Translations under genes and position numbers: made by a program
Notes under the pieces: model-generated
Told to the model about the DNA's origin: nothing
The model's input: the letters and a program-made list of their open reading frames with translations, nothing else
The model's database searches: none
Part shown: one piece after another, positions 1 through 64,000 of the stretch
How the letters are laid out: each line of letters begins with the position of its first letter
Position numbering within the stretch: position 1 is the stretch's first letter
Assembly (NCBI RefSeq): GCF_014195655.1
Contig: NZ_JACICD010000006.1
Span: forward strand, 124,001 to 188,000
DNA from: Ancylobacter tetraedralis
Lineage (GTDB): Bacteria > Pseudomonadota > Alphaproteobacteria > Rhizobiales > Xanthobacteraceae
Direction: 5' to 3'
Length of the DNA stretch: 64,000 bases

Positions 1-1139
1 TCGCCGCCCGCCTCCTCTACCTTCCGGAATATCTCAAGGACGATCCGCGCCGCGTCTGGAAGGGCCTTGTGCACGCGCTGCGCCATCTCGCCTGGCGCCC
101 GACGCTGCGCCTCTTCCTGCGCGACCTGCGGCGCGACCCGAGCGCCGGCCGCCTACGCCGGCTCGGCCAGGCGCTGGTGCTGGCGCGCGAGATCGACCCG
201 CGGATCCGCCATCTGCACGTGCATTTCCTGCACACGCCGGGCTCGGTGACGCGCTATGCCGCGCGGCTCACCGGCCGCAGCTACTCCTTTTCCGCCCACG
301 CCAAGGACATCTGGACCACGCCGGAATGGGAGCGGGCGGAGAAGATCGCGGATGCCAGCTGGGGTGTCGCCTGCACGGCGGATGGCTGGAACGAGCTGCG
401 CCGCGTCGCCGGGCCCGCGGCCGGGCGCGTGGAGCTGGTCTATCACGGGCTCGATCTCGCCCGCTTCCCCAGCCCCCCGCCGCGCACCCGCCAGGCCGAC
501 GGGCGCGACCCCGCCGACCCGGTGCGCCTGGTCGCCGTGGGGCGGGCCGTCACCAAGAAGGGCTTCGACAAGCTGCTCGACGCCCTCGCGCAATTGCCGG
601 CAGAGTTGCACTGGCACCTCGTCCATATCGGCTCGGGCGAGCGACTCGCCGGCCTGAAGGCGCAGGCGGAGCGGCTCGGCCTGTCGGAGCGCATCGACTG
701 GCGCGGCAGTCAGGCCCAGACGGCCGTGGTCGCGGCGCTGCGCGAGGCGGACCTGTTCGTGCTGCCCAGCCAGCCGGGCGAGGATGGCGACCGCGACGGC
801 CTGCCCAACGTGCTGATGGAGGCGGCGACGCAGGCGCTGCCCGCCATCTCCACCCGTTTCGCCGGCGTGCCCGAATTCATCGATGACGGCGTGAACGGCC
901 GCCTCGTGCCCCCGGGCGACGCCGAAGCGCTCGCCGGGGCGCTCGCGGCGCTGATCGGCGATGCCCCGCAGCGCCTGCGGCTCGGCGCTGCGGCGCTGGC
1001 GCGGCTGACGGCCGATTTCACCTTCGATGCGGGCATCGACCGGCTGGAAGCCCGGCTTGCCGCCTCCTCGCAAGGCGCCGGCGGTCGGCCCGTGGCCCCG
1101 CCGGCAGTTCCGGCCGAACCCCTGGCGGCCGGGCGCTGA
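1..1139 (+). CDS. Glycosyltransferase family 4 (5' end cut by window edge)
   Basis: The frame is open from base 3, so the N-terminus lies outside the window; about 378 residues are visible. The N-terminal part carries the HVHF block and a SAHAKDIW segment typical of GT4 enzymes of the WcaL/colanic-acid type. The C-terminal GT-B half has VAVGRAVTKKGFDKLL, the LPNVLMEAATQALPAISTRF block (nucleotide-sugar EX7E region) and PEFIDDGVNG. It probably adds a sugar from an activated donor to a lipid-linked or exopolysaccharide intermediate at the inner membrane. It is the first of three co-directional genes; the next starts 4 bases after its stop. Donor and acceptor cannot be read from sequence. Confidence 0.85.
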   Translation, partial: AARLLYLPEYLKDDPRRVWKGLVHALRHLAWRPTLRLFLRDLRRDPSAGRLRRLGQALVLAREIDPRIRHLHVHFLHTPGSVTRYAARLTGRSYSFSAHAKDIWTTPEWERAEKIADASWGVACTADGWNELRRVAGPAAGRVELVYHGLDLARFPSPPPRTRQADGRDPADPVRLVAVGRAVTKKGFDKLLDALAQLPAELHWHLVHIGSGERLAGLKAQAERLGLSERIDWRGSQAQTAVVAALREADLFVLPSQPGEDGDRDGLPNVLMEAATQALPAISTRFAGVPEFIDDGVNGRLVPPGDAEALAGALAALIGDAPQRLRLGAAALARLTADFTFDAGIDRLEARLAASSQGAGGRPVAPPAVPAEPLAAGR

Positions 1140-1143
1140 ATAG

Positions 1144-2265
1144 ATGCGCTGCCTGTTTCTTGCGCCCCTGAAGGCGCCCGACCATCCGGTGCCCTCGGGC
1201 GAGCGCACCATGGCGCGGCTGTTCCTGCGCCTGCTGGAGCGGCTCGGCTACACCGTCGAACTTGCCTCAGACCTCACCAGCTTCGCGCCCGATCCCGATC
1301 CCGCGCGCTGGCCGGCGCTGGATGAACGGGCACGCGCAGAGATCCGCCGCCTTGTGGCGCGGCATGGCGAGGAGCGGATCGCCTGCGTCTTCACCTACCA
1401 CGTCTATTACAAGGCGCCCGATCTCATCGGCCCCGGGCTCGCCGCCGCGCTCGGCGTGCCCTATGTGATCGCCGAACCCTCGCGGGCGCCCAAGCGGGCC
1501 AGCGGCCCCTTCGCGGAAGGCCATGCGCGGGCGGAGGCCGCCATCGCGGCGGCCGGCCTGCTGCTCCCCCCCACCGCCGCCGACCGCGACATGCTCGACC
1601 GCCTGAAATCGCCGCAGCAGCGCATTTTCGACCTCAAGCCCTTCATCGACCCCGCCGAATGGCCGAATCCTCGCCGGGACCGTGCCATTTCGAAAAGCCG
1701 GCCGGTGCGCCTCCTCACCGTCGCCATGATGCGCCCCGGCGACAAGCTCACCTCCTATCGCCAGCTCGGCGCGGCGCTGGCCGGGCTTGAAGGGGATGGC
1801 TGGACGCTCGACGTGGTCGGTGACGGGCCGGTGCGGGCGGAGGTGGAGGCGGCGCTGGCCCCGCTCGGCGCGCGGGTGCGCTTTCGCGGCGGCATTGCCG
1901 GGCGGGCCGCGCTCGGCGAGATGTTCTCCGCCGCCGACCTGTTCGTCTGGCCCGGTGTCAACGAGGCGTTCGGCGTCGTCTATCTGGAAGCGCAGGCGCA
2001 CGGCCTGCCCTGCGTCGCCGGCAACCATGGCGGCATCGCCGACGCGGTGAAGGCGGGCGAGACCGCCCTGCTCACCCCGCCCGGCGATATCCCGGCCTTT
2101 CGCGCGTCCGTGGCGCAGCTCATCGCGGACGGGGACCGCCGCCGCGCCATGGGCGAGGCCGCCGCCCGTTTCATCGGCGCAGAGCGCACGCTGGCCGCCG
2201 CCGCGACAACGCTCGCGCAGGCCTTCCGCGCCAGCGGCATCGCGCTGCCGGAGACTGCGGCATGA
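1144..2265 (+). CDS. Glycosyltransferase family 4
   Basis: A 373-residue GT-B glycosyltransferase. The N-terminal acceptor domain includes PVPSGERTMARLFLRLLERL and FTYHVYYKAPDLIGPGLA. The C-terminal donor domain has RLLTVAMMRPGDK, VVGDGPVRAEVE and a VNEAFGVVYLEAQAHGLPCV segment, which is the EX7E-like phosphate-binding block. It lies in an operon with the flanking glycosyltransferase genes: 4 bases after the first, and its TGA overlaps the ATG of the next (ATGA). This suggests sequential steps in building one surface polysaccharide. The exact sugar is unknown. Confidence 0.85.
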   Translation: MRCLFLAPLKAPDHPVPSGERTMARLFLRLLERLGYTVELASDLTSFAPDPDPARWPALDERARAEIRRLVARHGEERIACVFTYHVYYKAPDLIGPGLAAALGVPYVIAEPSRAPKRASGPFAEGHARAEAAIAAAGLLLPPTAADRDMLDRLKSPQQRIFDLKPFIDPAEWPNPRRDRAISKSRPVRLLTVAMMRPGDKLTSYRQLGAALAGLEGDGWTLDVVGDGPVRAEVEAALAPLGARVRFRGGIAGRAALGEMFSAADLFVWPGVNEAFGVVYLEAQAHGLPCVAGNHGGIADAVKAGETALLTPPGDIPAFRASVAQLIADGDRRRAMGEAAARFIGAERTLAAAATTLAQAFRASGIALPETAA

Positions 2266-4214
2266 GCGCGACCGATACCCCTGCGGGGACACCCTCGCGC
2301 GTGCTCATCGTCGTCACCCATTTGCTGGGCGTCGGCCATCTCGCCCGCATGGCCGCGGTGGGCCGGGCCATGGCGGCGGCGGGGATGGAGGTCACCATCG
2401 CTTCCGGCGGACGGGTGGCGGCAACGGTCGACACGACCGGCTGCCACCGGATCCAGCTGCCCCCGGTGCATTGTGTCGGCACCGATTTCCGCACGCTCTA
2501 CGCCGCGCCGGGCCTTGTTGCCAATGCCGCGCATCTGGCGGCACGGCGCGACGCGCTCATTGAGGCCTTCGACACGGTTCGGCCCGATGCGCTCCTCACC
2601 GAGCTCTACCCGTTCGGCCGTCGCTCGCTCGCGGCGGAGTTCGACGCGCTGCTCGCCCATGCCCGCGCCGCGACGCCCCGCCCCGTGATCCTCGCCTCCA
2701 TCCGCGACGTGCTGAATCCGCCCTCAACGCCGGAGAAGGCCGAGGGCGCGCTCGCCACGCTCGCCACCGTCTATGATGGCGTGCTGTTCCACGGCGCGGC
2801 CGCGCTGGTCCCGCTCAGCGCCTCCTGGCCGGTGCCGCCGGCGCTGGAGCGGCGGCTGATCGAGACCGGCTACGTGCATGACGGCGCCCGCACCTTCGAG
2901 GAAGGCGGCAGCGACGGCACGGACGAGGTCATCGTCTCGGGCGGCGGCTCGGCGGCCGGCCTGCCGCTCGCGCGTCATGCGCTGGCAGCGGCAGGGCTCA
3001 TTCCGGAGCGGCAATGGCGGCTGCTGGTGGGTTCCGGCGTGCCAGCGGAGGCCTTCGCGACGCTGGAGGCCGAGGCGCCGGCCAACATGCGGGTCGAGCG
3101 GACGCGGCCGGACTTTCCCGCGCTGCTGGCCCGCGCCGCGCTCTCCATCAGCCAGGCCGGCTACAATACCGTGCTCGACCTCGCGGCCGCCAAGGCTCGC
3201 GCCATCCTCGTGCCCTTCGCGGAGGGCGCGGAGCGGGAGCAGACCCAGCGCGCGGGCGAACTGGCGCGGCGCGGCCTCGTGCGCATGCTCGCGGCCGCGA
3301 CGCTGACCGGCGCGGAACTCGCCGCCGCGGTGCGCGTGGCGCTTGGGGAGCCCCGCCCCGACTGGTCCGGTATCGGCCGCGACGGCGCCGCCCGCACCGC
3401 CGCGGGGGTCGAGGCGGCGATCGCCCGCCGACGGGCCGCGAACGACGCCTTCGCCCGGCTGGAGGCCACGCTGGCGCGCGCGCGAACGGCGGGCCGCACT
3501 CTCGCCTTCTGGTGGCGCGACGACGATGCCGTCGCCCCGACACCGGCGCTGGAGGCTCTGCTCGCCGCGCGTGCCCGATGGGCCGTGCCGCTGTCGCTGG
3601 CGGTGATCCCCGCCCGCGCGACGCCCGCGCTGGCCGAGCGGCTCGCCGGCGAGACACAGGTGGACGTGCTGCTGCATGGCTGGGCGCACGCGAACCACGC
3701 GCCGGCGGGCGAGAAGAAGGCCGAATTCGGCGCGCACCGCCCACTCGCGTCCATGATCGCCGACATCGAGGCCGGCCGGGCGCGGCTCGACACGCTGTTC
3801 GGGACGCGGGTGCTGCCGGTCTTCGTGCCGCCGTGGAACCGCATCGCTCCGGAACTGGTGGAACGCCTCCCCGCATTGGGGATCGCGGCGCTCTCCACCT
3901 ACAAACGCCGCCCCCCGGACGGACCGGCGGCACCGCTCCGGCTCAACACCCATTGGGACCCGATCGACTGGCGGGCCGGCGGCGGGCTAGTGGAAGAGGC
4001 CGGGCTGCTCGACGGGCTGGTGCGGCGGATCGAGGAGGAACTGGCGAGCCCGCCGGACGTGCTCGAACCGATCGGCCTGCTCACCCATCATCTCGTCCAT
4101 GACGGCTGGATCGATCGCCTCCTCGGCGAGGTGATGGACCGGCTGCTGGCCTCGGGCACCGTGCGCTTCATCAGCCCGCGCGTGCTCCTCGCCGCTCAGG
4201 CGGAGCGGCGGTAG
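2262..4214 (+). CDS. Fusion protein: MurG/GT28-like glycosyltransferase plus polysaccharide deacetylase-like domain
   Basis: This 650-residue protein joins two domains. Residues 12-390 form a GT-B fold of the MurG/MGT type: a GVGHLARM loop near the N-terminus and a SQAGYNTVLDL donor-binding block near 297. Residues 411-645 look like a carbohydrate esterase 4/NodB-type deacetylase. They have an acidic triad at 420-422 (WRDDDA), a metal-binding HxxxH at 472-476 (HGWAH), PPWN at 523-526 and a C-terminal LTHH at 607-610. Such a fusion could transfer an N-acetyl or O-acetyl sugar and deacetylate it, or belong to glycan remodelling. It overlaps the preceding gene by 4 bases and, convergently, the methyltransferase by 19 bases. 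Activity is inferred. Confidence 0.8.
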   Translation: MSATDTPAGTPSRVLIVVTHLLGVGHLARMAAVGRAMAAAGMEVTIASGGRVAATVDTTGCHRIQLPPVHCVGTDFRTLYAAPGLVANAAHLAARRDALIEAFDTVRPDALLTELYPFGRRSLAAEFDALLAHARAATPRPVILASIRDVLNPPSTPEKAEGALATLATVYDGVLFHGAAALVPLSASWPVPPALERRLIETGYVHDGARTFEEGGSDGTDEVIVSGGGSAAGLPLARHALAAAGLIPERQWRLLVGSGVPAEAFATLEAEAPANMRVERTRPDFPALLARAALSISQAGYNTVLDLAAAKARAILVPFAEGAEREQTQRAGELARRGLVRMLAAATLTGAELAAAVRVALGEPRPDWSGIGRDGAARTAAGVEAAIARRRAANDAFARLEATLARARTAGRTLAFWWRDDDAVAPTPALEALLAARARWAVPLSLAVIPARATPALAERLAGETQVDVLLHGWAHANHAPAGEKKAEFGAHRPLASMIADIEAGRARLDTLFGTRVLPVFVPPWNRIAPELVERLPALGIAALSTYKRRPPDGPAAPLRLNTHWDPIDWRAGGGLVEEAGLLDGLVRRIEEELASPPDVLEPIGLLTHHLVHDGWIDRLLGEVMDRLLASGTVRFISPRVLLAAQAERR

Positions 4215-4696
4215 AGGTAATAGCAGCCTTCCCGCACGCCCTCGGGCGGGGGAAGCGCCTCGAACCCCTCCAGCGCCAGCGGCAGGTCGGAGAGGATGAG
4301 GCCACCCGGCGCCATGAGAGGCGGCAGCAGCCGCGCCGACATCCCCGCCACCTGCCGGTTGCCGTCGCGGTCGTGCGAGCCCAGATCGGAATTGGCCAGC
4401 ACCACACGGCCGGCCAGCCGGCCGGCGAGCGCCGGCAATGTCTCCTCGATCTCGCCGAGATGCAGGAGCGCGGGGTCGGGCTGGCAGTCCTCATAGGCGC
4501 CGTTCACGCGATCGAACACATGGATCTCGTGATCGGGCAGATGGCGGCGCAGATGGTCGAAGGTGCGCCCCAGCCCGAGGCCCAACTCCACCACCGGCCC
4601 CGGCCGGTTGGCGATCGCGGCGAAGGCATGGGCGAGGCAGGCATGCTGCGCCTGAAGGCGGAACAGCGTCTTCTCGAGCCGTGACAGCGTGGACAT
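4196..4696 (-). CDS. Small class I SAM-dependent methyltransferase-like protein
   Basis: A protein of 166 residues if translation starts at the ATG with a GGGGAGGGG ribosome-binding site immediately upstream; the open frame extends 17 codons further into the preceding gene. A VVELGLGLGRTFDHL segment is the SAM-binding motif I, followed by HVFDRVNG (acidic motif II) and GGLILSDLPLAL (motif IV/VI region). The size and layout resemble the short Methyltransf_17-type family of rhizobia; that assignment is from memory. It is the last gene of the minus-strand peptide-transporter run, 13 bases after the permease stop, and converges on the glycosyltransferase fusion. The substrate is unknown. Confidence 0.65.
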   Translation of the reverse strand: MSTLSRLEKTLFRLQAQHACLAHAFAAIANRPGPVVELGLGLGRTFDHLRRHLPDHEIHVFDRVNGAYEDCQPDPALLHLGEIEETLPALAGRLAGRVVLANSDLGSHDRDGNRQVAGMSARLLPPLMAPGGLILSDLPLALEGFEALPPPEGVREGCYYLYRRSA

Positions 4697-4709
4697 GGCC
4701 CCTCCCCCG

Positions 4710-5921
4710 TCAGCGATAGGGATCGGCTGCGTCACGCAGACCGTCACCGAGGAAGTTGAAGGCGAGGATGACGCAGATCACCGGCACGACCGGCAGGATC
4801 AGCCAAGGGTAGAGCACCACGATGTTGATGTTCTGCGCCTCGTTCAGCATCACGCCCCAGGAGGTGATGGGGGGGCGCAGGCCGAGGCCGAGGAAGCTCA
4901 GCGCCGTCTCGCCGAGGATCATGCCGGGAATGGCGATGGTGGCCATGGCGATGAGGTGGCTCATGAAGCCCGGCACCAGATGGCGGAACACGATGCGCGG
5001 CGTGCGCGCGCCCATCAGCTGGGCGGCGACGACATATTCGTCCTCGCGCAGCGACAGCAGCTTGGAGCGCACGGCGCGCGCGAGCCCGGTCCAGTCCATC
5101 AGGCCGAGAATGACGGTGATGCCGAAATAGACCAGGATCGGGCTCCAGTCCGGCGGCATGATCGCCGACAGGGCCAGCCAGAGCGGGATATGTGGCAGCG
5201 ACTGCACCACCTCGATGGCGCGCTGGGTCAGGAGATCGAAGATACCGCCATAATAGCCGGCAAGGCCGCCAATGACGATGCCGAGCGAGAAGCTGACCGC
5301 CACGCCGATGAGGCCGATGGTGAGCGAGATGCGCGCGCCATAGATCATGCGCGAGAGCATGTCGCGCCCCAGCCGGTCGGTGCCCAGCAGGAACAGCGTG
5401 CCGCCCTCGCCCGGGCACATGAGGTGCAGGTTGCCCTCGATGAGGCCCCAGAATCGGTAGCTGTCGCCGCGGCAGAAGAAGCGCACCGGGTAGATCCGGC
5501 TCTCGTCCGGCGTGTAGGTGCGCCGCAGCGTGTCGAGGTCGAGCTTGTAGTCGAGCCCGTAGGTGAACGGGCCTATGAAGCTGCCCTCGTGGAACAGGTG
5601 AATGCCCTGCGGAGGGCTGCGGATGAAGTCGGTATGCCGGGCCTGGTAGTCGTAGGGCGCGAGGAATTCGCAGAACAGGATCGAAAAATAGACCACGAGG
5701 AGGAAGATGCCGGAGATCAGCGCCAGCCGGTGGCGGCGGAACTTCCACCACATCAGCGTGAGCTGGGACGCGAGATAGACCCGCTCCTGCGCCTTGGTCA
5801 TCGGCTCGGTCGCGTTCGGATCGAACGGGCCGGTCGCCACATAATGCGTCATCGGCGCGCCGGAGGGCGGCAGCTTCGCGGCAGGCGGGGCGGCGTCGGA
5901 CAGGGCGGCGTCGGCGTTCAC
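4710..5921 (-). CDS. Oligopeptide-type ABC transporter permease (DppC/OppC family)
   Basis: An inner-membrane permease of 403 residues. The chosen GTG start overlaps the TGA of the upstream permease (GTGA) and follows a GGGAGG box; an ATG 23 codons downstream is the alternative. After the first transmembrane helix there is a long periplasmic stretch of about 110 residues, ending in the LLGTDRLGRDMLSR block typical of DppC-type proteins. The EAA loop is in the AAQLMGARTPRIVFRHLVP region, and the C-terminus carries GLRPPITSWGVML and LGDGLRDAADPY. The long periplasmic insert is typical of the subfamily that works with about 650-residue binding proteins. It pairs with the next permease. Confidence 0.9.
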   Translation of the reverse strand: MNADAALSDAAPPAAKLPPSGAPMTHYVATGPFDPNATEPMTKAQERVYLASQLTLMWWKFRRHRLALISGIFLLVVYFSILFCEFLAPYDYQARHTDFIRSPPQGIHLFHEGSFIGPFTYGLDYKLDLDTLRRTYTPDESRIYPVRFFCRGDSYRFWGLIEGNLHLMCPGEGGTLFLLGTDRLGRDMLSRMIYGARISLTIGLIGVAVSFSLGIVIGGLAGYYGGIFDLLTQRAIEVVQSLPHIPLWLALSAIMPPDWSPILVYFGITVILGLMDWTGLARAVRSKLLSLREDEYVVAAQLMGARTPRIVFRHLVPGFMSHLIAMATIAIPGMILGETALSFLGLGLRPPITSWGVMLNEAQNINIVVLYPWLILPVVPVICVILAFNFLGDGLRDAADPYR

Positions 5922-6919
5922 TTGGTGCTGCCTCCCTGAAGCCGGATGCGCGGATCGAGGAAGGCGAGCGCGATGTCGGAGATCAGCACGCCGACCACCG
6001 TGAGACAGGACAGGAACAGGAGGAACGAGCCGGCCAGATACATGTCCTGGCTCTGCAGCGCGCGCAGCAGCAGCGGCCCCGTGGTCTGCAGCGAGAGCAC
6101 CACCGCGGTCAGTTCCGAACCGGAAACGATGGCCGGCAGCACGTCGCCGATATGCGAGATGAAGAAATTGAGCGACATGCGCAGCGGGTATTTGGTCAGC
6201 GCGCGGAACGGCGGCAGGCCCTTCGCCTTGGCGGTCACGTAGTACTGCTTCTGCAATTCGTCCAACAGGTTGGCGCGGATGGCGCGCACCATGGAGCCGG
6301 TGCCGCCGGCGCCGATGATGAGGACCGGGATCCACAGATGGGCGAGGATCGACTGCGCCTTCTCCCAGCTCATCGGCTGGTTCAGGTAGACCGGGTCCAT
6401 CAGCCCGCCGATCGACAGGCCGAACCAGACATTGGCGAAATACATGAAGATCAGCGCCAGCAGGAAATGCGGCACGGCGATGCCCAGCAGGCCGATGAAG
6501 GTGAGCCCGTAATCAGCCCAGCTATATTGGTGGGTCGCGGAATAGATGCCGATCGGGAAGGCGACGATCCAGGTCATCAATATGGTGCAGAACGACACCA
6601 GGATGGTCAGCGCCAGCCGGTCGCCCACCACGTCGCGCACCGGCATCTCGTATTCGAACGAGTAGCCGAAATCGCCCTGCACGAAATTGGCGATCCAGTA
6701 GAAGTAGCGCTCGATCGGTGGCCGGTCGAAGCCGTATTCCCGCTTGAGGAACTCGATGCGGCTGGTATCCGCCTTCTCGCCCTGCGCGGCCATTTCCGCC
6801 ACATAGGTCTCGAAATAATCGCTCGGCGGCAGCTCCATCACCGTGAAGATCAGCGCACTGGTCACCAGCAGCGTCGGGATCATGATGAGGATACGGCGGA
6901 GAATATAGCGCAGCAGCAT
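5918..6919 (-). CDS. Oligopeptide-type ABC transporter permease (DppB/OppB family)
   Basis: A 333-residue inner-membrane permease starting MLLRYILRRILIMIPTLL, a first helix characteristic of DppB. It contains a periplasmic region after helix 1, several further membrane helices and an EAA-type loop (AKAKGLPPFRALTKYPLR). The C-terminus IALAFLDPRIRLQGG is the usual DppB ending. It starts 2 bases after the binding-protein gene stops and overlaps the second permease by 4 bases, so the two permeases are co-translated halves of one channel. The likely substrate is a short peptide or peptide-like compound. Confidence 0.92.
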   Translation of the reverse strand: MLLRYILRRILIMIPTLLVTSALIFTVMELPPSDYFETYVAEMAAQGEKADTSRIEFLKREYGFDRPPIERYFYWIANFVQGDFGYSFEYEMPVRDVVGDRLALTILVSFCTILMTWIVAFPIGIYSATHQYSWADYGLTFIGLLGIAVPHFLLALIFMYFANVWFGLSIGGLMDPVYLNQPMSWEKAQSILAHLWIPVLIIGAGGTGSMVRAIRANLLDELQKQYYVTAKAKGLPPFRALTKYPLRMSLNFFISHIGDVLPAIVSGSELTAVVLSLQTTGPLLLRALQSQDMYLAGSFLLFLSCLTVVGVLISDIALAFLDPRIRLQGGSTK

Positions 6920-6921
6920 CC

Positions 6922-8892
6922 TCAGTCCCTCGTCACTTCAAGGCCGGAGGTGCCATCGTCAAACCAGAAGGTGTCCGGCATGTAGATGCCGAAATAGGCG
7001 CCGGGTTCGAAACTGTAGATCGCCGTTTCCGGCACATTGCGCAGCTGGCGGTTCACCACCACTGGCTGCGAGGTGCGGTTGATCACGCCGATGGTGAAGA
7101 CCTGGTCGGCATTGATCTCCAGCATGCGCTTCCAGATGGCGCGCCGCTCCTGCGTGCTCACCGACCGGCGCCACTGCAGCGCGAGGTCGGCCAGTTCGGC
7201 CGCCGCCGGATCTTCCGGCTTCTCGCCTTCGCGCCCGCTGCTGTCGACATACTGCCCCCAGAGCGGCCACTGGAACTGCATGGAGTTGGTCGGCGCCAGC
7301 GCATCGGGCGGCATGTCGGGGCCCGGCACCGCATTGTCGAGGCCGGGCCAGATCGTCATCATCACGTTGCCGGCGATGACGCTGCGCCGCAGCAGGTTGG
7401 CCTGCGCGCTGTGCACGTGCAGCTTGATGCCGATCTTCTGCCAGTCATAGCCGACCAGTTCGAGAATGTCGGTCTGCTCGGTGCTGTCGCCCGCGGTGTC
7501 GACGGTGATCTCGGCGCGCCGCCCGTCGGGCAACAGGCGGATGCCGTCATCGTCGCGCCGGTCGAGCCCGGCGGCGTCCAGCAGCTTGTTCGCCAGCGCC
7601 GGATCATATTGCGCCCAGGCCCGGTCATATCTCGAATCGTAGAGCGCGCTGCCCGGGATCACCGTGTTGGCGCCTTCGTGGCCGAGCCCGAAGAAGATGA
7701 CCTGGTTGATGTCGCGCCGATTGATGCCCACGGAGAGCGCGCGGCGCACGTTCACGTCGCGCAGCACCGCGCGCCAGCCCGGATCCTTGACATTGAGGTT
7801 GGGCATCAGCGCCACATAGGCGCCCTCGCCGCGTTCCCACAGGCGCACCTTGTAGCCACCGCGCGCCTCCCCTTCCTTGAGGAAGGTGTAGTCGGCAAAG
7901 CTGAGATAGCGCGCCTGCAGATCCGCCCCGCCGGCCGCCACCTTGGCCGCGATCAGCGAGGCGGTGCCGATGGAGATGGTTATCTTGTCGATATAGGGCA
8001 GCTGGCGGCCGCGCTCGTCGACCCGGTGGAAGAAGGGATTGCGCTCGAACACGAAGAACTCGGCCGGCGGAGAGGTGCGCGGAATCCATGGGCCGAGGAG
8101 CGGCAGATCCGGGTTTTCCGGCCGGTAGGAGCGCGACATGCGGTCGTGCAGCGCCGTCCAGTCCTTCACCCGCACTTCCTTGATGAGGCTCGAGAGCTTC
8201 AGCGGGTCCGCATAGCGCTGGTGGAACTGCTTCATGTAATGGGCGGGCATGACGATCACCAGCGGCTGCGCGCCCGCCAGCGCCGGCAGGAAGCCGGGAT
8301 TGGGCTTCGACCAGCTGTAGCGCACGGTCGTCTCGTCGATCACCTCGAAGGTTGCCGGCTCGCCCTCCACCAGCATCTGCAGCGGCGGCCCACCGGGATT
8401 GAGCTTGGGATCCTTGGCGACATCCTCCCACCAGTAGCGAAAATCCTCCGAGGTGAAGGGTTGCCCGTCGGACCAGCGATGCCCCGGCCGCAGATGCAGG
8501 GTGAAACGGCGCCCCTCCTCGACATCCACGTTCAGCAGGATGTCCGGGACGATATGGCCTTCCAGATCGAACACGACGAGGCGCGCATAGCCGTAGAGCG
8601 TGACGAAGCGGATATCGCGCTGGTCGCCCATCAGCGCGCGCAACGTGCCGCCATAGCGGCCCGGTTCCTTGCCGGCCGCCTTGAGGTCGATCACCCGCGG
8701 CACCTGCGGCAGCCGCTGGGCCAGCGGGGGCAGACGGCCCTCCCATATGTCGCGCACGAAGACGGGCGGCTCAAGCGAGAGGTCGATCGCCTCCGCGCGC
8801 GCCACGCCGCTCACCGCGGGCACGAGCGCCGCAGACAGGACCAGCGCCGCCAGCAGCCCGGCGATCCGGAGAAGCCCCCGCTTCAGCATCAT
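6922..8892 (-). CDS. Periplasmic solute-binding protein, family 5 (peptide type, long form)
   Basis: A 656-residue binding protein with a signal peptide (basic MMLKRGLLR, then a hydrophobic core, cleavage near VARAEA at about residue 33). The body has SBP_bac_5 hallmarks: RYGGTLRALMG, FTLHLRPGHRWSDGQPFTSEDFRY split over the first lobe, RRALSVGINRRDINQ, and a late LLDAAGLDRRDDDGIRL segment. At about 620 mature residues it is longer than classical DppA/OppA, resembling the long binding proteins of large or modified peptide importers. It lies between the fused ATPase and the two permeases. The ligand cannot be predicted. Confidence 0.9.
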   Translation of the reverse strand: MMLKRGLLRIAGLLAALVLSAALVPAVSGVARAEAIDLSLEPPVFVRDIWEGRLPPLAQRLPQVPRVIDLKAAGKEPGRYGGTLRALMGDQRDIRFVTLYGYARLVVFDLEGHIVPDILLNVDVEEGRRFTLHLRPGHRWSDGQPFTSEDFRYWWEDVAKDPKLNPGGPPLQMLVEGEPATFEVIDETTVRYSWSKPNPGFLPALAGAQPLVIVMPAHYMKQFHQRYADPLKLSSLIKEVRVKDWTALHDRMSRSYRPENPDLPLLGPWIPRTSPPAEFFVFERNPFFHRVDERGRQLPYIDKITISIGTASLIAAKVAAGGADLQARYLSFADYTFLKEGEARGGYKVRLWERGEGAYVALMPNLNVKDPGWRAVLRDVNVRRALSVGINRRDINQVIFFGLGHEGANTVIPGSALYDSRYDRAWAQYDPALANKLLDAAGLDRRDDDGIRLLPDGRRAEITVDTAGDSTEQTDILELVGYDWQKIGIKLHVHSAQANLLRRSVIAGNVMMTIWPGLDNAVPGPDMPPDALAPTNSMQFQWPLWGQYVDSSGREGEKPEDPAAAELADLALQWRRSVSTQERRAIWKRMLEINADQVFTIGVINRTSQPVVVNRQLRNVPETAIYSFEPGAYFGIYMPDTFWFDDGTSGLEVTRD

Positions 8893-8899
8893 CGGCTCC

Positions 8900-10807
8900 T
8901 CATGCCGCGGTCAGGTCGCGAAGGGTGCACGCCGGATCGGCCAGCACCAGATGCCCACCGCCCAGATCCACCATGGCGAGCTGGCCGGGCGCGCCGCCGC
9001 GGAAGGTCTCCGGCCAGTTGGCCGGATCGGACATGCTGGCGCTCGGCACGCAGGTCGCGAAATCGAGCCGGCGATCGAGATCCGGCAGCGGCACCGCCTT
9101 CAGCAGCGCCTGCGTGTAGGGATGCGCCGCCCGCTCGAAGATGGCATCGCGCGGGCCGATCTCGACAATGCGCCCGCGTGCCATCACGGCGATGCGGGCC
9201 GCCATGTAGTGGACCACCGCCAGATTGTGCGAGACGAACAGATAGGTGAGCCCGAGCGAGGCCTGCAGGTCCTTGAGCAGGTTGAGCACCTGCGCCTGCA
9301 CCGAGACGTCGAGCGCGGAGACCGGCTCGTCGCAGATGATCAGCTCGGGGTTCAACGCGATGGCGCGGGCGATGCCGATGCGCTGGCGCTGCCCGCCCGA
9401 AAAGCTGTGCGGGTAGCGGCTCAGGAAGCGCGGGTCGAGCCCGACGCACTCCATCAACTCCACCGCGCGCCGCTTCTGCTCGGCGTCGGTGCCCGCGCCC
9501 TGGATGATCATCGGCTCGCGGATGATGTCGAGCACGGTCATGCGCGGCGACAGCGAGGAGACCGGATCCTGGAAGATCATCTGCATGCGCGGGCGGAACG
9601 CCCGGAGCGCGGCCCCCTCCAGCGCACGCACATCGATCGGGCCGGCGGCATCGTTGACGATGATGGAGCCGGAATCGGCACTGCGCGAGCGCATGATCAT
9701 GTGGCCGACGGTCGACTTTCCCGAGCCGCTCTCGCCCACCAGACCGAGGCACTGGCCGCGCAGAACGTCGAAGCTGACATCGTCCACCGCGACGACGCCG
9801 GCACCCTTCTTGCCCCCGTAGGTCTTGCGCAGGTTGCGCACGCTAAGCAGAACCGGCGGCGCCGCCGGCCGGATCAGCTCCGTCACCCGCGCCGGGATCT
9901 CGTCGGCGCGCCGGGCGAACTCGCGCGGCAGCACCGGGGCAATGTCGCGCAGCGCCACCAGCCGCTCGCCCGGCTTCATGTCGAAATCCGGCGAGGCCTT
10001 GAGCAGCGCCTTGAGATAGGGATGCTGCGGCCGGCGGAAAATGTCCTCGGCCGTGCCCGCTTCCATCACCTGCCCGCGATAGGCCACCACCACCTCGTCG
10101 GCCATGTTGGCGACCACGCCGAGGTCATGGGTGATGAGCAGGATCGCCATGCCGATCTCCTGCTGGAGATCCTTCATCAGCTTCAGCACCTGCGCCTGGA
10201 TGGTGACGTCCAGCGCGGTGGTCGGCTCGTCGGCGATCAGCAGCGCCGGCCGGCAGATCAGCGCCATCGCCAACATGGCGCGCTGGCGCAGGCCGCCCGA
10301 CAGCTCGAACGAATACTGGTCGTAGGAGCGGTGCGGATCGCGGAAACCCACCAGATCGAGCATCCGCTCGGTCACCGCGCGCGCCTCGCGGCGCGGATGT
10401 GGACGGTGAAGCTGCAGCGCCTCCTCGATCTGGTTGCCGATCGTATGCACCGGCGAGAGCGAGGACATCGGCTCCTGGAAGACCATGCCGATCCGCCCGC
10501 CGCGCAGCCTGCGCATCTTGCGGCCGTCGCGGTCGAGGCTGGCGAGGTCGACCAACTTGCCCGGCTTGGCCGGGTCGGCGAACAGGATCTGCCCTTCGGT
10601 GATGAAGCCGTTGCGCGGCAGCAGGCCCATCACCGCCTGCGAGATCACCGTCTTGCCCGATCCGCTCTCGCCGACCAGAGCCACCGTGCGCCCGGCCGGA
10701 ACGCGCAGCGACACGCCCTTCACCACCTCGTTGGGCTGGCCGTGCAGCGTGAAGGAAATGCGCAGGTTCTCGATGCGCAGGACATCGGCGGCACCGGGCT
10801 GCTCCAC
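8900..10807 (-). CDS. Fused dual ATPase of a peptide ABC importer (DppD-DppF in one chain)
   Basis: A 635-residue protein with two complete ABC ATPase domains. Domain 1 has Walker A GESGSGKT near residue 40, signature LSGGLRQR and Walker [13 protein letters not shown]. Domain 2 has Walker A GESGSGKS near 363, signature FSGGQRQR and Walker [13 protein letters not shown]. Oligopeptide C-terminal extensions follow each domain. A GTG start with a GAGGG box is used; the gene begins 3 bases after the cyclase-like gene stops. It supplies ATP hydrolysis to the adjacent binding protein and permeases. The position directly behind the signalling cassette suggests co-transcription. Confidence 0.93.
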
Positions 10808-10810
10808 GCC

Positions 10811-12553
10811 TCAGGCCCTCGCCATGTTGAGAATGCCGAGCACCGCCTTGCCCGCCATGACCTCGCCGAGCGTGGCCGCATCGGCGATCGCATAGGCCGA
10901 AATGCTCGCCCCGCTGATGTCCATCGTCACCTCGCGCGCGGTCAGCCGGGAGAAATCGAAGCCCGACGCCTCCGCCGCCTCCTTCGAGACGACATAGTCG
11001 GACAGGAATTCCTTGGAGGCGCTCTCCAGCGTCGCCGCCACCGCCACCGTGTCGCCGATGGCGTGCAGTTCATTGGCACCGAGCCCGTCGCTCACGCGCG
11101 CCAGCACGACGCGGCCGGTATGAATGCCGATGCCGGCGCGGATCGGGATGGGCAGCGCTCCGCGCATCTCGCCATTCAGCAGTTCCAGCACGCGCGACAT
11201 GTCCCGCGCCGCCCGCAGCGCGGCACGGGCGCCCGTGGATTTCTTGTCCGACGTGTCGAATACCGCCATCAACCCGTCGCCATACATCTGATCCACACGA
11301 CCGCCATGGCTCTCCACCGCCTGCCGCATCTCCGAGGAGAAGCGGTTCACCAGCACGGCGATCTCATAAGGAAGCCGGTTGTGCGTCAAGGTGGTGAACG
11401 CGCGAAGATCGAGCACGAGGATCGTGGCCTCGCGCTCCAGCGCCCATTCCATCGCCGCCTCGTCCTGGTCGACATCGAAGCGCCGGCCGAGCACCGGCAT
11501 CAGGATGCGCACGCCAAGGTCCTGCGTCGGGCGCAGCTGGCAGGCGAGGCGGATATTCTCGGGCGCACCGAGGCTGGCCAGCACCATGCGCTCGCCGCCG
11601 AACGGCTCGGCGACATGCTCGCTGCCCGAGAGCACCTGCACACGGCAGGTCGCGCAGCGCCCACGCCCCCGGCAGGAGGAGGGGTGCGGAATATGGTTGA
11701 TGCGGCTCGCCTCCAGCACCGAGGTGCCGCGCGGAACCTCCACCCGGCCGAAGCCGCGATAGGTGATGGTGACGATCGCCCCCACCCGCCGGCGGATATA
11801 GAACACGCCGATGAGACCGGCGAAGGCGGCGACGAAGCCCGCCACGCCCCAGTAGAGCGTGCCCCCGGCCATGGCCAGGCGCCCAGCCTGCGCGGCGGTC
11901 AGCGCTTCCGGCGCGGGCCCCAGCGCCGCCTCGCGCCCGCCGGCAATGAACCCCATCAGCGCCAGGCAGGGAATGAGCACGGCGAGCACGAGCCCGGCAA
12001 TGCGCCAGCGCGCGGTGTACCAGTTCTGGTAACGCATGGCGTGATGCATCCCGATCACGCCATGGCTCCACGCCACCACCAGCAGCAGGCTCTGCGAGAA
12101 CACCGCGCCGGGCCACAATTTGTACAGCACCGCCTGGTAACCGGTATCGACGCCGAACCAGGTATGGGCGATGCGCGTCTGCACAACGTGGTTGACGACC
12201 AGCAGCGGAATGGCGAGGCCGGACATGATCTGCCAGGCCTCGTCGCGCGGCATGCGCCAGGTGCGCCGCAGCGTGACCCGGTAGGCGGTGAGGCCCATAT
12301 GCGCCAGCGCCGCGCCGTATAGCAGCAGCGTGCCGGGCAGCGACTGCCAGATCAACCAGCGCCATTGCTGGACATGCTGCATCGCCTCGACCCCGAACAC
12401 GCCGACGGCGTGGTTGAGCAGGTGGGTCAGCACGAAGGCGAACAGGATGATGCCGGACCATTGCCGCGCCCCGCACGCCCATGGCACGTCGCGCAGGTGC
12501 GTCCGCTTGTGCCCGGTATCCTCATCCGGTCTGGTCGTCGAACTCAGCGACAT
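10811..12553 (-). CDS. Membrane protein with six helices, plant-type 2Fe-2S ferredoxin domain and degenerate class III nucleotide cyclase domain
   Basis: A 580-residue protein. Residues 30-255 contain about six membrane helices with several histidines (H44, H48, H85, H122, H164, H170), resembling a cytochrome-b/succinate dehydrogenase-type anchor as in Sinorhizobium CyaC. Residues 262-352 form a 2Fe-2S ferredoxin domain with C294, C300, C303 and C338 (CX5CX2CX34C). Residues 375-560 form a class III cyclase domain. The two metal-binding aspartates are present (D382 in LDLRAFT, D426 in YGDG). The other key positions are substituted: the lysine is Q422, the base-selecting aspartate is H497, and the transition-state Asn and Arg are A504 and T508 (GDTVAVAATLE). 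It probably senses redox state or binds nucleotide; catalysis is doubtful. Confidence 0.85.
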   Translation of the reverse strand: MSLSSTTRPDEDTGHKRTHLRDVPWACGARQWSGIILFAFVLTHLLNHAVGVFGVEAMQHVQQWRWLIWQSLPGTLLLYGAALAHMGLTAYRVTLRRTWRMPRDEAWQIMSGLAIPLLVVNHVVQTRIAHTWFGVDTGYQAVLYKLWPGAVFSQSLLLVVAWSHGVIGMHHAMRYQNWYTARWRIAGLVLAVLIPCLALMGFIAGGREAALGPAPEALTAAQAGRLAMAGGTLYWGVAGFVAAFAGLIGVFYIRRRVGAIVTITYRGFGRVEVPRGTSVLEASRINHIPHPSSCRGRGRCATCRVQVLSGSEHVAEPFGGERMVLASLGAPENIRLACQLRPTQDLGVRILMPVLGRRFDVDQDEAAMEWALEREATILVLDLRAFTTLTHNRLPYEIAVLVNRFSSEMRQAVESHGGRVDQMYGDGLMAVFDTSDKKSTGARAALRAARDMSRVLELLNGEMRGALPIPIRAGIGIHTGRVVLARVSDGLGANELHAIGDTVAVAATLESASKEFLSDYVVSKEAAEASGFDFSRLTAREVTMDISGASISAYAIADAATLGEVMAGKAVLGILNMARA

Positions 12554-12562
12554 GGGTGACCG

Positions 12563-13081
12563 TCAATGCACCTGTTCATGAGTCGCCGTAAGGGCGACCT
12601 TGTGGCCTGCATCGACGGCCGGCGTCCCCTTGGGAAGACGTTCCACCAGCTGGGCACAGATATTGTTGAGTTCCATGATCTGGCGGCCCAGTTCGCGCAC
12701 GACCGCATGGTTGAACGGGCGCGATTCCTTCAGGAGCTGGAGGAACGGCTCGCGATCGACCCGGAGCGCGACAACCGGCGTCTCCGCCGTGATGGTGGCC
12801 ATGCGGTTCTGGTCGCACAGCACGCCGGCCTCGCCGAGCAGCACGCCGCGCACATGCTCGGCGAAGTCGATCACCCCGTGGGCCGTGACGAGCGACACCT
12901 TGAACTGGCCGTCCAGCACGATGTAGACGGCATCGGACGCATCGCCCTGCGCGTAGATCACCTCGCCGGGCTGGAACACGACACGGTCGCTGATCATGGC
13001 GAGCAGCTTCAGCTTGGCGCCCTCCACATCGCGGAACATGCGGAACTTCTGAAGCGACCGGACTTCGTCCTCGATGGTCAT
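12563..13081 (-). CDS. Stand-alone cyclic nucleotide-binding domain protein
   Basis: A 172-residue protein that is essentially one CNB (Crp-type) domain, residues 15-130, without a DNA-binding helix-turn-helix. Recognisable parts are the FQPGEVIYAQGDASDAVYIVLDGQFKV beta-roll (read here as two segments), and the phosphate-binding cassette LLGEAGVL followed by NRMATI. The cassette keeps the Glu and the Arg that contact cyclic nucleotide. A helical tail (FNHAVVRELGRQIMELN) follows. Its ATG overlaps the stop of the exporter gene (ATGA), and the cyclase-like gene starts 9 bases after it. Translational coupling suggests it binds or gates the exporter, or reads the cyclase-like partner. Confidence 0.85.
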   Translation of the reverse strand: MTIEDEVRSLQKFRMFRDVEGAKLKLLAMISDRVVFQPGEVIYAQGDASDAVYIVLDGQFKVSLVTAHGVIDFAEHVRGVLLGEAGVLCDQNRMATITAETPVVALRVDREPFLQLLKESRPFNHAVVRELGRQIMELNNICAQLVERLPKGTPAVDAGHKVALTATHEQVH

Positions 13082-15813
13082 TTCACAGCCTCCTGCGGTT
13101 GTGGCTCGCGAACCGGCGCCACTGGCCGACCCTCCTGAGCTTGCGTGCCGGACGGGGAGCCCTTTCGCTCGGCTCCCGCCAGCTTGGCTCCCTCGAATGT
13201 CAACACCAGATCGAACGCGTCGAGATCATCATCGTTCGACTGCGCGACGATGACGGTCCGGCCCGCCATCGCCTCGAAGATATTCTCCATGATCATATGC
13301 GCCTCACTCGCTCCGAAGCTAGAGAGAGCGTCGTCAAGAATGAGAATGTCGGGCTGGCGCAGCAGAGCGCGGGCCAGATGCACCGTCACCCGCTGCTGCA
13401 CCGACAGCAGGCGGCCGCCCGGGCCGGCATCCTGCTCAAGGCCCTTGGAGACCACGAAGCTCTCCAGCCCCAGTTCGTCGAGCACCGCATGGGCGGCGTC
13501 CAGCAGCTTGTCGCGCGCGTGCATCTTGCCGTAGCGGATGCGGCCGAACAGCAGGTTGTCGCGGATCGTCGCCGCCGGCATCAGCCGCTCGGGATCGTAG
13601 AACTCGATCTCGCCGGCATCCTTGGCCGGCAGGAAGTCGCGGAAACTGCCGCGCGCGCGCAGCACGCGGGCGACGAGGTGCTCGTCGATCAGGCTGAGCC
13701 GGTGGCGCGGCTCCACATACATGAGCGCGTAGCCGACCAGCTTGTCGCGCAGTTCCGGCGAGAACTGGCGGCGCTGGCCACGCTGCCACGTGCCCTGCAA
13801 CTGCGGCCACAATTCGCTGAGCTCGGCCTCGTCGATGAACGAGTAGCGCTCGCGCAGCGGGTTGTCCGCGGCGAGGCCCTGGAAGGCCTCCGCCACCGTC
13901 TCCACCATCTTGAGGCCGATATTGGTGAGCGGGGCCACCAGCGCCTCGGCGGCGATGATCGACCGCACGAACGGATCGTGGGCCAGTTTCTCCGCCTCGA
14001 ACCGCTTGCCGATCGACACGCCGAACAAGAGGTTCTCGCCGATCGTGGCATTGGCGTTGAAGCGCTCGGGCTGGAAGGTCTCGACATAGCTGGCCAGACC
14101 CAGCTGCTCATAGCGCGCGTAAATGGCGCCTCGCGCGCCCAGCAGGCGCTCGGCCAGATCCTCGCCAAGGTCGTCGCCCAGCTTGCTGGTCAGGCCGACG
14201 CGGAAGATGTCGTCATAGCCGCGCACGGTGCGCAGCGCCTGGATGATGGCGGCGTCGAGATCGGCCGGACCGGAAAGGCCGCTGGCATGGTAGTCGATCC
14301 AGTCGGCATCGGGCGAGACGATCGGATTGTTGGTGGCGAGCGCCTCCTCCCGCCAGTAGCGGGCATCGGCATCCTTCGGCTCGTCCGGCACCGGCAGCGC
14401 CCGGCGCAGCGCGAGGCACAGATTGTCGCGGATCGAGCCGGACATGATGAAGGGTTCGCCGGAGGCATAGAGCATCACGGCGCTCGCCTCGCGGTCCGAC
14501 ATCGCCCCCACCTCGTGCCCACCGATGGTGACGCTGCCCTGGTAGTCGGTGATCTGCCGCCCCAGCACCTTCGGCAGGATATCGCGCCCGCTGCCGGCGG
14601 CGCCCACCAGCGCGACGCGGCCCGGCCGGCCGATGGCGGCGGACATGCGGTCGATCTGCACGAGGCCGCGCCCGTTCATCACCCGCAGCCCCACGATGGT
14701 GATCGGCGCGTCGCGCGGGATCGGCTCGGGCTCCCGCACCGGATCGGGCGGCAGAAGGGTATCCTTGTAGAAGGCTCCCACCACCTGCTCGTATTTCACC
14801 GTCACGTCCGCGCGCTGCTGGTCCCAGTCGATCAGTTCCTTGATGGGGCCGGGCAGGTCGCGATAGGCGGCGATGACCGCCACCAGCTGGCCGATGTCGA
14901 GCCGCCCCTTGAGCGCGAGATAGCCGCCCAGCGTGTAGAAGATGAAGGGGGTGAGCTGGGACAGGAGGTTGTTGAGGAACTTCACCGCGAACTTGCGGCG
15001 GTAGAGCTGCAGACGAATGTGGAACAGCGTGCCCAGGCGCTGGCCGATCTCGGCCGCGCTGTAGAGCGCCACGCCGAACACGTGCAGCGCCGGCGCCGCA
15101 TCGATCATTTCGCCGATGCGCCCGGCCAGCCGGCGCGATTCGATCTGCCGCATCCGCCCGAGGCGGATCTGCTCGCGACGCAGATAGGGGATCACCACGC
15201 CCTGCACCAGGATGAGCGAGAGCGACAGCGTGCCCAGCCACATGTTCTGCGCCAGGATGAAGGCCATCGCGGTGATGGCCTGGGTGCCGAGGAAGGCCGG
15301 CGTGATGAAGGCCTCGCCGAAGAAGCCGCCGATCGGCTCCACCTCGTCCTTGATCATCGAGGTGACCTCGGCGGACTTGGTGGTGCGCACATCCTCCGGC
15401 CGGAAGCGCATGACCAGCTCGAAAAGTTCGAAGCGCAGCCGCCGCAGCATCCGCTCTCCGAGCACGCCTTTGCGGATGTTGATGACGTATTTGAACCAGC
15501 CGTTGATCAGCGTGAGCACGAGAAAGACCATGCTCAGCGCGAACAGGTAGGGCACCTGCGCCAGCAGCAGGCCATCGGTGATCTGCCAGGTGGCGCCGCC
15601 GAGGAAATCGGGCAGCGAGAGCGAATAGTCGAACAGGCGCGCGCCCGCCTCGCCGTGCTTGAAGACGTTACCCTGGATAGCCTCGTTGACGATGCGCTTG
15701 GGCACGTCGAGCGACCACCAGTAGAAGGGCAGCGACGCCACCACGAAGATCAGGACGATCAACTGCTCCCGCCGGCTGTGGTGCCAGACATAACTGAAGA
15801 AATTGAGGGACAA
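13078..15813 (-). CDS. ABC exporter-like membrane protein with degenerate, expanded nucleotide-binding region
   Basis: A 911-residue protein beginning at a TTG codon. Residues 1-340 form an ABC-exporter transmembrane domain of about six helices. The rest looks like an ABC ATPase that has been expanded and inactivated. The Walker A position reads GAAGSGRD (404-411), lacking the essential Lys and Ser/Thr. The signature is LSVQQ (803-807), Walker B ends ILILDD instead of DE (823-828), and the switch histidine is Gln (Q858, VIVAQ). Three copies of the motif that normally follows the Q-loop (SIRDNL 460-465, TIGENLLFG 590-598, TIRDNLLFG 749-757) suggest internal duplication. ATP-driven transport is doubtful. 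It is first in the cassette with the CNB and cyclase-like genes. Confidence 0.8.
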   Translation of the reverse strand: MSLNFFSYVWHHSRREQLIVLIFVVASLPFYWWSLDVPKRIVNEAIQGNVFKHGEAGARLFDYSLSLPDFLGGATWQITDGLLLAQVPYLFALSMVFLVLTLINGWFKYVINIRKGVLGERMLRRLRFELFELVMRFRPEDVRTTKSAEVTSMIKDEVEPIGGFFGEAFITPAFLGTQAITAMAFILAQNMWLGTLSLSLILVQGVVIPYLRREQIRLGRMRQIESRRLAGRIGEMIDAAPALHVFGVALYSAAEIGQRLGTLFHIRLQLYRRKFAVKFLNNLLSQLTPFIFYTLGGYLALKGRLDIGQLVAVIAAYRDLPGPIKELIDWDQQRADVTVKYEQVVGAFYKDTLLPPDPVREPEPIPRDAPITIVGLRVMNGRGLVQIDRMSAAIGRPGRVALVGAAGSGRDILPKVLGRQITDYQGSVTIGGHEVGAMSDREASAVMLYASGEPFIMSGSIRDNLCLALRRALPVPDEPKDADARYWREEALATNNPIVSPDADWIDYHASGLSGPADLDAAIIQALRTVRGYDDIFRVGLTSKLGDDLGEDLAERLLGARGAIYARYEQLGLASYVETFQPERFNANATIGENLLFGVSIGKRFEAEKLAHDPFVRSIIAAEALVAPLTNIGLKMVETVAEAFQGLAADNPLRERYSFIDEAELSELWPQLQGTWQRGQRRQFSPELRDKLVGYALMYVEPRHRLSLIDEHLVARVLRARGSFRDFLPAKDAGEIEFYDPERLMPAATIRDNLLFGRIRYGKMHARDKLLDAAHAVLDELGLESFVVSKGLEQDAGPGGRLLSVQQRVTVHLARALLRQPDILILDDALSSFGASEAHMIMENIFEAMAGRTVIVAQSNDDDLDAFDLVLTFEGAKLAGAERKGSPSGTQAQEGRPVAPVREPQPQEAVK

Positions 15814-15917
15814 GGCCTTTGCGCCCTTCGCTGGCAGAACCTAAAATTCCGATCGTCATAAATAGGCAGCCGACCACCCACGCGCATGCACGATCACCAA
15901 ATCCTGAGAAGGCTATC

Positions 15918-16961
15918 ATGATCGCAACCATTCCGCTCTACCCCGGCCGGCGCAGTGCGTTGAAGCGGCTCGCTCTTTGCGGGTTCGCGCTGCTTGTCGC
16001 GGCGCCCGGATCCGCGCTCCCCGCTTCAGCCGGGCAGGACGGGCGCGACCTCGTGCTGTTCGACGGCTTCGAGGGCACGGATTTCGCGCCGGGCGGCGGA
16101 CTTTACTACAAGGACAACCACGAGCAGGAGGCCGGCAGCTACGCGTTTGAGTCCGAGATCGTGCGAAGCGGCAAGCAGGCCATCGAACTCTCCGTGCGCT
16201 CGCAGTGCAAGAAGCAGAACGGGCTGTGCAGCGAGCGCGCCGAGGTGTGGGAGAAGCCGGAAGTGCTCGTGCTCTATGGCGAGCCGGTCTGGTACGCACT
16301 GTCCATGCGCATGGCGACGCCCATCCCCACCGAGCCGCATCGCTACGTGATGGCGCAGTGGAAGCGCGAGATCATTCCCGGCGCGCATGGCGACTACTCA
16401 CCGCTTCTGGCACTGCGGCTGGTCGACGGGCGTCTCGTCGCCACCGTCGACACCGACACCGGCACGTTCCAGCCGACCGGCACGGCGGAGCGGCCGACCG
16501 CGTGCCGGCCCGGCGAGGCGCCGGCCGGCACGCCCGACGAATTCGGGCAGTTCCGTACCTTGGTCGCCGCCGCGCCGGGCGAGCATGCACCGGCGCAGAT
16601 CGGCTTTCCCGGCTGCTCGCCAGACCTCGTCATCACCCCGCGCGGGGGCACCTTGCCGGCACTGGATTCGGGCTGGATCGACTTCGTGTTCCAGGTGAAG
16701 CCCGGCCCCGGCGGCGACGGGCGCATCGACATCGTGGCCAACGGCCAATGGATCGTCACGGTGGAGGGCAAGATCGGCCACGAGGGCGATGGCCTCGGCG
16801 AGCACATGTATTTCAAGTTCGGCCCCTACAGGGCCGGCCAGGACGGCATCTGGAAGCTCTGGTACGACGATTTCCGCCGCGGGCCGGCCTGCACCGATGT
16901 CGCCAGCGCCGAACTCTGCGCCACGCTGGGGGCGGGGGTAAAGTCGGCCCTCACGCCTTGA
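15918..16961 (+). CDS. Secreted polysaccharide lyase (heparin-lyase-like fold)
   Basis: A protein of 347 residues from the ATG preceded by GAGAAGG; an in-frame start 99 bases upstream lacks support. The N-terminus is a signal peptide (RRSALKRLALCGFALLVAA, cleavage near the ALPASAG segment). The mature part begins VLFDGFEGTDF and includes RSGKQAIELSVRSQCKK, ERAEVWEKPEV, the conserved substrate-groove block WYALSMRM followed by AQWKRE, and a C-terminal YFKFGPYRAGQDGIWKLWYDDFRRG split across strands. This pattern matches the Polysacc_lyase (PF14099) group. It probably cleaves an acidic glycan outside the cell or in the periplasm. Its 3' end overlaps the convergent dehydrogenase gene by 11 bases. 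Confidence 0.75.
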   Translation: MIATIPLYPGRRSALKRLALCGFALLVAAPGSALPASAGQDGRDLVLFDGFEGTDFAPGGGLYYKDNHEQEAGSYAFESEIVRSGKQAIELSVRSQCKKQNGLCSERAEVWEKPEVLVLYGEPVWYALSMRMATPIPTEPHRYVMAQWKREIIPGAHGDYSPLLALRLVDGRLVATVDTDTGTFQPTGTAERPTACRPGEAPAGTPDEFGQFRTLVAAAPGEHAPAQIGFPGCSPDLVITPRGGTLPALDSGWIDFVFQVKPGPGGDGRIDIVANGQWIVTVEGKIGHEGDGLGEHMYFKFGPYRAGQDGIWKLWYDDFRRGPACTDVASAELCATLGAGVKSALTP

Positions 16962-18291
16962 CGAGACCGGCGGGGGAGAGCCCCGCCTTCGCGAACACGT
17001 TGCGGGTGTCGACCAGCACGCGCGCGTGGGCCGCCACCAGCGCGTAGTCGACCTCGTCATGGTCGGTGGCGACCAGCACCGCGTCGACGCTGTCCAGCAG
17101 CTCGGCGGTCAGCGCCACCGATCGCTTGCCGCTGAGCCGGCCATGGCGCCGGGTCGGCGGCAGCGCCGCGACGAAGGGGTCGTGGAACTCGCAGTCCCCG
17201 CCGCGCTCGTCGATCAGTTCCATCAGCTTGAGCGCCGGGCTCTCGCGCACGTCGTCCACGTTCTTCTTGTAGGCGACGCCGAGCACGAGGATGCGCGCGC
17301 CCGAGAGCCCGCGCCCGGCCAGCCGATCCAGCGCTTCCGCCAGCTTGTCGACCACGAGATAGGGCATGCGCGTGTTGATCTGCCCGGCCAGCTCGATGAA
17401 CCGCGTCTCGATGTCGAACTCGCGCGCCTTCCACGTGAGATAGAACGGGTCGATCGGGATGCAGTGCCCGCCCAGCCCCGGGCCGGGATAGAACGGCATG
17501 AAGCCGAACGGCTTGGTCGCCGCCGCCTCCAGCACTTCCCAGATATCGATGCCCATGGCGCCGTAGACGGTCTTCAGTTCGTTCACCAGCGCGATATTGA
17601 CCGAGCGGAAGATGTTCTCGGTCAGCTTCGCCGCCTCGGCGACCTGGGTCGAGGATACCGGCACCACGCGGGTGACGAGATCGCGATAGAGCGCGCTCGC
17701 CAGCCGGCCGGCCGCCTCCCCCTCGCCGCCCACCACTTTCGGAATGGTGGCGGTGGAGTAATGCGCATTGCCGGGATCCTCGCGCTCGGGCGAGAAGGCG
17801 AGGAAGAAATCCTGCCCGCACACCAGCCCGCCGGCTTCCAGGATCGGCTTCACAACCTCCACCGTGGTGCCCGGCCAGGTCGTGGATTCCAGCACCACCA
17901 GCTGGCCGGGCCGCAGCGTGTGGGCGATGGCGCGGGCGGTCTCCTCCACGAAGGAGAGGTCCGGCTCGCGCTGGCGGGTGAGCGGCGTCGGCACGCAGAT
18001 GAGGATGGCATCACAATCCGCGAGCGGCGCGAAATCCTGCGTCACCGCGAAACGCGACGTGGCGAGCGCGGCCGCCATCCGCGCGGCGGGAATGTACTTG
18101 ATCACCTGCCGGCCACTGGCGATGTCGGCGACACGCTGGGGATTGATGTCGAAGCCGGTGACGGGGAAGCCGGCCTCCACCGCCACCAGCGCCAGCGGCA
18201 GGCCGACATAGCCGAGCCCGATCACGCCGATGCGCGCGCGGCGGGCGGCGAGACGCTGTTCGAGGCGGGCGGCGGGGCTGTCATCGGTCAT
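16951..18291 (-). CDS. Nucleotide sugar dehydrogenase (UDP-sugar 6-dehydrogenase, WbpA/WecC type)
   Basis: A 446-residue NAD-dependent enzyme that oxidises the C6 of a UDP-hexose or UDP-HexNAc to the uronic acid. The NAD-binding motif GLGYVG lies near residue 26. PTPLTRQREPDLSFV and LESTTWPGTT are family blocks. FFLAFSPEREDPGN marks the central region, the catalytic cysteine is in GGHCIPIDP, and LGVAYKKNVDDVRESPAL belongs to the C-terminal domain. The WbpA-like subgroup is suggested by VGLPLALVAVEAG. It would supply an acidic sugar for the glycan processed by the convergent lyase and nearby glycosyltransferases; that link is inferred. Confidence 0.9.
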   Translation of the reverse strand: MTDDSPAARLEQRLAARRARIGVIGLGYVGLPLALVAVEAGFPVTGFDINPQRVADIASGRQVIKYIPAARMAAALATSRFAVTQDFAPLADCDAILICVPTPLTRQREPDLSFVEETARAIAHTLRPGQLVVLESTTWPGTTVEVVKPILEAGGLVCGQDFFLAFSPEREDPGNAHYSTATIPKVVGGEGEAAGRLASALYRDLVTRVVPVSSTQVAEAAKLTENIFRSVNIALVNELKTVYGAMGIDIWEVLEAAATKPFGFMPFYPGPGLGGHCIPIDPFYLTWKAREFDIETRFIELAGQINTRMPYLVVDKLAEALDRLAGRGLSGARILVLGVAYKKNVDDVRESPALKLMELIDERGGDCEFHDPFVAALPPTRRHGRLSGKRSVALTAELLDSVDAVLVATDHDEVDYALVAAHARVLVDTRNVFAKAGLSPAGLVKA

Positions 18292-18409
18292 GGAGCGGCT
18301 CGCGCGGTGCGGGATGGCGAGCGCGTGGTCTAGCCGCCCCGTGCCCGGCGCACAACGCCCGGTCCTCGGCTTCGCACGGACTTGACCTGCGCGCGCCCCT
18401 GGCCCGGCC

Positions 18410-19672
18410 TCAGCGATAGATCGGGAAGCGGGCGCACAGCGCGCGCACCTGCCCGCCGACCTCGGCGATCACCTGCGCATCCGCCGGGGCGCGGATGATA
18501 CGGGTGATCCATTCCGCTATGGTGGCGAACTCGGCCGTGCCGAAGCCGCGCGCCGTGCCGGCATTGGACGAGAGGCGCAGGCCCGAGGGCGCCTCCGGCG
18601 GGCGCGGGTCGAACGGGATCAGGTTCTTGTTGACCGCCAGCCCGGCTTTCTCCAGCGCCTTGGCGGCGATGTCGCCGGTGGTGCCGGCGTCCGAGAGGTC
18701 CACCAGCATCAGCCCGCAATCGGTGCCACCGCCGACGATGCGCAGCCCCGCCCCGGCGAGCCGGTCGGCCAGCACCCGCGCATTTTCCAGCACGGCGCGG
18801 TTATAGGCGGTGAATTCCGGCCGCAGCGCCTCGCCGAAGCAGGCCGCCTTGCCGGCGACGATATGCATCATCACCGAGCCCTGCACGCCGGGGAAGATGC
18901 CGTACTGGATGCGGTCGCTGAGCGCCTCGTCATTCCACAGCACGATGCCGCCGCGCGCGCCGCGCAGCGACTTGTAGGTGGTGGAGGTCACCACATGCGC
19001 GTGGGGGAACGGGTGCGGATAGAGCCCGGTGGCCACCAGCCCGGCAAAATGCGCCATGTCGACCATCAACAGCGCGCCGACCTCGTCGGCAATGGCCCGC
19101 ATGCCGGCGAAGTCCAGCGCATGGGGATAGGCCGAGCCGCCGGCGACGATGAGCCGGGGCCGATGCGCCAGCGCCAGCGCGCGCAGTTCCTCCAGCTCGA
19201 TGCGCTCGCTCTCGCGGCTTACCCCATAGCGCACGATCGTGTAGTCGCGCCCGGTCAGCGTCGCGGGGTGGCCGTGGCTGATATGCCCGCCCGCCGCCGT
19301 ATCCATGGACAGGATGGTATCGCCCAGCTTCAGCAAGCCGAGGAACACGCCGGCATTGGCGTTTGATCCGGAATGGGGCTGCACATTGGCGAAGCGGCAG
19401 CCGAACAGCTGTTTCGCCCGCTCGACCGCCAGCGCCTCAATGGCGTCGGCGAATTCCGCCCCGCCATAATAGCGGCCATAGGGCAGCCCCTCGACGGTCT
19501 TGTTGGTCAGCACCGAGCCCTGCGCTTCCAGCACAAGGCGCGAGACGATGTTCTCGGAGGCGATCAGCTCGATGCCGTCCTGCTGGCGGCCCTGTTCACC
19601 GCGAATGGCGGCGGCCAGTTCGGGATCGGCGTCGAGGCCTTGCGTGAAGTAGCCGGCGTGAAGCGTGGACAT
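18410..19672 (-). CDS. glyA: Serine hydroxymethyltransferase family protein, active-site variant
   Basis: A 420-residue PLP enzyme of the GlyA family, which normally interconverts serine and glycine with tetrahydrofolate. Family features are ELIASENIVS near 35, EGLPYGRYYGGAEF near 61, PHSGSNAN near 99, VDMAHFAGL near 204 and the PLP lysine K234. The active-site context is TTYKSLRGARGG, where typical enzymes have a His before the Lys (THKTLRGPRGG). GGHISHGHP likewise departs from the usual GGHLTHG. It may be a paralogue for an altered substrate such as an alpha-methyl or D-amino acid. It lies downstream of a class IV aminotransferase on the same strand. Family assignment is firm; substrate is not. 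Confidence 0.85.
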   Translation of the reverse strand: MSTLHAGYFTQGLDADPELAAAIRGEQGRQQDGIELIASENIVSRLVLEAQGSVLTNKTVEGLPYGRYYGGAEFADAIEALAVERAKQLFGCRFANVQPHSGSNANAGVFLGLLKLGDTILSMDTAAGGHISHGHPATLTGRDYTIVRYGVSRESERIELEELRALALAHRPRLIVAGGSAYPHALDFAGMRAIADEVGALLMVDMAHFAGLVATGLYPHPFPHAHVVTSTTYKSLRGARGGIVLWNDEALSDRIQYGIFPGVQGSVMMHIVAGKAACFGEALRPEFTAYNRAVLENARVLADRLAGAGLRIVGGGTDCGLMLVDLSDAGTTGDIAAKALEKAGLAVNKNLIPFDPRPPEAPSGLRLSSNAGTARGFGTAEFATIAEWITRIIRAPADAQVIAEVGGQVRALCARFPIYR

Positions 19673-19720
19673 GGCACTCGCGGGAAACGGGACAGGGGAA
19701 GTAAAAAAGGGCCGCGCAGC

Positions 19721-20662
19721 CTAGCGGGCAAGCGCCGTCTCGGCGAGGTCGCGGCGCACCGGCGTCAGGTGCCAGCCGGCCTCGTGGCGCCGCCAGTATT
19801 CCTCGCGCAGCGCGGCCGAGATGGGGCCCGGCCGGTCATTGCCGAGAATATGCGTCGTGTGGCCGGTGCTGACCCGGGCGATCGGCATCACCCCGCCCGC
19901 CGTCGTGGTGGCGAACACCTCGTCGGCACTCTCCAGCAGCGCGCGCGGAATGGGCGCGATCGTCGCCTCAATGCCGAGATCGGCGCAGATTTCCAGCACC
20001 GAGCGCCGCGTGATGCCCTCCAGGCTGCCGCGATCGGGCGTCAGCACGCGCCCATCCTTGACGACGAAGACGTTGAAGCCAGGCCCTTCGGTGAGGAAGC
20101 CCTCGGCATCGCACAGCACGGCGGTGTCGAAACCCTGCCCATGCGCCTCCAGCAGGCCAGTGGTCAGGTCGCCCCACTGGAAGTTCTTCACCGTGGGATC
20201 GACGCTGCCATCCGGCACCCGCGGCACCGAGGCGATCAGCACATGCGCGCCGCGCGCCTGCACTTCGGGCGGGATGACGTCGATCCACGGGGCGGCATAG
20301 GCCATGAAATGATTGTCGCAATCGGCGGGGCGGCGGGAGCCGCGCACGCGCGGACGACCGCGCAGCGCCATCATCGAGACATAGGCATCATTGAGCCCAG
20401 CAAGCCCGACGCAGGCGTGCAGGATGTCTTCCATCTGCGCCCGCGTCTCCGGCGGGGCGAGATGACGGGCCTGCATGGCGCGCTCGAAACGGTCGAGATG
20501 GTCCGCAAGCCGGAAGAAACCGCCGTGATAGACGTGCACGACGTCATACACCACGTCCGAGCGGGTGAAGCCCCAATCCGTCACCGGCACCGCGGCTTCC
20601 ATGAGCGGGACGAACCGGCCCTTCACATAGGCCGCACCTTGGCTGAAATCCCGATCGGGCAC
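19721..20662 (-). CDS. Class IV aminotransferase, (R)-amine/D-amino-acid/branched-chain type
   Basis: A protein of 313 residues from a GTG start with a GGAGG box 5 bases upstream; the frame stays open for 34 more codons but that part looks non-coding. Fold type IV features are AAYVKGRFVPLMEAAVPVTD at the N-terminus, RSDVVYDVVHVYHG near 35, HLDRFERAM near 55, the PLP lysine K159 in TVKNFQWGD, and TEGPGFNVFVV. The N-terminal block strongly recalls (R)-selective amine transaminases and D-amino acid aminotransferases. It is probably co-transcribed with the variant hydroxymethyltransferase 48 bases downstream. The substrate is undetermined. Confidence 0.82.
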   Translation of the reverse strand: MPDRDFSQGAAYVKGRFVPLMEAAVPVTDWGFTRSDVVYDVVHVYHGGFFRLADHLDRFERAMQARHLAPPETRAQMEDILHACVGLAGLNDAYVSMMALRGRPRVRGSRRPADCDNHFMAYAAPWIDVIPPEVQARGAHVLIASVPRVPDGSVDPTVKNFQWGDLTTGLLEAHGQGFDTAVLCDAEGFLTEGPGFNVFVVKDGRVLTPDRGSLEGITRRSVLEICADLGIEATIAPIPRALLESADEVFATTTAGGVMPIARVSTGHTTHILGNDRPGPISAALREEYWRRHEAGWHLTPVRRDLAETALAR

Positions 20663-20795
20663 GCGTTCCTCCACATGGCTGGACACGCGAGCATCGCAGC
20701 CCTGCGGCAGACGATTCAAGTCACCCGCTGCGCCGGGCGCCCCCGACTTAAGGCGCAGAGGCACCGCCGGCCGGCCGCCGCGCCGCGGCCATCGC

Positions 20796-21857
20796 TCAGC
20801 CGCGCTTGCCGGTGAGCCAGGAGATGAGCGAGTTGCTCGGGGTGGAGGTCTTGGGCATGGATTCGACCACGATCATCTCGTTCACCTGGCCGCGCTTGAA
20901 GGCGGCGAGGAAGGTCTCGTACTCGGCCACCGACACGCAGCCATTGGAATCGCCGCGCGGGCCGAGCATGTAGGGATGCACCAGGATGCCGTTGCGCCCA
21001 TACATCTTGCCATCGCCGATCGGCGTCATGCGCACGGCCTCGACGCCGTGGAAGCGCGCTTCGCGCATGGTCAGCTTGTAGCGGTTGGGCGGGGTGGGAC
21101 CGAGCATCTTCACCGCGACATGGCGCGGGTCGTCGAACTTGTCGCCATAGCCCGAATGTGCCTCCAGCTTCTTGCCGCCCGGCATGTAGAGCTTCTTGGC
21201 GCGGATATCGTAGATCGCGTATTTGTCCCCGGCTGTGGGCAGGCGCAGTTCATCGGAGACTTCCGGCGGCGCGGCGGCGGGAGGCGTCGACGGCTCGTCC
21301 GGCGCGATGTCCTCCTCCATGGTCGGCGGCAGCATCGCCAGCTCGGCAGAAGCCGAGGCGGAGGTGGAAGCTGCGGTCGGCGCGGCCGCGAGCGGCAGAA
21401 GCGGCTTCTTCGGCGGAAGGGGAGCGAGGGTCAGCGTGTCCTCGGGCTCATCGCCCGGCATCACGCGACCGGCATAGAGCGGATTGGCCATGGGCAGCGG
21501 CACCGCGCTCACCGTCTCCACCGTCGGCGGCGATGTGGGTGGCGCCGCCGGCAGGGCGGCCATGACGGTCGGGCGGGTCGGCGTCAGCGCGGGGTTGAAC
21601 AGCCAGCCATCCGGCTGGCCGATCTCGCCGGCGGCGCGGAAATTGCGGACATCCATCACCGTGTGGACCGGGGCGGGCGCCGGCCCGTCCACCACTTCGG
21701 TGGTCACGGCTGGCACCGCCGGCCGCAGCTGCAGCTCGGGGTCGACACGGGCGGCATCGGCGCGGGTCGGAAGGAACGCGTTGGAGACCCAAGCTGCCGC
21801 CACCGCCATCGCGACGAAACTCGCTGAGCCGATGAGGAAGGTTCCGACAAAGCGCAT
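20796..21857 (-). CDS. Tlde1/DUF2778 domain protein with N-terminal membrane anchor (L,D-transpeptidase-like)
   Basis: A 353-residue protein. Residues 5-27 form a transmembrane anchor or signal sequence. Residues 30-205 are a low-complexity Pro/Ala-rich linker. Residues 210-345 are a DUF2778/Tlde1 domain: YDIRAKKLYMPGG, EAHSGYGDKFDDP, and the catalytic-type HPYMLGPRGDSNGC with H294 and C307. Known Tlde1 proteins cut or exchange peptidoglycan stem peptides. Many rhizobia carry chromosomal anchored versions with an unknown housekeeping role. No type VI secretion genes or immunity gene are adjacent, so a cell-wall function is more likely than an effector. Confidence 0.8.
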   Translation of the reverse strand: MRFVGTFLIGSASFVAMAVAAAWVSNAFLPTRADAARVDPELQLRPAVPAVTTEVVDGPAPAPVHTVMDVRNFRAAGEIGQPDGWLFNPALTPTRPTVMAALPAAPPTSPPTVETVSAVPLPMANPLYAGRVMPGDEPEDTLTLAPLPPKKPLLPLAAAPTAASTSASASAELAMLPPTMEEDIAPDEPSTPPAAAPPEVSDELRLPTAGDKYAIYDIRAKKLYMPGGKKLEAHSGYGDKFDDPRHVAVKMLGPTPPNRYKLTMREARFHGVEAVRMTPIGDGKMYGRNGILVHPYMLGPRGDSNGCVSVAEYETFLAAFKRGQVNEMIVVESMPKTSTPSNSLISWLTGKRG

Positions 21858-22355
21858 AGGCGTCTCTACATAGGTGGCGAATCAAACGGATGCGTCAGCA
21901 GCCCGAGCCGAGACCCGAACTGTACGGGCAGTCCATTCCTTCGAACAGTCCCCCAAGATCCCGGCTCTTTTCCGGCCGGTTGGCGGCGCTGAACGCGTCG
22001 ACCCTAGATTTGTTTAGGTAATATTTCATTAATGCCGCTGCGACAATGCCTCTCGGGCCGGTATGCACCGTCCGGATGACCGATGCCACCGGATCGTGCC
22101 CGCGCAAGGCCGCCGCACGCTCACGGGTCATGAATCTCCAGGCCGCGACATTTTTTCGCTGCCGGGGGCAGACATGCGGAGAACGCGGTGGCGCGCCCGG
22201 GGAGAGCTGCCCGCCCAGCGAAATCGCATGCCTATTTCGAGAGCGCCCGACAGGCGGACGGGGCGCTGTTCGGCTCTCTGGCGCGACGGCGAACCGTCAC
22301 CATATGAGCCTCGCAAGCCGAGGGCGGCGTCCCCCGGCCTGCCCAGGAGAACCCC
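21858..22355 (+). other. 498-base intergenic region upstream of hsp20
   Basis: This lies between the divergent Tlde1-like gene and hsp20, and should hold both promoters. It includes an AT-rich island around 22008-22034 in otherwise very GC-rich DNA. A GGAGA ribosome-binding site sits just before the hsp20 ATG. A 78-codon minus-strand frame (21895-22131) has no convincing ribosome-binding site or family resemblance and is not called. No clear sigma-32 promoter or ROSE RNA thermometer was recognised by eye. Confidence 0.5.
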
Positions 22356-22769
22356 ATGAAGAAGACTGACCCCCGCGCCTGGATGTGGTCGGAAGCGCTC
22401 GACATGCTGAACCGCGCCGAGCGCATGCACCGGCAGATGTTCCAGCCGGCGCCGGAGCCCGCGCGCCGTCCCGGTGCGCTTCGCTGGGAGCCCCCGGTCG
22501 ATGTGCTGGAGACGGAACGCGAACTGCTCGTGCTCGCCGCGCTGCCGGGCGTCGACCCCGATCGCATTACCGTGGCGATCAATGGCGGCGTGCTCACCAT
22601 TGCCGGAGAGCGCGTGCTGCCGCCGGAGCTCCATCGCGCCACCATCCACCGCATGGAACTGCCGCAGGGTCGTTTCGAGCGCCAGCTGGCCTTGCCGCCC
22701 GGCCGCTACGAGGTCGCCCATCCGCGTGTCGTGAACGGCTGCCTCGCCGTCGTGCTGCGCAAGGTTTGA
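22356..22769 (+). CDS. Small heat-shock protein, Hsp20 family
   Basis: A 137-residue chaperone with an N-terminal arm (SEALDMLNRAERMHRQMF) and an alpha-crystallin domain from about residue 42. The domain includes WEPPVDVLETERELLVLAALPGV, interrupted here only by description, and GVLTIAGERVLPPE, ending in GCLAVVLRKV. It lacks the usual C-terminal IXI extension, so oligomer behaviour may differ from classical IbpA. It holds unfolding proteins until refolding or degradation. The gene is 16 bases upstream of lon on the same strand, an Hsp20-Lon pair that makes sense for protein quality control. Confidence 0.92.
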   Translation: MKKTDPRAWMWSEALDMLNRAERMHRQMFQPAPEPARRPGALRWEPPVDVLETERELLVLAALPGVDPDRITVAINGGVLTIAGERVLPPELHRATIHRMELPQGRFERQLALPPGRYEVAHPRVVNGCLAVVLRKV

Positions 22770-22785
22770 GAGCGGGGATAGAATC

Positions 22786-25218
<2,433 letters not shown>

Positions 25219-25227
<9 letters not shown>

Positions 25228-25282
25228 ACGGGTGGCGGTCTGAACGCGAGGCGGTCTGAACGCGAGGCGGTCTGAACGCGAG
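25219..25282 (+). repeat. Four tandem copies of a 16-base unit starting in the last lon codons
   Basis: The unit GCGGTCTGAACGCGAG occurs at 25235, 25251 and 25267, with a first imperfect copy at 25219 (ending GGTG). The first copy includes the lon stop codon. Because 16 is not a multiple of three, the repeated TGA falls in all three forward frames downstream. The array ends 20 bases before the terminator hairpin. Confidence 0.9.
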
Positions 25283-25301
25283 GCCCGGCGCCCTGCATCA
25301 A

Positions 25302-25331
25302 AAACCCCGGGGTTCGCGCCCCGGGGCTTTC
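25302..25331 (+). terminator. Rho-independent-type terminator after lon
   Basis: An 8-base CCCCGGGG stem is at 25305-25312 paired with 25319-25326 around a TTCGCG loop. It is flanked by an A-run on the left and CTTTCC on the right. It lies about 75 bases after the lon stop and before the cardiolipin synthase gene. Confidence 0.75.
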
Positions 25332-25430
25332 CTGCGGCGGGAGCCCCGCGCCCGGCGCGGCCCCCGTTGCCGAATTGTTCAAACTCCGCGCGCATGATCG
25401 CACCCCCGCACGGAGCCGCAGGACCGGGTC

Positions 25431-26876
25431 TTGAACAGCCAGACGTACAGCTTCCTGTCGACCTACTGGCCGCATATCGCGCTGGTGATCAGCACGGCCA
25501 TCGGCCTCGTCGCGGCCATCCATGCGGCGATGACCAAGGACGATGTGCGCGCGGCCACCGGCTGGGTCGGCGTCATCCTGCTCTCGCCGGTGATCGGGGC
25601 ATTCCTCTATCTCGTCGCCGGCATCAACCGCATCCGCCGCACCGCGGCCAAGCGCCGCCGCGCCAGCCAGGACCGGCGCCGGCACCATGAGCGTCCGCCC
25701 ATCGCCATCGCCCTGTCGCCCAGCCTCTCCGCCATGAAGCGGCTCGGCGACCGGGTGAGCGCCTTTCCGCTGACCACCGGCAACGCGGTGCGGCTGCTGG
25801 ACAGCGGCGATGAGGCCTACCCCGAGATGCTCGCCGCCATACGCGGCGCCCGGCGGCATGTCGCGCTCTCCTCCTACATTTTCGACAATGACCCGGTCGG
25901 CGCCGAGTTCGCCGACGCGCTGATCGAGGCGCACCAGCGCGGCGTTGCCGTGCGGGTGCTGATCGACGCCATCGGGGCGCGCTATTCGCGTCCTCCGATC
26001 GTCGGCCGGCTGCAGGATGGCGCAGTGAATGTCGACCTGTTCATGGGCAATCTCATCGGCCTGCGGCTGCCCTATGCCAATCTGCGCAGCCACCGCAAGA
26101 TGCTGATCGTCGACGGCGCGCTGGCCTTCACCGGCGGCATGAACATTCGTGCCCAGTTCACCCGCCGCTATGGTGGCGCCGATGCCGCGCGCGACACGCA
26201 TTTCCGCGTCGAGGGCCCGGCGGTGGAGCAGCTTCTCGCGGTGTTCGCCGAGGACTGGACCTTCACCACGGCCGAAATTCTCGAAGGCCCGGCCTGGGCG
26301 GAAGCGCCCGAGGGGCCGCCTTGCGGCGACGTGGCGGTGCGCGTGGTGCCCTCGGGGCCCGACCTCAACCTTGCCTCCGCGCACAGCGTGATCATGGGCG
26401 CGCTGGCCATGGCGCAGAACCGCGTGCGGCTCTGCTCACCCTATTTCCTGCCCGACCTGCAACTGATCGGCAGCCTTTCCGTGGCCGGACGGCGCGGGGT
26501 CGATGTGGACATCGTCATCCCCTCCGCCAACAACCTGAAACTGGTCGACTACGCCATGACCGCCCAGCTCGACCAGGTGCTGGAGGGCGACTGCCGGGTA
26601 TGGCGCGCCGGCGGCATGTTCGACCATTCCAAGCTGATGGCGGTGGACGGGGTCTGGGCCTATGTCGGCTCCTCCAACCTCGATCCGCGCAGCTTGCGGC
26701 TCAATTTCGAGCTCGACCTCGAACTCTACGACCCCGCCATTGCCGGGGCGGTGGAGGCGCGCATCACCGCCATGATGGGCTCGGCCACGCCGGAGACGCT
26801 GCAGACCCTGCGCGCGCGTCCCTTCCTCAAGCGGCTGCGCAACCGCGCCATCTGGCTGGCCTCGCCCTATCTGTGA
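25431..26876 (+). CDS. cls: Cardiolipin synthase (phospholipase D family)
   Basis: A 481-residue membrane enzyme starting at a TTG codon. Two N-terminal helices (about 12-33 and 43-64) anchor it, followed by a basic segment. Two PLDc catalytic motifs are present: HRKMLIVDGALAFTGGMN and HSKLMAVDGVWAYVGSSNLD, each with H, K and D in the HxKx4D arrangement. It condenses phosphatidylglycerol molecules into cardiolipin or carries out related transphosphatidylation. It follows lon but is separated by a terminator, so it is probably transcribed independently. Confidence 0.92.
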   Translation: MNSQTYSFLSTYWPHIALVISTAIGLVAAIHAAMTKDDVRAATGWVGVILLSPVIGAFLYLVAGINRIRRTAAKRRRASQDRRRHHERPPIAIALSPSLSAMKRLGDRVSAFPLTTGNAVRLLDSGDEAYPEMLAAIRGARRHVALSSYIFDNDPVGAEFADALIEAHQRGVAVRVLIDAIGARYSRPPIVGRLQDGAVNVDLFMGNLIGLRLPYANLRSHRKMLIVDGALAFTGGMNIRAQFTRRYGGADAARDTHFRVEGPAVEQLLAVFAEDWTFTTAEILEGPAWAEAPEGPPCGDVAVRVVPSGPDLNLASAHSVIMGALAMAQNRVRLCSPYFLPDLQLIGSLSVAGRRGVDVDIVIPSANNLKLVDYAMTAQLDQVLEGDCRVWRAGGMFDHSKLMAVDGVWAYVGSSNLDPRSLRLNFELDLELYDPAIAGAVEARITAMMGSATPETLQTLRARPFLKRLRNRAIWLASPYL

Positions 26877-26987
26877 GGCGAGCGCGCGCCCCTCGCTCCC
26901 GCGCCGGAGGCAATCCCGGATAGAGCCAGCCCTGACGCGGCATGCGGATAAAGGGCCGGCGCCGGGCCGACAACTGGATCTGCCTGA

Positions 26988-27022
26988 ACAAACAAAAGCC
27001 AGCCCCGTTTCCGGGACTGGCT
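26988..27022 (-). terminator. Rho-independent terminator of glnII
   Basis: On the minus strand an 11-base stem (AGCCAGTCCCG pairing with CGGGGCTGGCT, one wobble) with a small AAA loop region is followed by TTTTGTTTG. It lies 77 bases past the glnII stop, oriented for the minus strand. Confidence 0.8.
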
Positions 27023-27098
27023 TGAGGCAGACGGTCAGCCCGTCCGGGAGTTCGGGAGAAGCGGAGGGCGCGCGCAAGCGCGGCACCCCGCTGGAAGA

Positions 27099-28133
27099 TC
27101 ACGCCGCGACGGCGGCCTTGGTCGGGACTTCCGAGACCGTCTTCAGGATCTGGGAGGCGATCGCATAGGGGTCCCCCTGCGAGTTCGGGCGGCGATCCTC
27201 AAGATAGCCCTTGTAGTCGTTCTTGATGAACGAGTGGGGCACGCGGATCGACGCGCCGCGATCGGCGACGCCATAGCTGAACTTGTTCCACGGCGCCGTC
27301 TCGTGCTTGCCGGTCAGGCGCAGGTGGTTATCCGGACCGTACACGGCGATGTGGTCATCGAGGTTCTTCTCGAAGGCGGCCATCAGCGCCTCGAAATAGT
27401 CCTTGCCGCCGACTTCGCGCAGGTACTTGGTCGAGAAGTTCGCATGCATGCCCGAGCCGTTCCAATCGGTGTCGCCGAGCGGCTTGCAGTGGAACTCGAT
27501 GTCGACGCCATACTGCTCGGTAAGGCGCAGCAGGAGGTAGCGGGCCATCCACACTTCGTCGGCGGCCTTCTTGGAGCCCTTGCCGAAAATCTGGAATTCC
27601 CACTGGCCCTTCGCGACTTCCGCGTTGATGCCTTCGTGGTTGATGCCAGCTTCCAGGCAGAGCTCAAGGTGCTCCTCGACGATCTCGCGGGCGACGTCGC
27701 CGACATTCTTGAAGCCGACGCCGGTGTAGTACGGGCCCTGCGGCGCGGGATAGCCATGCTCGGGGAAGCCGAGCGGGCGACCGTCCTTGTAGAAGAAATA
27801 TTCCTGCTCGAAGCCGAACCAGGCGCCTTCGTCATCCAGGATGGTGGCGCGGGCATTGGTGGCGTGCGGGGTGACGCCGTCCGGCATCATGACTTCGCAC
27901 ATCACCAGAGCGCCGTTCTTGCGGGCCGGGTCGGGATAGACCGCGACCGGCTTCAGCACGCAATCGGAGCTGCGACCCTCGGCCTGCATGGTGGACGAAC
28001 CGTCGAAACCCCAGAGAGGCAGTTCCTCGAGCGTGGGGAAGTGGTCGAATTCCTTGATCTGCGTCTTGCCACGCAGGTTCGGCGTCGGCTTGTAACCGTC
28101 GAGCCAGATGTACTCGAGTTTGTACTTCGTCAT
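27099..28133 (-). CDS. glnII: Glutamine synthetase type II (eukaryotic-like)
   Basis: A 344-residue cytoplasmic enzyme that joins ammonia and glutamate to glutamine using ATP. It is the short GSII form found in rhizobia and eukaryotes, not the about 470-residue GSI. Hallmarks are EYIWLDGYKP at the N-terminus, LWGFDGSSTMQA, FGFEQEYFFY with metal-binding Glu residues, GINAEVAKGQWEFQI, NGSGMHANFSTK, and LTGKHETAPWNKFSYGVADRG. Rhizobial glnII is expressed from a sigma-54/NtrC promoter under nitrogen limitation. A good sigma-54 site lies about 100 bases upstream. A divergent GstI-like gene and a glutaminase are next door. Confidence 0.96.
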   Translation of the reverse strand: MTKYKLEYIWLDGYKPTPNLRGKTQIKEFDHFPTLEELPLWGFDGSSTMQAEGRSSDCVLKPVAVYPDPARKNGALVMCEVMMPDGVTPHATNARATILDDEGAWFGFEQEYFFYKDGRPLGFPEHGYPAPQGPYYTGVGFKNVGDVAREIVEEHLELCLEAGINHEGINAEVAKGQWEFQIFGKGSKKAADEVWMARYLLLRLTEQYGVDIEFHCKPLGDTDWNGSGMHANFSTKYLREVGGKDYFEALMAAFEKNLDDHIAVYGPDNHLRLTGKHETAPWNKFSYGVADRGASIRVPHSFIKNDYKGYLEDRRPNSQGDPYAIASQILKTVSEVPTKAAVAA

Positions 28134-28584
28134 TGCGTGTCTCTCATAGCTTGTGACCGGGTGCCGAAGAACCCACGTCGCTCTGCCGGCCGCGTGAGGA
28201 AGGATCGACCGTCAACGGCTATCCATCCTACAAGCATGCCGCGTGCCAATTCGCCCCAACCGGTCGCGCGGGGCCTTCCATTCGCCCGGGCGGCAGCCGG
28301 CGGCGGCGCGCGCCGGGATCCCGTGCCATGGCGATTCGCCTGAATTCACGCGGCTTGGCGCAGCCCGGCGGTCCCCATGCGCCGGGTGCACCGCAGCGGG
28401 CGGAGGAACCCGCATGGCTCATCCCGCGTTGAACCAACGCCCATCGCAGACGCGTTCGGCACTGCACAAATTTTGATCTTCTTGTGATCTCAAAATATGC
28501 ATATTGCGCAAACGCCATGCATAAGATGCTATATTGCCATTGGCGGCTGACGCGGGAACGCGCAGCCCAATAAGGAGAAACACA
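28134..28584. other. 451-base divergent regulatory region between glnII and the gstI-like gene
   Basis: The left part carries the sigma-54 promoter of glnII. The right part (28470-28540) is strikingly AT-rich. It contains the palindrome ATATGCATAT (28495-28504), an imperfect inverted repeat with TTTTGA and TCAAAA arms (about 28471-28495) and a possible -10 element CTATAT at 28529-28534 for the gstI-like gene. The corresponding -35 (TTGCGC, 28504) is too far away for a consensus promoter. No gene is seen in this interval. Confidence 0.5.
28233..28248 (-). promoter_or_regulatory. Sigma-54 (RpoN) promoter of glnII
   Basis: Read on the minus strand the sequence is TGGCACGCGGCATGCT. The GG of the -24 element and the GC of the -12 element have the exact RpoN spacing (consensus TGGCACG-N4-TTGCA). 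Transcription would start near 28222, giving a leader of about 90 bases before the glnII ATG. Confidence 0.75.
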
Positions 28585-28773
28585 ATGAATACCCCGACCC
28601 AGCGCGAGAGCGCCCAGATCGTTCCGTTCCCCACCGGTGGCCGCGCCGGCCTTGCCGCGCGTCAGGCGGTGGCCCGTCAGACGGCCGAGATGCCGGCCAA
28701 CCTCGCCAGCGTGGCCTTTGGCAGCTGGTACCATGAGGAAGCCATGAAGGAAGAACGCAACCCGAAGAACTGA
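28585..28773 (+). CDS. gstI: Small DUF2735/GstI-like protein, probable inhibitor of glnII translation
   Basis: A 62-residue protein starting at the ATG behind a perfect AAGGAG box. It begins MNTPTQRESAQIVPFPTGGRAGL and ends GSWYHEEAMKEERNPKN, which matches the DUF2735 pattern of rhizobia. In Rhizobium leguminosarum a 63-residue protein, GstI, is encoded divergently upstream of glnII and inhibits its translation. Length, position and orientation here fit that protein, but identity rests on memory of the family rather than an alignment. It has no membrane segment. The longer open frame upstream of this ATG is not used. Confidence 0.65.
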   Translation: MNTPTQRESAQIVPFPTGGRAGLAARQAVARQTAEMPANLASVAFGSWYHEEAMKEERNPKN

Positions 28774-28905
28774 CCGCGCAGCCGATGACATCCGTATGCG
28801 CGACGCGCCCTGTTTTTGAGCACTGAAGAGGACCAGCGTCCCGTACGCCCGGCCCTCTTCCCTCCCCTCGGCCCGATTTCCGCTGTCGGTCCTGCCGTGC
28901 CGCGA

Positions 28906-29832
28906 TCAGCCGAACACGGACCAGCCCAGCCGCTGGGTGAGCCGTTCGAGCGCGATCCGCCCCAGATGCGAGTTGCCGCTGGCGTCCAGCCCCGGCGACC
29001 ACACCGCGATGGAGGCCTTGCGCGGCGCGATGGCCAGAATTCCACCCCCCACCCCGCTCTTGCCCGGCAGGCCGACGCGATAGGCGAACTCGCCCGACCC
29101 GTCATAATGGCCGCACGTCATCATGATGGCGTTGATGCGCCGGGCGCGCTCGGGCGAGACCACGGAATGCCCCGTCGCGGGATTTCGCCCGCCATGGGCG
29201 AGGAAACGCCCCGCCAGCGCCAGCTGCCGGCAGGACATGGCGATGGCGCAGTGGTGGAAATAGACGCCCAGCGTGTAGTCGACCGGGTTCTCCAGCACGC
29301 CGAACGCCTTCATGTAATTGGCCAGCGCCCGGTTGCGGAAGCCGGTGCGCTGCTCGGACGCCGCCACCGCATCGTCCATCGAGATGGTGGGATCGTCGGC
29401 GAGGAAGCGCATGAAGCGCAGGATCTCGCCGAGCGCCTCCTTCGGCTGGTGGCCGGACAGGATGACGTCGGTCACCGCGATCGCCCCGGCATTGATGAAC
29501 GGATTGCGCGGAATGCCGCGCTCGTTCTCCAGCTGCACGATGGAGTTGAACGGGCTGCCCGAGGGCTCGCGCCCCACCCGCTCCCACAGCCGGTTGCCCG
29601 CCTTGCCCAGGGCCAGCGTCAGGGTGAACACCTTGGATATGCTCTGGATGGAGAAGGCGACATCCGCATCGCCCCCCACCGCGACATGGCCATCGACATC
29701 CACCACCGCGAGCGCGAACCCGGCCGGGTCGACGCGGGCCAGTTCGGGAATATAGGTGGCGACGTCGCCGCGATCGGGCCGGGCCCGCATTTCCTCGGCG
29801 ATTTCCCGGACGATGAGGTCGATATCAGGCAC
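28906..29832 (-). CDS. glsA: Glutaminase A
   Basis: A 308-residue serine-dependent beta-lactamase-like hydrolase converting glutamine to glutamate and ammonia. The GTG start ([11 protein letters not shown]) has a GGGGAGG box 9 bases upstream and gives the usual family length; the frame is open 35 codons further but those residues do not look genuine. The catalytic SxxK is at S64-K67 (SISK). Other blocks are [31 protein letters not shown], and the C-terminal [13 protein letters not shown]. It lies convergent to the gstI-like gene and close to glnII, so synthesis, its putative inhibitor and breakdown of glutamine are neighbours. Confidence 0.93.
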
Positions 29833-30134
29833 GACGGGCGGCCTCCCCGATTTCTGGCGGCTGTGGACAATGCCAGCCATAGCGCAAGGCCGGACCCGCC
29901 CGCCAGCGTGCAAATCACGGGCCGTAACGCCCGGCAAACGCCTTGGCGAACGCTTGCGCCGGCGGGCCGGCGGGCCCTGGCCCCATCCGGCCGCACGGAT
30001 CCCCCGGCGCGCCGGGGGGCAGCGCGTCGAGCGGTGCCGGGGTATCGCTCGTGCGGCGATCCGGCCGACCGGCGTGGCGTTTGCCGGCGCGGCTGGCTAT
30101 TCTGCCCGGCCCTGCCAGCGATTCCGTGAGCCGC
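29833..30134. other. 302-base divergent intergenic region between glsA and tex
   Basis: It should contain the promoters of glsA and tex. It is uniformly GC-rich. No convincing promoter, hairpin or small gene was recognised apart from the GGGGAGG ribosome-binding site of glsA. Confidence 0.4.
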
Positions 30135-32495
30135 ATGACCACCGATACCTCTTCCCTCGCCGACCGCATCGCCCGGCAGATCGCCAGCGAGATCGGCGCG
30201 CGCCCGCAGCAGGCGCTGGCCGCCATCGCCCTCTTGGACGAGGGCGCGACCGTCCCCTTCATCGCGCGCTACCGCAAGGAAGCGACCGGCGGGCTGGACG
30301 ACACCCAGCTGCGCCAGCTGGGAGAGCGGCTGATCTACCTGCGCGAGCTGGAAGCCCGGCGCGGGGCCATCCTGCAGGCCGTCCGCCAGCTGGAAAAGCT
30401 CACCCCCGAGCTGGAAGCCGCCATTGTCGGTGCCACGACCAAGGCGGAGCTGGAGGACATCTACCTCCCCTACAAGCCCAAGCGCCGCAACAAGGCGGAG
30501 ATCGCCCGCGAGCGCGGGCTCGGCCCGCTGGCGGAAGCCATTCTCGCCAACCGAGCGCCGGTGCCGGCCGAGCTGGCGCAGGCCTATCTCACCGACGAGG
30601 TGGTCGATGTGAAAGCCGCGCTGGACGGCGCGCGCGACATTATCTCCGAACAGTTCGCGCAGAATGCCGAGCTGCTGGGCCGGCTGCGCGGTTATCTCAG
30701 GCAGAATGCCAGCCTGCGGTCCCGGCTGGTCGAGGGCAAGGCGGAGGCCGGGGCCAAGTTCTCCGACTATTTCGACCATGTGGAGAAATGGGCGGCCGTG
30801 CCCAGCCACCGCGCGCTCGCCATGCTGCGCGGGCGCAACGAGGACATGCTGACGCTGGAGATCGAGGTCGACGCCGAGGATCCGCGCCCGCTCAAGCCCG
30901 TGGTGCGCATGATCGCGGAGGCCTATTCGATCGGCGCCAACCTGCCCGGCGACGTGTGGCTCATGGAGGTGGCCGGCTGGACCTGGCGGGTGAAGCTCGC
31001 GCTGCACCTCTCGCTCGACCTGATGACGGACCTCAGGATGAAGGCGGAGACCGAGGCGATCAATGTGTTCGCCCGCAATCTCAAGGACCTCTTGCTCACG
31101 GCGCCGGCCGGCTCGCGCGCCACCATGGGGCTCGATCCCGGCATCCGCACCGGCGTCAAGGTCGCCATTATCGACGGCACCGGCAAGCTGGTGGCCACCA
31201 CCACGGTCTACCCCTTCCCGCCCAAGAACGACGTGCGCGGCACGCAGGGCGAGCTTGCCCGCCTCATCCGCCAGCACAAGGTGGAGCTGGTGGCCATCGG
31301 CAACGGCACCGGCAGCCGCGAGACCGAGAAGCTGGTGGCCGAGATGCTGGGCGACCTGCCGTCGCCCAAGCCGATCAAGGTGGTGGTGTCGGAGGCCGGC
31401 GCCTCGGTCTATTCGGCCTCCGAGGCCGCGGCGATGGAATTCCCCACTCTCGACGTCTCGCTGCGCGGCGCCGTCTCCATCGCCCGCCGGCTGCAGGATC
31501 CGCTGGCCGAACTCGTCAAGATCGAGCCGAAGTCGATCGGCGTCGGCCAGTACCAGCATGATGTGGACCAGTATCACCTCGCCCGCGCGCTCGACGCGGT
31601 GGTGGAGGATGCGGTGAACGCGGTCGGAGTCGATCTCAACACCGCCTCCGCCTCGCTGCTGGCGCGCGTCTCGGGCCTCGGCACCGCGCTGGCCGAGGCC
31701 ATCGTCGCCCATCGCGATGCCAACGGCCCCTTTGCCAGCCGCAAGCAGCTGCTGGATGTCACCCGCCTCGGGCCGCGCACCTTCGAGCAATGCGCCGGCT
31801 TCCTGCGCATCCGGGATGGCGCCGAGCCGCTCGACGCCTCCTCGGTGCATCCGGAGGCCTATGGCGTCGCGCGCAAGATCGTGAAGGCCTGCGGGCGCGA
31901 CCTGCGCACGCTTATGGGCGACAGCGCCGCCCTCTCCCAGTTGGACCCCCGCGCGTTCGTCGACGAGCGCTTCGGCCTGCCCACGGTGCGTGACATCATC
32001 GCCGAATTGGACAAGCCCGGCCGCGACCCGCGCCCGGCCTTCAAGACCGCCACCTTCGCGGACGGCATCGACGACATGAAGGACCTCAAGCCCGGCATGG
32101 AGCTGGAAGGCACCGTGACCAACGTCGCCGCCTTCGGTGCCTTCGTCGATATCGGCGTGCATCAGGACGGGCTGGTGCACGTCTCCCAGCTCGCCGACCG
32201 CTTCATCAAGGACGCGCATGAGGTGGTGAAGGTGGGCGATGTGGTGAAGGTGCGGGTGCTGGAGATCGACATCAAGCGCAAGCGCATCTCGCTATCGATG
32301 CGGCGCGATGCGGGGCCGGGCAGCGCATCGGGCAGTGCATCGCGACAGCTAGAGCGCGCACCGCGCGACAACAGGGACAACCAGGTCGCACCCGGTCGCG
32401 GCGCCCCGCCCAAGCCGGCGGCAGGGAAGCCGGCCCCGCGCGAGGCGCAGGGTGCGCTCGGGGCGGCGTTGATGGACGCTTTCAAGAAGCGCTAA
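30135..32495 (+). CDS. tex: Tex-family RNA-binding transcription accessory protein
   Basis: A 786-residue protein starting at the ATG of MTTDTSSLADRIARQIA, which matches the usual Tex length; the frame is open 64 codons upstream. It has an N-terminal helical Tex domain (GATVPFIARYRKEATGGLDD), a YqgF/RNase H-like domain (TMGLDPGIRTGVKVAI), helix-hairpin-helix segments (ASLLARVSGLGTALAEAIV and LLDVTRLGPRTFEQCAGF) and a C-terminal S1 domain (GTVTNVAAFGAFVDIGVHQDG, KRISLSMR). It binds RNA and is linked to transcription and stress tolerance. The last 19 codons have a diverged duplicate at 33693-33750. Confidence 0.95.
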   Translation: MTTDTSSLADRIARQIASEIGARPQQALAAIALLDEGATVPFIARYRKEATGGLDDTQLRQLGERLIYLRELEARRGAILQAVRQLEKLTPELEAAIVGATTKAELEDIYLPYKPKRRNKAEIARERGLGPLAEAILANRAPVPAELAQAYLTDEVVDVKAALDGARDIISEQFAQNAELLGRLRGYLRQNASLRSRLVEGKAEAGAKFSDYFDHVEKWAAVPSHRALAMLRGRNEDMLTLEIEVDAEDPRPLKPVVRMIAEAYSIGANLPGDVWLMEVAGWTWRVKLALHLSLDLMTDLRMKAETEAINVFARNLKDLLLTAPAGSRATMGLDPGIRTGVKVAIIDGTGKLVATTTVYPFPPKNDVRGTQGELARLIRQHKVELVAIGNGTGSRETEKLVAEMLGDLPSPKPIKVVVSEAGASVYSASEAAAMEFPTLDVSLRGAVSIARRLQDPLAELVKIEPKSIGVGQYQHDVDQYHLARALDAVVEDAVNAVGVDLNTASASLLARVSGLGTALAEAIVAHRDANGPFASRKQLLDVTRLGPRTFEQCAGFLRIRDGAEPLDASSVHPEAYGVARKIVKACGRDLRTLMGDSAALSQLDPRAFVDERFGLPTVRDIIAELDKPGRDPRPAFKTATFADGIDDMKDLKPGMELEGTVTNVAAFGAFVDIGVHQDGLVHVSQLADRFIKDAHEVVKVGDVVKVRVLEIDIKRKRISLSMRRDAGPGSASGSASRQLERAPRDNRDNQVAPGRGAPPKPAAGKPAPREAQGALGAALMDAFKKR

Positions 32496-32503
32496 TCCAC
32501 CGG

Positions 32504-32524
32504 CCGCCCGGCCGTGCCGGGCGG
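32504..32524 (+). terminator. Hairpin after tex
   Basis: A perfect 9-base stem (CCGCCCGGC with GCCGGGCGG) around a CGT loop is followed by TTCCCC. It starts 9 bases after the tex stop. The weak T-tract makes it a probable rather than certain terminator. Confidence 0.55.
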
Positions 32525-32555
32525 TTCCCCGCGACGCGCGGGCGCGGACGAACGA

Positions 32556-32963
32556 TCAGACCGGATAGTCCCACATGTCATCGGGGATCTTGCCGCCCGC
32601 ATTGGCACGCATACGGTCGCGAAAGATCTGCACGGCCGGAAATGGCCGGTAGGCGATGGTTCGCTCCACGAGCTGCCCATTCTCATCGTCGACAAGGATT
32701 TCAAGACTTTCCAGCTTGTGGCCGTCGATCGTGCCTTCCCATCTGAGAAAGGTCGTTCGAGCGTCGAGCTTGGATTCGAGAACGTATTTTCCGACGCTGT
32801 CCCGGCTGCGGGACGAATTCGCGATGGCGAAAGAGACGGCATCACGCCCCTCGATCGCGCGAATGAGAACCGGGCTGTTGAAAACCACGTTCTCGGCCAG
32901 CAATTTGGCGACCTGCTCGGGCGTGGGAGATCCAGCCTCGCGCAGGCTTCGGAGCGGGTGCAT
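32556..32963 (-). CDS. NTF2-like/SnoaL-fold protein
   Basis: A 135-residue protein with the alpha+beta cone pattern of the NTF2-like superfamily. An N-terminal helix (PTPEQVAKLLAENVVFNSPVL) is followed by a short loop and a curved sheet (FLRWEGTIDGHKLESLEILV), then the closing IAYRPFPAVQIFRDRM segment. The VVFNSPVL motif is typical of SnoaL-like ring and ester isomerase or binding proteins. There is no signal peptide. It lies alone between tex and the serA/tex scar. A ligand cannot be assigned. Confidence 0.7.
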   Translation of the reverse strand: MHPLRSLREAGSPTPEQVAKLLAENVVFNSPVLIRAIEGRDAVSFAIANSSRSRDSVGKYVLESKLDARTTFLRWEGTIDGHKLESLEILVDDENGQLVERTIAYRPFPAVQIFRDRMRANAGGKIPDDMWDYPV

Positions 32964-33427
32964 GGTGATTTCCCTATTTTGCGGATGTCGGAGGGGCAGG
33001 TGCGGTGGACCTCTCCGGATCCGTCGCCATCCGCCATCCCACAGGGATGCGCAGGCGGGTCAGGGTCCTGAAGAACGGCTTCGGAACAGCCGCCTGATCA
33101 TGATGACCGACAGCAAACGGATGAGCGCACAGATTTCGGCAACACCGTTGCGGAATGCAACGACCTTCCCGCAATCGCCGTGGGAGACGGCCTGCGGGCA
33201 AGCCGGAAAGGCATCGGATGGCAGCTTATTGGTCGTTTCCCGGGGGCTCTCGCGAGCCGGATCCAGGAGGATCCCGTCAGGCGTTCCGGCCTTGACGCAA
33301 CGGCACGGCCATCTGAAAGGCGGCCGGATCTACCACGCGGCAGTGCCCTGACAGAAAACGTCCGCCGAAACGGCCAGGCACGCGCCCTGAAGAATGCGCA
33401 CCCGTCTCGGGCAACCGGACAGTCCGC
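32964..33427. other. 464-base region without a recognisable gene
   Basis: This lies upstream of the NTF2-like gene and downstream of the serA fragment. Open frames here are short, lack ribosome-binding sites and do not resemble known families. It may be eroded DNA connected with the adjacent serA/tex scar. Confidence 0.45.
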
Positions 33428-33454
33428 GAGAGGCCGAACCTGCGCCGGCCTCTC
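33428..33454 (-). terminator. Hairpin beyond the serA fragment
   Basis: A perfect 9-base stem (GAGAGGCCG with CGGCCTCTC) with a 9-base loop lies 11 bases past the stop of the serA remnant on the minus strand. It is unrelated in sequence to the hairpin that follows intact serA, although both occupy the same relative position. Confidence 0.5.
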
Positions 33455-33464
33455 GCCCCGTCTC

Positions 33465-33697
33465 TCACACCTTGTATTCGTAGAGCAGCCGGGCGCGGAT
33501 CGTGCCTTCGAGCTTGCGGATATCGGCCAGCACGCGCTCGCTGTCGGCGGCGGAGGCGTCCGCGTCCAGCACGACATAGCCGACATCGGCATAGGTCTCG
33601 TAATATTGAGCGGCGATGTTCACCTGATGGCGCGCCAGCACCTCGTTGAGCCGCCCGAGCATGCCCGGCAGGTTGCGCTGCACCTGGATGAAGCGCG
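33465..33697 (-). pseudogene. serA 3'-end remnant (ACT domain fragment)
   Basis: About 233 bases encode the last 76 residues of D-3-phosphoglycerate dehydrogenase, from RFIQVQRNLPGML to the stop. The amino acids are identical to those of the intact serA at 35500-36768. At the DNA level I count four differences, all synonymous. Homology stops abruptly at GCGCG (33693-33697), where tex-derived sequence of opposite orientation begins. The catalytic and NAD domains are missing, so it is not functional. The intact reading frame of 91 codons is completed by antisense of the tex fragment. Confidence 0.92.
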
Positions 33698-33750
33698 AGC
33701 CGCAGGGTGCGCTCGGCGCCGCGCTGCTGGACGCCTTCAAGCGGCGCTGA
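33693..33750 (+). pseudogene. tex 3'-end remnant
   Basis: The last 58 bases of a tex gene, encoding REPQGALGAALLDAFKRR and a TGA. The intact tex ends REAQGALGAALMDAFKKR with TAA. About nine of 58 positions differ, so this copy is far more diverged from local tex than the serA remnant is from local serA. It is joined tail-out to the serA remnant through a shared GCGCG. Confidence 0.85.
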
Positions 33751-33920
33751 GCGCTGCGGGCGAGGATTTCTGTCCCGCTCCGTCAACCAATCGTTGCGCG
33801 TTATCAAGTCGCCGGCCCCCTTCCTGATGTACAATGATCGATAGCCCACACCCGGCGGCGCCTGCAAAGGAGGCGCATGGCCAATCGCCGGCGGTGGGAA
33901 ACAGGGGGGATTCGCCAGAC

Positions 33921-35456
33921 ATGAAAAGCTGTTGCCACTTTTTGTCAGCCGGCCTTGCCGCCGTGCTTCTCGCGCTCGCGCCGGGCCTCGGCCGGGCGCA
34001 GACGGCGAGCGGCAGCGCCGCGCCGCGTTATGCGCCCGACGTGCCGGCGAAGATCACCACGCCGGACACGGTCGAAACCCGCATCGGCACGCTGCGCTTC
34101 AAGGATGGCGCGCCCGACGCGCCCACGGTCCAGCTGCTGCGTGACCAGCTGGACTTCACCCGCGGCATCGACGCCTTCCTCAAGGGCATCTCCGCAACCT
34201 CGGTCCATGCCATCTGCCGCGGCCTCGACGAGGCGGGCGTGAAACCCAATGGCGGCATCGGCATCGCCGAGGACCTGCTCGACGCGCGCTCGCTCTTCCT
34301 CACCGCCAACACGACGACGGTCTACACTCTGTTCTGCCTCGATCTGAACGCGGGGCCGATGGTGGTGCGGGTGCCCCCGCGCGTGCTCGGACCGGCCGAC
34401 GACGCCGATTTCCGCTGGGTGACCGATGTGGGCCTCACCGGGCCCGACCAGGGGCGCGGCGGCACTTACCTGTTCGTGCCGCCGGGCTACACCGGCCCGC
34501 TGCCGAAGATGGGCTTCCACATCGCGAAGCCGCGCACCAACCGGATCGTCGTATTCTACCGCGCCTTCGTCGAGAAGGGCGACATCGCCGCGGCCGTGGC
34601 CGGGGTGAAGGCGGAGGCGGCAGTGTTTCCGCTCGCCGAGGCCGCCAAGCCGCCAGCGACCACCTTCGTCAACCTCTCCGGCGTCCGGTTCAACACCATC
34701 AGCGCCAATGACTTCAGCTTCTTCGAGGAGCTGAACAGCGTGGTGCAGAACGAGCCGGCCAACTGGGTCGATCCCGACGAGGTCGGCCTCTACGCGGCAA
34801 TCGGCATCCGAAAAGGCCAGCCCTTCGCGCCGGACGCCCGGCTGAAGGCGATCCTCACCGATTCGGTGGCCGTGGCGAACGGCATCGCCCGCGCCGACCT
34901 GTTCGCCTCGCGCGACCCGGCGGCGAAGATCTACACCGACCGGCAATGGCTCACCGCCTTCATCGGCGGCAGCTACCGCTTCCTCGACGGCGCCGCGCGC
35001 CTGCTCGACGCACGCACCCTGTTCTTCTACTACGCGACCGGCATCACCCCGGCGATGACCCAGGCGCAGCCCGGCACCGGCTCGGCCTATGCGGTGGGCC
35101 TGCGCGACGCCAAAGGTGAGTATCTCGACGGCGCCCGCACCTATTCGGTCACGCTGCCGGGCCCGGTGCCGGTGAACGCCTTCTGGGCCTTCACCGCCTA
35201 TGACAACAACACGCGTTCGCTGCTGCCCACCGACCAGAAGCTGGCCGGCGTCGACAGCACGCTGCCCAACCTCAAGAAGAACGCCGACGGCGGTGCCACC
35301 GTCTGGTTCGGCCCGACCGCGCCGGCCGGCCACGAGGGCAACTGGGTGCAGACCCTGCCCGGCAAGGGCTACAACGTGCTGCTGCGGCTCTATGGCCCGC
35401 TGGAGCCGTGGTTCGACCAGTCGTGGCGGCCCGGCGACTTCGAGCCGCAGCCGTGA
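33921..35456 (+). CDS. Secreted DUF1254/DUF1214 domain protein
   Basis: A 511-residue protein starting at the ATG of MKSCCHFLSAGLAAVLL, preceded by AGGGGGGA; the frame extends 29 codons upstream without support. A signal peptide ends near GLGRAQ at about residue 24. The DUF1254 domain covers about 65-200 (FTRGIDAFLKG, TANTTTVYTLFCLDL, MVVRVPP). The DUF1214 domain is C-terminal (PVNAFWAFTAYDNN, WFGPTAPAGHEGNWVQT, YGPLEPWFDQSW). Family members are periplasmic or exported and of unknown biochemical role. It sits between the serA/tex scar and intact serA. Confidence 0.88.
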   Translation: MKSCCHFLSAGLAAVLLALAPGLGRAQTASGSAAPRYAPDVPAKITTPDTVETRIGTLRFKDGAPDAPTVQLLRDQLDFTRGIDAFLKGISATSVHAICRGLDEAGVKPNGGIGIAEDLLDARSLFLTANTTTVYTLFCLDLNAGPMVVRVPPRVLGPADDADFRWVTDVGLTGPDQGRGGTYLFVPPGYTGPLPKMGFHIAKPRTNRIVVFYRAFVEKGDIAAAVAGVKAEAAVFPLAEAAKPPATTFVNLSGVRFNTISANDFSFFEELNSVVQNEPANWVDPDEVGLYAAIGIRKGQPFAPDARLKAILTDSVAVANGIARADLFASRDPAAKIYTDRQWLTAFIGGSYRFLDGAARLLDARTLFFYYATGITPAMTQAQPGTGSAYAVGLRDAKGEYLDGARTYSVTLPGPVPVNAFWAFTAYDNNTRSLLPTDQKLAGVDSTLPNLKKNADGGATVWFGPTAPAGHEGNWVQTLPGKGYNVLLRLYGPLEPWFDQSWRPGDFEPQP

Positions 35457-35460
35457 GGCT

Positions 35461-35494
35461 GTGCCCGCCGCCCGATCAACCGGGCGGCGGGCAC
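35461..35494. terminator. Bidirectional terminator between the DUF1254 gene and serA
   Basis: A perfect 14-base stem (GTGCCCGCCGCCCG with its complement) has a 6-base ATCAAC loop. It begins 4 bases after the DUF1254 stop and ends 5 bases before the serA stop, so it can serve both convergent genes. There is no T-run. Confidence 0.65.
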
Positions 35495-35499
35495 CCCGC

Positions 35500-36768
35500 T
35501 CACACCTTGTATTCGTAGAGCAGCCGGGCGCGGATCGTGCCCTCCAGCTTGCGGATATCGGCCAGCACGCGCTCGCTGTCGGCGGCGGAGGCGTCCGCGT
35601 CCAGCACGACATAGCCGACATCGGCATAGGTCTCGTAATACTGAGCGGCGATGTTCACCTGGTGGCGCGCCAGCACCTCGTTGAGCCGCCCGAGCATGCC
35701 CGGCAGGTTGCGCTGCACCTGGATGAAGCGCGTGCCGAGCGGGCGCGCGGGAAGCTGCACCTCGGGGAAATTCACCGCGCCCAGGGTCGTGCCGCTGTCG
35801 CTGTAATCCACCATCTTGCGCGCGACCTCCGAGCCGATGCGCTCCTGCGCCTCCTCGGTGGAGCCGCCGATATGCGGGGTGAGGATGACATTGTCCAAAC
35901 CCTGCAGCGGCGAGACGAAGCGCTCCTTGTTGGAGCCGGGCTCCACCGGGAACACATCCACCGCCGCCCCGCGCAGCCGGCCGGCTTTGAGCGCCTCGGC
36001 AAGGGCGGCGAGATCGACCACCGTGCCGCGGCTGTTATTGATGAAATAGGCGCCGTCCTTCATCGCCGCGAATTCCGCCGCGCCGATCATGTTCTGCGTC
36101 GCCGCCGTCTCCGGCACGTGCAGGCTGACGACATCGCTCTGCGCCAGCAGCTGGTGCAGGCTGCCGACCGACTCGGTATTGCCGTGGCGCAGCTTGGAGA
36201 CGTGATCGTAATAGATCACCTTCATGCCCATCGCCTCGGCGAGGTTGGACAGCTGGGTGCCGATATTGCCGTAGCCGATAATGCCCAGCGTCTTGCCGCG
36301 CACCTCGTGGCTATTGTGCGCGGACTTGTCCCACAGCCCGTCATGGGCGGCGCGCGAGCGCTCGGGAATCCGCCGCAGCAGCATGACGATCTCGCCGATC
36401 ACCAGTTCCGCGACGCTGCGCGTGTTGGAAAAGGGCGCGTTGAACACCGGGATGCCCTGGGCGCGCGCGGCGCCGAGATCCACCTGATTGGTGCCGACGC
36501 TGAAACAGCCGATGGCGATCAGCCGGTCCGCCGCCTCGAGAATGTCGGCGGTGATCTGGGTGCGCGAGCGGATGCCGAGGAGGTGCACGCCCTTCATCGC
36601 ATCCTTGAGGGCATCGCCGTCGAGCGCCTTGGGCAGGCGCGTGACATTGGAATAGCCGGCCACCGTCAGGGTCTCGACGGCGCTGTCATTGACGCCTTCG
36701 AGCAGCAGCACCCGGATCTTGTCCTTGGCGAGCGAGAGTTGCGGCAAAGCGGGAAGAAGATCGAGCAC
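35500..36768 (-). CDS. serA: D-3-phosphoglycerate dehydrogenase
   Basis: A 422-residue NAD-dependent enzyme, the first step of serine synthesis from 3-phosphoglycerate. It is the short SerA form with one ACT domain. The substrate-binding region has GIRSRTQI and NAPFSNTRSVAELVIG. NAD binding is at GIIGYGNIGTQL. Catalytic residues are visible as Arg in NNSRGTVVDL, Glu in VDVFPVEP and His in TPHIGGST. The C-terminal ACT domain (FIQVQRNLPGMLGRLNEVL onward) would bind serine for feedback. The last 76 codons are duplicated at 33465-33697. A second serA copy elsewhere is possible. Confidence 0.96.
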   Translation of the reverse strand: MLDLLPALPQLSLAKDKIRVLLLEGVNDSAVETLTVAGYSNVTRLPKALDGDALKDAMKGVHLLGIRSRTQITADILEAADRLIAIGCFSVGTNQVDLGAARAQGIPVFNAPFSNTRSVAELVIGEIVMLLRRIPERSRAAHDGLWDKSAHNSHEVRGKTLGIIGYGNIGTQLSNLAEAMGMKVIYYDHVSKLRHGNTESVGSLHQLLAQSDVVSLHVPETAATQNMIGAAEFAAMKDGAYFINNSRGTVVDLAALAEALKAGRLRGAAVDVFPVEPGSNKERFVSPLQGLDNVILTPHIGGSTEEAQERIGSEVARKMVDYSDSGTTLGAVNFPEVQLPARPLGTRFIQVQRNLPGMLGRLNEVLARHQVNIAAQYYETYADVGYVVLDADASAADSERVLADIRKLEGTIRARLLYEYKV

Positions 36769-37075
36769 GATCGCGGTGTCCTTCGTCGGCAGATAGGCTC
36801 ACGGGCGGTGCGGCCGGTGCGCGACAAGCGCCATGGCCCGGCTCGACCCGCCGCCCGGCGGCGCGGGGAGCCGCGGGCGGCGCGAACTTAACCTTTTGGC
36901 GCCCGCCGTCTAGAGCCGGATCCGCCCCGACATGGGTTCAAGGCGGCATGCGGGGCCGACCTCGCGCAAAACGCCTGGCAAAAGCCACAGCGGCGTGGCT
37001 CAAATCGCCCCACGATTCGCGGCCGGCGGCATCCGAGCCGAGGTCGGTCGGGCATTTCGCGGCAATGGGTTCAGC
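36769..37075. other. 307-base divergent region between serA and the dipeptidase gene
   Basis: It should hold the promoters of both genes. A short AT-richer stretch TTAACCTTTT lies near 36890. No other element was recognised. The dipeptidase reading frame stays open through part of this interval, but that extension lacks a ribosome-binding site. Confidence 0.4.
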
Positions 37076-38143
37076 ATGTCCTTTCCCAAACAACTGGTCT
37101 TCGACGGTCACAATGATGTCCTGCTGCGGCTGTGGAGCCACGCCGCGCGCGGCCTCGACCCGCTGCGCGAATTCGCCGACGGCACCAGCGCCGGCCATAT
37201 CGATCGACCCCGCGCCCAGCGCGGTGGGCTGGCCGGCGGGTTCTGCGCGATCTACATTCCCTCGGGCGAACTGATCCTGAAGACGCCCGACGCCGACGGG
37301 CACTATATCACCCCCATGCCCGGCCCGCTGGACCGGCTGCGGGCGCTCGATATCGCGCTGGAGATCGGCACCATCGCCTTCCAGCTGGAACAGGCCGGGC
37401 TGTGGAAGATCTGCCGCAGCACGGCCGATATCCGTGGCGCCATGACGGCCGGCACCTTCGCCGCCGTGCTGCATCTGGAAGGCTGCGAGCCGATCGGCGC
37501 GGACTTGTCGGTGCTGAAGAGCTTCCACGCCGCCGGCCTGCGCTCGCTGGGGCCCGTCTGGAGCCGCCACAACATCTTCGGCCATGGCGTGCCCTTCGCC
37601 TATCCCATGAGCCCGGACACCGGACCGGGCCTGACGGCGGCCGGCTTCGAACTGGTACGCGAATGCAACCGGCTGGGCATTGTCGTCGACCTCGCCCACA
37701 TCACCGAGCAGGGCTTCTGGGACGTGGCGAAGACCACCGACCAGCCGCTGGTGGCCAGCCATTCCAACGCCCACGCGCTCACCCCGGTGGCGCGCAACCT
37801 GACCGACCGCCAGCTCGATGCCGTGCGCGAAAGTGCGGGCGTGGTCGGCCTCAACTACGCCACCACCATGCTGCGGCCGGACGGGCAGGAGAATGCCGAT
37901 ACGCCGATCGCCCGGATGGTCGCCCATATCCGCCACATGGTCGAGCGCATGGGCATCGACTGCGTCGCCCTCGGCTCGGATTATGACGGGGCGACCATCC
38001 CGGCCGATATCGGCGACGCGGCGGGCCAGCAGACACTCATCGCCGCGCTCGCCGCCGATGGCTTCACCGATGACGAGCTCGCGAAGATCTGCCGGGAAAA
38101 CTGGCTGCGAGTGCTTCGCCAGACCTGGCGCGAGGCCGCCTGA
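37076..38143 (+). CDS. Membrane dipeptidase family M19 (renal-dipeptidase-like)
   Basis: A 355-residue zinc-dependent hydrolase from the ATG of MSFPKQLVFDGHNDVL. Metal ligands are in DGHND (N-terminal), LHLEGCEP (bridging Glu), and SHSNAHAL with a further DLAHI. GSDYDGATIP is the family's C-terminal active-site block. There is no signal peptide, so it is cytoplasmic. M19 enzymes cleave dipeptides, including those with D-residues, or act on beta-lactam-like and proline-related compounds. In many proteobacteria they sit in gene groups for methylated or betaine-type amino acids. It converges on the GMC oxidoreductase gene. Confidence 0.9.
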   Translation: MSFPKQLVFDGHNDVLLRLWSHAARGLDPLREFADGTSAGHIDRPRAQRGGLAGGFCAIYIPSGELILKTPDADGHYITPMPGPLDRLRALDIALEIGTIAFQLEQAGLWKICRSTADIRGAMTAGTFAAVLHLEGCEPIGADLSVLKSFHAAGLRSLGPVWSRHNIFGHGVPFAYPMSPDTGPGLTAAGFELVRECNRLGIVVDLAHITEQGFWDVAKTTDQPLVASHSNAHALTPVARNLTDRQLDAVRESAGVVGLNYATTMLRPDGQENADTPIARMVAHIRHMVERMGIDCVALGSDYDGATIPADIGDAAGQQTLIAALAADGFTDDELAKICRENWLRVLRQTWREAA

Positions 38144-38191
38144 CCGCGAGACGCCCTGACCGGCGGCGCCGGCTCCCGCCCCGTGGGCGCG

Positions 38192-39823
38192 TCAGCGCGC
38201 CTCCTCAAGCAGGAAGTCGGCGCCGCGCTCGCCCACCATCATGGCCGGGGCGTTGGTGTTGCCGGAGGTGACGAGCGGAAAGATCGAGGCATCGACGATG
38301 CGCAGCCCGGCGAGCCCGTGCACGCGCAGCCGCGCATCGACCACCGAGCTGGCGGGATCGGGGCCCATGCGGCAGGAGCCGCAGGGATGGAACACCGAAT
38401 AGCCCCGCGCGCGTATGTCGGCGAGCAGGTCCGCCTCCTCCATGCACTCGGGCCCGGGCTTGATCTCCTGCGCGATAATCGCGGCGAGCGCCGGCGTCGC
38501 CGCCAGACGGCGCAGCATGTGCACGCCGATCAGGGCGACCCGCTGGTCCTCTTCCGTATCGAGATAGCGCGCCCGCACCTCGGGGGCCGCATAGGGATCG
38601 GGCGAGGCGAGCACGATCGCGCCACGGCTGGTGGGGTTGCAGGGAGAGATGCTCATGGAGAAGCCGGAAAAGGCATCCGGCTTCATCAGCGCCCGCACGC
38701 CCGGCACGGCGCGCTCATAGGAGAGCGGCGAGAAATAGAGCTGGATGTCCGGCTGCGGCGCGTCCGGCGTGGAGCGCACGAAGCCGCCGGCCTGGTTGAC
38801 GCTCAGCGCCAGCGGACCACTCCGCGTCATGAGGTAGCGCAGGCCGACGCGGATCTTGCCGGCGAGCGGCAACAGGTCGTCGTTCAGGCTCGGCAGGCGC
38901 GAGCGATAGACATGGTCGTGGCACAGGTGATCCTGCAGATGCGCGCCCACCGCCGGCAGCGCGTGCCGAACCTGGATGCCGAGGGCGCGCAGCGGCTCGC
39001 CCGGCCCGATGCCGGAAAGCATGAGCAGCTGCGGCGTGTTGATGGCGCCGCCGCACAGCACCACCTCGCGTCGCGCCCGCACCGCGTGCGTCGCCCCGCC
39101 CTGCTCATAGGTGACGCCGACCGCGCGCCGGCCCTCGAGATCGATGCGGGTCACCAGCGCTCCGGTCTCCACCCGCAGCGCCCTGGCGCGCATGGCCGGC
39201 CATAGCCAGCCCCGGGCGGCGGACATGCGGAAACCGCCCTTCGTGTTGATCTGGTAGTAGCCGACCCCCTCGATGCTGCCGCCGTTGAGATCGGGGTTGA
39301 AGGCATGGCCGGCCTGCTGCCCCGCGTCGACGAAGACATGCGCCAGCGGATGCGCCTCGCGCGATATGTCCTTCACCGCCAGCGGGCCACTGCCGCCGTG
39401 CCAGCGGCTGCCCCCCAGCGCATGGCTCTCGATGCGGCGATAGGCGGCGAGCACCTCGTCCCAGCCCCAGCCGGGATTGCCCATCGCCGCCCAGGCCTCA
39501 AAATCGCTCGGCTGGCCGCGCGAATAGACCATGGCGTTGATCGAACTGGACCCGCCGATCACCTTGCCGCGCGGCTGGTAGATGACCCGCCCGTCGAGCC
39601 CGGGCACCGGCTCGGTGCGGTACATCCAGTTGACGCGCGGATTGTAGAACGACATGCCGTAGCCGATCGGCAGGTGGATCCACGGCGAGCGGTCGCGTGG
39701 GCCAGCCTCCAGCAGCAGCACGCGGAAACGCCCGTCCATGGCCAGCCGCCCGGCGACGACCGAGCCGGCCGAACCCGAGCCGACGACGATGTAGTCGACC
39801 TCGTCCTCGCTCACCCCGCTCAT
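38192..39823 (-). CDS. GMC-family FAD oxidoreductase (choline-dehydrogenase-like)
   Basis: A 543-residue flavoenzyme. The FAD dinucleotide-binding motif is VVGSGSAGSVVAGRLA near the N-terminus. PROSITE-type GMC motifs are present in PRGKVIGGSSSINAMVYSRG and in the GGAINTPQLLMLSGIG region. The active-site His/Asn region is FHPCGSCRMGPD. It oxidises a primary alcohol or amino alcohol to an aldehyde. Its ATG overlaps the stop of the upstream permease (ATGA), so it is the last gene of the polyamine-type ABC operon. The imported compound is probably its substrate. Confidence 0.9.
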   Translation of the reverse strand: MSGVSEDEVDYIVVGSGSAGSVVAGRLAMDGRFRVLLLEAGPRDRSPWIHLPIGYGMSFYNPRVNWMYRTEPVPGLDGRVIYQPRGKVIGGSSSINAMVYSRGQPSDFEAWAAMGNPGWGWDEVLAAYRRIESHALGGSRWHGGSGPLAVKDISREAHPLAHVFVDAGQQAGHAFNPDLNGGSIEGVGYYQINTKGGFRMSAARGWLWPAMRARALRVETGALVTRIDLEGRRAVGVTYEQGGATHAVRARREVVLCGGAINTPQLLMLSGIGPGEPLRALGIQVRHALPAVGAHLQDHLCHDHVYRSRLPSLNDDLLPLAGKIRVGLRYLMTRSGPLALSVNQAGGFVRSTPDAPQPDIQLYFSPLSYERAVPGVRALMKPDAFSGFSMSISPCNPTSRGAIVLASPDPYAAPEVRARYLDTEEDQRVALIGVHMLRRLAATPALAAIIAQEIKPGPECMEEADLLADIRARGYSVFHPCGSCRMGPDPASSVVDARLRVHGLAGLRIVDASIFPLVTSGNTNAPAMMVGERGADFLLEEAR

Positions 39824-40686
39824 TCCGCCGTCCCCTTGCCGCCGCGCTGCGCCATGACGGAGACGAGCCCGAGCAGCGCCGAGCCCAGCATGAGGAACAC
39901 CGAGACGGCGTTCAGCACCGGCGTCGAGCCCTGTTTCATGCGGTCGAACATGGTGATGGTCAGCGGCGCGTCGGAGCCGACCAGCATGAGCGTGGTATTG
40001 AAGTTCTCGAACGACATGAGGAAGGCCACCAGCGCCGAGCCGATCAGCGCCGGCGCCAGATAGGGCAGCGTCACCGTGACGATGGCCATGAACGGGCTGG
40101 CGCCGAGATTGAGCGCGGCCTCTTCCAGCGAGCGATCGAACTTGCGCAGCCGGGAGGAGATGACCAGCGTCGCGATGGTGGCGATGAAGGAGAACTGGCC
40201 GAGCGCGACCAGCAGGAGGCCGGGGCGCAGCGCGTTGAGCTCGAGGCCGAACGCGTCATCCGCCGCATTGGCGATCTGCGACGAGAAGGCGAGGATCGAA
40301 ATGCCGAGAATGACGCCGGGAATGACCAGCGGCGCCAGCATCAGCATGTAGCACACGCCCTTGAAGCGGAAATCGTAGCGCTCGAACAGGAAGGCGGTGG
40401 TGGTGCCCACCAGTACCGAGGCGGCCGTGGTGGCGAACGCCACCAGCAGCGAGTTGACCAGCCCGCGCAGGATGGCGCGATCATGGAACAGCCCGATCTT
40501 CGGCGCGCTCGCCCCGAAGAACCAGTCCAGCGTAAAGCCCTTCCACGGCAGCGAGGGATAGAGCGAATCGTTGAACGCGAACACGGCCACCACGATTAGC
40601 GGCACGGCGAGATAGACGAAGAACAGCGCCACATAGGCCCGGTAGGCGAAGGTCACGAGGCGGGGCGCGGGAATCGACGGCAGCAT
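39820..40686 (-). CDS. ABC transporter permease, spermidine/putrescine type (PotC-like)
   Basis: A 288-residue inner-membrane permease with about six helices. The first is in FAYRAYVALFFVYLAVPLIVVAVFAFN, followed by the family signature FNDSLYPSLPWKGFTLDWF. The EAA loop is in RSLEEAALNLGASPFMAIVTVTLP. It starts 3 bases after the PotB-like gene and overlaps the GMC gene by 4 bases. It forms the channel with the PotB-like partner. Confidence 0.92.
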   Translation of the reverse strand: MLPSIPAPRLVTFAYRAYVALFFVYLAVPLIVVAVFAFNDSLYPSLPWKGFTLDWFFGASAPKIGLFHDRAILRGLVNSLLVAFATTAASVLVGTTTAFLFERYDFRFKGVCYMLMLAPLVIPGVILGISILAFSSQIANAADDAFGLELNALRPGLLLVALGQFSFIATIATLVISSRLRKFDRSLEEAALNLGASPFMAIVTVTLPYLAPALIGSALVAFLMSFENFNTTLMLVGSDAPLTITMFDRMKQGSTPVLNAVSVFLMLGSALLGLVSVMAQRGGKGTAE

Positions 40687-40689
40687 GGC

Positions 40690-41607
40690 TCAGCCCTTTC
40701 CGATCGTGCCCGAGAGGGTCTGGCCGCTGGCGCGCAGGGCGAGCCACACGATGAGGCTCGATGTGACGAGCAGCACGAAGCCGAAGGCGGAGCCCGACTC
40801 CCAGTTGAAGCGGGTGATGAACTGCGAATAGATCTGCGCGGTGAACCACTGGCTGTTCTTGCCCCCGAGCAGGGTCGGGGTGAGATAATTGCCGAGATTC
40901 AGCATGAAGACGATGATCGCCCCGGCGACAATGCCCGGCTTGGCGTGCGGAATGACGATTTCCCACAGCACGACGAAGCCGTTGCCGCCGAGGTCATAGC
41001 CCGCTTCCACCAGCGCATCGTCGAGGCTGTCGAGCGTGGAGACCAGCGGCACCACCATGAACAGCATGGAAGTGTAGATGAGGCCAACCATGACGGCGAC
41101 GTCGTTATAGAGCAGTTCCACCGGGCCATCGACGAGACCGAGGCCCTGCAGCAGCCGCGACAGCAGCCCGGTCTCGCGCAGGATCAGCATCCAGCCGAAC
41201 ACCCGCACCAGCTCGCTGACCCAGAAGGGCAGCAGGCAGCTCATGAACAGCATGGTGCGCGCCCGTCCGCGGGCGATCTTGGCGATGTAATAGGCGATGG
41301 GAAAGCCGATGATCAGCGTGGCAAACGTCGCCAGCAGCGACATCACCACCGTGCGTACCAGCGTGAGCACATAGACGCTCTCGCCGAACAGCTCGGTGTA
41401 GTTGCGCGGGCCCAGCGCGTAGACCTGCGGACCGACCTTCTCGCGCAGCGACAGGAAGAACAGGTTGAGCTGCGGCACCAGGATCACCAGCGCGATCCAC
41501 AAGGCGAAGGGCGCGAAGACGAGGATGAAGGACAGGCGCCGCGCCGCCGCGCCTTCCTCACGCGGCGCCGCGGCGCCCGAGGCCGCCGGATTCAGGGGCG
41601 CATTCAT
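40690..41607 (-). CDS. ABC transporter permease, spermidine/putrescine type (PotB-like)
   Basis: A 305-residue inner-membrane permease. The N-terminal helix is LSFILVFAPFALWIALVILVP after a basic cytoplasmic segment. A periplasmic loop (YALGRNYTELFG-like region) follows, and the EAA-type loop is in DALVEAGYDLGGNGFVVLWEIVIP. It overlaps the ATPase gene stop/start by 4 bases, which indicates translational coupling within the importer operon. Confidence 0.92.
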   Translation of the reverse strand: MNAPLNPAASGAAAPREEGAAARRLSFILVFAPFALWIALVILVPQLNLFFLSLREKVGPQVYALGPRNYTELFGESVYVLTLVRTVVMSLLATFATLIIGFPIAYYIAKIARGRARTMLFMSCLLPFWVSELVRVFGWMLILRETGLLSRLLQGLGLVDGPVELLYNDVAVMVGLIYTSMLFMVVPLVSTLDSLDDALVEAGYDLGGNGFVVLWEIVIPHAKPGIVAGAIIVFMLNLGNYLTPTLLGGKNSQWFTAQIYSQFITRFNWESGSAFGFVLLVTSSLIVWLALRASGQTLSGTIGKG

Positions 41608-42719
41608 GGCGCGTCCCCTCCGGCGGGAAAGGCCAGCGTCGCGGCGGCGGCAAAGCGGATTTCCACTGCGGCGCCCTCGCCCAGCCGCGTGCCGAGCAGG
41701 TTCTGCGGCAGCACGGCGCCGATCAGGTCGCCGCGCTCCAGCCGGATCATCGCCCGGCTGTTGGCGCCGTTGAACAGAAGGCTTTCCAGCCGGCCGGCGA
41801 ACACGTTGACGTCGGCCGAGGCCGGCGCCGGATCGGAGCGCCCGTCGGCCACCCGCACCTCGATCGCCTCGGGCCGCACGAACACGCTGGCGGCCGCCCC
41901 TTCCGCCAGCGGGACAACGGCGGTCGCCCGCAGCGCCAGCCCGGCGCTGGTGGCGACGCGCAGGTCGCTTCCCGCCTGCGCGGTGACGCGCCCGCCCCAG
42001 CGGTGGCTGTCGCCGACGAAGCCGGCGACGAAGGGCGTGGCCGGGCGGTAGTACAGATCCTCCGGCGTGCCGACCTGCTCGAAGCGGCCGGCATTCATCA
42101 CCGCCACCTGGTCGGACATGACGAGGGCTTCCGACTGGTCATGCGTGATGTAGACGAAGGTGGTGCCGAACTGGTGCTGCAGCTGCTTCAGCTCGACCTT
42201 CATGTGCTCGCGCAGCTTGAGGTCGAGCGCGCCCAGCGGCTCGTCCAGCAGCAGCACGGTCGGCTCCAGCACCATGCAGCGGGCGATGGCGACACGCTGC
42301 TTCTGCCCGCCCGAGAGCTGGTCGATGCGCTTGGGGCCGGAATCGGCGAGATCGATGCGCTCCAGCACCGCGCCGACCCGCCGCGCGATCTCGGCCTTCG
42401 CCATGCCGCGCCGGCGCAGGCCGTAGCCGATATTGTCGGCCACGTTCATCATGGGGAACAGCGCCAGGTGCTGGAACACCATGTTGGCCGGCCGGCGATT
42501 GGGCGGCACGCCGCGCATGGAGCGGCCGCCGATCAGGATCTCGCCGGCGGTCGGCTCGATGAAGCCGGCGATCATCCGCATCAGGCTGGTCTTGCCGCAG
42601 CCGGACGGGCCGAGAATGGAGAAGAACGAGCCCTTGGGCACGGCGAGCGACACGCCGTTCACCGCCGTGAAGGCCCCGTAGGATTTGACGAGTGCGCGGC
42701 ACTCCAGATCATTGGCCAT
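41604..42719 (-). CDS. ABC transporter ATPase, spermidine/putrescine type (PotA-like)
   Basis: A 371-residue ATPase. Walker A GPSGCGKTS lies near residue 40, the signature [13 protein letters not shown] near 140, and Walker B VLLLDEPLGALDLKLR near 160. A switch His is in THDQSEALVMSD. A C-terminal TOBE domain (about 290-365) is typical of the PotA/MalK group and may bind regulators. It energises the two permeases downstream. A GC-rich hairpin separates it from the binding-protein gene upstream. Confidence 0.94.
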   Translation of the reverse strand: MANDLECRALVKSYGAFTAVNGVSLAVPKGSFFSILGPSGCGKTSLMRMIAGFIEPTAGEILIGGRSMRGVPPNRRPANMVFQHLALFPMMNVADNIGYGLRRRGMAKAEIARRVGAVLERIDLADSGPKRIDQLSGGQKQRVAIARCMVLEPTVLLLDEPLGALDLKLREHMKVELKQLQHQFGTTFVYITHDQSEALVMSDQVAVMNAGRFEQVGTPEDLYYRPATPFVAGFVGDSHRWGGRVTAQAGSDLRVATSAGLALRATAVVPLAEGAAASVFVRPEAIEVRVADGRSDPAPASADVNVFAGRLESLLFNGANSRAMIRLERGDLIGAVLPQNLLGTRLGEGAAVEIRFAAAATLAFPAGGDAP

Positions 42720-42807
42720 GCGCTTTTATCCGAAAATCTCGCCCTTCGGCCGGAACGCGCCCGGCACCTTGCAGCCGACCCGGTCGGCCTGCCCTCGCGT
42801 GGATGCC

Positions 42808-42830
42808 CCGGCCGGGACGCGCCCGGCCGG
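42808..42830 (-). terminator. Intercistronic hairpin between binding-protein and ATPase genes
   Basis: A perfect 9-base CCGGCCGGG/CCCGGCCGG stem with a 5-base ACGCG loop lies 18 bases past the binding-protein stop. Such hairpins commonly protect or attenuate transcripts so that the binding protein is made in excess. There is no T-run. Confidence 0.5.
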
Positions 42831-42847
42831 AACAGCGGTCGGCGGCG

Positions 42848-43924
42848 TCAGTTGCCGGCGGCCACCTTGTCGAGCACCTTGCCTTCCATCTCCTCGAGAC
42901 CGGCGGGCACGGCGGGGAACCACTTGATCTTGGCGATGACTTCCGGCGGGAAGGCCTGCTGGAAGGCGGCGCGCAGCTTGGGCGAGACGAACTGGTCCGA
43001 GCCCTTGGAGGCCGAGAAGCTGCCGGCGGAATCGACGATCATCGCCGCGATTTCCGGCTGCATGACGAAGTTGATCCACTTGTAGGCGGCGTCGTCATTC
43101 TTGCCCTTGGCCGGCAGGGCGAAGGTGTCGATCCAGCCCAGCGCGCCGGCGGAGGGCGCCACGAAATTGATGTCGGGGTTCTCGGCATTCAGCTTGAAGC
43201 CGGTGGAATCCCACGCCTCGGCCGCCACCACCTCGCCGGAGCGGATCATGTTGAGCAGGTCGTCGGAACCGCTCCAATAGGCCTTCACATTGGCCTTGCA
43301 GGCGGCGAGCGCCGCGCCGGCCTTGTCGATGATGGCCTGGTACTTCGCCTTGTCGCCATAGGCGGCGAAGGGATCCTCGCCGAGCGCAAAGGCCATGCCG
43401 AGCAGCGCCGGGCGCTTCAGCCGCATGGACACCCGGCCCTTGTACTCGCTCTTGCACAGATCGAGGAAGCTCTTGATATCCGGCGCCTTCCTGGCGTCCA
43501 CCACCAGCCCGGACGTGCCCCACAGATGGGCGACGCCATAGACCTTGCCGTCGATGGCGGTGTTCTTCTTGGAGGCGTCCAGCAATTCGGGAAGGAACAG
43601 CTCAGCCTTGATCTTCGAGAGGTCCATCGGCTTGTAGATGCTGAAATCGGTCTGCGGCCCGAGGATGCGGTCCTGGCTGGGCTGGGCGAGATCGAACCCG
43701 GCGCCGCCCGTGGCGCGCAGCTTGGAAATCATGTCCTCGTTGTTCGAGATCGTGACCTCGACATCGATGCCGGTCGCGTCCTTGAACTTCTTGATCACCG
43801 CCTCGGGCGCATAGTCGCCCCAGGTGAGCAGGCGGAGCGTCTCGGCCCGCGCCGGTACCGCCGCCGTCAGCATCACCGATGCGAGGAGACCGACGATAAT
43901 CCCTTTCACGTCGCGCATGTTCAT
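42848..43924 (-). CDS. Periplasmic solute-binding protein, spermidine/putrescine type (PotD-like)
   Basis: A 358-residue binding protein with a signal peptide (KGIIVGLLASVMLTAAVPARAE, cleavage near residue 27). The mature part starts LRLLTWGDYAPEAVIKKF, the standard PotD/PotF opening. WSGSDDLLNMIRSGEV and ALGWIDTFALPAKGK are further family blocks; the latter covers the aromatic and acidic amine-binding region. It captures a polyamine-like or amino-alcohol compound and delivers it to the PotBCA-type importer. It is the first gene of this operon and lies 119 bases downstream of the MocR gene. Confidence 0.92.
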   Translation of the reverse strand: MNMRDVKGIIVGLLASVMLTAAVPARAETLRLLTWGDYAPEAVIKKFKDATGIDVEVTISNNEDMISKLRATGGAGFDLAQPSQDRILGPQTDFSIYKPMDLSKIKAELFLPELLDASKKNTAIDGKVYGVAHLWGTSGLVVDARKAPDIKSFLDLCKSEYKGRVSMRLKRPALLGMAFALGEDPFAAYGDKAKYQAIIDKAGAALAACKANVKAYWSGSDDLLNMIRSGEVVAAEAWDSTGFKLNAENPDINFVAPSAGALGWIDTFALPAKGKNDDAAYKWINFVMQPEIAAMIVDSAGSFSASKGSDQFVSPKLRAAFQQAFPPEVIAKIKWFPAVPAGLEEMEGKVLDKVAAGN

Positions 43925-44043
43925 CTCCGAAAGTTCTTGGATCGATCTTCTGGCGGCCCCCTGGCCGCGGATCGTCTCATGGCGACGTTACGGTGTGATT
44001 GGCATGCCCGGCAGGTCCATTGTGGGAAAAACGTCCAGTCCAG

Positions 44044-45549
44044 TCAGCTGATTCCGGCGGCCCCCGCCGCGCCCGCGCAGGCCAGCACCGCCTGGCGCAG
44101 CAGTGGCATCCCGGCGCGGATCTGCGCCGGCGAAAAGCCGGAGAAGCCCAGCACCACGCCCTGGCGCGGATAGGGCGCGATGCAGAAGCGGCTGATCGGC
44201 GCCACCGTCAGCCCCAGCCGCGCCGCCTCCGCGCAGACGCGCTCGGCGTCCAGCCCCTGCTTGAAGAAGCCGACCGTGTGCATGCCGGTCGTGGTCGGCA
44301 CGATGTCCAGCCAGTCGCCCAGCAGCGTCTGCGCCGCCTCGACCAGCGTCTGGTAGCGCTCCCCATAGAGCCGGCGCATACGCCGCACATGGGTGGCGAA
44401 ATGGCCCTCGGCGATGAAGTCCGCCACCGTCGCCTGCAGCGCGGTCGGCACGCCCGGCGAGGTCGCGGCCAGGCTCGATTCGAAGGTCGGCACCAGCGAG
44501 GGCGGCGCCAGCAGGTAGCCGAGCCGCAGCGCGGGAAACAGCGACTTGGAGAAGGTGCCGACATAGATCACCCGCTCGGCGGCATCCACGCCCTTCAGCG
44601 TCGGCAAAGGCTGGCCCTCGAAGCAGAATTCGCCGTCCCAGTCATCCTCGATGACGAAGGCGCTGGAGGCGGCCGCGGCCTTGAGCAGGGCGAAGCGACG
44701 CTCCAGGCTCAATTTGGCGCCGAGCGGCTGCTGGTGCGAGGGTGTGACGAAAGCCAGCGCGAAATGCGGGGCCAGTTCCAGCCCCCTTTCCACGTTCAGC
44801 CCGCCATCGTCCACCGGCACCGGCACCAGTCCCGCGCCCTGCATGACCAGCGAGTTGCGCGCGCCGATGGCGCCGGGATCCTCGAACCACACCGTGTCGC
44901 CCGGATCGATCAAAGCTCCGGCGATCAGCTGGAAGGCGTGCTGCGCGCCGGCGACGATGAAGATGCAGTTCCAGTCGCAGTGGATGCCGCGATTGGTGCG
45001 CAGATGCGCGGCGATCGCCTCGCGCAGCGGGCGGTAGCCGCTCGGGTCGGGATAGCCGAGCACCTGATGGCGGGGGTTGCGCCAGTGCCGGGCCGCCAGC
45101 CGCGTCCATTCCCCCATGGGGAAGGCGTCATAGGCCGGCAGGGCCGTGGTGAAGGGGCGCGGCTCGTGCGGCAGCCGGGCGACGAAGCGCTCGGCCGCCT
45201 GCGTCATCGAGCGGGCGAGCCGCGCGCTCTGGATCGGCACCACCGGCGCGCGCGGTGGCGGGCGCGGACGCTCGGCATCCACCACCAGGCTGACGAAGGT
45301 GCCCGAGCCGATGCGCGTCTCCAGCAGCCCCTCCGCCACCAGCCGCTCGAAGCTCTCGACGATGGTCGCCCGCGCCACGCCCAGTTCCTCGGCCAGCGTA
45401 CGCGTGGCGGGCAGCCGCTCACCGGGCTTCAGCGCGCCGCCGAGGATCATCTCGCGCAGGCCGGCGGCGATCTGCAGCGTCAGCGGCTGTTCGCTGTCGC
45501 GGTCGATCGGGATCGCCTGCAGCAGCACGCCTTCGGCCCATTTCACCAT
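44044..45549 (-). CDS. MocR/PdxR-type transcription regulator (GntR HTH plus aminotransferase domain)
   Basis: A 501-residue regulator from the ATG of [16 protein letters not shown]; the antisense frame extends far upstream but is not coding. Residues 20-85 form a GntR winged helix ([39 protein letters not shown]). The remainder is a class I aminotransferase fold with PLP contacts [23 protein letters not shown] and [15 protein letters not shown] (Schiff-base Lys). MocR proteins sense PLP adducts of amino compounds. It is divergent from the enolase-family gene and directly upstream of the amine importer, so it probably controls both. Confidence 0.92.
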
Positions 45550-45585
45550 GACGCGGCTCCCGCGCCGGCTGTCGCTGCGCTCAAG

Positions 45586-45627
45586 TGGTCTGCCCCAATA
45601 TCCAGAATGGCCCTTAGCTCCAGACCA
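45586..45627. promoter_or_regulatory. Putative MocR operator in the divergent promoter region
   Basis: Between the divergent MocR and enolase-family genes, TCCAGA occurs twice as a direct repeat (45601-45606 and 45619-45624, 18 bases apart). These are framed by an inverted pair TGGTCTG (45586) and CAGACCA (45621). MocR-type regulators commonly bind direct repeats; the role is inferred. Confidence 0.4.
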
Positions 45628-45696
45628 TTTACGACCGAATATCCGCCATGCCTTCGGCTTTGCCAAGGTGACCACTCGCGGGAAAGCGTCAGCCTC

Positions 45697-46803
45697 ATGA
45701 AGATCAAACGTCTGGAAACCTTCTCCAATCGCGCCGTCGGCTTCGTGCGGGTGACGCGCGAGGACGGCCGTCAGGGTTGGGGGCAGATGTCGACCTACAA
45801 TGCCGACATCACCGCCCAGGTTTTCCACCGCCAGATCGCCCCGCATGCGCTGGGCGCGGAGGCCGACGACATTCGCGGGCTGGTGGAGCGGATCCCCGAG
45901 CGCGAGCACAAGTTCCCCTGCTCCTACCTGTTCCGCGCGCTCGGCGGGCTCGACACGGCTCTGTGGGACCTGCGCGGCAAGGTCGAGGGCAAGAGCGTGT
46001 GCGAGCTGCTCGGCGGCACGCCCCGCCCCTTCCCGGTCTATGCCTCCAGCATGAAGCGCGGCGAGATCACCCCCGAGGCCGAGGCCGAGCGGCTGAAGCG
46101 CCTGCAGGGCGAGTGTGGCTACACCGCCTTCAAGTTCCGCGTCGGCCGGGAATGCGGCCACGACCTCGACGAATGGCCGGGCCGCACCGAGGCGATCGTG
46201 CCGATGGTGCGCAAGGCGCTGGGCGACGAGGCGCGGCTGCTGGTGGACGGCAACAGCGCGTATTCGCCGGGCAAGGCGATCGCGGTCGGCCGCTTTTTGC
46301 AGGATCACGGCGTCGTCCATTTCGAGGAGCCCTGCCCCTATTGGGAGCACCACTGGACGCGGGAGGTGACCGCCGCGCTCGACCTCGACGTGACCGGCGG
46401 CGAGCAGGATTGCGACCTGATGCTGTGGCGCTACATGATCGAGAACCGCGTGGTCGACGTGGTGCAGCCGGACGTGAGCTATGTCGGGGGCGTCGAGCGC
46501 TTCCTGAAGGTGGCGCAGATGGCGGCCGAGGCCGGCATCCAGGTGACGCCGCATTCCGCCAACCAGCTCATGGTGACGTGCTTCACCCTGCACATCATGG
46601 GCGCGTTGGCCAATGCCGGCCCCTATGTCGAATTCTCCATCGAGGGCGCGGACTACTACCCCTGGGAAGCGGGCGTGCTGCGCAACCCCTTGCAGGCCAG
46701 GGACGGCAAGGTCGAGATCCCCGCCGGGCCCGGCTGGGGGATGGAGATCGAACCCGCCTGGCTGGAAGCCGCCACCTATCAGGTGAGCGAGGTGGAGGCA
46801 TGA
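45697..46803 (+). CDS. Enolase-superfamily enzyme (mandelate racemase/muconate lactonizing type)
   Basis: A 368-residue TIM-barrel enzyme. The capping domain begins [17 protein letters not shown]. Barrel residues are visible: KFRVGR (KxR in place of the usual KxK), metal ligands D in [11 protein letters not shown] in HFEEPCPYW and E in GGEQD. They are followed by D in [11 protein letters not shown] and H in VTPHSANQL. This pattern suits a sugar-acid dehydratase or related mandelate racemase subgroup enzyme. It overlaps the aldehyde dehydrogenase gene by 4 bases and is divergent from the MocR regulator. The specific substrate is not deducible. Confidence 0.88.
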
Positions 46804-48326
46804 GCGCCTCCCTGGCCAACCCCACCCTCGCCGCCCCCACCCTCGCCGAGGGCATGGCCGAGATCCGCGCCACCGGCACGCTCACCGGTCTGCCGCGCGA
46901 TCATTTCATCGCCGGCCGCTGGACCCCGCCGGCCAGCGGCGCCCGCATGGACAGCGCCGATCCCGGCCGCGGCGCGCCCTTCGCCGCCTTCGCCAATGGC
47001 GACGCCGAGGACGTGGACCGCGCCGTCACCGCGGCCCGCGCCGCCTTCACCGGGGCGTGGGGCGACGCCTCCCCCGCCGAGCGCGGCCGCGTGCTCCAGC
47101 GCATGGCCAGCCTCCTGCGTGCCGAGGCGGACCGCTTCGCGCTGGTGGAGTGTCTCGACAGCGGCAAGCGGCTGAGCGAGGCGCAGGGCGATGTGCGCGG
47201 CGTCATCCGCGCCTTCGAATATTATGCCGGCGCTGCCGACAAGCTGGAGGGCGCCAGCCTGCCGCTGGGCCGGAATTATCTGGGTTTCACCCTCGACGAG
47301 CCGGTCGGCGTGTGCGCGCAGGTCATCCCGTGGAACTACCCGCTCTCCACCGCCGCGCGCGGCATCGCCCCGGCGCTGGCGGCCGGCTGCGCGATCGTCG
47401 CCAAGCCGGCCGAGCAGACCCCCTTCACCGCGCTGATGCTGGCCGAACTCGCCACCCGCGCGGGACTGCCGGACGGCGCGCTGAACGTTGTCACCGGCAC
47501 CGGCGCGCGGGCCGGCGCGCCGCTCGTCGCCCATCCCGGCATCCATCACATCACCTTCACCGGCTCGGTGCCGACCGGTATCCGCGTGATGCAGGCGGCG
47601 GCGGAAAACGTCACCCGGCTGGTGCTGGAACTCGGCGGCAAGTCGCCGCTGGTGGTGCTGGCCGATGCCGATCTCGACATCGCGCTGGAGGGCGTGCTGG
47701 AGGCGATCTACGAGAATGCCGGGCAGATCTGCTCGGCCGGCTCGCGCCTCGTGCTGGAGCGGCCGATCGCCGATGAATTCCTGGCGCGGCTCGTTGCCCG
47801 GGTCGAGAAGCTGCGGCTGGGCCATGGGCTCGACGCCGTCGATGTCGGCCCGGTCAACTCCGCCCTGCAACTTGAGCGCATCGACGCCCATGTGCGGCGC
47901 GCCGAGGCGGCCGGCAACGGGATCCTCGCCGGCGGCGGCATCGTTCATCCGGCCGGGGCGGAAGGCGGCTGGTTCTTCGCGCCCACCATCGTTTTGGCGC
48001 GCGGCCTCGACGATCCGATCGTGACCGAGGAGATTTTCGGCCCGGTGCTGGCGGTTCAGATCGTCGGCGACCTCGATGAAGCCATCCATGTCGCCAACGC
48101 CACCGAGTTCGCGCTGGTGGCCGGCATCTACACGGCCAGTTTCGACAAGGCGCAGCGCTTCGCCCGGCGGGTCGACGCGGGGCAGGTCTACATCAACGAG
48201 TATTTCGCCGGCGGCATCGAAGTCCCGTTCGGCGGCAACCGCAAATCCGGCTTTGGCCGGGAGAAGGGCATGGAAGGCCTGCGCAGCTATTGCCGCACCA
48301 AGAGCATCGTCGCCCGCCTGCGCTGA
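46800..48326 (+). CDS. Aldehyde dehydrogenase (betaine-aldehyde-dehydrogenase-like)
   Basis: A 508-residue NAD(P)-dependent dehydrogenase starting at an ATG that overlaps the previous stop (ATGA). Features are the substrate-entrance IPWNYPL, catalytic Glu in [11 protein letters not shown], catalytic Cys in [11 protein letters not shown] and the C-terminal [15 protein letters not shown]. The layout recalls BetB and gamma-aminobutyraldehyde dehydrogenases, which fits an amine-derived aldehyde from the neighbouring importer and GMC enzyme. It ends the plus-strand pair and is followed by a bidirectional hairpin. Confidence 0.92.
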
Positions 48327-48339
48327 ACAGCGGCAGATC

Positions 48340-48368
48340 GCAGGCGCGCACCGGTGGTGTGCGCCTGC
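48340..48368. terminator. Bidirectional terminator between two aldehyde dehydrogenase genes
   Basis: A 12-base stem (GCAGGCGCGCAC with GTGTGCGCCTGC, one wobble) and CGGTG loop lie between the convergent genes ending at 48326 and 48382. Confidence 0.65.
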
Positions 48369-48381
48369 GTGTCGTTTGCGC

Positions 48382-49836
48382 TCAGAGCGCGGCGAGTTCG
48401 GTGACGAACTTGGTGCGCAGGAAGGCGTCGAGCCCCTCAATGCCGCTTTCCGAGCCGTAGCCGGATTCATTGACCCCGCCGAACGGCGTCTCCGGCGTGG
48501 AGACCGCCATGTGGTTGACGCCCACGAGACCGGCGTCGAGCGCTTCCTCGGTCCGGGCGGCAAGCGCGCCGGAGCGGGTGAAGACGAAGGAGGCCAGCCC
48601 GTAGGGCAGCGCGTTCGCCCGGGCGATGACGTCGTCGAAATCGGCGAACGGGGTGATCGGCGCGATCGGGCCGAACGGCTCGCTCGACATAATCGCCGCC
48701 GTCTCCGGCACGTCGGCCAGCACGGTCGGGGTGAAGAAATGCCCCTGATTGCCGATGCGACGGCCGCCGAGCTTCAATTCGGCACCCTTGGCCACGGCAT
48801 CGCCGACCAGTTCCTCCATCACCGCCAGCCGGCGGCGGGCGATCATCGGGCCCATCTGGATGCCGGGCTCCAGGCCGTTGCCCACCTTGAGCACCGAGGC
48901 AAGCTCGACGAAGCGCTCGACGAAGGGCTGGTAGAGCGCTTCGTGCACGAAGAACCGCGTCGGCGAGGTGCAGACCTGCCCGGCATTGCGGAACTTGAAG
49001 GCGACCAGGGTCCGCGTGGCCAGATCGAGATCGGCGTCGCCATGGACGATGACCGGCGCATGGCCGCCCAGCTCCATCGTGCAGCGCTTGAGCGTGCGCG
49101 CGGCGAGGCCCTGCAGTACCTTGCCCACGGCGGTCGAGCCGGTCAGCGTCACCGCCTTCGGGATCGGCGAGGCGAGCAGCACCTCGCTGACATGCGCGGG
49201 CACGCCGAACACGACATTGAGCACGCCCGCCGGCAGCCCCGCCTCCTGGAAGCAGCGGGCCATCGCCACCGCCGTGCCGGGGGTTTCCTCGGCCGGCTTG
49301 ATGATGATCGAGCAACCCGCGCCGAGCGCGCCGGAAATCTTGCGGATCACGTTGGATGCCGGGAAATTCCAAGCCGCGAAGGCCGCGACCGGGCCGACCG
49401 GCTCCTTCAGCACGAGCTGGCGCACATTGGGCATGCGGGCGGGCACCACGCGGCCATAGGCGCGCTTGCCTTCCTCGGCATACCAGCGCGTGGCATCGGC
49501 CGCGAACTGCACTTCCGGCACCGCCTCGGCGAGCGGCTTGCCGTTCTCCAGCGTGAGAATGCGCCCGATCTGCTGCTTGCGCGCCTCGATCAGCTCCGCC
49601 GCCTTCATCATAATGACGTAACGCGCCTGCGCGGTCATCGACTTCCACACCTTGAAGCCGCGCTGGGCGGCCTCGAGGGCGCGGGCGAGATCGGCGTCGG
49701 AGGCGTGCGGCACGGTGGCGAGCGCTTCGCCGGTGGCCGGATTTTCCAGCACTTCGCTGGCGCCGTCGGAGCCCTGGCACCATTCGCCGTCGATCAGCAG
49801 TTCGATCTTCTCGTCGTAAAGCGCGGATACGCTCAT
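48382..49836 (-). CDS. Aldehyde dehydrogenase (succinate-semialdehyde/2-oxoglutarate-semialdehyde type)
   Basis: A 484-residue enzyme. The ATG six bases after an AGGAG box is chosen; another ATG two codons upstream is too close to it. Features are the AAWNFPASN substrate channel, catalytic Glu in MELGGHAPVI, catalytic Cys in NAGQVCTSPTR and the C-terminal PFGGVNESGYGSE. The SSADH-like pattern suits oxidation of a dicarboxylate semialdehyde. It is the last gene of the ten-gene minus-strand catabolic operon, 44 bases after the epimerase gene. Confidence 0.93.
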   Translation of the reverse strand: MSVSALYDEKIELLIDGEWCQGSDGASEVLENPATGEALATVPHASDADLARALEAAQRGFKVWKSMTAQARYVIMMKAAELIEARKQQIGRILTLENGKPLAEAVPEVQFAADATRWYAEEGKRAYGRVVPARMPNVRQLVLKEPVGPVAAFAAWNFPASNVIRKISGALGAGCSIIIKPAEETPGTAVAMARCFQEAGLPAGVLNVVFGVPAHVSEVLLASPIPKAVTLTGSTAVGKVLQGLAARTLKRCTMELGGHAPVIVHGDADLDLATRTLVAFKFRNAGQVCTSPTRFFVHEALYQPFVERFVELASVLKVGNGLEPGIQMGPMIARRRLAVMEELVGDAVAKGAELKLGGRRIGNQGHFFTPTVLADVPETAAIMSSEPFGPIAPITPFADFDDVIARANALPYGLASFVFTRSGALAARTEEALDAGLVGVNHMAVSTPETPFGGVNESGYGSESGIEGLDAFLRTKFVTELAAL

Positions 49837-49880
49837 CGTCATCTCCTGAAGGCCCCTCGGAGAGGGCCGTTTACGGGTCG

Positions 49881-50876
49881 TCAGCGGCAGAGGAAGCCGT
49901 CGGGCAAGGGATCGCCGGCGGCAAGCACGAAGCGGTGCTCGCCGGTGATGTGGGCGAGGCCCACGATGTGCGGGCGGATGGCGTCGCTGCGCCCCTCGAT
50001 CGCCATCGCCGTGGCGGTGAAATCGACATCGAGGATGTTGCGCGTGCGGATGGTCTGGCCCGTCATGATCGCGCCGCGCGCCACCAGCTGGGCCAGCCGG
50101 GCGGAAGAGCCGGTGCCGCAGGGCGAGCGGTCGAACTTGTTGGCCTCCAGCACCACGAGCTGCCGGCTGACGAGCCCGTCCTCGTCCTGCTGTGTCGCGT
50201 GGAACAGGATGCTGTCGATCGGCTCCATCGCGCCCGGCACCTCGCCGGCCACGATCCTTGCGTTGAGCCGCGCCTTCAGCGCCGCCCCGATCGCCATGGC
50301 ATGGGAGACGCCGCGCGGTTCCAGCACGATGCCGGCGGCCTCGGCCGGCACCAGCCCGTACCAGTTGCCGCCCCAGACGACATCCGCCGACACGGTGAGC
50401 CCGCCCGCCGACACCGCGACATCGGTCGCGACCACGCGGGCCGGCACGTTCTCGAAGGTCACCGCCGCCACCGTACCGCCCCGGCGGGTGACGTGCACGG
50501 TGACGATGCCGGCCGGCACCTCCAGCGTGAAGGTGCTCTCCGGCGCATCGGACGGACCGATCAGGCCCATATGATCCAGCGTGACGGCCAGGCCGATCGT
50601 CGCGTGGCCGCACATTTCGAGATATTTGTAGCTGCCGAGGAAGAAGGCGCCGAAATCGGCGACCCGGCTCTCGGTCAGGATCACGCCGACCATCGCCGCA
50701 TGGCCGCGCGGCTCATGCAGCAGGAAGGTACGCAGCGGATCGAAGCGGGCGCGAAAGTCGTCCCGCCGCACCGCCACGCTGTCGCCGTGCAGCACCGGCA
50801 CGCCGCCGGTGACGACGCGGGTCGGGTGGCCCGCCGTATGGCTGTCAATGGTGGCGATCCAGCGCCGTTCGGCCAT
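49881..50876 (-). CDS. Proline racemase/4-hydroxyproline epimerase family enzyme
   Basis: A 331-residue PLP-independent racemase from the ATG of MAERRW, with a GGGAG box nearby; a GTG six codons upstream is an alternative. Both catalytic cysteines are present: C89 in MCGHA and C253 in DRSPCGTG. DSHTAGHP and HEPRGH are conserved substrate-loop motifs. The two-cysteine arrangement indicates epimerase/racemase rather than dehydratase chemistry. In hydroxyproline catabolism such an enzyme converts trans-4-hydroxy-L-proline to cis-4-hydroxy-D-proline. It lies after the GMC gene in the operon. Confidence 0.9.
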   Translation of the reverse strand: MAERRWIATIDSHTAGHPTRVVTGGVPVLHGDSVAVRRDDFRARFDPLRTFLLHEPRGHAAMVGVILTESRVADFGAFFLGSYKYLEMCGHATIGLAVTLDHMGLIGPSDAPESTFTLEVPAGIVTVHVTRRGGTVAAVTFENVPARVVATDVAVSAGGLTVSADVVWGGNWYGLVPAEAAGIVLEPRGVSHAMAIGAALKARLNARIVAGEVPGAMEPIDSILFHATQQDEDGLVSRQLVVLEANKFDRSPCGTGSSARLAQLVARGAIMTGQTIRTRNILDVDFTATAMAIEGRSDAIRPHIVGLAHITGEHRFVLAAGDPLPDGFLCR

Positions 50877-50890
50877 GGCCGTGTTCTCCC

Positions 50891-52588
50891 TCACTGCCCG
50901 GCCTTGATGGCATCGGCGATCTTCTCGCCAGCCATCACGGTGGTGAGCATGGTGTTGCCGCTGATGACCGAGGGCATGATCGAGGCATCGACCACGCGCA
51001 GCCCCTCGACGCCGATGACGCGCGCATGGCTGTCCACCACGGCGCGCCGGTCGTCAGGACGGCCGATCCGGCAGGTGCCGGAGGCGTGCCAGCTGCCGCA
51101 GGCATTCTCGCGGATCCACGCGCGCAACTGCTCGCGGTCACCCATCATCTCGCCCGCCTTCAGGCCGGGGGTGATGATTTTCTCGATCATCAGTTTGCGC
51201 GACAGCGGGCCGGTACCCATGATGCCGGCGGCCATCAGCGTCATGAACCAGTTGGCGCGGCTGACCGCGCCCAGCTTGCGCACGCGCTCGGAGAAGGTGG
51301 CGGGGAAGATGTTCTCGATCACCCCATCCATCGCCGGATCGTTCACCACGCGCCACAGCCGGTGCATGCCGTCCTCCAGCCGCGCGAGGTCACGCTCGTC
51401 CGACAGCTGGCGGAAATTGACGAACGGCGCCGTCTCGGGCGACGCACCGGCCAGGCGCACCTCGCCGGTGGAATAGGGCCGGTTGACGCAGACGATGATG
51501 GAGGCGAGCCGCCGGCCGAGCGGATGCCAGGCCGCGCGGTTGGAGGGCAGCACGAACATGTCGCCCGGCGTCGTCTCCGGCAGGCCGGAGGTGTAGCGAT
51601 AGCCCATCTGGATATGCCGGCGCTGGCTGGCCGGCAGGCGGGCGGATTTGGGCAGATAGGCGGCGAAGGCCACCATCGGGTGGTCCTGCAGGTTCTGCCC
51701 GACACCCGGCCGGTCGGACCGCACGGCGATGCCGAACTCCTTGAGATGCTCGGCCGGGCCGATGCCCGCGCGCATCAGCTGTGCCGGGGTCTGCAGGGCG
51801 CCGGTGGAGAGGATCACCTCGCGCGCCCTCAATGTCATCGGCCCGCGCGGGCCCACCGCCTCCAGCCCGACCACGCGGTGGCCCTCGAACAGCAGTTCGG
51901 TGAGCTCGGTCTCGGCGAGGATGGTGAGGTTCGGCCGCGCCCGCACCTCACGGGTAAGGTAGGCGCGGGCGGTGGAGACGCGCTGGCCATCGACATTGTT
52001 GATGGTCATCGGGAAATAGCCGTCGTCGAACACGCCATTATGGTCGGCGATGTTGCGCACGCCCTGCTTGTCCAGCACCTTCGCGACCGTCTTGGCGAAG
52101 GGCGACCAGTCTTTTTCCGCGATGCGGCGCACCGGCAGCGGGCCGTGGCTGCCGTGCAGCTGGCTGTCGCCGAAATCGAGGTCGGTCTCCAGCTTGCGGA
52201 AATAGGGCAGGACGTCGTCCCAGCCCCAGCCTTCGGCGCCGTCCGCGCGCCAGTGGTCATAGTCCCACGGCACGCCGCGAAAGGCGAACTGGCCGTTGAT
52301 GGAGGTGCCCCCGCCCATCACCCGCGCCTGCTCATAGCGCCGCCCTTCCGCGCCCGGCTGCGGGTCGGAGAGGTGAACCTTCAGGTTCTGCCAGTGATAG
52401 AAACGGTTGAAATAGGCGACGATGGGATAGGCATCGAGCGTATCGGCCGGCTCGGCGCCGGGCGGCGTGTCCTTGCCGGCCTCGATCAGCGCCACCTTGA
52501 GGTTGGACGCCTCGGACAGCCGGCTGGCCAGCACGGCACCGGCCGCGCCGCCGCCGACGACGATATAGTCAAAGGAATGCTGGGACAT
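50891..52588 (-). CDS. GMC-family FAD oxidoreductase
   Basis: A 565-residue flavoenzyme. The FAD-binding motif is YIVVGGGAAGAVLASRLSE at the N-terminus. The GMC signatures are ARVMGGGTSINGQFAFRG and LSTGALQTPAQLMRAGIG. The active-site region is SWHASGTCRIG, and VVDASIMPSVISGNTM is the C-terminal block. It is only distantly similar to the other GMC protein in this window. Within a hydroxyproline-like operon it stands where a D-amino-acid oxidase would be expected, so it may oxidise an alcohol group of the substrate. It is 9 bases after the aldehyde dehydrogenase gene. Confidence 0.9.
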   Translation of the reverse strand: MSQHSFDYIVVGGGAAGAVLASRLSEASNLKVALIEAGKDTPPGAEPADTLDAYPIVAYFNRFYHWQNLKVHLSDPQPGAEGRRYEQARVMGGGTSINGQFAFRGVPWDYDHWRADGAEGWGWDDVLPYFRKLETDLDFGDSQLHGSHGPLPVRRIAEKDWSPFAKTVAKVLDKQGVRNIADHNGVFDDGYFPMTINNVDGQRVSTARAYLTREVRARPNLTILAETELTELLFEGHRVVGLEAVGPRGPMTLRAREVILSTGALQTPAQLMRAGIGPAEHLKEFGIAVRSDRPGVGQNLQDHPMVAFAAYLPKSARLPASQRRHIQMGYRYTSGLPETTPGDMFVLPSNRAAWHPLGRRLASIIVCVNRPYSTGEVRLAGASPETAPFVNFRQLSDERDLARLEDGMHRLWRVVNDPAMDGVIENIFPATFSERVRKLGAVSRANWFMTLMAAGIMGTGPLSRKLMIEKIITPGLKAGEMMGDREQLRAWIRENACGSWHASGTCRIGRPDDRRAVVDSHARVIGVEGLRVVDASIMPSVISGNTMLTTVMAGEKIADAIKAGQ

Positions 52589-52597
52589 TTTTTCAGG

Positions 52598-54073
52598 TCA
52601 GCCGTGATTATGCCAGACGGTCTTGAAGCGCAGGAAGCCCTCAAGCCCGGCGCGCCCCATCTCCTTGCCGAAACCCGAGCCGGCAAAGCCGCCCTGCGGG
52701 GTGGCGAAATCGGGCTGGCGGCCATGGCCGTTCACCCACACCGTGCCGGCAGAGAGGCGGGAGGGCAGCGTCATCGCCTTGGCGGCGCTGGCGGTGTAGA
52801 CGCTGGCGGCCAGCGCGTAGCTGGGATGGTTGGCCATGGCGATGGCCTCGTCCTCGTCATCATAGGCATAGACCGACAGGACCGGGCCGAAGAACTCCTC
52901 GCGGAATCCGACGGAACTGTCGGGCACGCCGGCCAGCACGGTCGGCTCGAAATAGGCGCCGCGGTTGATCCCGGCATAGCGCGAGCCGCCCGTCAGCACC
53001 CGCGCTCCATCGGCAACCGTCTGCTCGACCATGCGGTCGATCCGCGCCGCCTGCTTTTCGCTGATGATCGGCGGCAGCGTCGCGCGGCTGTCCCAGGTGG
53101 GGCCCGGCACGCGGGCCTGCGCCAGTGCCACCACGCGCTCGGTCAGGTCGTCGAAGATCCGGCGCGGCGCGATGAGCCGCGTGCCGGCCGTGCAGACCTG
53201 CCCGGCATTGGCGAGGAAGCCGCCGGCGATGGTGGCGGCGAGCGCATCAAGGTCGTGCGCGTCGTCCATCACCAATTGGGGCGTCTTGCCGCCCAGTTCC
53301 AGCGTCAGCGGCTTGGTGCCGGTCATGGCGGCATCCGCCATCACCCGCGCGCCGGTGGCGGAGGAGCCGGTGAAGGTGATCTTTCCGATCAAGGGATGGC
53401 GCACCAGCACTGAACCGGTCTCGCCGGCGCCCTGCACCACGTTGAACAGGCCGGCCGGAAGGCCCGCCTCGATCGCCAGTTCCGCGATCATCACCGCCGA
53501 GGACGGGGTGAGTTCGGAGGGCTTCAGCACCACGGCATTGCCCGTCACCAGCGCCGGGGCCGACTTCCAGATGGCGTTGATCGCCGGGAAGTTGAACGGC
53601 GCGATGGAGGCGATGACGCCATAGGGCTCGGGCGTGAGGAAGGTGGTGCCGCTATTGGCGCCGGCCACCAGCGTGCCCTCGATCTTGTCGGCCCATTCGG
53701 CGAAATAGCGCACGGCGCCCGCCGCCCGCACGAGGTCGCGGGTCACCACGTCGGCGATCGGCCGGGTCGTGGTCGCCGCTTCCAGTCGGGCGAGGTCGAG
53801 GCGTCGTGCGTCGATGAGGTCGGCCCACGCCTTCAACACCCGCGCCCGCTCGGTCGGCGTGGCGCCGGCCCAGCCGGAGGCGGTGCGGGTAGCGGCGGCG
53901 AGGCGCACCGCCTCGTCCACCAGCGCCGCATCGCCCGCGCGGATGGTGCCGATCGGCGCCCCGTCCGAGGGACGCACCAGCGCGATGGCCGCGCCGTCGC
54001 CAGCGACGCGCCGCCCGCCGATCAGGTGATCGGTGATGGCGGCAACGCCGTTCGGGTCGAAATCATGGGACAT
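52598..54073 (-). CDS. Aldehyde dehydrogenase
   Basis: A 491-residue enzyme from the ATG of MSHDFDPNGVAAITDHLIGG, with AGGAG upstream. Features are APFNFPAINAIWK, catalytic Glu in LELGGKTPQLV, catalytic Cys in NAGQVCTAGTR and GGFAGSGFGKEMG near the C-terminus. It differs clearly from the other two aldehyde dehydrogenases here and resembles the phenylacetaldehyde/betaine-aldehyde branch. It lies between the second racemase-family gene and the GMC gene, and probably oxidises the aldehyde made by the GMC enzyme. Confidence 0.92.
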   Translation of the reverse strand: MSHDFDPNGVAAITDHLIGGRRVAGDGAAIALVRPSDGAPIGTIRAGDAALVDEAVRLAAATRTASGWAGATPTERARVLKAWADLIDARRLDLARLEAATTTRPIADVVTRDLVRAAGAVRYFAEWADKIEGTLVAGANSGTTFLTPEPYGVIASIAPFNFPAINAIWKSAPALVTGNAVVLKPSELTPSSAVMIAELAIEAGLPAGLFNVVQGAGETGSVLVRHPLIGKITFTGSSATGARVMADAAMTGTKPLTLELGGKTPQLVMDDAHDLDALAATIAGGFLANAGQVCTAGTRLIAPRRIFDDLTERVVALAQARVPGPTWDSRATLPPIISEKQAARIDRMVEQTVADGARVLTGGSRYAGINRGAYFEPTVLAGVPDSSVGFREEFFGPVLSVYAYDDEDEAIAMANHPSYALAASVYTASAAKAMTLPSRLSAGTVWVNGHGRQPDFATPQGGFAGSGFGKEMGRAGLEGFLRFKTVWHNHG

Positions 54074-54098
54074 GTTGCCCTCTCCTGAACGCGGATCC

Positions 54099-55106
54099 TC
54101 AGACGCCGGTAAGGCGGAAGCCCTGCTGGAACGGGTCGTGGGGATCGAGGAAGAAGTTGAAGCTGCCGGTGAGGTAGGCCGAGCCGGTGACGGTGCAGCG
54201 GATCGCCGGCAGGTCGCCGACGGAGGCCTCGCCATGGATCTCGCCGGTGAACACCGTGTCGAGAATGCCGGCATGGCGGAACGTGTCGCCCACCGCCAAT
54301 TCGCCCTTGCCGTGCAGCATCGCCATGCGCGAGGCGGTGCCGGTGCCGCAGGGCGAGCGGTCGATCACGGTCGGCGGGCAGACCACGACATTCTTGCCGT
54401 CGAAGCGCACGCCGTCTCCCTCGCCGATGATCTCGATCTGGTAGATCTCGTTCACATGCGCGAGCGTGGGGTGCTGGACGGGAATGTCCTTGAGCCCCGC
54501 GCGCAGCTCGGCGGCCGCGCTCACCAGCGCCCAGGCATTGTCGGTGGTGAGGTCGAGACCGAGGTCCGAGCCCTTGACGATCAGGTAGAAATCGCCGCCG
54601 AAGGCGATGTCGGCGCGCACCTTGCCGAAGCTCTTGGTCTCCACCATCACGTCGCGCTGGTAGAGGAAGCTGAGCGGCATCTCCAGCGTGACGGAGACGG
54701 CGCGGCCGTTCTCCACCTTCACCCGCGCCGGCACCACGCCGGCCGGCGTGTCGAGGCGCACCAGCGTCTCGCCTTCCTGCGCGGTGATGTAGCCGGCTTC
54801 CACCGCAATGGTGGCGACCGCCATGGCGCAATGGCCGCACATGGGCGGATAGGTATCGGGCTCAAGAATGAGCATGCCGATATCGGCATCCGGCGAGCAG
54901 GCCTCGGTGAGCACGGCGGCCGGCATGTTGAACGAGCCGCGCGGCTCGAACAGCACGAGCTGGCGCAGCCAGTCGCGGCTCATCAGGTCCGCGCGCTTCT
55001 CCACCATGGTCTTGCCGCGGATGGGGCCGAAGCCGGAGGTGATGAGGCGCAGCGGGCAGCCGGCGGTGTGGGAATCGATGCCCTGGATGATACGGGTGGA
55101 ACGCAT
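54099..55106 (-). CDS. Proline racemase family protein (hydroxyproline epimerase/dehydratase group)
   Basis: A 335-residue protein. Both active-site cysteines are present (C90 in MCGHC, C253 in DRSPCGTGT), with DSHTAGCPLR and FEPRGSFNMPAA as the loop motifs. The PRGSFN form recalls the proline racemase/trans-3-hydroxyproline dehydratase branch. Typical dehydratases, however, replace the second Cys by Thr, so racemisation or epimerisation is expected. It begins 3 bases after the DapA-like gene. Having two distinct members in one operon implies two stereocentres or two substrates. Confidence 0.88.
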   Translation of the reverse strand: MRSTRIIQGIDSHTAGCPLRLITSGFGPIRGKTMVEKRADLMSRDWLRQLVLFEPRGSFNMPAAVLTEACSPDADIGMLILEPDTYPPMCGHCAMAVATIAVEAGYITAQEGETLVRLDTPAGVVPARVKVENGRAVSVTLEMPLSFLYQRDVMVETKSFGKVRADIAFGGDFYLIVKGSDLGLDLTTDNAWALVSAAAELRAGLKDIPVQHPTLAHVNEIYQIEIIGEGDGVRFDGKNVVVCPPTVIDRSPCGTGTASRMAMLHGKGELAVGDTFRHAGILDTVFTGEIHGEASVGDLPAIRCTVTGSAYLTGSFNFFLDPHDPFQQGFRLTGV

Positions 55107-55109
55107 GGT

Positions 55110-56018
55110 TCACGCAACCTTCTGGATGGTGGCGGCGACGTCGGCGTCCGTGAGGATCTTCGCCACGCTGGCCATCTGGGCGTCGGTGAAGGGCAGCAGC
55201 GGCTCGCGCGGCAGTCCGACCGGCTGGCCGAGGCTGTTCATCGTCGCCTTGATGCCGGCATAGAAGCTGCCGGTCTTGAAGCAGCGATAGATGGCGAACA
55301 GAGCCGGCTCCAGAGCATCCGCCGTGGCGCCATCGCCGCTCGCGCAGGCGTCGAAATAGCGGCGCACGAGGCGGCCGGAGAGCTGGTGCGCCATGGCGAC
55401 CACGCCGACCACACCGTGCGGCAGGGAGGAGCGGATCATCGTCTCATAGCCGACGAACACCGCCAGCTCGCCCTTCACCTTCTGGCACAGCTCGGCCACC
55501 TGCTGGATATCGGCCGAAGAATCCTTGATGGCGACGACATTCGGCACTTCGGCGAGGCGCGCGACGAGATCGGGCGTGATGTTGACGCCGATGCGCGCCG
55601 GGCTGTTGTAGAGCATCACCGGCAGGCCGGTGGCCGCGCAGAGGCGGCGGTAGAAATGCTCGGCCTCGCGCAGGTCGGGCTTGGCATAGACCGGCGGCAG
55701 CGCGAGGATGCCGTCGCATCCCGTGGTCTCGGCGGCCTTGATCAGTTCGAGCACCACGTCCGTCTGCAGGTCGGAGACGCCCGCCAGCACGGGAACGCGG
55801 CCGGCGGCCACCTTCACCGTGGCCTCGAACAGCTTCACCCGCTCCGCGACGCTCATGGCGTAGAATTCGCCGGTCGAACCGCACACGATGAGACCGTCGG
55901 CACCGCTGGCGATGTTGGCCTCGGCGAGCGCCTCGAAGCGGGGGAAGTCGATCGCGCCCTCGGGCAGGAAGGGGGTAACCAGGACGCTGTGAATGCCCTG
56001 CCAACTGGTCTTCGTCAT
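55110..56018 (-). CDS. DapA-family aldolase/deaminase (possible pyrroline-4-hydroxy-2-carboxylate deaminase)
   Basis: A 302-residue TIM-barrel class I lyase. It has GxxGE-type GSTGEFYAM, the catalytic Tyr in MLYNSPARIG and the Schiff-base Lys in VVAIKDSSADI. True dihydrodipicolinate synthases are usually encoded alone, whereas this gene sits among racemase-family and dehydrogenase genes. In hydroxyproline pathways a DapA-family enzyme deaminates pyrroline-4-hydroxy-2-carboxylate to 2-oxoglutarate semialdehyde, which is the best guess here. It is 126 bases downstream of the ABC ATPase gene, the largest gap in the operon. Confidence 0.85.
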   Translation of the reverse strand: MTKTSWQGIHSVLVTPFLPEGAIDFPRFEALAEANIASGADGLIVCGSTGEFYAMSVAERVKLFEATVKVAAGRVPVLAGVSDLQTDVVLELIKAAETTGCDGILALPPVYAKPDLREAEHFYRRLCAATGLPVMLYNSPARIGVNITPDLVARLAEVPNVVAIKDSSADIQQVAELCQKVKGELAVFVGYETMIRSSLPHGVVGVVAMAHQLSGRLVRRYFDACASGDGATADALEPALFAIYRCFKTGSFYAGIKATMNSLGQPVGLPREPLLPFTDAQMASVAKILTDADVAATIQKVA

Positions 56019-56144
56019 GTCTCGTCTCAGCGGTTGAAGCGTGAAGTGCGGATGAACCGGGCCGTGGCGCGAACGCCGCGAGAGGCGCGCGCGGCAGGGC
56101 CGGTCCTGCGTGGATCGCGGCCGGCTCTCGTCCGGCCCATAGCG

Positions 56145-56966
56145 TCAGGTTGACAGCAGCGGCCGCATGAGCTCGGCCGTGGCGTGGAAGCGGTTCACGA
56201 AGGTGCGCACCCGCTCGTTCTCCGGATGGAGCAGCACTTGCTGCGGCGTGCCCTGCGCGGCGATGGCGCCCTGATCGAGGAACACGACCCGCGTGGCGAC
56301 TTCGAGCGCGAAACCCAGTTCGTGCGTCACCACCAGCATGGTCATGCCCTCGCGAGCGAGCGTGATCATGGTGTTCAGCACCTCGCCGACCAGCTCGGGA
56401 TCGAGCGCCGAGGTGGGCTCGTCGAACAGCATCATGGCGGGGCGCATGTTGAGCGCGCGGGCGATCGAGACACGCTGCTTCTGCCCGCCCGAGAGCCGGG
56501 TCGGCATCCGGTCGGCGAAATCGGCCATGCCGACCTTGGCCAGCAGGTCCATCGCCCGCTCCCGGTTGGTGCGATCGTCCTCGCCCAGCACGGTGCGCGG
56601 CCCCTCCATCACATTGGCGAGCACGCTCATGTGCGGAAACAGGTTGAACTGCTGGAACACCATGCCCACGCGGCTGCGCATCGCCCAGATGTCGCGACCC
56701 TTGAGGTGGACATTGTCGCGCCCGTCCGGCGAACGGTCGTAGATCGGCTGGCCGGCAATGGCGATGCGGCCCGAGCTCGGCTGGTCGAGCAGATTGACGC
56801 AGCGCAGCAGCGTCGTCTTGCCCGAGCCGGAGGAGCCGAGCAGCGCCACCACCTCGCCCGGGCGCACGTCAAGGTCGATGCCCTTGAGCACCTCGTGCGA
56901 GCCGAAGCACTTGCGGATATCGCGGAGTTCGACGAGCGGGTCTGCGGTGGACTGAACGGGGATCAT
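56145..56966 (-). CDS. Polar amino-acid ABC transporter ATPase
   Basis: A 273-residue ATPase of the GlnQ/HisP type. Walker [10 protein letters not shown] lies near residue 45, the signature [15 protein letters not shown] near 160, Walker [19 protein letters not shown] near 180, and the switch His in [11 protein letters not shown]. The short length without a TOBE domain fits amino-acid importers. It follows the permease by 15 bases and completes a binding-protein/permease/ATPase set. Confidence 0.94.
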
Positions 56967-56981
56967 GTCGCGGGGCCCTTC

Positions 56982-57629
56982 TCAGTGGTTGCGCAGCTCA
57001 AGCCGGCGGGCGAGATAGTTCGACGGCACCAGGATGATCAGGAAAATGATGCCGACCGCCGTGTAGACTTCCATCGGCCGGTACGTGAAGGATGAGATGT
57101 AGCTCGCCTGATAAAGCAGATCCGGAATAGTGATGACCGACAGAAGCGTGGTATTCTTCATCTGGATGATGGTCTGACCGGCCAGCGGCGGGATCATCTG
57201 GCGGAAGGCCTGCGGCAGGATGATGCGATACATGGCCTGCAGCGGCGACATGCCGAGCGCCTTGGCCGCATCCCCCTGCCCATGGTCGAGCGCCTGAATG
57301 CCGGCCCGCAGGATCTCGGCATAATAGGCCGCGCCATAGAGGCTGAGAGCGAGGATGCCGGCCGCCTCGCGGCTGATCCGGATGCCGGCGAAGATCGGCA
57401 GGGCGTAGTAGCTCCACAAGAGCCAGACCAGCAGCGGCACGTTGCGGAAGAATTCGACGAACAGCATCCCGGCCACCCGCGTGACGCGCAGCGGCGAGAG
57501 TTGGGCCAGCGCGATTACCAGGCCGATGACGAGCCCCAACAGGCAGGTAATCACCGTATAGCGCAGGGTGACGAGCAGTCCCCAGCCGAGCAGATCGAGA
57601 TTCTGGGTGATAACTGACCAGTCGAACAC
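56982..57629 (-). CDS. Polar amino-acid ABC transporter permease
   Basis: A 215-residue inner-membrane permease (HisM/GlnP type) starting at GTG. It has about five helices; the first lies in LDLLGWGLLVTLRYTVITCLLGLVIGL. The EAA loop is DAAKALGMSPLQAMYRIILPQA, and FFRNVPLLVWLLWSYYALP is typical of the family. Only one permease gene is present, so the channel is probably a homodimer. Confidence 0.92.
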   Translation of the reverse strand: MFDWSVITQNLDLLGWGLLVTLRYTVITCLLGLVIGLVIALAQLSPLRVTRVAGMLFVEFFRNVPLLVWLLWSYYALPIFAGIRISREAAGILALSLYGAAYYAEILRAGIQALDHGQGDAAKALGMSPLQAMYRIILPQAFRQMIPPLAGQTIIQMKNTTLLSVITIPDLLYQASYISSFTYRPMEVYTAVGIIFLIILVPSNYLARRLELRNH

Positions 57630-57706
57630 GGTGATGGGACCTTCTGGATCGGACGGGAGGAAAAGCCGGGCGCGGCGTCGTCAGGGGTCGCGCCCGGCCG
57701 TCGGCG

Positions 57707-58579
57707 TCAGAAGCTGAATTCGGGCGGCAGCATGGACAGGTCGATACCGTGCTTCTCGAAGGCCTGCTGCAGCTTGCCCTGGGCAAGGCCGAGGGCGCGC
57801 TGCTGGTTGACCCAGTTGGTCAGCCAGTTCTCGTAGCCCTCATTGCCCTCCTCGCGGCGCACGCCGATCGTGGCGGGGTTGCGCAGCATCGGGGTGGGCA
57901 GCGTGATCTGGCCCTTGATCTGCTTGGCGATCTCGACGGCGTCGAAAATGGCGACGATCATCACGTCGGCGCGGCCGGACTGCAGTTCCATCACGCCGAG
58001 CGGACGATCCTCGACCGGGGTGATGGTGGCCTTCGGGGTGAGCGCTTCCGCCACGACCTGCATGGTGCCGCCCTTCTGCACGACAATGCGCACCGACGGG
58101 TCGTTGAGCTCCTTCCAGGTGGTCTTGGTGAAGCCCGGCTTGGTGACGATCGCCCAGGCATCCGTGAACAGCGGGACGCTGAGATAGTCGACCACGAGCC
58201 CGCGCTTGGGATTGGGATTGAGACCGAAGGCGATGTCGATCTTGTTGGCCTGGAAGTCGGCGGCAAGGTTGCCCCAGGTGGTTTCCACCGGAACCGCCTT
58301 CACGCCGAGAATGGTGGCGATGTCGTTGGCCCAGTCCATGTAGAACCCGCCCCAGGCGCCGGTCGCGCGATCACGGATATAGCCGGGCTCCTCGCCCACC
58401 ATGACCGGCACGCGCAGTTCGCCGCTCTTGCGGATGCGGTCGAGCACCAGATTGGGATCGGCGGCCATGGCCTGGTAGCTCGACAGCGCCATGATCACGA
58501 AAGCCGCCACCGCCATGACGAGGCGGTGGAGCGAGAAGCGGGCCGTCGATTGCGGCCGGACATTTGCGAGGCTGAGCAT
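57707..58579 (-). CDS. Periplasmic solute-binding protein, family 3 (amino-acid type)
   Basis: A 290-residue binding protein with a signal sequence (LHRLVMAVAAFVIMALSSYQAMAA, cleavage near residue 40). The mature part starts VLDRIRKSGELRVPVMV. AWGGFYMDWANDIATILGVKAVPVETTW is broken by loops, and VVQKGGTMQVVAE and LQSGRADVMIVA are typical ligand-site regions. It would bind the amino acid or imino acid that enters this pathway. It lies 75 bases downstream of the regulator gene on the same strand. Confidence 0.9.
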   Translation of the reverse strand: MLSLANVRPQSTARFSLHRLVMAVAAFVIMALSSYQAMAADPNLVLDRIRKSGELRVPVMVGEEPGYIRDRATGAWGGFYMDWANDIATILGVKAVPVETTWGNLAADFQANKIDIAFGLNPNPKRGLVVDYLSVPLFTDAWAIVTKPGFTKTTWKELNDPSVRIVVQKGGTMQVVAEALTPKATITPVEDRPLGVMELQSGRADVMIVAIFDAVEIAKQIKGQITLPTPMLRNPATIGVRREEGNEGYENWLTNWVNQQRALGLAQGKLQQAFEKHGIDLSMLPPEFSF

Positions 58580-58654
58580 CGGTGTTCCCTGGTTTGTCGG
58601 TTTCTTGGGGGGTCGAGACGTTCGGGGGTCGAAAAGTCGTGGGGGCGCGGCCCC

Positions 58655-60544
58655 CTATCGCAGGAAGCCGCTGCCCAGGGGGTCGCCCGCTTCCTGAATG
58701 AGCGTGGCCATGCCCTTGAGATGCGCGCGTCCGGTGATCCGGGTGGTGACGGCCACGGCACCGCCGGCGCCGTGGGTGGCGGCGGAAACCTCGCCGGTGA
58801 GCCGCCCGCCGAACAGGCTGACGGCGTCGAGCCGCGTGCCGGGTGCCGCCGTGCCGCGCGCCGTGTTGAGGGCGAGCAGGCAGGCGAGGCCGGCAACGCC
58901 GGGCGAACGGTCGAACTTCTGGCGGTCGATCGCCAGAAACTGGCGCGACAGGCCGGCCTCGTCCGGCGCGTGGAACAGCACAGACTCGACGGCCGGCTGC
59001 ATCCCATGCCGGCGCGGCAGGGTCTCGTTCAGCTGGCTGCGCAGTCCCGCGCCGATGGCGAGCAGGTTCTCGATCTCATTAAGCGTGAGCGCCACGCCAT
59101 CGACCTCCGCGTCGATCAGCGCGTAGCAGCCGCCGCACAGCACGATGGCGACGTTGAACGTGCGCCCGCCCAGCACGACCGCGCGGCCGGGCTCCACCAC
59201 GATGGCAGGGGGCATGTCGAGCGCGATCGCCTCGGCGTCGCCCTCCACGCCCACCTGCACGGTGAGGATGCTGTCGGGCACCTCGATGGTGAAGCGGGGG
59301 GTATGGGAGAGCCGCCCGAGCGCCCGCAGCGCGGCGGTATAGCCCATCACCGCGTGGCCGCAGAAGCCGGGATAGCCATAGGACGAAATGAAGAAGGCGC
59401 CGAAATCGGCCGCCGTGGACGCCACCGGCACCAGGCCGAAGGCACCGGAATGGCCGCGCGGCTCGTGCAGCAGCATCGGGCGCAGCGCGTCGTAGCGCTC
59501 CGCGAACTGGCGCGCCTTGCCGGCGACGGTCTCGGCATCGAGCCCTTCCAGCGGCTCGATCAGGATATGGGTGGGATGGCCCTCGGTATGGGTCTCGATC
59601 ACCCGGAAGGTGCGCGCGCCCTCGGGCAGTTCGAGGCTCAGCGCGCCCTCCCCCAGCCCGGCGCCGAGACCCAGCCGACGGTCGCTCTTCTCGAAGCTCA
59701 TGGCCGAGAGGCGGCTGCTGTCGGTGTTGATCCACAGCACCTTGGCCGGCACGGTGCCGGGATTGCGCCAGCGATGGGCGATGCGGCTGTTGAAATACGC
59801 CCCGTCGCCGGGACCCAGCACCTCGACGTCCCGGTCGGCCAGCGCCAGTTCGAGCGCGCCTTCCAGCACGTAGATGAGTTCCTCGCCCTCATGGGCGTAG
59901 AAACCGTCGCTCTCGCGGTCGGGATCGATCGTCCAGACCTCGGCGTCCATCAGGCGCTGGGAGACGGTGAGCTGCTCGATCGCCACGCCCGGCCCGAACG
60001 AGCCGACGATGCGGCCCTGGCCGCGGCGGACCACCGGAAAATCGCGCCCCTTGGTGCCGCCCAGCAGTTCCGCCAGCGTGCGGCCGAACACTTCCGCCAG
60101 CGCGTTCAGCCGGGCCGGCGAGAGAAAGGCGACGCCGCGCTCGAACATGCTCAGATGCGAGGTGGCGATGTCGGTGCGCTCGGACACTTCGCGCAGCGAG
60201 AGCCCCGCCTCCTGCCGCAGGCTGCGCACCCGCGCGCCCAGATTGTTGAAGGCGACGACGGATGCCGCCTCCTCGTCCACCGCGGCGGGGGGCGCCTGTT
60301 CTTCCTCGCTGTCGAGCAGCCGGCGGATGACCGACAGGCTCTGCCCGTCGACCCGGCGCATGCGGTCGATACGCCGCACCCGGTCGATATGCGCCTCGCC
60401 ATAGGAGCGGTGGCCGCTCTCGGATTTCTGCGGCGACAGCAGCCCCTGGCCTTCCCACGAACGCAGCGTCGAGACCGGAATGCCCGTGACCTTCGCCACA
60501 TGGCCGATCGAGTAGGGAAAGCGGTTATCGGCGGTCTTGGCCAT
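58655..60544 (-). CDS. Transcription regulator: MerR HTH + XRE HTH + cupin + degenerate proline-racemase domain
   Basis: A 629-residue four-domain protein. Residues 11-77 form a MerR helix-turn-helix (IGHVAKVTGIPVSTLRSWE, HRSYGEAHIDRVRRI). Residues 101-160 form an XRE-type helix-turn-helix (RVRSLRQEAGLSLREVSERT). Residues 183-275 form a cupin (HEGEELIYVLEGALEL). Residues 312-629 form a full proline-racemase fold (ETHTEGHPTHI, HEPRGHSGAFG). The first catalytic Cys is kept (C395, GFCGHA); the second is lost, with DRSPCGTG reading DRSPGVAG (G549). It is probably a sensor for the operon's substrate and autoregulates the operon, being its first gene. Domain calls are firm; function is inferred. 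Confidence 0.88.
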   Translation of the reverse strand: MAKTADNRFPYSIGHVAKVTGIPVSTLRSWEGQGLLSPQKSESGHRSYGEAHIDRVRRIDRMRRVDGQSLSVIRRLLDSEEEQAPPAAVDEEAASVVAFNNLGARVRSLRQEAGLSLREVSERTDIATSHLSMFERGVAFLSPARLNALAEVFGRTLAELLGGTKGRDFPVVRRGQGRIVGSFGPGVAIEQLTVSQRLMDAEVWTIDPDRESDGFYAHEGEELIYVLEGALELALADRDVEVLGPGDGAYFNSRIAHRWRNPGTVPAKVLWINTDSSRLSAMSFEKSDRRLGLGAGLGEGALSLELPEGARTFRVIETHTEGHPTHILIEPLEGLDAETVAGKARQFAERYDALRPMLLHEPRGHSGAFGLVPVASTAADFGAFFISSYGYPGFCGHAVMGYTAALRALGRLSHTPRFTIEVPDSILTVQVGVEGDAEAIALDMPPAIVVEPGRAVVLGGRTFNVAIVLCGGCYALIDAEVDGVALTLNEIENLLAIGAGLRSQLNETLPRRHGMQPAVESVLFHAPDEAGLSRQFLAIDRQKFDRSPGVAGLACLLALNTARGTAAPGTRLDAVSLFGGRLTGEVSAATHGAGGAVAVTTRITGRAHLKGMATLIQEAGDPLGSGFLR

Positions 60545-60551
60545 TCTTAAT

Positions 60552-60584
60552 CTACATATGAGTTGTAGAAATCACGAACATATG
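60552..60584. promoter_or_regulatory. Putative operator repeats upstream of the regulator gene
   Basis: Two copies of ACATATG (60554-60560 and 60578-60584) lie 24 bases apart. Between and around them is an inverted pair CTACA/TGTAG (60552-60556 and 60564-60568). They sit between the -10 element and the ATG in an AT-rich island, where a repressor or autoregulator could act. Confidence 0.4.
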
Positions 60585-60587
60585 TGG

Positions 60588-60616
60588 ACGATATGTCGAT
60601 TTATTGAACGCGTCAA
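60588..60616 (-). promoter_or_regulatory. Sigma-70-type promoter of the ten-gene catabolic operon
   Basis: On the minus strand, TTGACG (60616-60611) and TATCGT (60593-60588) are separated by exactly 17 bases. The predicted start lies about 35-40 bases before the regulator ATG at 60544. No comparable promoter was noticed further down the operon. Confidence 0.6.
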
Positions 60617-60774
60617 CGCGCCCATTCCCGCCCCGGTGATTTTTCCGCGGCGGGGTGGTGGATGGCGATGGGTGACGGATCGGGGCGGGGAGACGGCAGC
60701 TGCGTGCGGGCACCCGCGCAGGTGTCGCGGTCATCCGCGCACGGCGCAGGGGGTCGGGCAGGGCCAGACATGGC

Positions 60775-60805
60775 AAAGCCGGGCGACGCGTGGCCGCCCG
60801 GCTTT
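60775..60805 (-). terminator. Terminator of the oxalate-decarboxylase-like gene
   Basis: A perfect 11-base stem (AAAGCCGGGCG with CGCCCGGCTTT) and 9-base loop begin 28 bases past the gene's stop on the minus strand. A short T-run is part of the stem. Confidence 0.7.
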
Positions 60806-60832
60806 GGAGTCACATGGGACGAGCGCGGCGGA

Positions 60833-61966
60833 TCAGCCCTTCACGACCGGGCTATGGCTCTGGCGCAGCGCCTTCATCAGCGTGTCGCCGACATCGAGGT
60901 GACCCTGCACGATCCCCGGCGGGGTGAGCGCCATCCACTGGTTCAGCGAGACGTCCTTGTACACGCCATTGCTGAAGACGTTCAGCACCAGAACCGGCTC
61001 GTCGCCGATATTCTCGATGTAATGCGCCAGCGTCTTCGGGACATAACCGACATCACCGGCCACATAGTCGAAGGTTCGCGCATTGTTGACCGCATCGAAC
61101 ACGGTCATCCGCGCCTTTCCGGAGACGTAATACTGAATTTCATCGGCATCCGGATGCCAGTGGATCTCGCGCATGCCGCCCGGCTCCAGCTCGATGAACA
61201 GCGCTGCCATGTTGGTGACGCCGAAGGTCTTCGAATCGATGACTTTGGTCGAACCGCCGGGGAATTTGTTTGCCGGCACCTGCGAGGCGCGGAACACATA
61301 TTTGTCCGTCATCGACGCCGCGCCGAGCTGCCGGCGCGCCTCTTCGATGGGGCCGGGAACGGGCAGGCGGAAAATGTACTTTTCCTCCGCCGGAATGCCG
61401 TCGAACGCGCTCTCGGGCACGCCGAAATTCTTGGCCAGCACCTCGCGCGGAGTATGGGCGAACAATTCGGTGATCAGCAGGGTCTGGTTCTCGGAGAAAT
61501 TGCCGTCATTGAAGACGAGCAGGAATTCCGTGCCCTCCTCAAGCCCCTGGATCGCATGGGGAAAGCCGGCCGGGGCCAGCCAGAGGTCGCCCGGGCCGAG
61601 GTCTTCGACCAGCGTCTGGCGGTTCTCGTCGACGAGGTAGAAGCGCACGCGGCCCTTCAGGACATAGGCCCATTCGGCTTCCTTGTGCCAGTGCAGTTCG
61701 CGCACCACGCCGGGCCCGAGCCGCATGTTGACGGTGGCGAGTTCCTTCAGCGCTCCGAGTTCGCGGATCGTCACCTCGCGCGCCCATCCACCGTCCTCCA
61801 GACGGTTATGTGCCATGGAGAAGGGGAATTTGAGGTTCGGCAGCCCGCCATGGTCGGTAGCCGGCGGAATGAGGATATCGGGATTCTGCGCCTCGATCTC
61901 GAGGTTGCGCGGGCCGGCAATGTCCGCGCCACGGGTGCCGACGATCGGCTGCTTCAGATCACTCAT
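60833..61966 (-). CDS. oxdC: Bicupin, oxalate-decarboxylase-like
   Basis: A 377-residue protein with two cupin domains. Domain 1 metal ligands are H92, H94, E98 (ELHWHKEAEW) and H137 (FPHAI). Domain 2 ligands are H269, H271, E276 (EIHWHPDADE) and H315 (LAHYI). The domain-1 lid reads SENQ (158-161), close to the SENS lid of Bacillus OxdC whose Glu is needed for decarboxylation. It would split oxalate to formate and carbon dioxide using manganese. No signal peptide or Tat motif is seen, so it is cytoplasmic. The ATG has an AGGAG box. It is separated from the catabolic operon by a terminator. Confidence 0.8.
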   Translation of the reverse strand: MSDLKQPIVGTRGADIAGPRNLEIEAQNPDILIPPATDHGGLPNLKFPFSMAHNRLEDGGWAREVTIRELGALKELATVNMRLGPGVVRELHWHKEAEWAYVLKGRVRFYLVDENRQTLVEDLGPGDLWLAPAGFPHAIQGLEEGTEFLLVFNDGNFSENQTLLITELFAHTPREVLAKNFGVPESAFDGIPAEEKYIFRLPVPGPIEEARRQLGAASMTDKYVFRASQVPANKFPGGSTKVIDSKTFGVTNMAALFIELEPGGMREIHWHPDADEIQYYVSGKARMTVFDAVNNARTFDYVAGDVGYVPKTLAHYIENIGDEPVLVLNVFSNGVYKDVSLNQWMALTPPGIVQGHLDVGDTLMKALRQSHSPVVKG

Positions 61967-62042
61967 CGGAAGATCTCCTGTTCCTTGACCGATTTACGGA
62001 AGATGCGTAACGGGCCGTGACAGACCTACCGAGCCGGCGCGC

Positions 62043-62057
62043 GGAAGATAATCTTCC
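62043..62057. promoter_or_regulatory. Perfect 15-base palindrome upstream of the oxalate-decarboxylase-like gene
   Basis: GGAAGATAATCTTCC is a perfect inverted repeat with one central base, located 77 bases upstream of the gene's ATG. A second imperfect inverted repeat (CCGCC/GGCGG arms, about 62070-62081) lies next to it. An operator role is a guess. Confidence 0.35.
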
Positions 62058-62121
62058 ATTGGTATGTTCCGCCTCGGCGGACATTCCTTTTTGGAAAGGG
62101 CCGTCCGGCGCGTGCGGATCC

Positions 62122-62147
62122 GGAACGGCGCCTCGGTGAGAGGCGTT
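62122..62147 (+). promoter_or_regulatory. EcfG-type (general stress response) promoter of ppk2
   Basis: GGAAC (62122-62126) and CGTT (62144-62147) are separated by 17 bases. This matches the alphaproteobacterial EcfG consensus GGAAC-N16/17-CGTT. It points toward the polyphosphate kinase gene 118 bases downstream. Confidence 0.65.
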
Positions 62148-62265
62148 TGGATACCGTTCCGAGGAAGATTCCCCCGAGAGGAATTGAACCGAATGATGAC
62201 GAAGAGCCGAGAATAGTCGTCAGCCATATGCGAACTTGTCTGACGACACTGGGAGGACAGATGGC

Positions 62266-63168
62266 ATGCTGCGTGGTGATATTGGCAAGAACATTACCCG
62301 ATACGTCGATCCGTTTCGCATCACCAAGGGCGCGGACTTTCGCCTCAAGGATCACGATCCCGGCGAAACCCTGGGCCTCAAGATGGACAAGTCGGAGGCC
62401 GCCGAGTTGCTGGCGAGCGGCTCCGAGTGGCTCGCGAAGGAGCAGGAGATGCTCTACGCGCAGGGCAATCGCTCGGTGCTGATCCTGTTCCAGGCCATGG
62501 ACGCGGCCGGCAAGGACAGCACGATCAAGCACGTCATGTCGCGGATCAATCCGCAGGGCTGCGACGTCGTCTCGTTCAAGCAGCCCTCGGACGAAGAACT
62601 CTCGCATGATTTCATGTGGCGCTACGCGGCGCATGTCCCGGCGCGCGGGCGGATCGGCATCTTCAACCGCTCCTATTACGAGGAAACGCTCGTCGTGCGC
62701 GTGCACGAGGCTCTGCTGGAAAAGCAGAAGCTGCCGCCCGAATTCGTCGGCAAGCGCCTCTGGGACGAGCGACTGGCCGATATTGCCCGTTTCGAGGATT
62801 ACTGGACGCGGCAGGGCGTTCTCGTCCTCAAGTTCTTCCTCAACCTGTCGCCCACCGAGCAGAAGAAGCGCTTCCTGGAGCGGCTCGACAACCCGGAGAA
62901 GAACTGGAAATTCTCTCCCTCCGACATTGCCGAACGCCGCTACTGGGACGATTACATGCACGCCTACGAGGAGGCCATCCGGGCCACGGCCTCCAAGGCG
63001 GCACCGTGGTATGTGGTGCCGGCGGACAATAAATGGTTCACCCGCCTCATCGTCGCCGCGGCCATCGTCGAGGCAATCGACAAGCTGGACCTTGCCTATC
63101 CCGTCGCCCCCGAGCTACTGCAGCAGCAACTCGCCGCGGCACGCGCGGAACTGGCGGCGGAAGACTGA
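62266..63168 (+). CDS. ppk2: Polyphosphate kinase 2 family protein
   Basis: A 300-residue kinase from the ATG of MLRGDIGKNITRYVDPF, with GGGAGG nine bases upstream; a TTG ten codons earlier is less likely. Walker A is AMDAAGKDST (K83), the Walker B region GIFNRSYYEE near 130, and a lid module with basic residues (EQKKRFLERLDNPEKNWKFS) follows. WYVVPADNKWFTRL is the family's C-terminal motif. PPK2 transfers phosphate between polyphosphate and nucleotides; this length suits the class I/III single-domain form. An EcfG-like promoter suggests induction by general stress. Confidence 0.92.
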   Translation: MLRGDIGKNITRYVDPFRITKGADFRLKDHDPGETLGLKMDKSEAAELLASGSEWLAKEQEMLYAQGNRSVLILFQAMDAAGKDSTIKHVMSRINPQGCDVVSFKQPSDEELSHDFMWRYAAHVPARGRIGIFNRSYYEETLVVRVHEALLEKQKLPPEFVGKRLWDERLADIARFEDYWTRQGVLVLKFFLNLSPTEQKKRFLERLDNPEKNWKFSPSDIAERRYWDDYMHAYEEAIRATASKAAPWYVVPADNKWFTRLIVAAAIVEAIDKLDLAYPVAPELLQQQLAAARAELAAED

Positions 63169-63328
63169 CAGACGCGCGGCCGTGGCAGCAGCCCCATGCC
63201 GGCCGCGGTCGCGCCCGGTTCGGTGCCATGCGACGGCCCGCCCGGACGAAACGTCCCCATGGCGGGCGGTCGCCTGTCGTCTCCAGCGCGGCGGATAGCG
63301 GCGTGCCCCCCCCAGGGCCGACGCGCAA

Positions 63329-64000
63329 CTACCTGCCGACGCGGGCGGCGCTGATCGCCGTCCGGTCGTCGGCGATCAGCCGCAGCGAGCCGTCGGGGTC
63401 GATATCGAACCGCTGCACCTTTGCCAGCGTGGACAGAAATGTCCGCTCGATGGCAGTCTGGGCCTCCTCGCACGCCATCCTCGAGGCCGCCATTCCCGGC
63501 GTGAAGCGCACCCCCTCGCCGCTCAGGGTGAAGGCGCCGAAATAGCGGTTGCATCCCGAGGACCCGGAGACCTGACCCGCGACGGTGTCGAAATCCAGGC
63601 TCACCATCACATCGGGCGGCACCGGCGCATCGCCGATCGCCGTCACCCGCCATTCGCCGCCGGCGAGCAGTTCGGACGGGTTGCCCCCGCACCCGGTCAC
63701 GCGTGCGGCGGCGGTCTGGACCTGTACGCTCATCGGGCTGGGCATCCCCGTCATGGTGTCACGACAGATCTTTCGCGCGACGGTGAGGGTCAACGGCCCC
63801 TGCGGCGCGCGATAGACCCAGGCGCCGTCCTGCATTTCGGGCGCCGGCAGGGGAGCCTCGAGGGTCTCCTCCATCGTGCGGTAGATCATCCTGCCGGCCT
63901 CGAGGTTGAGCACCCAGCTCGGCTCGTTGCCCCGCGCGCTCCAAGGTTGCGGGATCGGCGGCGGGATCGGCGGCAGCGTGGCCGGCCCCGCAACGTCGCT
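63329..64000 (-). CDS. META/HslJ-domain lipoprotein-type protein (5' end cut by window edge)
   Basis: The frame is open to the right window edge, so the N-terminus is missing; about 223 residues are visible. The visible start is Pro-rich (PPIPPPIPQPWSARGNEPSW), the GNEPxW block that opens a COG3650-type domain. The C-terminal half is an HslJ/META domain: VAGQVSGSSGCNRYFGAFTL, MAASRMACEEAQTAIERTFL (split by description) and a final beta-strand. Such proteins are usually periplasmic or outer-membrane lipoproteins linked to heat or novobiocin resistance. A signal peptide should lie beyond the window. It converges on ppk2. Confidence 0.8.
   Translation of the reverse strand, partial: SDVAGPATLPPIPPPIPQPWSARGNEPSWVLNLEAGRMIYRTMEETLEAPLPAPEMQDGAWVYRAPQGPLTLTVARKICRDTMTGMPSPMSVQVQTAAARVTGCGGNPSELLAGGEWRVTAIGDAPVPPDVMVSLDFDTVAGQVSGSSGCNRYFGAFTLSGEGVRFTPGMAASRMACEEAQTAIERTFLSTLAKVQRFDIDPDGSLRLIADDRTAISAARVGR

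Follow-up and report, generated by a model that had tools for sequence, protein, structure and literature searches.

A regulator gene that heads a ten-gene catabolic operon in Ancylobacter tetraedralis encodes a MerR HTH, an XRE HTH, a cupin and a proline-racemase fold in a single chain, and its racemase domain groups with one of the two free-standing racemases of the same operon (rac49; the other is rac54; Table 1). We propose, with a probability of roughly 0.7, that the racemase fold would sense the operon's substrate and that the regulator would control its own operon locally, a proposal built on comparing sequences across the genomes that carry the fusion. Positions given without a locus name refer to the window, that is, the whole 64,000-nucleotide stretch of DNA that was analysed.

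A four-domain regulator found in 18 genomes

Translation of 58655-60544 (-) gives 629 residues with zero internal stops. Pfam profiles match MerR_1 at residues 11-79 (71.7 bits against a cut-off of 21.6), HTH_3 of the XRE type at 106-160 (45.1 bits; the XRE HTH spans about 102-160), Cupin_2 at 203-272 (62.1 bits) and Pro_racemase at 315-627 (156.4 bits, profile positions 1-324 of 325; the domain spans about 311-629). By its N-terminal MerR_1 the protein is a MerR HTH protein, it holds MerR, XRE and cupin domains in the order of MerR-XRE-cupin proteins, and all four families were matched in each of the 13 members of a fusion alignment (A1). In an AlphaFold2 model (mean pLDDT 75.5, pTM 0.52) the racemase domain is mostly confident, its ten-residue blocks lying mostly at 77-94 with dips to 61 at residues 361-370, 66 at 511-520 and 68 and 45 at the C-terminus. 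The low-confidence parts are the linkers and the EPRGH stretch (362-365 below 50), and the signal path is therefore not readable from the model. When the model was compared with the PDB by Foldseek, the best 38 matches were all proline-racemase-family chains (TM-score by target 0.76-0.89; 0.84 for 6j7c); as modelled, the racemase fold is complete.

The four-domain fusion occurs in 18 distinct genomes (window included, copies merged), and the 17 other fusions are 49-98% identical to the window protein. With the genome of the window counted each time, a protein search at E <= 1e-60 detected fusions in 6 of 198 family genomes, all from the window's genus (6 of the 12 genus genomes listed), and in 8 of 297 genomes at order level, 2 of 385 at class level and 2 of 398 at phylum level; a second search of the order at E <= 1e-100, with another fusion as query, gave 9 of 397. 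The scan of named genomes relied on two peptide patterns, taken from the XRE and cupin regions, and so misses fusions differing there; its 35 loci comprise 11 full-length fusions and 24 matches to the N-terminal part. The named fusions come from three Ancylobacter species (80-98%), A. polymorphus, Xanthobacteraceae 501b, Hyphomicrobiales UR115, Oricola, Labrenzia, Hoeflea, Aureimonas and one Alphaproteobacteria MAG, hosts that we take to belong, all of them, to Hyphomicrobiales. On plasmids no full fusion was found, none of the 752 plasmid records with a partial match covering 80%. Long open frames around racemases at three loci (L072, L081 and L086), considered as further fusions, are by eye GC-rich open frames.

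The first-pass annotation of this DNA had read four domains in a single chain, had suggested a domain search and a search for the same architecture in other genomes as checks, and had named a frameshift or sequencing error joining separate genes as what would undo the reading. The intact open reading frame, the Pfam matches and the same full-length architecture in 18 genomes bear the single chain out and speak against such a join.

The regulator heads a conserved operon

On the same strand the regulator gene is followed by SBP-permease-ATPase-dapA-rac54-ALDH-GMC-rac49-ALDH48, with gaps of 3-126 bases in the window. The regulator lies directly 5' of SBP-permease-ATPase-dapA-rac54-ALDH-GMC, in the same order, in all 18 fusion loci, and the whole order from the regulator to ALDH48 is colinear in 11 of the 11 named loci, where ALDH48 runs into the end of the fetched stretch; the Aureimonas fusion (L030, 10001-11839) heads the same complete operon. 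Six further contexts contain rac49 in five cases and a close ALDH48 in four, so that, with the window, 17 of 18 fusion operons have rac49 and 16 have ALDH48. The genome G282 is without both, and a different ALDH, 37% identical to another ALDH of the window, follows its operon (L058, G282 C15, about 2877-4354); in G280 the last place is held only by an ALDH of 37% identity.

Table 1. Coordinates of the regulator, its operon, the predicted promoter elements and related stand-alone proteins
Feature	Position	Strand	Remarks
Regulator gene	58655..60544	-	629 aa; heads ten-gene operon
SBP_bac_3 solute-binding protein, amino-acid-type ABC transporter	57707..58579	-	
ABC transporter permease (BPD_transp_1)	56982..57629	-	
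ABC transporter ATPase (ABC_tran)	56145..56966	-	
DHDPS-family enzyme (dapA-type)	55110..56018	-	
rac54, proline-racemase family	54099..55106	-	both Cys present
Aldehyde dehydrogenase	52598..54073	-	
GMC oxidoreductase	50891..52588	-	
rac49, proline-racemase family	49881..50876	-	both Cys present
ALDH48, aldehyde dehydrogenase	48382..49806	-	last operon gene; start approximate
TTGACG, -35-like hexamer	60611..60616	-	TTGAC in 18/18 upstream regions
TATCGT, -10-like hexamer	60588..60593	-	17 nt after -35-like hexamer
Box 1, TTCAATAAATCGACATATC, putative operator	60590..60608	-	within -35/-10 spacer, overlaps -10
Box 2, degenerate direct repeat of box 1	60560..60578	-	30 bases downstream; weak here
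ATCTACATATG, candidate inverted part-copy of box	60550..60560	+	overlaps box 2 edge
Stand-alone MerR-XRE-cupin examples	L032-L038; plasmid loci L097 (8001-8777), L098 (8001-8777)		

A separate cluster in the same genome contains two racemases, DHDPS, DAO, an Asp_DH-type dehydrogenase and a GntR-FCD regulator, and it resembles the hydroxyproline pathway gene sets described in two papers (PMC4113996, PMC6608401). The window operon has a GMC oxidoreductase and two ALDHs, with no DAO-type gene among its ten genes, and it probably handles a proline-like compound other than that of the hydroxyproline-type cluster. Within the operon, rac54 is the best- or nearly best-conserved gene (82-99% in the named loci); it reads EPRGSFNMPAAV where rac49 has EPRGHAAMVGVI, and because of this replacement its substrate may be unusual.

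The racemase domain derives from the rac49 lineage

In its own genome the fused domain is 39% identical to rac49, 26% to rac54 and 26-31% to four other racemases. A maximum-likelihood tree was computed from 75 rows (18 fusion domains, 16 rac49, 18 rac54 and 23 others), after leaving out the rac49 of L021 and the rows of L072, L081 and L086 (free-standing, open frames >560 aa), 18 further copies of fusion loci, seven identical rows and R49_L062, a copy of the window gene. The fusion domains form one clade (100/99) with a free-standing racemase of the genome G314 as its sister (98/89); rac49 is the sister group of this pair (100/99), and rac54 lies far off. Inside the clade, the G282 and G280 fusions (100/98), which carry both catalytic cysteines, separate from the remaining 16 fusions, which are united on a branch of their own (100/99). 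The groups stay in a second tree without the Cys motif columns and without five long rows (four long free-standing rows and Aureimonas, left out additionally), where the fusions and the G314 row join at 97/83; the program warned for both trees that long branches meet.

Thus the view of the first-pass annotation, which had found the motifs around C395 closer to those of the operon epimerase at 49881-50876 than to the other paralogue, had suggested recruitment of a pathway enzyme and had called for a phylogeny against both, agrees with the identities and with both trees, in which the domain comes from the rac49 lineage. Recruitment from rac54 is not favoured, its rows forming a separate, fully supported clade in both trees. 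Joining the two-Cys fusions with rac49, as a separate fusion or gene conversion would have it, gave an AU p of 0.0128 against that arrangement, which is not overwhelming for a hypothesis set after the first tree.

In G314 the free racemase lies between a GntR-FCD regulator and SBP-permease-ATPase, the place of the fusion elsewhere, an arrangement to be expected had a regulator gene become fused with the leading enzyme gene of an operon of this kind. This locus (L092, G314 C12, 703-11696) encodes the GntR-FCD regulator, the free racemase, the same ABC genes, two ALDHs and a GMC oxidoreductase, and also carries HpcH/HpaI-family and DAO-family genes; it looks like an unfused counterpart of the operon.

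Catalytic cysteines are lost in most fusions while the putative ligand-binding residues are kept

As the first-pass annotation had noted, and as the translation reads, the window protein keeps C395 in FCGH and has DRSPGVAG for DRSPCGTG, so that G549 replaces the second Cys. Across the 18 fusions the second catalytic position is Cys in two (G282 and G280) and Gly in 16; the first is Cys in 17 and Gly in Aureimonas, whose fusion has neither Cys (MGNH, DRSPGILG), which leaves 15 fusions with Cys/Gly and one with Gly/Gly. In the tree set the distinct free-standing rows number 57; they are rac49 and rac54 relatives from one order, not a superfamily survey, and read DRSPCGTG in 54 cases, DRSPTGSG in three and DRSPG in none, and two of them (L008 and L077) have Ser at the first position. 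With the rows labelled by hand, two changes suffice in the second tree to explain the state of the second position: one to Cys/Gly within the fusions and one to Cys/Thr in the free enzymes. Further sets of 5, 3 and 397 genomes gave no additional two-Cys fusions; the one extra fusion from them (L106), near-identical to the Labrenzia row (620 matching residues), reads DRSPGVGG.

Other residues have been retained throughout. H319, T320, H323, E361-H365, H397 and D545-P548 are invariant in 18 of 18 fusions, the Cys-less Aureimonas protein included, among 49 invariant positions of 319 in the domain. In proline racemase superfamily proteins, according to PMC4113996, the prolyl nitrogen is coordinated by an Asp and a His (the latter replaced by Ser in some members), the carboxylate is held by helix N-termini, and liganded structures are closed. 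Matched by motif spacing, we infer H397 and D545 to be the published prolyl-nitrogen ligands, and their retention fits a sensor role. The window protein thus combines a full fold and matches to the prolyl-nitrogen ligands with only one of the two catalytic residues of an active racemase or epimerase.

The same source describes Cys/Cys and Ser/Cys epimerases, dehydratases whose single base occupies the first position while Thr occupies the second, and clusters without one or both Cys (PMC4113996). Racemization by the window protein is unlikely, because the second Cys is lost and mutation of a single key catalytic Cys abolishes hydroxyproline epimerase activity (PMC1964878). Since superfamily dehydratases work with one base and Thr, the protein may carry out a one-base, dehydratase-type reaction; it has the first base of trans-3-hydroxyproline dehydratases, its second residue is Gly, not Thr, and it scores 116.7 bits on the NCBIfam dehydratase model NF045511, whose cut-off is 540. 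The description of the enzyme as inactivated in the first-pass annotation therefore holds for the loss of the second catalytic Cys in the window protein; it is too strong for a family in which two of 18 fusions keep both cysteines, and in a superfamily in which one-base dehydratases exist.

This raises the question of a bifunctional trigger enzyme, with epimerization by the two-Cys fusions or one-base dehydration by the Cys/Gly fusions and with regulation dependent on turnover, which we consider unlikely. G282 and G280 have the cysteines for it, C395 is kept in 17 of 18 fusions, and one-base dehydratases with Thr are known; moreover, G282 has no rac49 after its GMC gene, so that the fused domain could supply that step, and no rac49 orthologue appears among the four matches of this genome (best besides the fusion 35%; 14 of the 22 candidates scored). 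However, Aureimonas lacks both cysteines, the CGTG turn has become GVAG, GVTG and the like and not the TGSG of three of the 57 free-standing rows, G280 has MCAH as its first motif with rac49 also present, and the effect of a single Cys mutation on hydroxyproline epimerase again counts against turnover. It is possible, and we offer it only tentatively, that the family stands at several stages of conversion, with deep members that would be bifunctional epimerase-regulators and later members that would be sensors, the pocket being kept throughout; if so, the G282-type chain replaces the free-standing epimerase, and later lineages lost one and then both cysteines.

The racemase domain is under selection and was added to a widespread module

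The racemase domain is under purifying selection. Comparing the window with six Ancylobacter-like genomes gave the domain a dN/dS (Nei-Gojobori) of 0.20-0.30, and four pairs at closer range gave 0.07-0.19; rac49 is similar in matching comparisons (0.22-0.32 and 0.11-0.20), and the values are lower for the N-terminal part of the regulator (0.12-0.16 and 0.02-0.09) and for rac54 (0.04-0.08). For the racemase domain, two comparisons over longer distances yielded 0.39 and 0.45, at dS values above 1. That the fusion is an annotation or assembly artefact or a decaying pseudogene, for which the lost catalytic residues are the only point, is refuted by its conserved architecture: the same full-length protein is present in 18 genomes from different assemblies with low dN/dS, and we regard the chance of this as practically nil.

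The domain nevertheless evolves faster than the rest of the chain, being 40-50% identical to ten more distant fusions as against 52-73% for the N-terminal domains, and mean column conservation is 0.65 as against 0.79 for the cupin, which has 42 invariant columns of 115 compared with 49 of 319. The bound compound may therefore vary, or constraint may be looser.

The first-pass annotation had considered two DNA-binding domains in one chain to be unusual, a point that we must withdraw, because MerR-XRE-cupin proteins without a racemase are common. About residues 6-287 alone were matched in 25 of 40 plasmid rows listed, and MerR_1, HTH_3 and Cupin_2 were found in all four stand-alone proteins scanned. 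These proteins, annotated as MerR family, align with residues 11-274 of the regulator at about 32-40% in the same domain order; unlike the regulator, they have no racemase domain, are roughly 260-290 residues long and lie in other operons. The racemase domain is the addition and the paired HTHs are not special here. Stand-alone regulators of this type are widespread, occurring in Alpha- and Betaproteobacteria, Rubrobacter and Paracidobacterium. An amino-acid ABC transporter adjoins the gene in one of the two plasmid examples inspected, and no racemase or operon-like gene set was found near it in seven loci (L032-L038), some of them short. A pre-fusion state, in which a MerR-XRE-cupin gene would stand beside a free racemase, was thus not met in these loci, and the regulator in G314 is of the GntR-FCD type. 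A search of open-access papers found nothing relevant on MerR-XRE-cupin regulators.

The stand-alone proteins presumably sense through their cupin, and this, together with the higher conservation of the cupin in the fusions, would suit a regulator in which the cupin senses while the racemase domain has a structural or dimerizing role. We hold this to be quite improbable, since H397, D545-P548 and E361-H365 are invariant even where the catalytic Cys is gone, which a mere dimerizer would not need, and ancestry from the epimerase lineage of the operon itself is hard to explain without a link to the ligand.

Candidate operator boxes and a model of local control

Promoter prediction upstream of the regulator gene gave one sigma-70-like promoter (mean of 0.1 in shuffles), whose two hexamers stand 17 nt apart and have 9 of 12 consensus matches in all. 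A box 1-like site, TTCAAxAxATCxACATAC, follows TTGAC in 18 of 18 upstream regions, which are otherwise hard to align; eight of these promoters come from Ancylobacter-like genomes and do not count as independent cases. On the forward strand, the match ranking next after box 1 is box 2, at a distance of 28-30 bases, in 17 of 18 regions, and in 16 when both strands are considered; in L031 a reverse-strand site outscores it, and in Aureimonas nothing lies at this spacing. With a matrix built from box 1 sites alone, box 2 scores 3.7-10.8 and box 1 29-33 in Ancylobacter-like promoters. The 17-base core of box 1 has one exact match in its own 5.03 Mb genome and, with two mismatches, three matches compared with one for a backwards control; up to 3 mismatches in the window are reached by 28 of 100 shuffles, and the weight of box 1 therefore comes from conservation across loci, not from rarity within the window. 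The bicupin gene just upstream on the same strand (60833-61966) is of the oxalate decarboxylase family (TIGR03404).

We envisage that a MerR-XRE-cupin regulator gene was joined to a rac49-lineage racemase gene at the 5' end of the operon, and that its product would bind the direct repeats of box 1 and box 2 over its own promoter, as their footprint and position suggest. The racemase fold would bind the operon substrate, or the epimer made from it by rac49, and would close as the enzymes do; closure would change DNA binding, and the operon would be transcribed. Control would then be a ligand-relieved autorepression, and its sign is less sure than the sensor role and the local control. MerR-type operators have promoter spacers of 19-20 bp, with activation by DNA distortion, whereas the spacer predicted here, by consensus match only, is 17 nt. 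Because box 1 falls within and across a predicted promoter whose 17-nt spacer is of normal length, occlusion relieved by ligand appears likelier than MerR-type activation of a long-spacer promoter.

Relation to known regulators

Sensors derived from enzymes are known in gene control, and GabR/MocR proteins offer the parallel. As reported in PMC6522883, the ligand closes the aminotransferase fold of GabR with two sites bound, GabR/MocR proteins are autoregulatory, and their aminotransferase-like activity is not essential for regulation. Like the regulator described here, they combine an HTH with a whole enzyme fold, which in their case binds a pathway substrate and changes shape. The regulator further recalls GabR in the direct repeats that lie over its promoter at a distance of some three helical turns, in its place as first gene and in its C-terminal enzyme fold. 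In contrast to the GntR HTH and aminotransferase fold that characterize GabR/MocR proteins, it has MerR and XRE domains, a cupin and a proline-racemase fold and no PLP, and several states of catalytic loss occur within one racemase-fusion family.

With the proline racemase superfamily (4-hydroxyproline epimerase, proline racemase and trans-3-hydroxyproline dehydratase) the regulator shares the full-length fold, the FCGH/MCGH-like motif, DRSP, EPRGH and the matches to the prolyl-nitrogen ligands, and it differs from these enzymes in being fused behind two HTHs and a cupin and in the Cys/Gly (15) or Gly/Gly (1) states. HypR, a GntR-FCD protein, controls a racemase/DHDPS-type imino-acid operon (PMC6608401); it resembles the regulator in the type of operon governed, but is an ordinary GntR-FCD protein without an enzyme domain, and a GntR-FCD gene likewise adjoins the separate racemase-DHDPS-DAO cluster of the genome studied here. 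We found no paper on a racemase-fused regulator in the open-access literature, most subscription journals lying outside this coverage; the combination of an HTH with an enzyme fold is known, and the racemase fold, the domain set and the graded catalytic loss appear to be new.

The operon itself contains a member of the donor enzyme's lineage, and the existence of relatives with two Cys, one Cys or none makes the path from enzyme to sensor testable. In addition, the regulator offers a way into a catabolic operon with two racemases and might serve as the scaffold of a biosensor for proline-like compounds. A MocR-type (GntR-aminotransferase) regulator gene is also encoded in the window, by the 3' end of the operon (44044-48326), together with an MR_MLE enolase-superfamily gene and an aldehyde dehydrogenase-like gene.
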